Source of the DNA: an uncultured Acidimicrobiales bacterium
GTDB lineage: Bacteria; Actinomycetota; Acidimicrobiia; Acidimicrobiales; AC-14
Length of the DNA: 37,508 nt
Direction: 5' to 3'
Assembly (NCBI GenBank): GCA_902805665.1
Contig: CADCTB010000227.1
Coordinates: 1 to 37,508, forward strand
The position numbers and the translations under genes were made by a program. This document shows, piece after piece, positions 1 to 37,508 of this stretch (position 1 is the first letter of the stretch; each line of letters begins with the position of its first letter). Below the pieces are notes generated by a model. It did not search any database and was not told the DNA's origin. It saw only the letters and a list, made by a program, of their open reading frames with translations.

Positions 1-482
1 CCGACCGCCCAGGCCCACACCGGGTTCAGGTTCGCGAGCCATCGCCCCCGCTCGCCCATCACCTTGGCTGCCCCCGGCCGCAGGGCGGAGCTGGTCGAGG
101 CCGTCTGCAGGAGCCCGGGCAGGCGATCGGGCGGCACCAGCCGCCCCGACCCCGCCACCAGCCCCAGCCACTCCTCCAGCACCGGCCGGAACCGGCCGGC
201 CATCATCACGTCCAGCCGGTACGCCGCCGCCTCCGAGCAGTGGGGCCGGACCTCGGGCGGGCTGGCAGGAGGCGGCGGTCCGTTGTCCGCCGGCAACCGC
301 ACGCCCGCGTGGCGGTACAGGCCCAGCACCGCTCCGGCAGTGAGGATCGCGCCTTCCGCGTCGGTGGGGTCGATCGCAGCAAGCACGTCGCCCAGGGCCG
401 AGCCCGGCTCTGCGGCGGGAATGGCCGGCGGCCGCCGGGCCGTCCCCACCAGGGCGCCGGCCACCAGGTCGTCCCAGCTCAT
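1..482 (-). CDS. DUF5691 family protein, N-terminal part (cut by window edge)
   Basis: Only the first 160 codons lie in the window; the gene runs off the left edge. The ATG at 482-480 overlaps the TGA of the upstream SWIM gene (ATGA), so the two are co-translated. The protein opens with WDDLVAGALVGTARRPP and later has ERGRWLANLNPVWAWA; both match my memory of DUF5691, an uncharacterised helical family. In many bacteria DUF5691 genes sit with a SWIM zinc-finger gene, a MoxR-type AAA+ ATPase, a DUF5682 gene and a vWA-domain gene. The order SWIM then DUF5691 seen here fits that operon, so an ATPase and a vWA gene are expected beyond the edge. The biochemical role is unknown. No membrane segment or signal peptide is visible in this part. 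Confidence 0.72.
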   Translation of the reverse strand, partial: MSWDDLVAGALVGTARRPPAIPAAEPGSALGDVLAAIDPTDAEGAILTAGAVLGLYRHAGVRLPADNGPPPPASPPEVRPHCSEAAAYRLDVMMAGRFRPVLEEWLGLVAGSGRLVPPDRLPGLLQTASTSSALRPGAAKVMGERGRWLANLNPVWAWAV

Positions 483-1780
483 GGCAGGGTCACCAGCCCG
501 CGGTCGGTCCAGACCGACAACGGGCGCAGGGCGCCGTCCTGCCACTCCCCGGCCAGACCGACCGGGCGCCCACCCGAAACGGCGGCCAGCGTCCACCACC
601 CGGCCTCGTCCAGGCGGAGGTCCACCGCCGCGCCGGAGGTGTCGCGGGCCCTCCACCCGACCTCGCGGGACACCGGCACCACGTCGGACAGCACCATGGG
701 CAGCCGGTCGAGCCACGGGTTGGTGGCCAAGGCGGCGGCGTTCCCGGCCAGCGCCTCTTCGAGCGTCGGCGAGCCGTGCCACTCCGACATCGACTCGGCC
801 TCGCCGCGGAGGGCGGCTACCAGCGCCCGCTGGGGCCAGGCGCCCGGATGGAACGCGAGGTCGGCGTCGACCACAGTGCCCGGAACGAGCTCGGCGGGCA
901 GGGGCGCGCCGACCGGCACGAAGTCCAGGATGAGGGCGGTGCCAGCGGTGGCCGTCCCCACCAGCCAGCTCCGCTGGATGCGGAAGCGCTCCTCCTCGGC
1001 CACCGAGCGGGCCACGACCTGCCACCGGTCGGCAACCGCGGGCCTGGAGCCCAGCACCTCCTCGCTGGTCCACGACCACCCGACGGCGGTGCGGAGGTCG
1101 GCCTGGGTCTCGGCCGGAAGGGTGTCGAACCGCGACCAGGCCTCGGCCAGCAGGTGCAGCCGTCCGGCATGGGCCAGCAGGCGGCCGGGCCAGCCATCCC
1201 CGCTCCGCACGATCGACGCCATGCGGCGCACCTGGCTGCCGACGCCGGGGGCCTGGGCGTCGACCATGCGGGCGGCGACGTCGTCCCAGTAGTGGAACGG
1301 CCGGCCCTGGGCGGATGCCAGCCCGTGGCGGACAAGGTCCCGCAGCCACAGGTCGAGCTCCTCCAGCCCCGCCCCGATGCGCGACGCTCGTCCGGCCATG
1401 CGCCGGGCCCGAGCTTCCGGATCGACCGGCTTCTTCTCGGTTCCGGCCGGGGCGCGGGTCGCGCGCCTGGCCCGAGCCGCCAGCCATTCGTCGACCCAGG
1501 GCGGTGCCGCAGCCGGGCGGACGGCCTCGGGCGACGACGCCCACAGCATGAGCAGCCCCAGGGCGTGCTTGCACGGCACCTTGCGGCTCGGGCACGTGCA
1601 CGAGAACGCCGGATCGACCAGATCGACGGCTGCCAGGTAGCTGCGGCACTGTCCCCACGCCGCCCGCTCGTCGTGCCCGGTCGACGACCACAGCCGGGGC
1701 CCCGCCACCTCACGCGCCGCGGCGATCGAGGCGGCGTCCGGGGCCAGGGAGGCGACCTGCTCGGTGGTCCACGTGGACAT
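479..1780 (-). CDS. SWIM zinc-finger protein, first gene of a DUF5691-type operon
   Basis: A 433-residue soluble protein. The SWIM motif CxCx6CxH is intact at C61, C63, C70 and H72 (sequence FSCTCPSRKVPCKHALGL), in the N-terminal position usual for the SWIM proteins that accompany DUF5691. SWIM domains bind zinc and are thought to contact nucleic acid or protein. The remaining 350 residues are helical, rich in Arg, Ala and Trp, and have no catalytic motif I recognise. I chose the ATG at 1780 because the protein MSTWTTEQV starts there, just before the motif; the longer reading frame upstream would run through the opposite-strand gene nuoC and is rejected. A weak -10 (TACCCT on the minus strand, 1796-1791) lies 10 bases upstream. 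Its stop overlaps the start of the DUF5691 gene. Confidence 0.8.
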   Translation of the reverse strand: MSTWTTEQVASLAPDAASIAAAREVAGPRLWSSTGHDERAAWGQCRSYLAAVDLVDPAFSCTCPSRKVPCKHALGLLMLWASSPEAVRPAAAPPWVDEWLAARARRATRAPAGTEKKPVDPEARARRMAGRASRIGAGLEELDLWLRDLVRHGLASAQGRPFHYWDDVAARMVDAQAPGVGSQVRRMASIVRSGDGWPGRLLAHAGRLHLLAEAWSRFDTLPAETQADLRTAVGWSWTSEEVLGSRPAVADRWQVVARSVAEEERFRIQRSWLVGTATAGTALILDFVPVGAPLPAELVPGTVVDADLAFHPGAWPQRALVAALRGEAESMSEWHGSPTLEEALAGNAAALATNPWLDRLPMVLSDVVPVSREVGWRARDTSGAAVDLRLDEAGWWTLAAVSGGRPVGLAGEWQDGALRPLSVWTDRGLVTLP

Positions 1781-1809
1781 CGGCGACCACAGGGTAGAGG
1801 GCCGCGGTC

Positions 1810-1815
1810 TAGTGT
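1810..1815 (+). promoter_or_regulatory. -10 box of a leaderless promoter for nuoC (set 1)
   Basis: TAGTGT is followed by 7 bases and then the GTG start at 1823. This is the TAnnnT-N(6-8)-start arrangement of actinobacterial leaderless transcripts. No Shine-Dalgarno sequence lies in front of the GTG, and no convincing TTGACA-like -35 is visible. It lies in the 42-base divergent gap between the SWIM gene and nuoC. Confidence 0.5.
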
Positions 1816-1822
1816 CGGGTTC

Positions 1823-2335
1823 GTGGACGAGCCCGACGGCCTGCCTCCCGAGGAAGAGCCGGCCCTCATTCATGGCGCCATCTCCTCGCTCTCGCGGGGC
1901 CAGCTGGTCGTGCACGCGACCCAGGACAACTACCTCGACCTCGTCGGCTCCCTGTACGACGACGGCTACCGGGTGTGTGTGGACCTCACGGGCGTCGACT
2001 ACCTCATGCACATGGAGCGCCGGCTCCCGGCAGGCGTGCAGGCCGAGCGGTTCGAGGTGGCGGTGAACCTGCTGTCGACGGAGGCGCGCCGGCGCATCCG
2101 CGTGCGGGCCCAGGTGCCCGAGGCCGACCTCCGGCTCCCGTCGATCTTCCACCTCCACCCCACCGTCGAGGTCATGGAACGGGAGACCTACGACATGTTC
2201 GGCATCGTCTTCACCGACCACCCGGACCTGTCCCGCATCCTCATGCCCGACGACTGGGAGGGCCACCCGCTGCGCAAGGACTTCGGCATCGGCCGCATCC
2301 CGGTCCAGTTCAAGGGGGCCCCACCCGCACGATGA
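1823..2335 (+). CDS. nuoC: NADH-quinone oxidoreductase subunit C (set 1)
   Basis: A 170-residue NuoC, the 30-kDa subunit of the peripheral arm of complex I, which packs against NuoD and NuoB. The family signature near the C terminus is clear: ERETYDMFGI, then DHPDLSRILMPDDWEGHPLRKDF. The start is placed at GTG 1823, directly after a -10 box, giving an N terminus MDEPDGLPPEEE; longer readings would extend into the antisense of the SWIM gene and look non-coding. The stop overlaps the ATG of nuoD (ATGA). Normally nuoA and nuoB precede nuoC, but here the upstream neighbour is an unrelated gene on the other strand. A second, longer NuoC is encoded at 21932-22708. Confidence 0.93.
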   Translation: MDEPDGLPPEEEPALIHGAISSLSRGQLVVHATQDNYLDLVGSLYDDGYRVCVDLTGVDYLMHMERRLPAGVQAERFEVAVNLLSTEARRRIRVRAQVPEADLRLPSIFHLHPTVEVMERETYDMFGIVFTDHPDLSRILMPDDWEGHPLRKDFGIGRIPVQFKGAPPAR

Positions 2336-3639
2336 CCTCGTCGACCGAACTTTCCGAGGGCGCCCAGGAGATGCAGCCCAAGGCCCGTACCGCAGGGGTC
2401 GAGTACCTGCGGGAGGCCGGCGCCGTCCTGCGCATCCCTCACCTGCCGGAGGAGGTCGACGAGGTCCGCACCGACGACGACACCATGATCGTCAACATGG
2501 GGCCCCAGCACCCCAGCACCCACGGTGTCCTGCGGGTGATGATGGAGCTCCAGGGCGAGACCGTGCTGCGGTCCAAGCCGGTGATCGGCTACCTGCACAC
2601 CGGGATGGAGAAGACCGGCGAGGACCTCACGTACCTCCAGGGGCCGACCAATGCCACCCGGATGGACTACATCTCGCCGCTCTTCATGGAGCTGGTCTTC
2701 TCCCTCGCCACGGAGAAGCTGCTCGAGGTGGAGATTCCTCCCCGGGCGACATGGATCCGCATGCTCATGTGCGAGCTCAACCGCATGTCGTCCCAGTTCC
2801 TCTGGCTCGCCACCAACGGCATGGACCTCGGCGCGGTGTCCATGATGATCTACGGCTTCCGCGAGCGGGAGGGCATCCTCGCCTTCTTCGAGAAGGTCAC
2901 CGGCCTGCGGATGAACCACAACTACATCCGCCCCGGCGGTGTCGCCGTCGACCTGCCCGAAGGGTGGCGCGACGACGTCCTGCAGTTGCTCGACATCTTT
3001 CCCGAGCGCCTCGACGAGTACGACACCCTTCTGACCGGCCAGCCCATCTGGCAGGAGCGCACCCAGGGCGTCGGCATCCTCACCGTCGAGGAGTGCCTCG
3101 CCCTCGGGATCACCGGCCCCCTGCTCCGCTCCACCGGAATGGCCTGGGACCTGCGCAAGGACGAGCCGTACCTCTACTACGACCAGGTCGACTTCGACGT
3201 CATCGTCGGCAGCTACGGCGACAGCTTCGACCGCTACGCCATCCGCCTCAACGAGATCCGCGAGTCGATGAAGATCGTCCGCCAGATCCTCGACAAGATG
3301 CCCTCCGGCGACTATCGGGTGCAGGACAAGAAGGTCACCCCGCCCCCGCGCCACCGCATCGACGAGTCGATGGAGGCGCTCATCCACCACTTCAAGATCT
3401 TCACCGAGGGCTTCCGGGTGCCCGAGGGCGAGGTCTACGTGGCCGTCGAGTCACCCCGCGGCGAGCTGGGCTGCTACATGGTGTCCGACGGCAGCGCCAA
3501 GCCCTACCGGTTCCACGTCCGCGGCCCGTCGTTCGTCAACCTCCAGGCCCTGCCCCACATGCTCCGGGGCGGCATGGTGGCCGACGCCGTCGCCAGCATC
3601 TCCTCGATCGACCCCATCATGGGCGAGGTCGATAGATAG
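2332..3639 (+). CDS. nuoD: NADH-quinone oxidoreductase subunit D (set 1)
   Basis: A 435-residue NuoD, the 49-kDa subunit that forms much of the quinone pocket. Visible family features are GPQHPSTHG (residues 57-65, with the quinone-site His), the TYLQ segment that carries the quinone-site Tyr, RMDYISPLFMELVFSLATEKL, and the C-terminal DPIMGEVDR. At the position of the methylated Arg of mitochondrial NDUFS2 (LHRGTEK) this protein has Thr90 (LHTGMEK); the other NuoD in the window has Arg. The ATG overlaps the nuoC stop (ATGA). The next nuo gene of this set, nuoE, is 4.4 kb away, so the cluster is interrupted directly after nuoD. Confidence 0.96.
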   Translation: MTSSTELSEGAQEMQPKARTAGVEYLREAGAVLRIPHLPEEVDEVRTDDDTMIVNMGPQHPSTHGVLRVMMELQGETVLRSKPVIGYLHTGMEKTGEDLTYLQGPTNATRMDYISPLFMELVFSLATEKLLEVEIPPRATWIRMLMCELNRMSSQFLWLATNGMDLGAVSMMIYGFREREGILAFFEKVTGLRMNHNYIRPGGVAVDLPEGWRDDVLQLLDIFPERLDEYDTLLTGQPIWQERTQGVGILTVEECLALGITGPLLRSTGMAWDLRKDEPYLYYDQVDFDVIVGSYGDSFDRYAIRLNEIRESMKIVRQILDKMPSGDYRVQDKKVTPPPRHRIDESMEALIHHFKIFTEGFRVPEGEVYVAVESPRGELGCYMVSDGSAKPYRFHVRGPSFVNLQALPHMLRGGMVADAVASISSIDPIMGEVDR

Positions 3640-3746
3640 CTCGGTTCTCACGGCGGCGGGAGGATCCGGTCGAGGTTCTCGACCGGCACGTCCGCGAGTA
3701 CTTCTCCGGTCATTCCATCGAGCTGCTGCCGCTCAAGGACCCTCTG

Positions 3747-4226
3747 ATGGAGACCCGGGTGCCGGACCTGCGTGTCTTCCGTATCGCGCCTCAGCGGCCC
3801 ACGGGGCTGTGGACGTACGTATCGGTAGGTGTTTGGGCCGCGACCGAGGAGGAGGGGGTCGGTCTCGAGTTCGTGCTGGCCGCTCCGAGCGACGACAACC
3901 GCTACGCGAATCTCCTCGGCTCGGTCGTCTACCACCACGCCGGTCCGCCTGAAGATTGGCTCGGGCTCGGTAGCATCGTCCCGATCGGCGAGCCCCTGGT
4001 CGAGGGGTCGGAGTGCGACCACTTCCTGGTCTCGCTGCCGTACCCGTACGGTCCGAAGCTGAAGAACTGTGAATGGGACGGGGGCCACGCCCACTTCCTC
4101 TGGCTCCTACCGATCACCGACGCCGAGCGTGTGTTCGCACTAGCAAACGGCTTGGAGGCGCTGGAGGTCCTCTTCGAGCAGAGTGCGTTCGAGCACTGGA
4201 ACACGCACCGGCCGTCAGTGGTCTGA
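3747..4226 (+). CDS. SUFU (suppressor of fused)-domain protein, possibly 5'-truncated
   Basis: A 159-residue protein resembling bacterial SUFU-domain proteins: LWTYVSVGVWA, then LEFVLAAP, GSIVPIGEPLVEGSECDHFLVSLPYP, FLWLLPITDAERVFALANGLEALEVLFE, and the terminal HRPSVV typical of this fold. Bacterial SUFU proteins are common as immunity-type proteins of polymorphic toxin loci; what this one binds is unknown. The ATG at 3747 has AAGGA seven bases upstream. However, the same frame is open back to 3636, and the upstream residues (VEVLDRHVREYFSGHSIEL) look like a normal SUFU N terminus, yet no ATG, GTG or TTG occurs there. The gene may have lost its original start at a junction just after nuoD. 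No toxin gene is seen nearby. Confidence 0.7.
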   Translation: METRVPDLRVFRIAPQRPTGLWTYVSVGVWAATEEEGVGLEFVLAAPSDDNRYANLLGSVVYHHAGPPEDWLGLGSIVPIGEPLVEGSECDHFLVSLPYPYGPKLKNCEWDGGHAHFLWLLPITDAERVFALANGLEALEVLFEQSAFEHWNTHRPSVV

Positions 4227-4232
4227 ACGGTC

Positions 4233-4273
4233 TCCGGGCTTCTGAACACTGTCACGGTGTTCCAAAGCCCGGA
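4233..4273. terminator. Long imperfect hairpin between convergent genes
   Basis: Outer arms TCCGGGCTT (4233-4241) and AAGCCCGGA (4265-4273) pair over 9 bp. After a 2x2 internal loop, GAACAC (4244-4249) pairs with GTGTTC (4257-4262), and the stem can extend by a T.G and a G-C pair. It sits between the SUFU gene (plus) and the permease gene (minus), where a bidirectional terminator is expected. There is no clear U-tract on either strand. Confidence 0.6.
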
Positions 4274-4285
4274 AAGGCCAGCGGC

Positions 4286-5281
4286 TCAGGCGCCGGCGAG
4301 CGCGGGCTGGCGGCGGCGCAGCCAGCGTCGGTGGCGGATGCGCTTCGACGCACCCTTCGAGTAGGTCGCCAGGACGTCGTTGAGGGCGTCGCTCATGAGG
4401 TTGATGCCCAGGACGGAGATGGCGATGGCCAGGCCGGGGAAGACCGACATCCACCACGCCACCCGCAGGAAGCGCTGGGCGTTGCTGACCAGGTAGCCCC
4501 AGCTCATGACGGAGGGGTCGCCCAGGCCGAGGAAGCTGAGGCTGGCCTCCAGGAGGATGATCCGCGAGCCGGTCAGCGCGATGACCACCATGGCCGTGGG
4601 CAGCACGTTGGGCAGCACGTGGCGGAGGACGATCCGCCGGTCGGTGGCCCCGATGGAACGGGCCGCCTCCACGTAGTCCCGGTCGCGCACCGACAGCACC
4701 TCGGCGCGCGAGACCCGGGCGAGCGTGGGCCACGAGGTCAAGGCCAGCACGTAGATGAGGTTGTCGAGGCCGGCGCCGAACAGGGCGACGATGAGGAGCA
4801 CGAGGAAGAAGCGGGGGACCGACTGGAACAACTCGGTGATCCGCATCAGGAGGTCGTCGATCCAGCCGCCCCGGTAGCCGGCGACGATCCCCACCGCCAG
4901 GCCGACGACAGAGGCGATCGCCGACACACCGAGCACGACGATCATCGACGTGCGGGCGCCATGGATCACCGCGTCGAAGACGTCGCGGCCCAGGTTGTCG
5001 GTGCCGAAGAGGTGGGTTCCCGAGGGTTCCAGGAGGGGGTCGCCGGCGGTGCGGAACGGGTCGCCGGGCGAGATCACCTCGGCGAGGAGCCCGGCCACGA
5101 TGACCAGCAGGGTGAGGAGCAGGCCGGTGAGGCCGGCGGGATGGCGGAGGAAGCGACGCAGCGCGGCGCGCCAGCGGTGCGGGGCACCGGGGGCGTCGGC
5201 GGCCCCGGTGGCGACGTCGAGCCCGGCCGGCCCGGGGGCGCCGGCGCCCGCCTCAGCGGTAGCGGATGCGGGGATCGACAC
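4286..5281 (-). CDS. ABC transporter permease, DppC/OppC type
   Basis: About 331 residues, an inner-membrane permease of the peptide/nickel importer class. After a hydrophilic N terminus of about 35 residues comes RRFLRHPAGLTGLLLTLLVI (first membrane segment), then the family hallmark HLFGTDNLGRDVFDAVIHGARTS and the cytoplasmic EAA loop EAARSIGATDRRIVLRHVLPN that docks the ATPase. The C-terminal tail is basic (KRIRHRRWLRRRQ). The GTG at 5281 is the likeliest start; it overlaps the 3' end of the upstream permease by 29 bases, so translational coupling is likely. It is the last gene of a three-gene minus-strand operon with a lipoprotein and a DppB-type permease. No ATPase gene follows in the window. 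Confidence 0.9.
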   Translation of the reverse strand: MSIPASATAEAGAGAPGPAGLDVATGAADAPGAPHRWRAALRRFLRHPAGLTGLLLTLLVIVAGLLAEVISPGDPFRTAGDPLLEPSGTHLFGTDNLGRDVFDAVIHGARTSMIVVLGVSAIASVVGLAVGIVAGYRGGWIDDLLMRITELFQSVPRFFLVLLIVALFGAGLDNLIYVLALTSWPTLARVSRAEVLSVRDRDYVEAARSIGATDRRIVLRHVLPNVLPTAMVVIALTGSRIILLEASLSFLGLGDPSVMSWGYLVSNAQRFLRVAWWMSVFPGLAIAISVLGINLMSDALNDVLATYSKGASKRIRHRRWLRRRQPALAGA

Positions 5282-6218
5282 GGGCGTACAGGAGGTCGGT
5301 GAGGAGGTTGGACAGCACCAGGCTGAAGGCGACGACGAGGACCATGCCCAGCAGGAGCGGATGGTCACGCGTCTGCGCCGCGGACAAGACCAGCCGGCCG
5401 AGGCCCGGCCACCCGAACACGGTTTCGACGAGGACCGCCCCGGAGAAGAGGAACCCGATCCGGGTGCCGACCACGGTAACCACCGGCAGCAGGGCGTTGC
5501 GCAGGGCGTGGTGCACGAGCGCGCCCGTGGACGACAGCCCCTTGGCCTGGGCCACCCGGACATAGTCGCTGTCCATCTCGGCCAGGATGCCGGTCCGGGC
5601 GATCCGGGTGATGAGGGCGACCTCCGACGCCGCCAGCACCAGCGAGGGCAACACCAGGTGGCGGGCGATGTCGAGGTAGTGGGCCAGGCCGCTGTAGTCC
5701 GCCCGGGCGTCGGTCATGCCCTGGATGGGGAACCAACCAGTCCGGAAGGCGATGGTGAGCATGGCCAGCTGCGCCAGCCAGAAGCTGGGCAGGGCGTAGC
5801 CGATGAGGGCGCCGGTGCTGAGGCCCAGGTCGAACGGCCCGAACGGCCGGCGGGCGGCGAGGGCGCCGAGCGCCACACCGCCGACGGTCGAGACCAGCAG
5901 CGCGCTGCCCATGAGGAGGAGGGTGGCGGGCACCCGCTCGAGGATGAGAGAGACGACTTCCTGACCCTGGACGAAGGACACACCCATGTCGCCCCGAAGG
6001 ACGTTTGTGGCATACGTCCAGAACTGCTCGACCACCGGCCGGTCGAGCCCGAACTTCTCCCGCATGAAGGCGTAGTACTCCTCGTTGCCGCTCTCACCGG
6101 CCACGGCCACCACCGGGTCACCGGGGGCGGCCTGGACGACGGCAAACGTGACGATGAGAATGCTCGCCACCGCCGGCAGCACCTGCAGCAGCCGGCGGAG
6201 GACGTAGCGCCTGTTCAT
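5253..6218 (-). CDS. ABC transporter permease, DppB/OppB type
   Basis: A 321-residue inner-membrane permease. The N terminus MNRRYVLRRLLQVLPAVASILIVTF and the following APGDPV are standard for DppB/OppB proteins. Several membrane segments follow, and the EAA-like loop reads YVRVAQAKGLSSTGALVHHA. It pairs with the DppC-type permease downstream to form the membrane channel. The ATG lies 6 bases after the lipoprotein gene's stop, so the three genes form one operon. Substrate cannot be told from the permease alone; peptides or other small solutes are typical of the family. Confidence 0.92.
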   Translation of the reverse strand: MNRRYVLRRLLQVLPAVASILIVTFAVVQAAPGDPVVAVAGESGNEEYYAFMREKFGLDRPVVEQFWTYATNVLRGDMGVSFVQGQEVVSLILERVPATLLLMGSALLVSTVGGVALGALAARRPFGPFDLGLSTGALIGYALPSFWLAQLAMLTIAFRTGWFPIQGMTDARADYSGLAHYLDIARHLVLPSLVLAASEVALITRIARTGILAEMDSDYVRVAQAKGLSSTGALVHHALRNALLPVVTVVGTRIGFLFSGAVLVETVFGWPGLGRLVLSAAQTRDHPLLLGMVLVVAFSLVLSNLLTDLLYARVDPRIRYR

Positions 6219-6224
6219 CTGCGG

Positions 6225-7907
6225 TTACTTCTTACAGCTGGCAGCCTCGGCGAAGAGCCCGGTGTTCTCGTGGTTGAACCCGGTGCAGCTGGCGTTGAAG
6301 GCCCGGAGCCCGGCGCTCTCCGTCAGCCAGACGTACGGAAGGTCACGGACCAACTGCTCCTGCAGCTGGCGGTAGATCGGCGTGCGCTTGGCCGGGTCGG
6401 GCTCCCGGGAGGCGGTGTCGAGCAGCCGGTCGACGTCGGGGTTGCTGTAGCCGGCGCCGTTGCTGAAGGCGGTGGTGCTGATCTGGCGGGAGTCGACCTG
6501 GCGCCGGAAGCCGATCTCCGGGTCGTCGCCGTTGCAGTAGGAGGCCACGCCGGTGTCGAACTGACGCTGGGCGAAGACGTTCCGGGAGAAGGTGGCGTTG
6601 TCCTCGGTCTTCACCTGCAGGGTGATGCCGACGGCGGTCAGCTGGCTGCGAATCTGCTCACCGTAGGTCGTCTGGTCGCCGGCGAAGCCGTGCCAGTCGA
6701 TCTCGAACCGGGTGCCATCGGGCACGTTGGCCACGCCTCGCGCCGTCCTGGCGCCGCCGCCCTCGTCCTTCCAGCCGGCCTGGTCGAGGAGGGTCTTGGA
6801 CCGGTTAGCGTCGAAGGTGGGCAGGTTGAGCCCGGTGGCGGTGGCGAAGGTGATACCGCTGTTGATGGGGGCGGCTGACACCTTGCCCTGCCCGAAGGAG
6901 ACGGTACGGAAGGCCTGCTCACGGTTGATGGCATGCCAGACGGCCTGCCTCGTGCGCAGGTCGGCAAAGAAGGGCGTCCGGCCCTCGGGCGGCTTCATGT
7001 TGAAGATCATCGTCGTCGTGCAGTTGCCGCCTCCGGACCCGCGGGGCGACGTGGCCGTGCCGAGGGCGCGGTTCGCCTTGACCCGCTCGATGTCGGGGCC
7101 GGGGACCGACCCCACCCAGTCGATCTCCCGGTTCTCGAGGGCGAGGAGCTGGGTGCCGGGGTCGGGGATGACCCGCTGGGTCATGCCGTCGAGGTAGGGC
7201 TGGCCGGCCCGGAAGTAGGTCGGGTTCCGGACCATCTTGATCTCCTGGACGGTGTAGCTCTCCAGCTTGAACGGCCCGGTGCCGACCGGGGTCTTGTTGG
7301 CCGGGCAACCGGCGACCGTCGCCAGGTCGGTGCACCCCTCGTAGATGTGCTTGGGGATGATCGGCGCCTCGGTGACGTTCAGCTGCTGCAACAGGGGTGC
7401 GTAGGGGTTCGGGAACCGGAAGATCACGGTCGTGGGGTTCGGCGTCTCCAGCGCCACCTGCGCCGAGCCCAGAGACGCCTGGGTCCGGGAGTGCAGGCGC
7501 AGCAGCGCCCGCTCGAAGCTGAACTTCACGTCGTCGGACGTGAAGTCCCGGCCGTCGTGCCACTTGACGCCGGGACGCAGCTTGAAGTTGTAGGCCGTGC
7601 CGTTACCCTCGATGGTCCAGCTCTCGGCCAGCTCGGGGGTGGGCTTGCCGTCGGCGCCCCATCCCACGAGGCCGTTGAACATCATCTCCGAGGCGGTGTG
7701 GACGCCGCCGTTGGAGGTGACCGCCGGGTTCAGGCTCCCGGGGTCGGAGCTGATGGCCACGACGATCGTCCCGCCCCGGACGGGCGCCGCGGTGGTCGTG
7801 GGGCCGCTCTGGGCATCCGGCGCGGCGTTGTTGTCGTCGTCGTCACCGCCGCACGCGCTGGCGACGAGCGACAAGGCCAACGCGGCCACGATCAAGCGCT
7901 TCTTCAT
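6225..7907 (-). CDS. Extracellular solute-binding lipoprotein, family 5 (DppA/OppA type)
   Basis: A 560-residue substrate-binding protein of a peptide/nickel-type ABC importer. It has a lipoprotein signal MKKRLIVAALALSLVASAC with the lipidated Cys at residue 19, an acidic and Thr-rich tether (GGDDDDN, GPTTTAAP), then GGTIVVAISSDPGSLNP. Further family landmarks are LAESWTIEGNGTAYNFKLRP, VKWHDGRDFTSDDVKFSFE and PVGTGPFKLESY. It would sit on the outer face of the membrane and deliver substrate to the two permeases encoded next. GGGGAG six bases before the ATG is a strong ribosome site, unlike the leaderless genes elsewhere in the window. The operon lacks ATPase genes here, so they must be encoded elsewhere. 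Confidence 0.93.
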   Translation of the reverse strand: MKKRLIVAALALSLVASACGGDDDDNNAAPDAQSGPTTTAAPVRGGTIVVAISSDPGSLNPAVTSNGGVHTASEMMFNGLVGWGADGKPTPELAESWTIEGNGTAYNFKLRPGVKWHDGRDFTSDDVKFSFERALLRLHSRTQASLGSAQVALETPNPTTVIFRFPNPYAPLLQQLNVTEAPIIPKHIYEGCTDLATVAGCPANKTPVGTGPFKLESYTVQEIKMVRNPTYFRAGQPYLDGMTQRVIPDPGTQLLALENREIDWVGSVPGPDIERVKANRALGTATSPRGSGGGNCTTTMIFNMKPPEGRTPFFADLRTRQAVWHAINREQAFRTVSFGQGKVSAAPINSGITFATATGLNLPTFDANRSKTLLDQAGWKDEGGGARTARGVANVPDGTRFEIDWHGFAGDQTTYGEQIRSQLTAVGITLQVKTEDNATFSRNVFAQRQFDTGVASYCNGDDPEIGFRRQVDSRQISTTAFSNGAGYSNPDVDRLLDTASREPDPAKRTPIYRQLQEQLVRDLPYVWLTESAGLRAFNASCTGFNHENTGLFAEAASCKK

Positions 7908-7957
7908 GCAGATCTCCCCAGGAAAAAATGTTGTTGTGGTGCTGACCTTTCACGCTA
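7908..7957 (-). promoter_or_regulatory. 5' region of the solute-binding protein operon
   Basis: On the minus strand a TAGCGT box (7957-7952) could serve as a -10. It is followed by a leader of about 38 bases ending in GGGGAG (7919-7914), six bases before the ATG at 7907. No clear -35 is seen. The promoter would be divergent from that of nuoE. Confidence 0.35.
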
Positions 7958-8014
7958 CTACCAAGCGGGAATAGACAGCCGGTCACCCAGCCGTTCACCT
8001 CTCGGTCGCCGCGC

Positions 8015-8020
8015 TAGGGT
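8015..8020 (+). promoter_or_regulatory. -10 box upstream of the nuoE mini-ORF
   Basis: TAGGGT, then 7 bases, then an ATG at 8028 that opens a 10-codon ORF ending on the nuoE start. The spacing fits transcription starting at the A of that ATG. It would drive nuoE to nuoN of set 1 independently of nuoCD. No good -35 is visible. Confidence 0.5.
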
Positions 8021-8027
8021 TCGGCCG

Positions 8028-8060
8028 ATGGACTGGCCTCGGGTCGCATACCGGCGCTGA
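8028..8060 (+). CDS. Leaderless 10-residue upstream ORF of nuoE
   Basis: Reads MDWPRVAYRR and stop. The ATG is placed for leaderless initiation (TAGGGT-N7-ATG), and the TGA (8058-8060) overlaps the ATG of nuoE (TGATG). The likely role is to load ribosomes on a transcript that has no Shine-Dalgarno and pass them to nuoE by termination-reinitiation; a regulatory leader peptide is the alternative. No Trp, His or Cys run suggests amino-acid attenuation. That the peptide is made is inference. Confidence 0.4.
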   Translation: MDWPRVAYRR

Positions 8061-8671
8061 TGGCCCGGCTGACCGCTGAAAACCTCCAACGGGCGCGCCA
8101 GCTGATCGGCCTGTACCCCCAGTCACGCTCAGCCCTGATTCCGATGCTGCACATCGCCCAGGAGCAGGACGGCTGGCTCACGCCTGACGGCATGGCCCAC
8201 GTGGCCGAACTCCTCGACATCGACCCCGCCGAGGTCTACGGAACCGCCAGCTTCTACGACATGTTCTTCACCCACCCGGTCGGGCGCTACCTGGTGTCGG
8301 TGTGCACGAACCTGGCCTGTCTCATCAACGGGGCCGACGAGCTGCTCGAGCATGCCGAGGCCCGCCTGGGCGTGGCGCCGGGAGGGACGACTGCCGACGG
8401 CGAGTTCACCCTGGAGGAGGTCGAGTGCATCGCCTTCTGCGGCGCCGCACCCTGCCTGGCGGTCAACTGGCGGTTCTTCGGCAACATCGGCAACGACGAC
8501 TTCGACCGCCTGGTCGAGGATCTGGTCGCCGGCCGCCTGGCCGACGACGTGCCGCCCCACGGCACCCTCAACCGGGTCGGCCGGCGGGTGGGCCTCACCG
8601 CCGGCGCCGCCTCCAGCCCGCCGGCCACGCACGAGGACGACGCCACCCCCGAGCAGGCAAGGCCTTCGTGA
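8060..8671 (+). CDS. nuoE: NADH-quinone oxidoreductase subunit E (set 1)
   Basis: A 203-residue NuoE, the 24-kDa [2Fe-2S] subunit of the NADH-dehydrogenase module. The thioredoxin-like domain keeps all four cluster ligands, C82 and C87 (CTNLAC) and C123 and C127 (ECIAFC). EVYGTASFYDMF before them is also typical. The C-terminal 40 residues are a low-complexity tail rich in Ala, Ser, Pro and Glu. The ATG overlaps the stop of a 10-codon leaderless ORF, and a mini-ORF links it to nuoF. It is the first gene of the uninterrupted nuoEFGHIJKLMN run; no second nuoE is present in the window. Confidence 0.96.
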   Translation: MARLTAENLQRARQLIGLYPQSRSALIPMLHIAQEQDGWLTPDGMAHVAELLDIDPAEVYGTASFYDMFFTHPVGRYLVSVCTNLACLINGADELLEHAEARLGVAPGGTTADGEFTLEEVECIAFCGAAPCLAVNWRFFGNIGNDDFDRLVEDLVAGRLADDVPPHGTLNRVGRRVGLTAGAASSPPATHEDDATPEQARPS

Positions 8672-8745
8672 CCGGCCTCGCTGGCTGCGTGCGGAACGCA
8701 ACGCCAGCTGCGTGCGGAACGCAACGGAAAGGTCGGTCCAAGTGA
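8668..8745 (+). CDS. Bridging mini-ORF nuoE-nuoF (25 residues)
   Basis: The GTG at 8668 overlaps the nuoE TGA (GTGA) and the ORF's own TGA (8743-8745) overlaps the nuoF GTG (GTGA). The frame stays open through two direct repeats. The peptide is basic, begins MTGLAGCVRNATP, and resembles nothing I know. The arrangement could hand ribosomes across a 70-base spacer. Coding is unproven; it may only reflect an open spacer. Confidence 0.3.
   Translation: MTGLAGCVRNATPAACGTQRKGRSK
8684..8726. repeat. Tandem 20-bp direct repeat with hairpins between nuoE and nuoF
   Basis: GCTGCGTGCGGAACGCAACG occurs at 8684-8703 and again at 8707-8726, separated by CCA. Each copy holds TGCGT and ACGCA arms around GCGGA. 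Around the first copy the stem extends with CTGGC (8681-8685) and GCCAG (8703-8707). This spacer is the only gap between nuoE and nuoF. Confidence 0.8.
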
Positions 8746-10046
8746 TCACAGACGCCGCGCCCATCGTCACCGCCCGGATCGGCTCACCCCAGTCCTGGAC
8801 GCTTCGGTCCTACCTCGACCAGGGCGGGTACGACGGCCTGCGCAAGGCCCTGACCATGGACCCGGGCGAGGTCAGCGAGGAGGTGCTCACCGCCAACCTC
8901 CTCGGCCGTGGAGGCGCGGGCTTCGAGGCCGGCAAGAAGTGGGGGATGCTCCGCAAGGCCGACCCCGTCTACCTCGTCATCAACGGCGACGAGAGCGAGC
9001 CGTGCACCTTCAAAGACCACATGCTCATGGAGGAGGACCCCCACCAGATCATCGAAGGCACCCTGATCTGCGCCTACGCCGTCGGCGCCAGCCAGGCCTT
9101 CATCTACGTGCGGGGCGAGTTCGCCCTGGGCCTCGAGCGCATGACCGCGGCCCTGAACGAGGCCTACGCCTTCGGAGCGGTGGGTCGCAACATCCTCGGT
9201 TCCGGCTTCTCCATCGACGTGGTCGTCCACCCCGGTGCCGGCGCCTACATCTGCGGCGAGGAGACCGCCCTCATCGAGAGCCTCGAGGGCAAGCGGGGCT
9301 ATCCCCGTGACAAGCCCCCGTGGTTCCCCGCGGCCATGGGCCTCTACAAGGCGCCGACCATCGTCAACAACGTCGAGACGGTGTCGAACCTGCCGTGGAT
9401 CGTCACCAACGGCGGCGCCGCCTTCGCGGGCCTCGGAGTGGGCCGGTCCGCCGGCACCCGCCTGTTCTCTGTCTCGGGCCACGTCAAACGACCGGCCAAC
9501 TACGAGGTCGAGATGGCGAAGGTCACCTTCCGGGATCTCATGTACGACCCCAAGCTGGGTGGCGGGATCCGTGAGGACCGAGAGCTCAAGGCGTTCGTGC
9601 CCGGCGGCGTGTCGGCGCCGTGGTTCGGCCCCGACCAGCTCGACATGGGCCTCGACCAGGACGCGGTGGGCAAGGCCGGGTCCATGCTGGGCTCGGGCTC
9701 GGTCGTCGCCATGGACGACCAGACCTGCATGGTGCGGGCCGCGTGGAGGATCACCCGCTTCTTCCACCGTGAGTCCTGCGGCCAGTGCACGCCCTGTCGA
9801 GAGGGCGGCGGCTGGCTCGACAAGGTCATGCGCCGCATCGAGCTGGGGCAGGGCCGCGAGTCCGACCTCGACCTGCTGCTCGACGTGTGTGACAACATCG
9901 CCCCGGGCCTCGGCTGGCCTCCCCAGAAGACCACCATCTGCGTGCTCGGCCCCTCCATCCCCTCCTCGATCGTCTCGGGCATCAAGATGTTCCGCGACGA
10001 GTTCCTCGTCCACATCAAAGAAGGGGCCTGTCCCTTTGGCCGATGA
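8742..10046 (+). CDS. nuoF: NADH-quinone oxidoreductase subunit F (set 1)
   Basis: A 434-residue NuoF, the 51-kDa subunit that binds NADH, FMN and the N3 [4Fe-4S] cluster. The glycine-rich FMN/NADH segment LLGRGGAGFEAGKKWGM and NGDESEPCTFKDHMLME are intact. The cluster motif ESCGQCTPCREG is followed by the fourth Cys in LLLDVCDNI. I place the start at GTG 8742, with GGAAAGG about 9 bases upstream and protein sequence beginning MITDAAPIVT; longer readings run through the nuoE 3' end and the spacer repeats. It is the entry point for NADH electrons and the only nuoF in the window. Confidence 0.96.
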   Translation: MITDAAPIVTARIGSPQSWTLRSYLDQGGYDGLRKALTMDPGEVSEEVLTANLLGRGGAGFEAGKKWGMLRKADPVYLVINGDESEPCTFKDHMLMEEDPHQIIEGTLICAYAVGASQAFIYVRGEFALGLERMTAALNEAYAFGAVGRNILGSGFSIDVVVHPGAGAYICGEETALIESLEGKRGYPRDKPPWFPAAMGLYKAPTIVNNVETVSNLPWIVTNGGAAFAGLGVGRSAGTRLFSVSGHVKRPANYEVEMAKVTFRDLMYDPKLGGGIREDRELKAFVPGGVSAPWFGPDQLDMGLDQDAVGKAGSMLGSGSVVAMDDQTCMVRAAWRITRFFHRESCGQCTPCREGGGWLDKVMRRIELGQGRESDLDLLLDVCDNIAPGLGWPPQKTTICVLGPSIPSSIVSGIKMFRDEFLVHIKEGACPFGR

Positions 10047-12696
10047 CCCCATCAACATCACCGTCGATGGGAAGGCCATGGAGGCCAAGCCGGGCGAGAT
10101 GGTCATCGCCGCGGCCGAGCGGGGCGGCGTCTACATCCCCCGGTTCTGCTGGCACCCTCGTATGCGGCCGGTCGGCATGTGCCGCATGTGCCTGGTCGAG
10201 ATCAAGGGGCCGCGTGGCTTCTCCCTGATGCCGGCGTGCTTCGTGCCGGTGGCCGACGGCCAGGAGGTCGTCACCGACTCGCCCAAGGTGAAGAAGGCCC
10301 AGGACGGCGTCCTCGAGTTCCTTTTGATCAATCACCCCCTCGACTGCCCGGTGTGCGACCGGGGCGGCGAGTGCCCTCTCCAGGACCAGACGTTCGCCTT
10401 CGGGCCGGGCGAGAGCCGCTTCGTCGAGGAGAAGCGCCACTGGGCCAAGCCCATCCCCATCAACCCCCTCGTCGCCCTCGACCGCGAGCGCTGCATCCAG
10501 TGCTCGCGCTGCACCCGCTTCGCCGACGAGGTGGCCGGCGACGCCATGATCGACTTCATCGGCCGGGCCGACATGACCGAGGTCAACACCTTCCCCGACC
10601 GGCCGTTCACGTCGAACTTCAGCGGCAACGTCGTCCAGATCTGCCCGGTGGGCGCGCTCACCGCCACCCCGTACCGGTTCAAGGCCCGCCCGTGGGACCT
10701 CGACGTCGTCGAGTCGACGTGCACCGCCTGTGCGGTCGGCTGCCGCATGGCGCTGCAGTCCTCGTCCAACCGGCTCATCCGGCACCTGGGCGTCGACAGC
10801 GACCCGGTCAACCACGGCTGGCTGTGCGACAAGGGCCGGTTCAGCTACGAGCAGACCGACAACCCCGACCGGCTCCGCACCCCGCTCGTGCGCAAGGGGG
10901 GCCAGCTGGTCGAGTCCAGTTGGAACGAGGCGCTCAGCATGGCCGCCGAGGGGCTCCGTCGCGTCCACGACACCTCCGGCCCCGAGGCCATCGCCGTCCT
11001 CGGCGGCGCCCGCCTGCCCAACGAGGATGCGTACGCCTGGGCCAAGCTGGCCAAGGGCGTGCTCGGCACCGACAACGTCGACTGCCAGATGGGCGACGGC
11101 CTCCCCGCCGAGCTGGTGCTGGGCCTGCCCCGGGCCACCATCGACGAAGCGTGCGCGGCCGCAGCCGTGGTCCTCCTCGCCCCCGACATCAAGGAGGAGC
11201 TGCCGGTCTTCTACCTCCGGCTGCGGGAGGCCGTGGTCGACAAGGGCCTCAAGCTCATCGAGCTCACGCCCCAGGCCACCGGCCTGAGCCGCCACGCCGA
11301 GGTCCGTCTCCAGTACCGCCCCGGGGAGGCAGCCGCGGTGACCCGCGCCCTCGCCGCCACCCGCGTGCCCGACGAGGGCGCCGGCGGCGTCTCGGCGGCC
11401 GACATTGGCGCAGCCGCCGAGGTGCTCGGCGCGGCCGAGTCGGTCGTGGTCGTTCTCGGGCGGGCCTCGCTGGCCGAGACGGCCGAGAGCATTGCCGACG
11501 CGGCCGGCGTGCTGGCCAACGCCCTGCCCGACGCCACGTTCCTGTCCGCCCTCCGGCGGGGCAACGTCCACGGCGCCCTCGACATGGGCCTGGCCCCCGG
11601 CATCCTGCCCGGGCGGGTCTCCCTCGACGAAGGCCGGGAGTGGTTCGCCGAGGCATGGGGCGACGTGCCCGGCACGAGAGGCATGGATGCCGCCGCCGTC
11701 CTTGCCGCCGCGGCCCAGAACACCGTCCAGGCCCTGGTGCTGGTCGGCGCCGACCCGGCCACCGACTTCCCCGACCGGGCCCTCGCCACCCAGGCCCTCG
11801 CCGGCGTCGGGTTCACGGTGGTCGTCGACCTCTTCGGAGACGGCAGTGGTCCGTCGGCCCACGCCGACGTCGTCCTCCCCGCTTCCGGGTACGGCGAGCG
11901 CACCGGCACCACCACCAACATGGAGGGCCGGGTGAGCCGGCTCGGCCAGAAGGTGACGGCGCCGGGCACCGCCCGCCCCGACTGGATGATCGCCGCCGAC
12001 CTGGCCTCCCGTCTCGGCGCCGACCTCGGCTTCGAGTCGCTCGACGACATCGCGGTGGAGGTCGAGCGGCTGGCCCCGTCCCACGCCGGGCTGACCCCGC
12101 AGCTCCTCGCCCGTCCCGGCTACCGCGACGGTGTCCTTGTCCCGCTGGCCGACGGCATGCCGACGGAGGCCGACCGGCCGAAGGAGGCCATCGAGGTCAC
12201 CGCCAACCGGGCTCACCTCGGCAACGTCCCGTTCGAGAACGAACCCGACGCTGACGCCCCCCTGGAGCCACAGGCGGAACCGGTGACGTCGCCCACCCAG
12301 GCGCCGGCCCGGAGCCGCCCCCCGGTGCTCCGCTACCTGCCCGGTTCGCCGGCCCGGCAGGCGCCTCCCGTCGACGCCTACTCCCTGCGCCTGGTGGCCG
12401 TGCACAACCTGTACGACGCGGGCGCCCTGGTGTCCCGGTCGCCGTCGCTGTCGGCCCTTGCTCCAAGCCCCTGCCTCCGGGTCAACCCGGCCGACCTGGG
12501 CCGCATGGGCGTGAAGACCGGTGACCGGGTCCGGGTGTCGTCGTCGCGGAAGTCGCTCGTGCTCGACGTGGCCGCCGACCCGCACGTCCTGAGGGGCTCG
12601 GCCGTGCTGGCCTTCAACGCCCCCGGTGAGGGCGCGGCCGACCTGATCGACATCTCCGAGCCGGTCACCGACCTCCGCGTGGAGACGGTGAAGTAG
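10036..12696 (+). CDS. nuoG: NADH-quinone oxidoreductase subunit G (set 1)
   Basis: An 886-residue NuoG, the 75-kDa subunit carrying the electron wire from NuoF. The N-terminal [2Fe-2S] domain has ligands C38, C49, C52 and C68. His100, C104, C107 and C113 hold N5. CIQCSRC and a later QICPVGA hold N4. The extra N7 site is complete: C229-x2-C232-x3-C236-x27-C264. After this comes a molybdopterin-oxidoreductase-like domain of about 600 residues that no longer binds a cofactor in complex I. The TTG at 10036 is chosen because it restores the first ferredoxin strand (PINITVDGK) and has AAGGGG nine bases upstream; it overlaps nuoF by 11 bases. A Pro/Ala-rich linker lies near residue 750. Confidence 0.95.
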   Translation: MADDPINITVDGKAMEAKPGEMVIAAAERGGVYIPRFCWHPRMRPVGMCRMCLVEIKGPRGFSLMPACFVPVADGQEVVTDSPKVKKAQDGVLEFLLINHPLDCPVCDRGGECPLQDQTFAFGPGESRFVEEKRHWAKPIPINPLVALDRERCIQCSRCTRFADEVAGDAMIDFIGRADMTEVNTFPDRPFTSNFSGNVVQICPVGALTATPYRFKARPWDLDVVESTCTACAVGCRMALQSSSNRLIRHLGVDSDPVNHGWLCDKGRFSYEQTDNPDRLRTPLVRKGGQLVESSWNEALSMAAEGLRRVHDTSGPEAIAVLGGARLPNEDAYAWAKLAKGVLGTDNVDCQMGDGLPAELVLGLPRATIDEACAAAAVVLLAPDIKEELPVFYLRLREAVVDKGLKLIELTPQATGLSRHAEVRLQYRPGEAAAVTRALAATRVPDEGAGGVSAADIGAAAEVLGAAESVVVVLGRASLAETAESIADAAGVLANALPDATFLSALRRGNVHGALDMGLAPGILPGRVSLDEGREWFAEAWGDVPGTRGMDAAAVLAAAAQNTVQALVLVGADPATDFPDRALATQALAGVGFTVVVDLFGDGSGPSAHADVVLPASGYGERTGTTTNMEGRVSRLGQKVTAPGTARPDWMIAADLASRLGADLGFESLDDIAVEVERLAPSHAGLTPQLLARPGYRDGVLVPLADGMPTEADRPKEAIEVTANRAHLGNVPFENEPDADAPLEPQAEPVTSPTQAPARSRPPVLRYLPGSPARQAPPVDAYSLRLVAVHNLYDAGALVSRSPSLSALAPSPCLRVNPADLGRMGVKTGDRVRVSSSRKSLVLDVAADPHVLRGSAVLAFNAPGEGAADLIDISEPVTDLRVETVK

Positions 12697-12698
12697 CG

Positions 12699-13847
12699 GT
12701 GGGCGACCCGCTCTACGCCGACGGGATCGACGCCGCCGTCCTCCTCATCGTGGCCGCCAAGGTCCTCATCGTCTTCGCCTTCCTGATGGTGTCGGTGCTG
12801 TTCATGGTGTGGTTCGAGCGCAAGGTCATCTCGGACATGCAGAGCCGGATCGGTCCCAACCGGGCGGGGCCCTGGGGACTGCTGCAGACCCTGGCCGACG
12901 GCATCAAGCTCTTCTTCAAGGAGGATCTGCTCCCCGAGCAGGCCGACCGCCGGGTGTTCCGCCTGGCGCCGTACCTGTCCATCGTCCCCGCCTTCGCCGC
13001 CTTCGCGGTGGTGCCCTTCGGCGGCACCATCTCTGTCTTCGGGCACCGCACCCACATGCAGCTGGCCGACCCTCCGGTCGGGGTGCTCTTCCTGCTGGCC
13101 ATGTCCGGCATCGCCGTCTACGGCGTCATGCTCGCCGGCTGGGCGTCGGGCTCCAAGTACCCGCTGCTGGGATCCGTCCGGGCCTCGGCCCAGATGGTGT
13201 CCTACGAGGCGGCCATGAGCCTGGCCATCGCCGCCGCGGTGCTGACGGCGGGATCGCTGTCGACCCGCGACATCGTCATCGCCCAGGAGGGCTACCGCTG
13301 GAACCTGTGGGTGCTGGGCGTGGTCCCGTTCGTGGTCTACCTGATCGCGGCCACGGCCGAGACCAACCGGCCGCCGTTCGACCTGGTGGAGGCCGAGCAG
13401 GAGCTGGTGGGTGGCTTCCACACCGAGTACGCCTCGATCAGCTTCGCCCTCTTCTTCCTTGCCGAGTTCATGAACACGGTGACCGTCTCGGCGGTGGCCG
13501 TCACCCTGTTCCTGGGCGGCCCCAACGGCCCCCGCATCGGCTTCCTGCCCGACCTCTGGCCCGTGGTCTGGTTCCTGGGCAAGCTGCTGATCTTCCTGTT
13601 CGTGTACGTGTGGTTCCGGGCCACCCTGCCCCGCTTCCGGTACGACCAGCTCATGGACCTGGGGTGGAAGAAGCTGATTCCCCTGGCCCTCTACTGGCTG
13701 CTGCTGATCGCCGCCCTCCGCGTCGGACGCGATCGTGGGTGGGAGTGGTACTACGTCCTCGGCGCCGGCGTGGCCGTGGGCGCCGTGGCGTGGGGTGCGC
13801 TCAGCGCCGCGCTCCGTCAAGGCGACACGGTCAAGGTCGCGGCATGA
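12699..13847 (+). CDS. nuoH: NADH-quinone oxidoreductase subunit H (set 1)
   Basis: A 382-residue NuoH (ND1 homologue), the membrane subunit that joins the two arms and forms the entrance of the quinone tunnel. Conserved cytoplasmic loops are present: ADGIKLFFKEDLLPEQADRR and AETNRPPFDLVEAEQELVGG, followed by HTEYASISFALFFLAEF. The Arg of the ETNRPPFD motif is R224; NuoH2 in this window has Gln at that point. The GTG at 12699 lies 2 bases after the nuoG stop. The stop overlaps an ATG (ATGA) that opens a 5-codon ORF leading into nuoI. It is about 40 residues longer than NuoH2, mostly at the C terminus. Confidence 0.95.
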   Translation: MGDPLYADGIDAAVLLIVAAKVLIVFAFLMVSVLFMVWFERKVISDMQSRIGPNRAGPWGLLQTLADGIKLFFKEDLLPEQADRRVFRLAPYLSIVPAFAAFAVVPFGGTISVFGHRTHMQLADPPVGVLFLLAMSGIAVYGVMLAGWASGSKYPLLGSVRASAQMVSYEAAMSLAIAAAVLTAGSLSTRDIVIAQEGYRWNLWVLGVVPFVVYLIAATAETNRPPFDLVEAEQELVGGFHTEYASISFALFFLAEFMNTVTVSAVAVTLFLGGPNGPRIGFLPDLWPVVWFLGKLLIFLFVYVWFRATLPRFRYDQLMDLGWKKLIPLALYWLLLIAALRVGRDRGWEWYYVLGAGVAVGAVAWGALSAALRQGDTVKVAA

Positions 13848-13860
13848 AAGGCGCCACCTG

Positions 13861-14526
13861 ATGGGCTACCTCGACGGCTTCCGGGTCACCCTCAAGCAGA
13901 TGTGGGGCGAGCGCGTCACCAACGTCTATCCCGACGAGAAGCGGCCCAAGCCCGACCGGTTCCACGGCAGGCACGTCCTGAACCGCTACGAGGACGGCAT
14001 GGAGAAGTGCATCGGCTGTGAGCTCTGCGCCGGTGTCTGCCCGGCCCGCTGCATCTACGTGCGGGGCGCCGACAACCCGCCCGACGACCCGGTCTCACCG
14101 GGCGAGCGCTACGGCTTCGTCTACGAGATCAACTACCTGCGCTGCATCCACTGCGACCTGTGCGTCGAGGCCTGTCCCACCGAGGCCATCACCGAGTCCA
14201 AGCTCTTCGAGTTCTCCTTCACCGACCGCCAGGACGCCATCTACACCAAGGCGGAGCTGGTGGTGGGCGACGACGGCCACCCGCAGAAGCTGCCATGGGA
14301 GGACTGGCGCCCGGGCGACGAGGAGCGCACGTCGGCCTGGGTCCGGGCCACGGCCCCCAACGGCTCGGCGGGCTACGAGGGTCGTGTGGGGTGGTCCGGC
14401 GAGCTGGGCTTCGGCGTGCGGGCGCCCGAGAAGGGTCAGACCGCCGAGAGCGACAAGGCGGCTGTCCCGACCGACGGCAAGAAGAAGAAGAAGCCGGCCC
14501 GAGCGGCCGAGAGCGGGAAGCACTGA
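13861..14526 (+). CDS. nuoI: NADH-quinone oxidoreductase subunit I (set 1)
   Basis: A 221-residue NuoI (23-kDa, TYKY homologue), carrying clusters N6a and N6b that pass electrons to N2 in NuoB. Two ferredoxin motifs are intact: CIGCELCAGVCPARC and CIHCDLCVEACP. The N-terminal helix MGYLDGFRVTLKQMW is typical. A C-terminal extension of about 60 residues ends in a lysine run (KKKKKP) and is low complexity, as in many actinobacterial NuoI proteins. The ATG overlaps the TGA of a 5-codon ORF (TGATG), and AAAGG lies 9 bases upstream. The stop overlaps the nuoJ start. Confidence 0.95.
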   Translation: MGYLDGFRVTLKQMWGERVTNVYPDEKRPKPDRFHGRHVLNRYEDGMEKCIGCELCAGVCPARCIYVRGADNPPDDPVSPGERYGFVYEINYLRCIHCDLCVEACPTEAITESKLFEFSFTDRQDAIYTKAELVVGDDGHPQKLPWEDWRPGDEERTSAWVRATAPNGSAGYEGRVGWSGELGFGVRAPEKGQTAESDKAAVPTDGKKKKKPARAAESGKH

Positions 14527-15065
14527 TGGACTGGATCGTCTTCGTCGTCGCCGCGGCGGCGGTGCTGGCCGGCGCCCTCGGCGTGGTGCTGTCCACCCAT
14601 CCCGTGCACTCGGCGCTCATGCTGGTCCTCACCCTGTTCGGTATCGCCGTGCTCTTCGTGGCCCAGGAGGCCCACTTCCTGGCCGCGGTGCAAGTCATCG
14701 TCTACGCGGGCGCCATCGTCGTCCTCTTCCTGTTCGTCATCATGCTCCTGGGCATCGACAAGTCGGAGAACCTGGCCACCGAGAGGCTGCCGGGTCAGCG
14801 CCCGATCGCCTATCTGGCCGGGCTCGGCGTGATCGCCGCCATCTTCCTGCTGGCCCGCACCGCGTGGGTGTCGGGCGCCGAGTCGGTGGCCGGAGCGGCC
14901 GACGGACCGGGGAGCAACGTCGAGAAGGTGGCCAGCTCGCTCTTCACCCGCTACCTCCTGGCGTTCGAGATGACGTCGGTCCTGCTGGTCATCGCGGTGG
15001 TGGGGGCCGTCGTCCTGGCCCGCCACTCCCCGTCCGGCGGCGTACGAGACGCGGAGGAAACATGA
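14526..15065 (+). CDS. nuoJ: NADH-quinone oxidoreductase subunit J (set 1)
   Basis: A 179-residue NuoJ (ND6 homologue) with five predicted membrane segments. The diagnostic third helix, AAVQVIVYAGAIVVLFLFVIML, with the glycine pi-bulge that rotates during turnover, is clear. The ATG at 14526 overlaps the nuoI TGA (TGATG). The stop codon is also the first base triplet of a structured repeat that separates nuoJ from nuoK. The periplasmic loop between the last helices (GAESVAGAADGPGSN) is longer than in NuoJ2. Confidence 0.94.
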   Translation: MDWIVFVVAAAAVLAGALGVVLSTHPVHSALMLVLTLFGIAVLFVAQEAHFLAAVQVIVYAGAIVVLFLFVIMLLGIDKSENLATERLPGQRPIAYLAGLGVIAAIFLLARTAWVSGAESVAGAADGPGSNVEKVASSLFTRYLLAFEMTSVLLVIAVVGAVVLARHSPSGGVRDAEET

Positions 15066-15172
15066 GTGAGCACGGCGAGCGGGCGTGCCGGCCCAGCCGG
15101 AGCGCAGCGGAGGCCGCTGCCGGCAGGCCCTTGAGGCTCGCCGAGCGCAGCGAACAAGGGAATCAATCGTGA
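15062..15172 (+). CDS. Bridging mini-ORF nuoJ-nuoK (36 residues), inside a repeat
   Basis: The ATG at 15062 overlaps the nuoJ TGA (ATGA) and the ORF's TGA (15170-15172) overlaps the nuoK GTG (GTGA). The frame runs through the structured repeat without a stop. The peptide starts [20 protein letters not shown] and is rich in Ala, Arg and Glu, as expected from a GC-rich repeat. It may let ribosomes cross the repeat; a functional peptide is not implied. Confidence 0.3.
15063..15160. repeat. Structured ~100-bp repeat, copy A (nuoJ-nuoK gap)
   Basis: Begins at the nuoJ stop codon and aligns without gaps to 20523-20620 (offset 5460; about three quarters identical by eye). Outer stem GGCGAGC (15074-15080) with GCTCGCC (15136-15142); middle stem GGGCGTGCCGGC (15081-15092) with GCCGGCAGGCCC (15119-15130), one G.G mismatch. 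It ends with the conserved box GAGCGCAGCGA (15143-15153). Its AAGGG supplies the ribosome site of nuoK. Confidence 0.85.
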
Positions 15173-15474
15173 GCGTCCCCGGGGCGTGGTACCTGGGCCT
15201 GGCGGCCATGCTGTTCACCATCGGCGGCGTGGGCCTGCTCGTCCGGCGAAACGTGCTGATCATGTTCATGTGCATCGAGCTGATGCTCAACGCCGTCAAC
15301 CTCACCTTCGTCACCTTCGCCCGCATGCTCAACGACATCGGCGGGCAGGTCGTCGTCTTCTTCGTACTGGTGGTGGCCGCCGCCGAGGTCGTGGTCGGCC
15401 TGGCCATCATCGTGTCCATCTTCCGCCGCCGCACCGAGGCCACCGCTGACGACATCTCCCTCCTCAAAGGCTGA
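15169..15474 (+). CDS. nuoK: NADH-quinone oxidoreductase subunit K (set 1)
   Basis: A 101-residue NuoK (ND4L homologue) with three membrane helices. The two proton-path glutamates are present in [10 protein letters not shown] and [11 protein letters not shown]. The GTG at 15169 is chosen because the protein then begins [15 protein letters not shown], the expected first helix, and AAGGG lies about 9 bases upstream; a longer reading would translate the structured repeat. The start overlaps the stop of the bridging mini-ORF. NuoL follows after 15 bases containing GGGAG. Confidence 0.94.
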
Positions 15475-15489
15475 GGGAGACAACCGCCC

Positions 15490-17433
15490 ATGATGCACGC
15501 GGTCTGGCTCATTCCCGCCCTGCCCCTGGCCGGGTTCCTCATCCTGCTGGCCACCGGCCGGAAGCTCGGCGACCCCAAGGCGGGCTACCTGGCCACGGCC
15601 ATGATGGTCGGCTCGTTCATCGTGGCCGTCGGCGTGTTCTTCGACCTGATGGGCATGCCCGGCGAGGAACGCCGGTTCGAGCAGGACCTGTTCTCCTGGA
15701 TGGCGGTGGGCGGCCTCGACGTCCACGTGGGGTTCCTGGTCGACCCCCTGTCGGTCACCATGGCCCTGTTCGTCACAGGAGTCGGCGCCCTCATCCACCT
15801 GTACTCAGTGGGCTACATGCACGGCGACGAGCGCTACCCCACGTTCTTCGTCTACCTGAACCTGTTCGCCTTCTCGATGCTCATGCTGGTGCTGGCCGAC
15901 TCCTTCCTCCTCACCTTCCTCGGGTGGGAGGGCGTGGGCGCCTGCTCGTACTTCCTGATCTCCTTCTGGTTCGAGCGGCCCACGGCGGCGACCGCGGGGA
16001 AGAAAGCCTTCGTCGTCAACCGCGTCGGCGACTTCGGGTTCATGCTGGCCATGTTCCTGATCTTCGCCACGTTCGGGTCGCTGAACTACGTGCCGGTTCT
16101 CGAGGAGGCCGGCACCCTGGCCAAGGGCACCGCCTCGGCCATCGCCCTGCTTCTCTTCGTGGGCGCGGTGGGGAAGTCCGCCCAGCTCCCGCTGTACGTG
16201 TGGCTGCCCGACGCCATGGAGGGCCCGACTCCCGTGTCGGCCCTCATCCACGCAGCCACCATGGTCACGGCCGGGGTGTTCCTGATGGTCCGGGTCAACC
16301 CCATCCTCGACATGGCGCCCGGCGTGCTGACCATCATCGCCACCATCGGCTGCCTCACCGCGTTCTTCGCGGCCACCATCGCCTGCGCCCAGAACGACAT
16401 CAAGAAGGTGCTCGCGTACTCGACCGTCTCGCAGCTCGGCTACATGTTCCTGGCCGTCGGCTCGGGCGCCTACATCGCCGCCATCTTCCACATGGTCACC
16501 CACGCCTTCTTCAAGGCGCTCCTGTTCCTCGGAGCGGGCTCCGTCATCCACGGCATGCACGACGAACAGGACATGAAGCGCATGGGCGCCCTGCGCAAGT
16601 GGATGCCGATCACGAGCGGCACGTTCATCGTGGGCTGGCTCGCGATTGCCGGCGTCCCCCCGTTCTCCGGGTTCTGGTCGAAGGACGACATCCTCCTCGG
16701 GGCCTGGGAGAAGAACCGGCTCCTGTGGCTGATCGGGCTTATCACCGCGCTCATGACCGCCTACTACATGAGCCGCCAGGTCTTCCTCGTGTTCTACGGC
16801 GGCGAGCGCTGGAAGAAGGCCGACTCCAGGACGCCGGCCGAGGCCCATGGCGAGCCCGACCACGAGCCGGCCGCCACCGTCGGGGCGGCTGGGGACCATG
16901 GCGCCCACGGCGACTTCAAGCCTCACGAGTCACCGGGCACAATGGCCGCTCCGCTTGTCGTGCTCGCCGCCCTCGCCGCCGTCGCCGGCATCCTGAAGTC
17001 GCCCCTCGAGCACTGGCTGGAGCCGGTGCTGGCCCACCCACACCACTTCACATCCCCCAGCGGCACCAAGCTCGGACTGATCCTGGTGACGACCGTCGCC
17101 GCCCTCGCCGGTGTCGGCATCGCCTACCTCATCTGGATGCGCCGCCGGGTGAAGGAGGGGGCCGTGGAGCCCGAGGTGCTCCGCCGGGCCTGGTACGTCG
17201 ACGAGCTGTACCAGAAGGTCGTCGAGGCGCCCGCCCGGGCCTTCGCCAACTTCAGCGCCTTCTTCGTCGACGCCAAGGTCATCGACGGCACCGTCAACGG
17301 CGTCGGCGCCCTGGTCCGCGCCGGGGGGAGCCGCCTCCGCACGGTGCAGTCCGGCTTCGTCCGCAACTACGCGCTGGCCGTGGCTGTCGGGGCCGTGGCC
17401 ATCCTGGCGTACGCAGTGGCGAGGTCGGCGTAG
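15490..17433 (+). CDS. nuoL: NADH-quinone oxidoreductase subunit L (set 1)
   Basis: A 647-residue NuoL (ND5 homologue), the distal antiporter-like proton pump with the long lateral helix. Key features are LTFLGWEGVGACSY (the conserved Glu), GKSAQLPLYVWLPDAMEGPT with the pump Lys and PVSALIHAATMV, and the lateral-helix region near the C terminus. Between the antiporter core and the lateral helix lies a hydrophilic His-rich loop (EPDHEPAATVGAAGDHGAHG) that NuoL2 lacks. The next gene, nuoM, starts immediately after the stop (TAGATG). Confidence 0.95.
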   Translation: MMHAVWLIPALPLAGFLILLATGRKLGDPKAGYLATAMMVGSFIVAVGVFFDLMGMPGEERRFEQDLFSWMAVGGLDVHVGFLVDPLSVTMALFVTGVGALIHLYSVGYMHGDERYPTFFVYLNLFAFSMLMLVLADSFLLTFLGWEGVGACSYFLISFWFERPTAATAGKKAFVVNRVGDFGFMLAMFLIFATFGSLNYVPVLEEAGTLAKGTASAIALLLFVGAVGKSAQLPLYVWLPDAMEGPTPVSALIHAATMVTAGVFLMVRVNPILDMAPGVLTIIATIGCLTAFFAATIACAQNDIKKVLAYSTVSQLGYMFLAVGSGAYIAAIFHMVTHAFFKALLFLGAGSVIHGMHDEQDMKRMGALRKWMPITSGTFIVGWLAIAGVPPFSGFWSKDDILLGAWEKNRLLWLIGLITALMTAYYMSRQVFLVFYGGERWKKADSRTPAEAHGEPDHEPAATVGAAGDHGAHGDFKPHESPGTMAAPLVVLAALAAVAGILKSPLEHWLEPVLAHPHHFTSPSGTKLGLILVTTVAALAGVGIAYLIWMRRRVKEGAVEPEVLRRAWYVDELYQKVVEAPARAFANFSAFFVDAKVIDGTVNGVGALVRAGGSRLRTVQSGFVRNYALAVAVGAVAILAYAVARSA

Positions 17434-18963
17434 ATGTCGGAGAGCCTCCCCATCCTCACGCTGCTGATCCTGGTCCCGGTGCTGGGCGCCGCCGTGGTCG
17501 CCTGCCTCCCCAAGGGCAACGAGGGGCTGCTCAAGGCGGTGGGCGTCACGTTCGCCGGCATCGCGCTCGCCCTCTCCGTCGCCCTGGTCTTCGACTACCG
17601 GGCCGACGGCGGCGGGTTCCAGTTCATGTCGGAGCACGTGTGGGTCCGGTCCTTCGGCATCTCCTGGAAGCTCGGGGTCGACGGGATCTCGCTCTTCCTC
17701 GTCGGCCTGACCGGGGTGCTGTTCCCGCTGGCCATCCTCGGCCCGGAGGTCCACCGCGACGTCAAGGGCTACGTGGCCTGGATGCTGCTGCTCGAGGCCG
17801 GCTGCATGGGGGTGTTCCTCTCCCTCGACCTGTTCCTGTTCTTCCTGTTCTGGGAGCTGGTCCTGGTCCCGATGTACTTCCTCATCGGCGGGTGGGGCTA
17901 CGACCGGCGCATCTACGCCACGCTCAAGTTCTTCCTCTACACGATGGTCGGATCCGCCCTGATGCTCGTGGGCATCCTGGCCGTCGTCTTCCTGCACCAG
18001 CAGGCCACGGGCCAGCTCACCTTCGACGTCATCACGCTGGCGGAGGAGCAGTCGCTGGCCTCGAGCACCGCCCGGTGGCTGTTCCTGGCCTTCGCCGCGT
18101 CCTTCGCCATCAAGGTGCCGATCTTCCCGGTCCACACCTGGCTGCCCGACGCCCACACCGAGGCGCCCACCGGCGGCTCGGTCATCCTGGCCGGGATCAT
18201 GCTGAAGCTGGGCACCTACGGGTTCCTGCGCTTCGGCCTCTACATGTTCCCCCAGGCGGCCGTTGACCTGGCCCCGCTGTTCCTCACCCTGGGCACCATC
18301 GGCATCATCTACGGCGCAGTGGTGGCCACGATGCAGCGCGACCTGAAACGGCTGGTGGCCTACTCCTCGGTGGCCCACCTCGGGTTCATCGTGCTCGGCA
18401 TCTTCGGCCTGTCGCAGCAGGGGCTGGAGGGCGGGGTCATCCAGATGGTCAACCACGGCATCTCCACGGGCGCCCTCTTCTTCCTCGTGGGGATGATCTA
18501 CGAGCGACGGCACACCCGCCAGATCGCCGAGCTCGGTGGCATCCAGCGGGTGGCGCCGGTGTTCGCCGGCGTGTTCATGCTGGTGATGCTCTCGTCGATC
18601 GGGCTGCCCGGCCTCAACGGCTTCGTGGGCGAGTTCCTCGTCCTCATCGGCACGTTCGTCACCCGGCGGTGGTGGGCCGTCGTGGCCACGGCCGGTGTCA
18701 TCCTCGCCGCCCTCTACCTGCTGTGGGCGTACCAGCGGGTGTTCCACGGGCGGGCCGAGGGCGCCAACGCCACCTTCCCGGAGATGACCATGCGGGAGCG
18801 GGCGATCATGGCTCCCCTCGTGGCCCTCATCGTCTTCCTGGGCGTGTACCCCCAGCCCGTGCTCGACCGCATCGCCCCGTCCGTGCGTGAGCTCATCACC
18901 CACGTGGAGGAGCACTCGGACTACCGCCAACCGGCAGTCGCCGCGGGGGCCGGTGAGAGATGA
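17434..18963 (+). CDS. nuoM: NADH-quinone oxidoreductase subunit M (set 1)
   Basis: A 509-residue NuoM (ND4 homologue), an antiporter-like proton-pumping subunit. It has LFWELVLVPMYFLIGGWG with the conserved Glu, FAIKVPIFPVHTWLPDAHTE with the pump Lys, and SSIGLPGLNGFVGEFLVLIG near the C terminus. It starts with no gap after nuoL, and its TGA overlaps the ATG of nuoN (ATGA), so translation of L, M and N is probably tightly coupled. Confidence 0.95.
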   Translation: MSESLPILTLLILVPVLGAAVVACLPKGNEGLLKAVGVTFAGIALALSVALVFDYRADGGGFQFMSEHVWVRSFGISWKLGVDGISLFLVGLTGVLFPLAILGPEVHRDVKGYVAWMLLLEAGCMGVFLSLDLFLFFLFWELVLVPMYFLIGGWGYDRRIYATLKFFLYTMVGSALMLVGILAVVFLHQQATGQLTFDVITLAEEQSLASSTARWLFLAFAASFAIKVPIFPVHTWLPDAHTEAPTGGSVILAGIMLKLGTYGFLRFGLYMFPQAAVDLAPLFLTLGTIGIIYGAVVATMQRDLKRLVAYSSVAHLGFIVLGIFGLSQQGLEGGVIQMVNHGISTGALFFLVGMIYERRHTRQIAELGGIQRVAPVFAGVFMLVMLSSIGLPGLNGFVGEFLVLIGTFVTRRWWAVVATAGVILAALYLLWAYQRVFHGRAEGANATFPEMTMRERAIMAPLVALIVFLGVYPQPVLDRIAPSVRELITHVEEHSDYRQPAVAAGAGER

Positions 18964-20525
18964 TCGCCCAGTTGGATCCCATCAACCTGCCCCACGTCGA
19001 GTGGAGCCTGCTGGCCCCCGAGCTGATCCTGATCGGCGGCGCCCTGGCCCTGCTCATGGCCGGCACGTTCCGGCGGGACCGCACCATGGCCACCGCGTCC
19101 TGCATCTTCACCGTGGCGGCGGCGCTTGCCGCCCTCGTCGCCTCGTGGGGGATCTGGCAGGACGTCGGCGGAGGTCGCGGCGGCGCCCGGCTGGCCGTTT
19201 CCGACGCGGTGGTGATCGACGGGTTCGCCATCTTCTTCACCGTCGTCATGTGCATCGCGGTCGCCCTGGGCGCCCTGCTGGCCCACGGCTACCTACGCCA
19301 GGAGAAGCTCGAGGCGCCGACGTTCTACGTCCTCATGATGCTGTCGGCGTCGGGTGGCGTGCTCATGGCCAAGGCCAACGACCTGATCCTCATCTTCCTG
19401 GGCCTCGAAATCCTCTCCATCGCCCTGTACGTGCTCGCCGGCTACCACCAGCGCCGGGACGAGTCACGGGAGGCGGCGATCAAGTACTTCGTCCTGGGCT
19501 CCTTCTCCTCGGCCTTCTTCCTGTACGGCGTCGCCCTCACCTATGGCGCCACCGGGTCCACCAACCTCGGCTTCATCGCCGAGTTCCTGGGCACTCAGAC
19601 GGTGACGGGCGGCGTCCTGCTCGGAGGCTTTGCGTTCCTGCTCGTCGGGCTGGGCTTCAAGGTGGCGGCCGTGCCGTTCCACATGTGGACGCCCGACGTC
19701 TACCAGGGCGCGCCCACGCCGGTGACCGGGTTCATGGCCGCCGCGGCCAAGGCCGCCGGGTTCGCCGCGCTGCTGCGTATCTTCTTCTCCGCCTTCGGCA
19801 CCGAGCAGCTCGACTGGAAGCCCATCGTGTGGGCCCTGGCCGTGCTGAGCATGGTGGTGGGATCGGTGCTGGCCGTCGTCCAGAGCGACGTGAAGCGCAT
19901 GCTGGCGTACTCCTCGATCAGCCACGCCGGCTACGTCCTGATCGGTCTCCAGGCGGCGAACGACAGAGGCATCGCCGGGTCGCTCTTCTACCTCCTGGCC
20001 TACACCTTCCTGATCGTCGGCAGCTTCGCCACCGTGGCCATCGTCAGCCGCAAGGGGGACCGCCGCACGGGGCTCGAGGCCTACCGCGGCCTGGCCCGCG
20101 ACCGGCCCGGCCTGGCCTTTGCCTTCACCGTCTTCCTCCTGGCCCAGGCCGGCGTCCCGTTCACGTCCGGGTTCCTCGCCAAGTTCTACGTGATCTCCGC
20201 CGCGGTGGAGGCCCGCTCATACGCCATCGCCGTCATCGCCATGCTGGCGTCCGTGGTCGCCGCCTTCTTCTACCTGCGGCTGATCGTGGTGATGTACATG
20301 GGCGAGGACCAGGTCATGGCCGGGGTGGGCCCGGAGACGAGCACGGCCGGCGACGGAGCGGAGGCCGGCGGCGGGGGAGTCCTGACTGCGGTGGCGACGA
20401 GGGTCCACGTGCCCGCGGCTGCGGCACTAGCCATCGGGCTGTGCCTGGCTTTCACCATCGGCGCCGGGCTGCTGCCTCAGCCGGTCATCGACTTCGCCCG
20501 CCACGCCACGCTCCTTCGGCTCTGA
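18960..20525 (+). CDS. nuoN: NADH-quinone oxidoreductase subunit N (set 1)
   Basis: A 521-residue NuoN (ND2 homologue), the third antiporter-like subunit. Signature stretches are GLEILSIALYVLAGY (with the conserved Glu), AAIKYFVLGSFSSAFFLYG, FKVAAVPFHMWTPDVYQGAPT (pump Lys and the usual VYQGAPT) and MLAYSSISHAGY. A hydrophilic Gly-rich loop (TSTAGDGAEAGGGG) lies before the last helix. It is the last gene of set 1. Its stop codon is the first triplet of the tandem repeat, which can fold strongly and may end or process the transcript. Confidence 0.95.
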   Translation: MIAQLDPINLPHVEWSLLAPELILIGGALALLMAGTFRRDRTMATASCIFTVAAALAALVASWGIWQDVGGGRGGARLAVSDAVVIDGFAIFFTVVMCIAVALGALLAHGYLRQEKLEAPTFYVLMMLSASGGVLMAKANDLILIFLGLEILSIALYVLAGYHQRRDESREAAIKYFVLGSFSSAFFLYGVALTYGATGSTNLGFIAEFLGTQTVTGGVLLGGFAFLLVGLGFKVAAVPFHMWTPDVYQGAPTPVTGFMAAAAKAAGFAALLRIFFSAFGTEQLDWKPIVWALAVLSMVVGSVLAVVQSDVKRMLAYSSISHAGYVLIGLQAANDRGIAGSLFYLLAYTFLIVGSFATVAIVSRKGDRRTGLEAYRGLARDRPGLAFAFTVFLLAQAGVPFTSGFLAKFYVISAAVEARSYAIAVIAMLASVVAAFFYLRLIVVMYMGEDQVMAGVGPETSTAGDGAEAGGGGVLTAVATRVHVPAAAALAIGLCLAFTIGAGLLPQPVIDFARHATLLRL

Positions 20526-20624
20526 GCGAGCACGCCGGCCGGGCCGACCGGCCATGCCGGAGCACGGCGGAGGTCCCCGCCGGTCGGCCCTCGTGGGCCG
20601 GCGAGCGCAGCGACCCCGAGACAC
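20523..20624. repeat. Structured 102-bp repeat, copy B1
   Basis: First of two near-identical tandem units; begins at the nuoN stop codon. Outer stem GCCGGCC (20534-20540) with GGCCGGC (20596-20602). Middle stem GGGCCGACCGGC (20541-20552) with GCCGGTCGGCCC (20579-20590), a perfect 12 bp. Conserved box GAGCGCAGCGA at 20603-20613. It could act as a terminator or stability element after set 1. Confidence 0.9.
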
Positions 20625-20726
20625 TGAGCGAGCACGCCGGCCGGGCAGACCGGCCATGCCGGAGCACGGCGGAGGTCCCCGCCGGTCGGCCCTCGTGGGC
20701 CGGCGAGCGCAGCGACCCGAAGACAC
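20625..20726. repeat. Structured 102-bp repeat, copy B2
   Basis: Directly follows copy B1 with the same 102-base period. By eye the differences are one base in the left arm of the middle stem (C to A, giving an A.G mismatch at the point where copy A also has a mismatch) and a few near the right end. The following bases start another TGAG, then the similarity stops. Confidence 0.9.
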
Positions 20727-20796
20727 TGAGCCGGAGAATGGGTTTTCGGGTGCTGCGGCCGGTACCATCGCCGCACTGTCGAGCAGAGGCACCAGA

Positions 20797-21000
20797 ATGT
20801 CGGTAGGAGATATGCGACGAGTGGACGATCATCGGGTGGATACAGGCGCCCGTATGCAGGTCGACGCCGACGGCGCCCGGTACTCGGTGCGCTGCTCGTG
20901 CGGTTGGAGCAGCGAGCCGTCCGTCACTGCAGTGCTGGCCGAGGCCGCCGGTGAGCAGCACCGGACCCTCTCCGAGACCCGTCGCCCGCACCGTCACTGA
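20797..21000 (+). CDS. Small CSCGW-motif protein (67 residues), unknown function
   Basis: A short hydrophilic protein with YSVRCSCGWSSEPSVTAVLAEAAGEQH. Small actinobacterial proteins with a CSCGW turn followed by a helix and EH are common; they look like half of a zinc ribbon, but only two Cys and several His are present, so metal binding is uncertain. I chose the ATG at 20797 because AGAGG lies 7 bases upstream; a second ATG at 20812 is possible. A longer frame that begins inside the tandem repeat (20554) is rejected, since its N terminus would simply be translated repeat. The gene sits between the two nuo sets and may be unrelated to respiration. Confidence 0.6.
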   Translation: MSVGDMRRVDDHRVDTGARMQVDADGARYSVRCSCGWSSEPSVTAVLAEAAGEQHRTLSETRRPHRH

Positions 21001-21037
21001 CCCGCCGGTGAACTCGGCACTTTCCGACGACCTTCGT

Positions 21038-21043
21038 TAGGAT
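21038..21043 (+). promoter_or_regulatory. -10 box of a leaderless promoter for nuoA (set 2)
   Basis: TAGGAT followed by 6 bases and the ATG of nuoA at 21050, an ideal leaderless arrangement. No Shine-Dalgarno sequence precedes the ATG. It would drive nuoABCD of set 2, separately from set 1. Confidence 0.55.
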
Positions 21044-21049
21044 CACTTC

Positions 21050-21415
21050 ATGTCCGAGTTTCTCCGCCAGTACCTGACCGTCGCCATCTTCGGCGGCGCC
21101 GCGGTGCTCATGGTCGGGGCGATGCTCGGCATGGGAAGCCTGTTGCGGCCCACCCGCCCACAGCCCGGCAAGTACATCAACTACGAGAGCGGCGTGGACC
21201 CGGTCGGCAGCGGCTGGTCGCAGAGCCAGATCCGGTATTACGTGTTCGCCCTGCTCTTTGTGATGTTCGACGTGGAAGCGGTCTTCATCTTCCCGTGGGC
21301 CGTCCGGCTCGAGGAGCTTGCCGTTTTCGGGCTCGTCGAGATGGGCATCTTCGTCGTCATCCTCGCCCTCGGCCTGCTCTACGCGTGGCGCAAGGGCGTT
21401 CTTCGTTGGGTCTAG
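21050..21415 (+). CDS. nuoA: NADH-quinone oxidoreductase subunit A (set 2; only copy here)
   Basis: A 121-residue NuoA (ND3 homologue) with three membrane helices. The loop after the first helix reads YINYESGVDPVGSG; it has Ser where mitochondrial ND3 has the switch Cys, as in E. coli. The second helix FALLFVMFDVEAVFIFPWAV with its acidic residues is diagnostic. It starts at the probable transcription start. It is the only nuoA in the window although two complex I sets are present, so set 1 must borrow it, have its own elsewhere, or be incomplete. Confidence 0.95.
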   Translation: MSEFLRQYLTVAIFGGAAVLMVGAMLGMGSLLRPTRPQPGKYINYESGVDPVGSGWSQSQIRYYVFALLFVMFDVEAVFIFPWAVRLEELAVFGLVEMGIFVVILALGLLYAWRKGVLRWV

Positions 21416-21432
21416 AAGGAGTGCACCACTAG

Positions 21433-21945
21433 ATGGGCCTGGTCGAGAAGGGCACGTTCGCCAAGCCCTCCATGAAGCCGCTGACGTGGCTGCTCAACTA
21501 CAGCCGCAAGTACTCCCTGTGGGTGTACCAGTGGGGCCTGGCCTGCTGCGCCATCGAGATGGGGGCCGCGTTCGGCTCCCCCCGCTACGACGTGATGCGA
21601 CTGGGCGTGATCCCCTTCCCGGCCGGGCCCCGCCAGGCCGACCTGGTGGTCGTGTCCGGCACGGTCACCGACAAGATGGCGCCCGCCATCCGTCGCCTCT
21701 GGGAGCAGATGCCCGACCCCAAGTACGTGATCTCCATGGGCTCGTGCGCCAACTGCGGCGGCCCCTACTGGGACTCCTACTCGGTCACCAAGGGCATCGA
21801 CCAGATCATCCCGGTCGACGTCTACGTGCCCGGTTGCCCGCCCCGGCCCGAGGCGCTGCTCGAGGGCATCGTGCTCCTCCAGGAGCGCATCCAGAAAGAG
21901 GACATGGCGGAGCGCTGGCGAGGGGAGCCGATTGTCGTCCGCTGA
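21433..21945 (+). CDS. nuoB: NADH-quinone oxidoreductase subunit B (set 2; only copy here)
   Basis: A 170-residue NuoB (PSST homologue) that binds the terminal cluster N2. The ligands are C38 and C39 (GLACCAIEM), C105 ([10 protein letters not shown]) and C135 ([11 protein letters not shown]). C108 is an extra Cys where E. coli has Ser. The ATG at 21433 has GAAGGAG about 10 bases upstream, a good ribosome site. The 3' end overlaps nuoC by 14 bases. Electrons reach quinone only through N2, so the presence of a single nuoB for two nuoD genes is notable. Confidence 0.96.
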
Positions 21946-22708
21946 CGTTCCCCCGGCGGCACAGTCCCCTTCGGGCGACACCGGAGCGTCGACGGTCACC
22001 GACGACCGCCACCAGGCGCTGCTCGAAGACCTCACCACCCGCCTCGGCGACGCCGTGGTCGGCTCGCACGTCGGCAACGGTGACCTCTGGGTCCGTGTCC
22101 GGCCCGACGCCTGGGTGCGCGCCGCCCAGGAGTGCAAGGCCATGGGCTTCGACTACTTCTGCTACCTGTCGGGCATCGACTGGATGCCCCACACCTGGCC
22201 GAACCCCAAGGTGATCGAGGCCCCCGGGGTAGTCGACAACGAGAACGCAGGCGACGATGCCGACGCCTCGCCCCAGGAGGCCGAGGCCGGCTTCGAGTCC
22301 GACGAGCCCGCCGGCGACGGTGCGATCGTCACCGGATTCGCCGGCGGCGACACCCGCTTCCAGGTCCTGGCCCGGCTGTACTCGACCATCCGCCACATCG
22401 GTGTCACCTTCAAGGCCGACCTCGACGACGAGACGCCGCGCATCCAGACCTGGACGGGCGAGTACCCCGGTGCCGACTGGTGCGAGCGGGAGACCTCGGA
22501 GATGTTCGGCTTCGACTTCGACGGCCATCCCAATCTGATCAAGCTCTACCTCCCCGGTGAGTTCGAGGGCTTCCCGCTGCGCAAGGACTTCCCGCTCCTG
22601 GCCCGTGAAGTGAAGCCCTGGCCGGGCCTCGTCGACGTTGAGCTGTTCCCTGCGTCATACGAGGACCCAGCGGAGGCAGCCACTCCCGCCGCAGAGGAAG
22701 GCGCCTGA
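21932..22708 (+). CDS. nuoC: NADH-quinone oxidoreductase subunit C (set 2)
   Basis: A 258-residue NuoC, about 90 residues longer than NuoC1. The C-terminal signature is [17 protein letters not shown], then [17 protein letters not shown]; the usual Tyr-Asp before MFG is Ser-Glu here. Between the two halves of the domain (roughly residues 95-140) lies an acidic, disordered-looking insert ([19 protein letters not shown]). Residues after [12 protein letters not shown] form an extra acidic tail. The start is TTG 21932 with AGGGGAG 4 bases upstream, inside the end of nuoB. The TGA overlaps the nuoD ATG (TGATG). Confidence 0.93.
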
Positions 22709-23877
22709 TGGCCGTCGCCGACCAGCAACGGATCTCCTACATCGCCTCGCAGGCGGCCGACGTCCGGCTCAACGTCGAGCTGCAGACCGAGGAGATGACC
22801 CTCAACCTCGGGCCGCAGCACCCGGCGACGCACGGCACCCTGCGGATCATCGCCCGCCTCGACGGCGAGCAGGTGGTCAAGGCCGATGTGGTCTGCGGCT
22901 ACATGCACCGGGGCTACGAGAAGCTGGTCGAGGTCCGGACCTATCCGCAGATCAACACCCTCATCAACCGGATCGACTGGCTGTCGTCCTTCGCCAACGA
23001 GGTCCCGTTCATCCTCGCCGCCGAGCAGCTCATGGAGGTGGAGGCGCCACCGAGGGCCCAATGGATCCGCACCCTCTTCTTCGAGCTCAGCCGCATCGCC
23101 AACATCACCCTCTTCATCGGCGAGATGGGCGTGCAGCTCGGCGCCATCACCCCCGTCTTCTTCGCCTTCCGCGACCGTGAGTACGTGCTCAACCTGATCG
23201 AGGAGGCCACCGGCGGGCGGTTCCACCCCAACTTCGACCGCATCGGTGGCATCAAGGACGACCTGCCCAAGGGCTGGATCTCCGAGACCAAGGACGCCAT
23301 GCGGCGCATCCGCGGGTACTGCGACCAGCTCGAGGACCTGCTCATGGGCAGCGAGATCTTCGAAGCCCGTACCCGCGGCGTCGGCGTCATCCCGGCCGAC
23401 GTCGGGCTGTCCTACGGCCTCTCGGGCGCCAACATCCGGGCCAGTGGCGTCGACTGGGACCTCCGCCGAGACGCACCCTCCCCGCTGGCGTGGAAAGAGC
23501 TCGACTGGAAGGTCTGGACCCACCCCGACGGCGACTCCTTCGCCCGCTACTGGGTCCGCCTGCAGGAGACCCGCGAGGCCACGCTCATGGTCGACCAGCT
23601 CCTCGACGGCCTCCCGTCCGGTCCCATCCAGGCCAAGGTGCCCCGCATCATCAAGGTGCCCGCCGGCGAGGCGTGGGCCCACACCGAGAACCCCCTGGGC
23701 GAGATGGGCTACTACGTCGTCAGCCAGGGCGGGCTCGGCCCCTTCCGGGTGAAGATCCGGTCCGCCTCGTTCCACAACATCTCGATCGTGCCGTGGCTGC
23801 TCAAGGGCGTCTACGTGCCCGACATCATCACGATCCTGGCCAGCCTCTACTTCATCCTCGGGGATATCGACCGCTAG
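22708..23877 (+). CDS. nuoD: NADH-quinone oxidoreductase subunit D (set 2)
   Basis: A 389-residue NuoD. It has GPQHPATHG (residues 35-43), TYPQI at the quinone-Tyr segment, and the terminal FILGDIDR. Residue 68 is Arg in GYMHRGYEKL, matching the Arg of mitochondrial NDUFS2 that is symmetrically dimethylated by NDUFAF7; NuoD1 has Thr there. The two NuoD proteins differ throughout, for example RIDWLSSFANEVPFILAAEQL here against RMDYISPLFMELVFSLATEKL, so they are not a recent duplication. The gene is followed by a gap with a new promoter in front of nuoH instead of nuoEFG. Confidence 0.95.
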   Translation: MAVADQQRISYIASQAADVRLNVELQTEEMTLNLGPQHPATHGTLRIIARLDGEQVVKADVVCGYMHRGYEKLVEVRTYPQINTLINRIDWLSSFANEVPFILAAEQLMEVEAPPRAQWIRTLFFELSRIANITLFIGEMGVQLGAITPVFFAFRDREYVLNLIEEATGGRFHPNFDRIGGIKDDLPKGWISETKDAMRRIRGYCDQLEDLLMGSEIFEARTRGVGVIPADVGLSYGLSGANIRASGVDWDLRRDAPSPLAWKELDWKVWTHPDGDSFARYWVRLQETREATLMVDQLLDGLPSGPIQAKVPRIIKVPAGEAWAHTENPLGEMGYYVVSQGGLGPFRVKIRSASFHNISIVPWLLKGVYVPDIITILASLYFILGDIDR

Positions 23878-23923
23878 CCGTGCCCTGCTTCACCGGCGTT
23901 GGCGTGCACACAAGACCCGTTAC

Positions 23924-23929
23924 TAGTCT
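23924..23929 (+). promoter_or_regulatory. -10 box upstream of the nuoH2 mini-ORF
   Basis: TAGTCT, then 7 bases, then a GTG at 23937 opening a 9-codon ORF that ends on the nuoH start. TTGGCG at 23899-23904 could be a weak -35, though 19 bases away. This would allow nuoHIJKLMN of set 2 to be transcribed without nuoABCD. Confidence 0.45.
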
Positions 23930-23936
23930 CCTGCCC

Positions 23937-23966
23937 GTGCAGACCCCGGGGGCGGTGCGCTCATGA
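23937..23966 (+). CDS. Leaderless 9-residue upstream ORF of nuoH (set 2)
   Basis: Reads MQTPGAVRS and stop, with GTG as the start. The TGA (23964-23966) overlaps both possible nuoH starts, ATG 23963 (ATGA) and ATG 23966 (TGATG). The layout repeats that found before nuoE: TAGnnT, 7 bases, start, about 10 codons, overlapping stop and start. Translation is inferred from this repeated geometry. Confidence 0.4.
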   Translation: MQTPGAVRS

Positions 23967-24991
23967 TGTTCGCGCTCGAGCTCCCCTACTGGCAGCTGAC
24001 GATCATCAAGACGGTGATCGTGCTGTCGATCATCCCGGCCGGCGCAGTCATCCTGGGCTACGTCTTCCTGCTCAAGATGATGGCCCACATGCAGAGCCGG
24101 ATGGGGCCCATGGAGCCCGGCGGCTTCCACGGCTGGTTCCAGCTCATCGGCGACGGGATCAAGTTCATCCAGAAGGAGGACATCATCCCGGCACAGGCCG
24201 ACCGGCGGGTGTTCGCCCTGGCCCCGCTCGTCGTCCTCATCTCCACCTTCCTGCTGTACGTGGTCGTCCCCGCCGGCCCCCGGCTGGTCGTCCAGGACCT
24301 CGACGTCGGCATCTTCTACGCCCTCGCCGTGTCATCGCTGGGCGTCATCGGCGTGCTCATGGCCGGCTGGGCCTCGGCCAACAAGTACGCCCTTCTGGGG
24401 TCCTTGCGGGCCGCCGGCCAGCTGATCGCCTACGAGCTGCCGCTGGTGCTCGCGGTGGTCGGCGTGGTCATCCAGGCCAACACCATGAGCCTGCAGGGCA
24501 TCGTCCATGCCCAGGCCGACGGCGCCATCTTCGGCATCTCCTGGATCGGGAACCCGTTCATCCTCACCCAGATCGTGGGTTTCGGCGTGTTCCTGGCCGC
24601 CGCCCAGGCCGAGCTGACCCAGACGCCCTTCGACATGCCAGTCGCCGAGTCGGAGCTGGTCGCCGGCTTCATGACCGAGTACTCGGGGTTCCGCTTCCTC
24701 TTCTTCTTCATGGCGGAGTTCGGCACCGCGTTCGCCCTGTCGGCCATCGCCGCCACCCTCTACTTCGGCGGCTGGTACCAGCCCTTCTTCGAGACCGGCA
24801 TCCTGGCCGACATCCTCGGGCCGGTGGTCCTCGGGATCAAGGTGATGCTCATCGCCTTCCTCATCTTCTGGATCCGTTTCACGTTCCCGCGTTTTCGCGA
24901 AGACCAGCTCCAGGCCTTCGCCTGGAAGTTCCTCATCCCCATCTCCCTCGTCAACATCATGGCGACCGCGGTCTTCAAGGTGGTGCTGTGA
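23963..24991 (+). CDS. nuoH: NADH-quinone oxidoreductase subunit H (set 2)
   Basis: A 342-residue NuoH. GDGIKFIQKEDIIPAQADRR is conserved. The second key loop reads AELTQTPFDMPVAESELVAG, then MTEYSGFRFLFFFMAEF. The usual motif is E-x-x-R-x-P-F-D; here residue 220 is Gln, a rare change near the quinone tunnel, while NuoH1 has Arg224. The start is ATG 23963 or 23966; both overlap the stop of the upstream 9-codon ORF. There is no Shine-Dalgarno of note, which fits reinitiation. The nuoH TGA overlaps a GTG that opens a 55-codon bridging ORF to nuoI. Confidence 0.94.
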   Translation: MMFALELPYWQLTIIKTVIVLSIIPAGAVILGYVFLLKMMAHMQSRMGPMEPGGFHGWFQLIGDGIKFIQKEDIIPAQADRRVFALAPLVVLISTFLLYVVVPAGPRLVVQDLDVGIFYALAVSSLGVIGVLMAGWASANKYALLGSLRAAGQLIAYELPLVLAVVGVVIQANTMSLQGIVHAQADGAIFGISWIGNPFILTQIVGFGVFLAAAQAELTQTPFDMPVAESELVAGFMTEYSGFRFLFFFMAEFGTAFALSAIAATLYFGGWYQPFFETGILADILGPVVLGIKVMLIAFLIFWIRFTFPRFREDQLQAFAWKFLIPISLVNIMATAVFKVVL

Positions 24992-25155
24992 ATCGCCGTC
25001 GCAACCAGAAGTTGCTCGGCGAGGCAGCTGCGCTCCCGGCGGCCGGCGGAGCCGGCCACCCCTCGCCCTGTTCTCTCCGGCCGGCAGCCGGAGGGGCCGC
25101 CTGCGGCGGCACCGACGTCCGCCGGCATGAAATCCCCGTAGAGGTGAATCTCTAA
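24988..25155 (+). CDS. Bridging ORF nuoH-nuoI (55 residues, set 2)
   Basis: The GTG at 24988 overlaps the nuoH TGA (GTGA), and the ORF's TAA (25153-25155) overlaps the nuoI ATG (TAATG). The peptide begins [20 protein letters not shown], is Gly/Ala-rich in the middle where the DNA forms hairpins, and ends EIPVEVNL. I recognise no family. It could be a real small protein or an open path for ribosomes across a structured spacer. Confidence 0.35.
25018..25110. repeat. Row of hairpins in the nuoH-nuoI spacer
   Basis: GGCGAGG (25018-25024) pairs with CCTCGCC (25061-25067) and encloses GGCCGGC-GGA-GCCGGCC (25041-25057). Then come CTCCGGC (25075-25081) with GCCGGAG (25087-25093), and GCCGCC-TGC-GGCGGC (25096-25110). 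The nested outer and inner stem recalls the structured repeat at 15063 and 20523, but the sequence is not clearly the same. Confidence 0.6.
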
Positions 25156-25640
25156 TGCCCGAACTTCCCGGACTCGCCAAGGGTCTCGGCATCACGTTCA
25201 AGACCATGATCAACACCTGGACCAAGGGTGCGGTCACGGTCCAGTACCCGCACGAGAAGGAAGACCTGGCTCCTCGGACCCGGGGCGTCATCGCCCTGAA
25301 GGAGGAGAACTGCACCGTCTGCATGCTCTGTGCCCGGGAGTGCCCCGACTGGTGCATCTACATCGAGGGCCACAAGGAGAAGCGCCCGCCGCGCCGTGAG
25401 GGCGGCAAGCCCCGCACGGTGAACGCGCTCGACCGTTTCGACATCGACTACGCGCTCTGCATGTACTGCGGGATCTGCGTGGAGGTGTGCCCGTTCGACG
25501 CCCTGTTCTGGACACCGGAGTACGAGTACTCCGAGTCCAAGCTCGCCGACCTCCTGCACGACAAGGACCGTCTCGGCGAATGGATGGTCACCGTCCCTGA
25601 TCCCCCTGCCCTCGAGGCCGGGGCGGTCAAGAAGAAGTAG
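25155..25640 (+). CDS. nuoI: NADH-quinone oxidoreductase subunit I (set 2)
   Basis: A 161-residue NuoI with two intact [4Fe-4S] motifs: [15 protein letters not shown] and [12 protein letters not shown]. The N terminus [19 protein letters not shown] is the membrane-lying helix. A hydrophilic stretch rich in Lys and Arg ([15 protein letters not shown]) separates the two motifs. It lacks the long Lys-rich tail of NuoI1 and ends AGAVKKK. In set 2 it would be the outermost iron-sulfur subunit, because nuoE, F and G are absent, so an external donor could dock here. The ATG overlaps the TAA of the bridging ORF and has AGAGG upstream. Confidence 0.94.
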
Positions 25641-25660
25641 CAGGAGCTAGCGTCCCCGCG

Positions 25661-26152
25661 ATGGTGGCCCAGAACATCGTCTTCGGCATCCTCGCCGTGG
25701 TCATGGTGGCCGCCGCGTTCCGGTTGGTCACCACCCAGAACGTCGTGCGGGCCGCCCTGTTCCTGGCCGTTGTCCTGGCCGGAGCGGCCGGGCTCTACAT
25801 CCTCCTCGCCGCCGAGTTCGTGGCATGGGTCCAGGTCCTCGTCTACATCGGCGCCGTCGTCGTGCTCCTGCTGTTCGGCGTCATGCTCACCCGGGCCCCG
25901 ATCGGGCGGGAGGGCGACCTCGACAACGACCAGCGCCTCCTCGGCGCACTCGTCGCCCTGTTCCTGCTCGGCGCCCTCGGCGCCGTGCTCCTCGACGCCT
26001 TCGGCGACCAGAAGGTGGGCACCATCAACATCCGGCGCACCGCCGAGGTCAGCGACTCCCTCTTCGGTACCTACGTGATCCCGTTCGAAGTGGTTTCCAT
26101 CCTGCTGCTGGCCGCCCTGGTGGGTGCCGTCGCCCTGGCCCGGAGGGACTAG
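25661..26152 (+). CDS. nuoJ: NADH-quinone oxidoreductase subunit J (set 2)
   Basis: A 163-residue NuoJ (ND6 homologue). The third helix, WVQVLVYIGAVVVLLLFGVML, with the family's V-Y-x-G-A motif is clear. Five membrane segments are predicted. The loop before the last helix reads DQKVGTINIRRTAEVSDSLFGTY, with an NIRRTAEVSDSLFG stretch typical of shorter, ancestral-type NuoJ. It starts 20 bases after nuoI with CAGGAG upstream, and nuoK follows after 6 bases. Confidence 0.93.
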   Translation: MVAQNIVFGILAVVMVAAAFRLVTTQNVVRAALFLAVVLAGAAGLYILLAAEFVAWVQVLVYIGAVVVLLLFGVMLTRAPIGREGDLDNDQRLLGALVALFLLGALGAVLLDAFGDQKVGTINIRRTAEVSDSLFGTYVIPFEVVSILLLAALVGAVALARRD

Positions 26153-26158
26153 GAGCCC

Positions 26159-26458
26159 ATGTACCTGAACCAGTTCCTGCTGCTGGCCGCCATCCTGTTC
26201 TGCCTGGGCGTCTACGGGGTCCTGGCCCGCAAGAACGCGGTGCTGGTGCTGATGTCCATCGAGCTCATGCTCAACGCGGTGAACATCAACCTGATCGCCT
26301 TCGGCGCCTTCCGCGACAACGTCATCGGTCAGGTGTTCTCGCTGTTCGTCATCGCCATCGCCGCCGCCGAAGTCGGCGTGGGTCTGGCCATCGTCCTGCT
26401 CATCTTCCGCAACCGGGCCGACATCGACCTCGACGAGCTCGCGCAGATGAAGGGCTAG
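26159..26458 (+). CDS. nuoK: NADH-quinone oxidoreductase subunit K (set 2)
   Basis: A 99-residue NuoK (ND4L homologue), three membrane helices, with the two conserved glutamates in [13 protein letters not shown] and [11 protein letters not shown]. The start is clean: ATG six bases after the nuoJ stop, with TAGGAGCCC between them providing the ribosome site. NuoL follows after 13 bases. Confidence 0.95.
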
Positions 26459-26471
26459 GACCGCCGCTCCC

Positions 26472-28439
26472 ATGCTGGACAACGCCTGGCTCATCCCGCT
26501 CATCCCCGCTGTCTCCTTCTTCGTCATCCTGTTCTTCGGGAAGCGCCTGCCCAAGAAGGGCGCCGAGGTCGGCATCGCCGCCCTCACCGCCTCCTTCGTC
26601 CTGTCCCTCCTCACCGCCATCGAGTGGACCGGCGAGCACGTGCCCCGCCATGCGGTGCACCGCCACACCACCTGGTTCGAGATCGGCGGGATCGACTTCG
26701 GGGCCGGCATCCACGTCGACGGGCTGACGGTGATGATGCTGGTGGTCGTCACCTTCATCTCACTGATGGTGCACGTGTACTCCACCGGCTACATGGACGG
26801 TGACCGGCGCTACACCTACTTCTTCGCCGCCCTCTCGCTGTTCACGGCGGCCATGCTCCTGCTGGTCGTCTCCGACAACACCCTGCAGCTCATGATCGGC
26901 TGGGAGCTCGTCGGCCTGTGCTCGTTCATGCTCATCGGGCACTGGTGGGAGGAGGGGGTCAACTCCGGCGCCGCCATCAAGGCCTTCATCACCACCCGTA
27001 CCGGCGACATCGGACTGATGACCGGCATCATCCTCCTCTTCTTCGCTGCCGGTCGGACGTTCGACATCGAGGCCCTGAACCGGGAGGCGCTCACCGGCGG
27101 CATCGGCCACGGCACCCTGCTCATCGGCGCCTCCCTGCTCTTCCTCGGCGTCATGGGCAAGAGCGCCCAGTTCCCCCTGCACGTCTGGCTGCCCGACGCC
27201 ATGGCCGGCCCCACCCCGGTGTCGGCCCTGATCCACGCCGCCACCATGGTCGTGGCCGGCGTCTACCTGGTCGCCCGCCTGTACGGCGTGTTCTTCGCCG
27301 GCTTCTCCATCGAGGTGGGCGGCACCAACCTGGTGGCCATCATCGGGGCGATCACCGTGCTGATCGCCGCCCTCCTCGCGTTCGTGCAGGACGACGTCAA
27401 GAAGGTGCTGGCCTACTCGACGGTCAGCCAGCTGGGCTACATGATCATGGCCCTCGGGGTCGGGGCGTGGACGGCGGCGGTGTTCCACCTCTTCACCCAC
27501 GCATTCTTCAAGGCCCTGCTGTTCCTCGGCTCCGGCTCGCTGATCCACGCCGTGCACTCCAACAACATGAGCGATATGGGGGGCCTGCGGAAGTTCATGC
27601 CCACCACCTTCTGGACCTTCATGGTCGGCTCGGTGGCCCTGGCGGGCATCTTCCCACTGGCCGGCTTCTGGTCGAAGGACGAGATCCTGCTCGGCGCAGC
27701 GGAGGACGGATACCCCATCATGCTCGTCGTGGGTCTCATCGGGGCCTTCATGACCGCGGCGTACATGACACGGGCGTGCTACCTCATCTTCGCCGGCGAG
27801 TACCGGGGCCACGGCCATCCGCACGAGTCACCGCCGTCCATGGCCTGGCCACTTCGCATCCTGGCCGTGCCAGCCGCGTTGGCGGGTCTGCTCAATGCTC
27901 CCGGGATCCTCCTTTTCAACGGGTGGGTTGAGTTCGAGGTGGAGGGGGTCGAGCACTTCCTCGAACACCATGACTTCAACCCGATGCTGGCCGCGGGGTC
28001 GGTCGGCGTCGCCCTCCTCGGGGTCGCCGCCGCCGCGGCCTACTACTACCGCGGCGCCTTGAACGGTCTCGCCGACCGGGTGCCGCCGCTGCGCACCGCA
28101 CACCGGGTCATCGTGAACAAGTACTACCTCGACCACCTGTTCCTGGGAATCATCCGGGCGATCCAGTACCCGGTGGCCCGGGCCGCCTACTGGGTCAACC
28201 AGCACGTGCTCGACGGCGTGGTCAACGGAGTGGGCAAGGCGGCCCAGCGCACCGCCCAGGTGGCCTACGACGTCATCGACCAGCGGGTCATCGACGGGGC
28301 AGTGAACGGCGCCGGCCTGTCGGCGGAGGAGGGCGGGAGCATCCTGCGCCACCTCCAGACAGGGAGGGTGCAGCAGTACGCAGCGCTGTTGTTCGGCGCA
28401 GTTGCGGTCTTGGCGATGGGCCTCGTGGTCCTGACGTGA
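26472..28439 (+). CDS. nuoL: NADH-quinone oxidoreductase subunit L (set 2)
   Basis: A 655-residue NuoL (ND5 homologue). Conserved features are LMIGWELVGLCSF, GKSAQFPLHVWLPDAMAGPT with PVSALIHAATMV, and VKKVLAYSTVSQLGYM. The C-terminal lateral-helix region contains two similar segments, DGVVNGVGKAAQ and DGAVNGAGLSAE. It lacks the His-rich insert of NuoL1 and has a hydrophilic GHGHPHESPPS stretch instead. The stop is followed by 33 bases to the nuoM GTG, in which a 7-codon ORF lies. Confidence 0.95.
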   Translation: MLDNAWLIPLIPAVSFFVILFFGKRLPKKGAEVGIAALTASFVLSLLTAIEWTGEHVPRHAVHRHTTWFEIGGIDFGAGIHVDGLTVMMLVVVTFISLMVHVYSTGYMDGDRRYTYFFAALSLFTAAMLLLVVSDNTLQLMIGWELVGLCSFMLIGHWWEEGVNSGAAIKAFITTRTGDIGLMTGIILLFFAAGRTFDIEALNREALTGGIGHGTLLIGASLLFLGVMGKSAQFPLHVWLPDAMAGPTPVSALIHAATMVVAGVYLVARLYGVFFAGFSIEVGGTNLVAIIGAITVLIAALLAFVQDDVKKVLAYSTVSQLGYMIMALGVGAWTAAVFHLFTHAFFKALLFLGSGSLIHAVHSNNMSDMGGLRKFMPTTFWTFMVGSVALAGIFPLAGFWSKDEILLGAAEDGYPIMLVVGLIGAFMTAAYMTRACYLIFAGEYRGHGHPHESPPSMAWPLRILAVPAALAGLLNAPGILLFNGWVEFEVEGVEHFLEHHDFNPMLAAGSVGVALLGVAAAAAYYYRGALNGLADRVPPLRTAHRVIVNKYYLDHLFLGIIRAIQYPVARAAYWVNQHVLDGVVNGVGKAAQRTAQVAYDVIDQRVIDGAVNGAGLSAEEGGSILRHLQTGRVQQYAALLFGAVAVLAMGLVVLT

Positions 28440-28472
28440 GGGAGTCTCAGAAACGATGTTGACCATGAAGCC

Positions 28473-30002
28473 GTGCTGACCGCTGCCATCTTCCTGCCCA
28501 TCGTGGGCGCCGCGCTCCTGGCGCTCATCCCGCGTGAGCGGGAGGAGATGCTCAAGGCCGTCGCCCTGGTGGTGACGCTGGCCACTGCGGTGGTCGGGCT
28601 CTCGCTGCTCTTCGGGTTCGACTACGACGACGCCGGACGCCTCCAGTACGAGACCAACCACGGCTGGATCGACGTCATCAACAGCCGCTACCACATAGGC
28701 ATCGACGGCATCTCCCTGCCGCTGCTGATCCTGTCGATGGTGATCACCGTGCTGTGCGTCATCTACTCCTGGGACCACTTTCCTGAGCCGCACAACCCAA
28801 AGGCGTTCCTCATCCTGATGCTCGTGCTCGAGACGGGCATGAACGGCACCTTCGCCGCCCAGGACCTCATCCTGTTCTTCGTCTTCTTCGAGCTGGTCCT
28901 GCTGCCGATGTACTTCATGATCGGCGTGTGGGGCGGCCCGAACCGCCAGTACGCGGCGATCAAGTTCTTCCTGTACACGCTCTTCGGGTCGGCGCTGATG
29001 ATCCTGAGCTTCCTGGCCCTGTACTTCAAGGGCGGTCAGACCTTCGACATCCCGCTGCTCATCGAGCAGGGCGGCGCCATCGCCCACGGCACCCAGCTGC
29101 TGATCTTCGGCGGCCTGTTCATGGGCTTCGCCATCAAGGTGCCGATGTTCCCGTTCCACACCTGGCTGCCCGACGCCCACACCGAGGCGCCGACGGTGGG
29201 CTCGGTGATCCTTGCCGCCGTCCTGCTGAAGCTCGGCACCTACGGGTTCATCCGCATCGCCATCCCGATCCTTCCCGAGGCGGCCCGGTCATGGGCCCCG
29301 TGGATAGGCCTCCTCGCCGTCATCGGGATCATCTACGGAGCGCTCGGCTGCCTGGCCCAGCGCGACATGAAGCGCCTCATCGCCTTCTCGTCGGTGGCCC
29401 ACATGGGGTTCGTGATGCTCGGCGTCGCCACCCTGACGAGCTTCGGCATCAACGCCGCGGTGTTCGGCATGGTGGCCCACGGCCTCATCACCGGGATGCT
29501 CTTCTTCCTCGCCGGCTCGATCCAGGAGCGCTTCGGCACCCGTGAGCTGGCCCGCCTCGGCGGCCTGCTGTTGCAGGCGCCGCGCATGGGCTGGATCCTC
29601 GGCTTCTGCGTCTTCGCCTCACTCGGGCTCCCCGGCCTCGCCGGGTTCTGGGGCGAGTTCCCCGCCATCCTCTCGGCCTACGAGCCGGCCCAGGGGCTGA
29701 GCCAGCTCACGTTCCGGATCTACATGGCGGTGGCCGCCATCGGCACCGTGTTCGCCGCCGGCTACCTGCTGTGGATGCTCCAGCGGGTGGCGTTCGGCAC
29801 GGTCAAGCCGGAGTTCGAGAACGCGCACGTCCACGACGTGCACATCCCCGAGTACATCGCCTGGGCGCCCCTGCTCATCGGCATCCTCCTCTTCGGCATC
29901 TTCCCGCACCTGCTGTTCAACGTGATCGACCCGGCAGTGGGGGCGGTCACGTCCGGAGTGGACGCCATCGGGGCCGCGGCCGCCGCCGGCGGCGGGAGGT
30001 AG
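28473..30002 (+). CDS. nuoM: NADH-quinone oxidoreductase subunit M (set 2)
   Basis: A 509-residue NuoM (ND4 homologue), with VFFELVLLPMYFMIGVWG (conserved Glu), FAIKVPMFPFHTWLPDAHTE (pump Lys) and CLAQRDMKRLIAFSSVAHMG. The GTG at 28473 gives MLTAAIFLPIVGAA, the normal NuoM N terminus. An ATG at 28456 in another frame opens a 7-codon ORF (MLTMKPC) whose stop overlaps the nuoM start by 7 bases. The C-terminal end is Gly/Ala-rich (GAAAAAGGGR). Confidence 0.95.
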   Translation: MLTAAIFLPIVGAALLALIPREREEMLKAVALVVTLATAVVGLSLLFGFDYDDAGRLQYETNHGWIDVINSRYHIGIDGISLPLLILSMVITVLCVIYSWDHFPEPHNPKAFLILMLVLETGMNGTFAAQDLILFFVFFELVLLPMYFMIGVWGGPNRQYAAIKFFLYTLFGSALMILSFLALYFKGGQTFDIPLLIEQGGAIAHGTQLLIFGGLFMGFAIKVPMFPFHTWLPDAHTEAPTVGSVILAAVLLKLGTYGFIRIAIPILPEAARSWAPWIGLLAVIGIIYGALGCLAQRDMKRLIAFSSVAHMGFVMLGVATLTSFGINAAVFGMVAHGLITGMLFFLAGSIQERFGTRELARLGGLLLQAPRMGWILGFCVFASLGLPGLAGFWGEFPAILSAYEPAQGLSQLTFRIYMAVAAIGTVFAAGYLLWMLQRVAFGTVKPEFENAHVHDVHIPEYIAWAPLLIGILLFGIFPHLLFNVIDPAVGAVTSGVDAIGAAAAAGGGR

Positions 30003-30011
30003 GCGGCCGCA

Positions 30012-31499
30012 ATGCCGTTCACCCCCCCCAGCCTCGACTATCACGCGCTCGCGCCGGAGATCATCCTCACCGTCGTGCTCGCCATCGTGCTGGTGGCCGA
30101 CCTGTTCCTCGACACGTCGCGCAAGTGGCTCCTGTCCAACATCGCCGCCTTCGGCCTGGTGGCGGCCATGGTGCCGATCCTGTCCCTGGCCCTGTCGGGT
30201 GACGACGTCCGCTCGATGGTCGGCGGCGCGTACGTCGTCGACAACTTCGCCCTGGTCCTCAAAGCCCTGTTCCTCGGCACGGGCTTCGTCGTCCTGCTCA
30301 TGTCGATCAACTACGTCGAGGACGGCGACTACTACGAGGGCGAGTTCTACTTCCTCCTGCTCTGCTCGCTGTTGGGCATGGTGGTCATGTCGTCGTCGCG
30401 TGACCTCATCACCATCTTCGTCGCCCTCGAGACGCTCTCCATCCCCGCCTACATGCTCGCCGGCTGGCGGAAGCGTGACCTGAAGAGCAACGAGGCGTCG
30501 CTCAAGTACTACCTGCTGGGGGTGCTGGCCTCGGCGGTCATGCTCTACGGCATGTCGCTGATCTACGGCTTCACGGGCACCACCGTGCTGGCCGACATCG
30601 GCGAGCAGATGAACGGCAGCGCGGCCGAGCAGCCGCTGGTCACGATGGCCATCGTGTTCATCATCGTCGGGTTCGCCTTCAAGGTGTCCGCCGTCCCGTT
30701 CCACTCATGGGCTCCCGACACCTACGAGGGCGCGCCGACCCCCGTGACGGCGTTCCTGTCGGTCGCGTCGAAGACCGGCGGCTTCGTCGCCCTGCTCCAG
30801 CTGATCTTCGTCGGGTTCTTCGGCCGGGACGACGTGTGGGGCCCGATGTTCGGCATCCTCGCCGCACTGACCATGACGGTCGGCAACCTGATCGCACTTC
30901 GTCAGACCAACATCGTCCGCATGCTGGCGTACTCGTCCATCGCCCAGGCCGGCTACATCCTGGTTCCCTTCGCCATCGCCGGCTCGAACGAAGGCGCCGC
31001 CGCGCAGAGCGCGTTCACCGCGTCGGTGGTCTACCTGCTCGTCTACGCGGCGATGAACCTCGGCGTCTTCGCCATCGTCATCGCCGTGGCCCGCAAGACC
31101 CGCTCGGGTGAGATCACGTCCTACGGCGGGCTGTACGAGTACGCGCCGGGCCTCGCCGTCCTCATGACGATCTTCCTGTTCTCGCTGGCGGGCATCCCTC
31201 CCCTTGCCGGGTTGTGGGCCAAGCTCTTCATCTTCCGGGCCGTGCTCGACGCCGGCACCGCGTGGGCGTTGCTGCTCGGCGTGGTGGCCGCCGTCAACTC
31301 GGTGATCGCGCTGTTCTATTACGCGGCGGTGGCCCGGGAGATGTGGATGAGCCCGGTGCCCGACGGCGACCGCACCCCCATCCGGGTGCCGGCGCCGCTC
31401 ATCACGGCCCTGGGCATCACCGCCGCAGTCGTGGTCGTCGTCGGCGTGTACCCCCAGGCCTTCGCCAACTTCGGGGACCTGGCGTCGCTGGTTCCCTAG
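30012..31499 (+). CDS. nuoN: NADH-quinone oxidoreductase subunit N (set 2)
   Basis: A 495-residue NuoN (ND2 homologue): ALETLSIPAYMLAGW (conserved Glu), ASLKYYLLGVLASAVMLYG, FKVSAVPFHSWAPDTYEGAPT (pump Lys and TYEGAPT) and MLAYSSIAQAGY. It begins 9 bases after nuoM and is the last gene of set 2. Its stop codon TAG lies inside the left arm of a 16-bp inverted repeat whose right arm covers the first codons of the downstream methyltransferase gene. Confidence 0.95.
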   Translation: MPFTPPSLDYHALAPEIILTVVLAIVLVADLFLDTSRKWLLSNIAAFGLVAAMVPILSLALSGDDVRSMVGGAYVVDNFALVLKALFLGTGFVVLLMSINYVEDGDYYEGEFYFLLLCSLLGMVVMSSSRDLITIFVALETLSIPAYMLAGWRKRDLKSNEASLKYYLLGVLASAVMLYGMSLIYGFTGTTVLADIGEQMNGSAAEQPLVTMAIVFIIVGFAFKVSAVPFHSWAPDTYEGAPTPVTAFLSVASKTGGFVALLQLIFVGFFGRDDVWGPMFGILAALTMTVGNLIALRQTNIVRMLAYSSIAQAGYILVPFAIAGSNEGAAAQSAFTASVVYLLVYAAMNLGVFAIVIAVARKTRSGEITSYGGLYEYAPGLAVLMTIFLFSLAGIPPLAGLWAKLFIFRAVLDAGTAWALLLGVVAAVNSVIALFYYAAVAREMWMSPVPDGDRTPIRVPAPLITALGITAAVVVVVGVYPQAFANFGDLASLVP

Positions 31500-31601
31500 G
31501 ACGCTGCTGATCTATCGCGCTGCGCCGGTGGCGACGCCTGCGTCGCCGCAGGTCAGCGCTTCGGGCCGCAGGCTCGACCTACGTTGATCAGCAGCGTCCT
31601 A
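31497..31601. repeat. Long nested inverted repeat between nuoN2 and midA
   Basis: TAGGACGCTGCTGATC (31497-31512) is perfectly complementary to GATCAGCAGCGTCCTA (31586-31601). Nested inside are GCGCTG (31517-31522) with CAGCGC (31554-31559), and GGCGACG-CCTG-CGTCGCC (31530-31547). The left arm contains the nuoN stop codon; the right arm overlaps the TTG start region of midA. It may be a terminator, an attenuator that hides the midA start, or a small mobile structured element. Confidence 0.85.
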
Positions 31602-32618
31602 GCGGAGCTGATCGCCGAGCGGGCCCGGCGCGAGGGCCCACTGGGGTTTGCAGATGTAGTCGAGACGGCGCTTTACCACCCGCGGCTCGGCTTCTACGAG
31701 GCGGGTGGGGCCGCGGGCCGGGGCGGCGACTTCCTGACCAGCCCCGAGGTCGGCCAATTGTTCGGGGCGGTGCTGGCCCGGGCCCTCGACTCGTGGTGGG
31801 TTGAGATGGGCCAGCCGTCCCCGTTCACCGTCGTGGAGGCGGGGGCGGGCCGGGGCGTCCTGGCGAAGGCAGTTCTCGCCGCCGCGCCGGCGTGCCGGCC
31901 CGCCCTGCGCTACGTGGCCGTCGAGCGGTCGAGTGCGCTGCGGGCGCAGTTGCCAGAGGGAGTGGAGCCGGCCGTCGTGATGCCGGAGCAGCCCTTCGTC
32001 GGCGTGGTCCTGGCCAACGAGCTGCTCGACAACCTCCCCTTCGGCCTGCTCGAGCGCCGGGCCGGCGGCTGGGCCGAGGTCCGAGTCACGGAGGCGCTGC
32101 TCGAGACGCTGGTGCCTGTCGACGATGGGGCCGAGAGCCGGCTGGCGCCCGACGCGCCGGTCGGAGGGCGCATCCCCACGCAGCGGGCGGCGTGCGCCTG
32201 GGTCGACCATGCCCGTGGGTTGGTGCAGGCCGGACGGGTGGTGGTCCTGGACTATGCGGACACGACGCCGTCGATGGCCCGCCGCCCATGGACGGAGTGG
32301 GTGCGCACCTACCGGGGGCACAGCCGAGGGCGGCCGCCTCTGGCCGACCTGGGAGGTCAGGACGTCACGTGCGAGGTGGCCGTCGACCAGCTGCCCGTAC
32401 CGTCGGCGGACCACAGCCAGACCGAGTTCCTGCGGGCCCACGGCATCGACGAGCTGGCGGCGGAGGCCGGGCAGGCGTGGCAGGAGCGAGCGCACATCGG
32501 GGACCTGCAGGCGCTGATGGCCCGCAGCCGGGCCAACGAGGCCGTCGCCCTCACCGATCCCACCGGCCTGGGCGCCTTCAGGGTGCTGGAGTGGGTGGCC
32601 TGCGGTCAGGGCCGGTAG
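31584..32618 (+). CDS. midA: MidA/NDUFAF7-family SAM-dependent methyltransferase
   Basis: A 344-residue class I methyltransferase of the MidA family. Visible hallmarks are LGFADVVETALYHPRLGFYE, GRGGDFLTSPEVGQLFG (residues 45-61), the SAM-binding VVEAGAGRG (83-91), VLANELLDNLPFG, and VVVLDYADTTPSMARRPW leading to RTYRGHSRG. In mitochondria NDUFAF7 dimethylates an Arg of NDUFS2 (NuoD) early in complex I assembly. Here the gene directly follows nuoN of set 2, whose NuoD has that Arg, so NuoD2 is the natural candidate substrate; this is inference. The start is TTG 31584, with no good ribosome site, inside an inverted repeat. The 3' end overlaps the convergent Kelch gene by 13 bases. Confidence 0.88.
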   Translation: MISSVLAELIAERARREGPLGFADVVETALYHPRLGFYEAGGAAGRGGDFLTSPEVGQLFGAVLARALDSWWVEMGQPSPFTVVEAGAGRGVLAKAVLAAAPACRPALRYVAVERSSALRAQLPEGVEPAVVMPEQPFVGVVLANELLDNLPFGLLERRAGGWAEVRVTEALLETLVPVDDGAESRLAPDAPVGGRIPTQRAACAWVDHARGLVQAGRVVVLDYADTTPSMARRPWTEWVRTYRGHSRGRPPLADLGGQDVTCEVAVDQLPVPSADHSQTEFLRAHGIDELAAEAGQAWQERAHIGDLQALMARSRANEAVALTDPTGLGAFRVLEWVACGQGR

Positions 32619-34039
32619 CGGACGCCCTCCGACGATGACGCGGGGGAGCTGACCACTACCAGGCCTCCCCACATCAGCATCCCTTCACCGTCCCAGACCG
32701 CGATGGGGAACCCACGGCCCAGCAGCGGCACCGGTTCCAGGGCCCGCCAGCGGTCAGTGGCCGGGTCGTAGGCCGCGCCGTCGTCCAGGGGTACCAGCAC
32801 CGTCCTGGGCTCGATGATCCGGTCGAGGGGTCCGCTGTCGACGGCGCCCGGCAGGCCGATGCCACCCCAGAGCACCAACTCGCGCCCGCTCCACACGGCG
32901 GCCGGGGCGGTGCGCGGCGTGAGCGGCGCGTCGGCCATCGGACGCCAGAGATCGCTGCCCGGGTCGTACGCGGCCCCGTCGTCGAGCAACCCACCGCCGC
33001 CGACGGTGTTGCCACCCCAGACCAGGAGCTCGCGCCCGGTCCACACCGACGCCGCGTCGTCACGCCCCGCCAGGGGAGAGGCGGCGATCGTGCGCCACCG
33101 GTTGGCGTCCGCGTCGTAGGCGGCACCGTCGCGGAGCTCCACCCCGGCGGCGACGTCGACCCCGCCCCAGACCACCATCTCCCGGCCCGTCCACGCCGTC
33201 ACCGCGCCCGAGCGCCGGCTGAGCGGGCCTTCGGCGATCGTCCGCCAGCGGTCGGCGCCCGGGTCGTACGCGGCCCCGTCCAGGAACGCGGCGTCGAGGT
33301 TGCCGCCTCCCCAGACCAGCAACTCGCGACCGGTCCACACCGATGACACGCCGTTGCGAGGAGCCAGAGGGCCGGCCGCCACGGGACGCCAGCGATCACG
33401 TGCCGGGTCGTACGCCGCCCCGTCGGCGAGGAACGCGTCAGCATCGACGCCGCCCCACACCACCATCTCGGTACCGGTCCAGGTGGTGGCGGCCGGGGCC
33501 CTCGCCGACAGTGGCGACGAGGGCAGCTTGCGCCAGGCGTCGGCCGACGGCGTGTATGCCGCACCGTCGGCCAGGTGGGGGGCGCGGAACGTGGGGCAGG
33601 CCGCGCCGGCGCAGTTCTCCCCGCCCCAGATCAACAGCTGCGATCCGGTCCAGACGTGGGCGGCGTGGTATCGCCCGCACAGGCCCGATGGCGACATCTC
33701 GGTCCAGTGCGGACCGCCCTGGGAACCGATCCCGACGTCGGGCGCCGTCTCCGTCGGGCACGGTGGCTTGGCCGGCTCACCCCGGCCGGTGGTCCGGACC
33801 AGCTGGATGAAGCCGGCGATGGCGACGAGAAGCAGGAGGCCACCCACGGCTTGGAACCGGCTCTTGCGGGGAGCGGCCGCCTTGGACGCGTGGTCGGGGC
33901 ACTTGAAGCCGACCTCGGTGCGGATGGCGCACGCCGGGCAGATCGGCGTGTCACAGGTGACGCAGGTGATGCGGGTCGGCTGGCCGTGGCGCTGGCAGGT
34001 CAGGCCCGCAGGCGCCGCCGGATCGCTGCCGCCTTCCAC
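32606..34039 (-). CDS. B-box-like zinc finger, one membrane helix and Kelch propeller protein
   Basis: A 477-residue protein. Residues 15-50 form a B-box-like zinc finger with C15, H18, C26, C29, C34, C37, C47 and H50. One membrane helix follows at about 64-81 (AVGGLLLLVAIAGFIQLV). The rest is a run of about seven Kelch-type repeats, each with a W(T/S)GxE(L/M)(L/V)VWGG strand and a later DGAAYDPxxDRWR segment, which would close a seven-bladed propeller outside the cell. Orientation is inferred: finger inside, propeller outside. I chose the GTG at 34039 because a TATCCT box (34053-34048) lies 8 bases upstream and because an ATG at 34105 would overlap acetyl-CoA synthetase. The function is unknown; the finger resembles those at the N terminus of actinobacterial rhomboid proteases. 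Confidence 0.8.
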   Translation of the reverse strand: MEGGSDPAAPAGLTCQRHGQPTRITCVTCDTPICPACAIRTEVGFKCPDHASKAAAPRKSRFQAVGGLLLLVAIAGFIQLVRTTGRGEPAKPPCPTETAPDVGIGSQGGPHWTEMSPSGLCGRYHAAHVWTGSQLLIWGGENCAGAACPTFRAPHLADGAAYTPSADAWRKLPSSPLSARAPAATTWTGTEMVVWGGVDADAFLADGAAYDPARDRWRPVAAGPLAPRNGVSSVWTGRELLVWGGGNLDAAFLDGAAYDPGADRWRTIAEGPLSRRSGAVTAWTGREMVVWGGVDVAAGVELRDGAAYDADANRWRTIAASPLAGRDDAASVWTGRELLVWGGNTVGGGGLLDDGAAYDPGSDLWRPMADAPLTPRTAPAAVWSGRELVLWGGIGLPGAVDSGPLDRIIEPRTVLVPLDDGAAYDPATDRWRALEPVPLLGRGFPIAVWDGEGMLMWGGLVVVSSPASSSEGVRYRP

Positions 34040-34047
34040 GCTGGGGA

Positions 34048-34075
34048 AGGATATAGACCGGCGGCTGGGTAGGCT
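34048..34075. promoter_or_regulatory. Divergent leaderless promoters (Kelch gene and acs)
   Basis: On the minus strand TATCCT (34053-34048) lies 8 bases before the GTG of the Kelch gene. On the plus strand TAGGCT (34070-34075) lies 8 bases before the ATG of acs at 34084. Neither gene has a Shine-Dalgarno sequence. The gap between the two starts is 44 bases, so the two promoters overlap and may compete. Confidence 0.45.
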
Positions 34076-34083
34076 CCAAAACC

Positions 34084-36069
<1,986 letters not shown>

Positions 36070-36073
36070 CCGC

Positions 36074-36562
36074 CTGCCCGACATCCCCAAGCACTGGCAC
36101 TGGCGAGACGGCGCCGTGGAAGGCCCGTCTGTCCTCGTCGACATCGACGGTGTCCTGTCGGATGCCACCGGTCGCCAGCACTTCCTCGAGGACCAGTCCA
36201 AGCGCAACTGGCGTGCCTTCTTCGACGCCTGCGGTGACGATCCGGTCATCGAGGAGGTGGCCCGCCTCATCGAGCTCCTCGACCGCGATCTCGCCGTCAT
36301 CCTTCTCACCGGCCGGCCGGTGAGAGTCCAGCCCCAGACCCTTGCCTGGATGGAGCGCTACGGCGTGCGCTGGGACCTGCTCATCATGCGCAACGCCGGC
36401 GACTACACCGCGGCCCGCGAGTTCAAGCGCCAGACCGTCGGAGAGCTGCGGGACCACGGCTTCGACCTCCGCCTGGCCTTCGAGGACGACCGCCGCAACG
36501 CCGAGATGTTCCACGAGGAAGGCGTGCCCTGCGTCTACATCCACTCGGGGTACTACGAGTAA
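36074..36562 (+). CDS. HAD-superfamily phosphatase-like protein, PNK 3'-phosphatase type
   Basis: About 162 residues. HAD motifs are in order: LVDIDGVLSD with nucleophile D23 and acid D25; LLTGRP with T79; K118 in the GDYTAAREFKRQ region; and the acidic FEDD at 136-139. The spacing and the FEDDRRNAEMF ending resemble the 3'-phosphatase domain of T4-type polynucleotide kinase, but no kinase domain is attached and the substrate is unknown. No ATG occurs early in the frame. AGGAG inside the end of acs lies 7 bases before a CTG at 36074, which would start PDIPKHWHWRDG, a stretch that looks coding; the first GTG (36116) would lose those residues. CTG initiation is therefore proposed, with moderate confidence. 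Confidence 0.75.
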   Translation: MPDIPKHWHWRDGAVEGPSVLVDIDGVLSDATGRQHFLEDQSKRNWRAFFDACGDDPVIEEVARLIELLDRDLAVILLTGRPVRVQPQTLAWMERYGVRWDLLIMRNAGDYTAAREFKRQTVGELRDHGFDLRLAFEDDRRNAEMFHEEGVPCVYIHSGYYE

Positions 36563-36636
36563 CGCCTAATTTCATGTAGTTCCGTGCTGCAAGGCTCTTT
36601 GAGCACCGACAGCTCTAAGGTGCAAGCATCTCCGAG
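36563..36636. promoter_or_regulatory. Intergenic gap before the last gene
   Basis: A 74-base gap, less GC-rich than its surroundings. TAAGGT at 36616-36621 could be a -10 box, leaving a leader of several bases before the ATG at 36637. No clear Shine-Dalgarno sequence and no hairpin are seen. Confidence 0.25.
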
Positions 36637-37485
36637 ATGGACGAGACCGATACGTCGAAGGCCATCTGGACGTTCGAGGGTTTCGACCCGTCGTCGTACG
36701 ACGAGGTCCTGTCGCGTTCGATGAAGCCGCTCTCCTCCAACGCCGTCATCGAGCAATTCCTGTCCGGTGTGCCGCTCGACGCCGGAAGCCGGATCGTCGA
36801 CGCTGCGTGCTACGACGCATCGAGATCGCTGCCACTTTCTGATCGTGTCGGCTGCCGACTTGTCGGGGTGGACATCTCTCCTCATGGCGCGGACGCTCGC
36901 CGGTCGTCGGTGTCCGATTTCACGAACGCTGGAAGGCTTCTGTTCGTGCAGGGCCGCATAGAGGCTCTCCCACTCGCCGACGCCGTCGCGGACCTGACCT
37001 GGTGCACCGATGCGATCAGCTGTGCAGACTGCTCCTCGGTAACGCGTGAACTCGCCCGAGTGACCAGGCGGGGAGGGTGGGTCATCCTCCAAGCGACCAG
37101 TGCGACCGGACAGTTGTGCCCGGAGGAGCGCGCCTGGCTCTTCCGAATGCTCGGTCTCGCCGAGGAAAGCATGGACCGGAACTCCATTGAATTGGCGTGC
37201 GCAGACGCAGGCCTCGAGATTCAGGAGCGTGTGCGACTCGGGAATCAGTCGCTGCAGAGCCGCCTCGAGTGTCCGGGCAGCGGCCCGTCGGAGCTGCTGA
37301 CGGTTGCCCGGCTGACCGAGTACTTCGAGCGCTACATCGCCCGCTGGGGCGAGCTGTGGTATCAGCGGGTGCTTGCCTGGGAGTCGTGGGCGCTCTACCA
37401 CGCACTCGGAAAGCCTGGAGGACCACATCTGGCTGTTTCACCGTCCTTGACGGGGGGTTCGTTTATCGCGGTGTTACCGACTTAG
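36637..37485 (+). CDS. Divergent class I SAM-dependent methyltransferase
   Basis: A 282-residue protein with a Rossmann-type methyltransferase layout: RIVDAACYDASRSL at the SAM motif, CRLVGVDIS after the second strand, GRIEALPLADAVADLTWCTDAI (motif II region), and LARVTRRGGWVILQ (motif III region). The glycine-rich core usually seen as DxGxGxG is AACYDAS here, so cofactor binding may be weakened or altered. The C-terminal part (FERYIARWGELWYQRVLAWESWALYH) is helical and aromatic, perhaps a substrate lid. Codon use looks less GC-rich than that of the nuo genes. Substrate unknown. It stands alone after the HAD gene, and its stop codon lies in a terminator-like hairpin. Confidence 0.65.
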   Translation: MDETDTSKAIWTFEGFDPSSYDEVLSRSMKPLSSNAVIEQFLSGVPLDAGSRIVDAACYDASRSLPLSDRVGCRLVGVDISPHGADARRSSVSDFTNAGRLLFVQGRIEALPLADAVADLTWCTDAISCADCSSVTRELARVTRRGGWVILQATSATGQLCPEERAWLFRMLGLAEESMDRNSIELACADAGLEIQERVRLGNQSLQSRLECPGSGPSELLTVARLTEYFERYIARWGELWYQRVLAWESWALYHALGKPGGPHLAVSPSLTGGSFIAVLPT

Positions 37486-37500
37486 CGCGCCTTCGCGCTA
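37483..37500 (+). terminator. Hairpin at the stop codon of the last gene
   Basis: TAGCGCG (37483-37489) pairs with CGCGCTA (37494-37500) around a CCTT loop. The left arm contains the TAG stop. No U-tract follows before the window ends at 37508, so it is only a candidate terminator. Confidence 0.45.
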
Positions 37501-37508
37501 TCTCACGC

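Follow-up and report, generated by a model that had tools for sequence, protein, structure and literature searches.

The palindrome between nuoN and midA of an uncultured Acidimicrobiales bacterium is very probably a MITE with IS1182-type ends

Several short mobile elements and their partner insertion sequences bear on the locus described here. In Methanosarcina acetivorans, IS1182-derived MITEs of 160 and 169 bp are described, with ISMac2 as their partner (PMC3852290). RUP of pneumococcus is 107 bp long, uses TA as its target, is thought to be mobilised by IS630-Spn1 and occurs in 108 copies (PMC2229807). The Correia or NEMIS elements of Neisseria are 107 and 155 bp long, and the stem-loops in their transcripts are proposed to be cut by RNase III (PMC2229807). 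Among insertion sequences, IS1272 of the IS1182 family is reported to replace stem-loops without duplication (PMC5678879, PMC4923244), and IS5 has the target YTAR, which is CTAG at 15 of the 24 sites listed (PMC5493358).

Here we describe a palindrome at the nuoN–midA junction of an uncultured Acidimicrobiales bacterium. It lies in a window of 37,508 nucleotides, the whole stretch of DNA that was analysed (contig CADCTB010000227.1, here C227). We are confident that it is a MITE with IS1182-type ends, inserted into a CTAG at the nuoN stop (CCC TAG) with duplication of TA. On this reading, what was supposed to be a regulatory hairpin results from transposition, for which a likely donor family, a target and an empty site can be named. 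The kind of element is ordinary, a MITE of a donor family with MITEs already reported in Methanosarcina (PMC3852290); among the titles and abstract openings listed in our literature searches, none reported an IS1182 MITE in Acidimicrobiia. Much of the worth of the case lies in an insertion that restores a stop codon. Features are listed in Table 1.

Table 1. Coordinates of the element and the adjoining genes, as positions in the window
Feature	Position	Strand	Remarks
TA target copy, left	31497..31498	.	part of CTAG 31496-31499; both congeners have one TA only at the empty site
MITE core, 101 bp, GGACGC...GCGTCC	31499..31599	.	103 bp net insertion relative to the empty sites
TA target copy, right	31600..31601	.	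part of CTAG 31599-31602; evidence as for the left copy
Left terminal inverted repeat including TA	31497..31512	+	complement of 31586-31601; 15/16 to the left end of the G002 IS1182
Right terminal inverted repeat including TA	31586..31601	-	14/16 to the right end of the G002 IS1182
Inner hairpin 1	31517..31559	+	predicted fold; shortened or missing in deleted copies
Inner hairpin 2	31561..31577	+	predicted fold
nuoN	30012..31499	+	ORF ending ...LASLVP*; Proton_antipo_M 1.8e-73; name nuoN from the earlier note
nuoN last codon TAG = target TA + element's first G	31497..31499	+	
midA, SAM-dependent methyltransferase	31584..32618	+	PF02636 2e-25, start scan; name midA from the earlier note

An earlier note on this DNA described an inverted repeat that begins at the nuoN stop, encloses two nested stems and differs from the 102-bp repeats of the window. 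All of this holds. The arm TAGGACGCTGCTGATC (31497-31512) is the exact complement of GATCAGCAGCGTCCTA (31586-31601); both are 16 bp long, the spacer between them is 73 nt and the whole element is 105 nt (31497-31601). Pairing grows to 17 when the adjoining C31496 and G31602 are counted, the TAG of nuoN occupies 31497-31499, and the predicted fold contains stems at 31517-31559 and 31561-31577. As RNA, the element folds at -72.1 kcal/mol, compared with a shuffle mean of -44.3 (sd 3.5; z -8.0), and none of 200 shuffles is equally stable. It is too short for a transposase, its 105 bp containing no ORF that reaches 80 aa, and its terminal inverted repeats are perfect. An Rfam scan of 31301-31800 gave nothing above threshold, the best score being 18.4 bits against a cut-off of 105.

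Among the genome-wide BLAST candidates scored with the element (40 of 68), the window contig is listed only at 31497-31601. The 102-bp repeats (15062-15163, 20522-20623 and 20624-20725; two in tandem at 97%, one at 73%) begin at or near TGAGYGAGC and form a separate family unrelated to the MITE. Two other repeat groups occur in the window. Long coding-type repeats (D7, D11, D12, D14) lie about 11 kb apart within 14500-31500, an arrangement that would fit two complex I membrane gene sets, and tandem repeats of about 144-150 bp (D1, D6, D10) at 32842-33652 may be coding on the minus strand.

The earlier note proposed looking for an empty site in relatives. At the nuoN–midA junction, the element is absent from the precise site in both congeners (2/2). 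Their junctions read CGTTCCGTAGCGGAG (G002) and GGTTCCCTAACGGGC (G001), and the window reads GGTTCCC-TA-101 bp-TA-GCGGAG; in alignment, GTTCCC-TA-ACGG and GTTCCG-TA-GCGG stand against GTTCCC-TA[101 bp]TA-GCGG. The net insertion is 103 bp, which we read as duplication of TA around a 101-bp core. Because the empty site is precise in both congeners, we regard the element as a discrete mobile MITE; target duplication with an empty site is seen at this one locus, in two congeners. Joined flanks were also used to look for empty sites elsewhere: of the five loci typed, two were bridged by sequence from a congener, and neither showed a clean join. For the copies on contigs C189 and C120, the congeners lack the element yet are too diverged for placing the join.

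Outer flanks of some copies are not CTAG on both sides: g-TA..TA-a on C120, c-TA..TA-a on C205 and c-TA..TA-c on C154. These flanks point to duplication of TA alone. Duplication of all 4 bp of CTAG is the less likely reading, as C120 (g-TAG..CTA-a), C205 and C154 agree better with a 2-bp TA duplication, although their flanks may have mutated. The ancestral target at the nuoN stop was presumably CTAG; the congeners read CTAA and GTAG.

Searching the genome for the arm, another check proposed earlier, revealed that the element is repeated and dispersed rather than unique to the nuoN–midA junction. The bacterium's own draft genome (3.52 Mb, 227 contigs) has nine copies with both arms, on nine contigs. 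This is a count of at least nine, and diverged copies may be missed, as the first 30 of 55 arm-like places (up to 3 mismatches) were examined; in the BLAST of the element against this genome, 40 of 68 first-look candidates were scored. Full copies of 105-106 bp with 87-100% identity are found in the window (C227) and on C12, C120, C108 and C143. The window, C12 and C120 copies are near-identical, and C143 (87% in the alignment) is an older one. Shorter, internally deleted copies occur on C154, C189, C36 and C205 (93, 85, 63 and 49 bp). C12 and C108 each have a changed TA at one of their ends, and the right end of C36 is decayed. C12 and C108 share 577 bp at 97.7%, including the element and about 470 bp of right flank, and their left flanks differ; the pair could represent a single site or a chimeric assembly, leaving possibly eight independent sites. 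C210 has a solo arm only (L024:1501-1516). Two convergent open frames, one with the Pfam hit AIRS and one with 3-dmu-9_3-mt, end within reach of this arm and overlap it.

Outside this genome, neither congener matched the element at E<=0.001, nor did any of 7 other members of the family. A search of 60 genomes returned the own genome and 6 weak partial matches (38-40 bits), with a full copy in none of those 6. Searching 397 genomes of the order for the arm with at most 1 mismatch gave matches in 23, with more than one match only in the own genome. A reversed control pattern matched 17 genomes among those listed, so most single arm matches are at chance level. Among 22 loci that were read, five had a second loose arm (up to 4 mismatches) facing inward 0.3-1.4 kb away, and two more had one in another orientation. 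An exact 28-base pattern had no match in genome-contig or viral-contig collections, and plasmid and phage collections gave none either; these collections may omit the own or very near genomes.

For each of the nine copies, an open frame stops at the element or no more than about 5 bp away, a closeness that may mean little, open frames being cheap in GC-rich DNA. The genes beside the copies have Pfam support only for C227, C120, C189, C205 and the flank common to C108 and C12; C120 and C205 lie between convergent genes supported on both sides. Such positions would suit a dispersed transcription terminator or mRNA-processing hairpin, NEMIS- or REP-like and selected at gene ends. We think this unlikely: the window has no T-run after the stem, its copy lies between co-directional genes, four copies have lost some inner sequence and C36 lacks one end. 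The placement is also explained by the CTAG target. In the own genome, CTAG outside MITE sites ends a coding frame in 26 of 73 flanks, and in 13 of the 42 that are strongly coding; with CTAG so often at stops, the choice of target alone explains where the MITE is found.

The donor family of the MITE is indicated by its ends. Congener G002 carries an 1819-bp IS1182 element, inserted as c-TA..TA-g, that scores 279.6 bits with NF033551 (cut-off 270) and ends in TAGGACGCCGCTGATC/TAGGACCCTGCTGTTC. The MITE arms match these ends at 15/16 positions on the left and 14/16 on the right, and the insertion sequence with which they are shared is not resident. It was found through its left end, the lone G002 match of the arm scan; a protein identical to its own is on record from Acidimicrobiia bacterium isolate nzgw84 (JAHFUR010000003.1). 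Similarity between MITE and insertion sequence ends after the 16-bp termini: inner alignments were within the range of shuffles, of which 60 to 425 in 500 were as good across four comparisons, so the MITE is at most a candidate internal-deletion derivative of IS1182. The own assembly contained no IS1182 transposase (search at E<=1e-20; NF033551 at E<=0.01), and we infer the donor family from the congener's element, not from the own genome. The parent transposase may have belonged to an insertion sequence since lost or missed in the assembly, or may have been supplied from outside.

Of 16 IS1182 loci scored within the order, five (L146, L153, L152, L150, L157) lacked a convincing TA-TA end pair, which the other 11 possessed. 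Together with three extra copies, from genome G040, of an insertion sequence already in the set, these 11 make 14 insertions, all c-TAG...CTA-g, seven of the 14 coming from G040. A second set, of named relatives, comprised 80 loci, of which 76 were scored, four cut by contig ends being left out. A TA-TA pair (at least 12/16) was found in 65 and none in 11. Without L202, a g...g pair among the 65 that was judged spurious, 64 remain, and 63 of these have c...g flanks, giving CTAG; TA in the ends was the chosen criterion, and the flanking c and g were not required. At least three loci look common to both sets. The named relatives are mostly from Actinomycetota, with a few metagenome bins labelled otherwise, and many relatives share the end motif TAGGA..CTGCTGA. 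One metagenome contig labelled Chloroflexi (L174) has an IS1182 transposase 95% identical to that of the Acidimicrobiia congener, by transfer or misbinning.

Duplication of TA gave us the first idea that the parent was IS630, as for RUP. An IS630/Tc1-mariner parent, of the kind known for RUP or for other TA-duplicating elements, fits the duplication, and an intact IS630-family gene is resident (C135:3505-3942, NF033545 136 bits). Its ends, TAGTGCCGTGACCGGG, agree with the MITE at 6/16 positions, the left end being compared, and are thus other ends than those of the MITE, which tells against the resident element; the IS1182 ends agree far better, with their motif shared by many relatives. This origin is very improbable. 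The resident transposase (G000, L120:828-2072; 377 aa) has ends CTAGTGCCGTGACC and is also in a CTAG context.

Insertion of a MITE with IS1182-type ends into CTAG has a particular consequence at stop codons. CTAG reads TAG on both strands, and each element end starts with G, so that insertion at a TAG or TAA stop gives TAG. CTAG is scarce in GC-rich genes. The window has 13 CTAG words, two of these made by the element, against a Markov expectation of 33; by the ORF list, an open reading frame stops within those at 21412, 23874, 26149, 26455 and nuoN. The element supplies the stop of a Pfam-supported gene at four of its nine copies: nuoN (C227), a methyltransferase (C120), a NifU-domain gene (C189) and, on C205, two convergent genes, a response regulator and a Na+/H+ antiporter on the other strand.

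IS1182 relatives are also often found at stops. Once duplicates were taken out, 136 of their flanks remained, and in 50 of these the TAG is the in-frame end of the best coding frame. For strongly coding flanks the figure is 27/52, compared with 5/40 for background CTAG in their own host flanks (Fisher 7.2e-5). Against a background pooled from the window and the relatives' loci (26/130 strong, 64/388 all) the values are 4.9e-5 and 3.1e-6, and with own-genome loci added to the pool (35/157 and 84/439) they are 9.6e-5 and 4.3e-5; in these statistics the flanks on either side of one insertion depend on each other, and the coding score is a simple GC3-GC2 measure. Against the own-genome background alone the IS1182 figure is not significant (p 0.06), and this high background weakens any case for a preference that goes further than the target word. 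If harmless insertions were the ones to survive, the stop-codon excess would look just as it would under a true preference. From 26 in-frame ORFs at IS1182 insertions, 10 of the 11 best-scoring were scanned; nine had a Pfam hit, and in five the hit ends within 3, 4, 4, 7 and 16 residues of the TAG. We tentatively propose, as a possibility we rate below even, that the IS1182 elements found in Actinomycetota belong, together with their MITEs, to a stop-codon-safe lineage, in which a CTAG target and G-starting ends restore TAG on both strands and leave neighbours intact. The pattern suggests simple harm avoidance, by a target word that often ends GC-rich genes combined with stop-restoring ends. 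None of the titles and abstract openings listed in our literature searches reported IS1182 targeting stop codons.

The first in-frame ATG, GTG or TTG of midA is TTG 31584-31586, which lies within the element and is the only canonical start nearby. The earlier note held that, if the stem forms in mRNA, the start is buried in it and midA translation would depend on ribosomes finishing nuoN. The first claim stands in part: the TTG is in the element, but the free-RNA model leaves the first two of its bases largely unpaired (0.79, 0.96, 0.01). The second finds no support, as the same arms occur at unrelated loci and a modelled ribosome on the stop does not free the start. When a footprint at the nuoN stop (31474-31511, chosen by us) was blocked in the model, the TTG and the downstream CTG/ATC became less accessible, not more (TTG unpaired 0.05, 0.14, 0.00; CTG/ATC 0). 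An evolved translational switch, with a hairpin that hides the midA start until a ribosome finishing nuoN opens it, would account for a very stable stem with the nuoN stop region at one foot and the midA start region at the other, and for an element that contains the sole nearby canonical start, but is scarcely credible when the same arms recur at unrelated loci, the congeners lack the element and the blocked fold frees neither TTG nor CTG/ATC. Because copies at unrelated loci carry the same arms, the hairpin is better seen as a consequence of transposon ends.

In both congeners the midA frame directly follows the nuoN stop at the empty junction, and the insertion therefore pushed the two apart; at the empty junction the two genes may be coupled. 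The midA frame (31584-31613) also directly follows nuoN in several relatives (L068, L079, L070). Starts of midA were read in 14 relatives (of 30 loci) with hand-picked anchors, G032 being set aside with its anchor out of frame. In three of the 14 (G034, G003, G027), no ATG, GTG or TTG occurs from the last in-frame stop up to the conserved body; in G027 a GTG follows 66 nt downstream. On the upstream side, the first canonical start is met at 156 nt in G002 and at 237 nt in G001; on the downstream side, G002 also has GTGs at 54 and 57 nt. The midA start may be non-standard, and the TTG of the element may be a new one.

Taken together, the empty sites, the copies and the similarity of the ends indicate that a MITE jumped into the presumed CTAG of the nuoN stop and duplicated TA. 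As read in the sequence, TA and the first G of the element remake TAG, keeping the nuoN coding sequence and stop whole. The insertion was probably tolerated as the target word there is a stop codon, and the hairpin is a by-product of inverted ends. As for midA, the event moved its body 103 bp away from the nuoN stop and introduced a TTG that may be used as a start.

Compared by description, the element resembles the M. acetivorans MITEs in being short and non-coding, with inverted ends and an assigned IS1182 partner; it differs in its host (Acidimicrobiia), its 101-bp core, its 14-bp arms beyond TA and the lack of a resident partner (PMC3852290). It is like RUP in size, TA target, intergenic position and a link to an insertion sequence through the terminal repeats, but the partner here is IS1182 rather than IS630 and there are nine copies rather than 108 (PMC2229807). 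With Correia/NEMIS, as described, it shares the hairpin MITE form and the occurrence of a shorter and a longer form, known here from DNA alone (PMC2229807). IS1272 has a transposase of the same family, whereas here TA is duplicated within CTAG (PMC5678879, PMC4923244). IS5 shares its preference for CTAG with the IS1182 relatives analysed here (PMC5493358).
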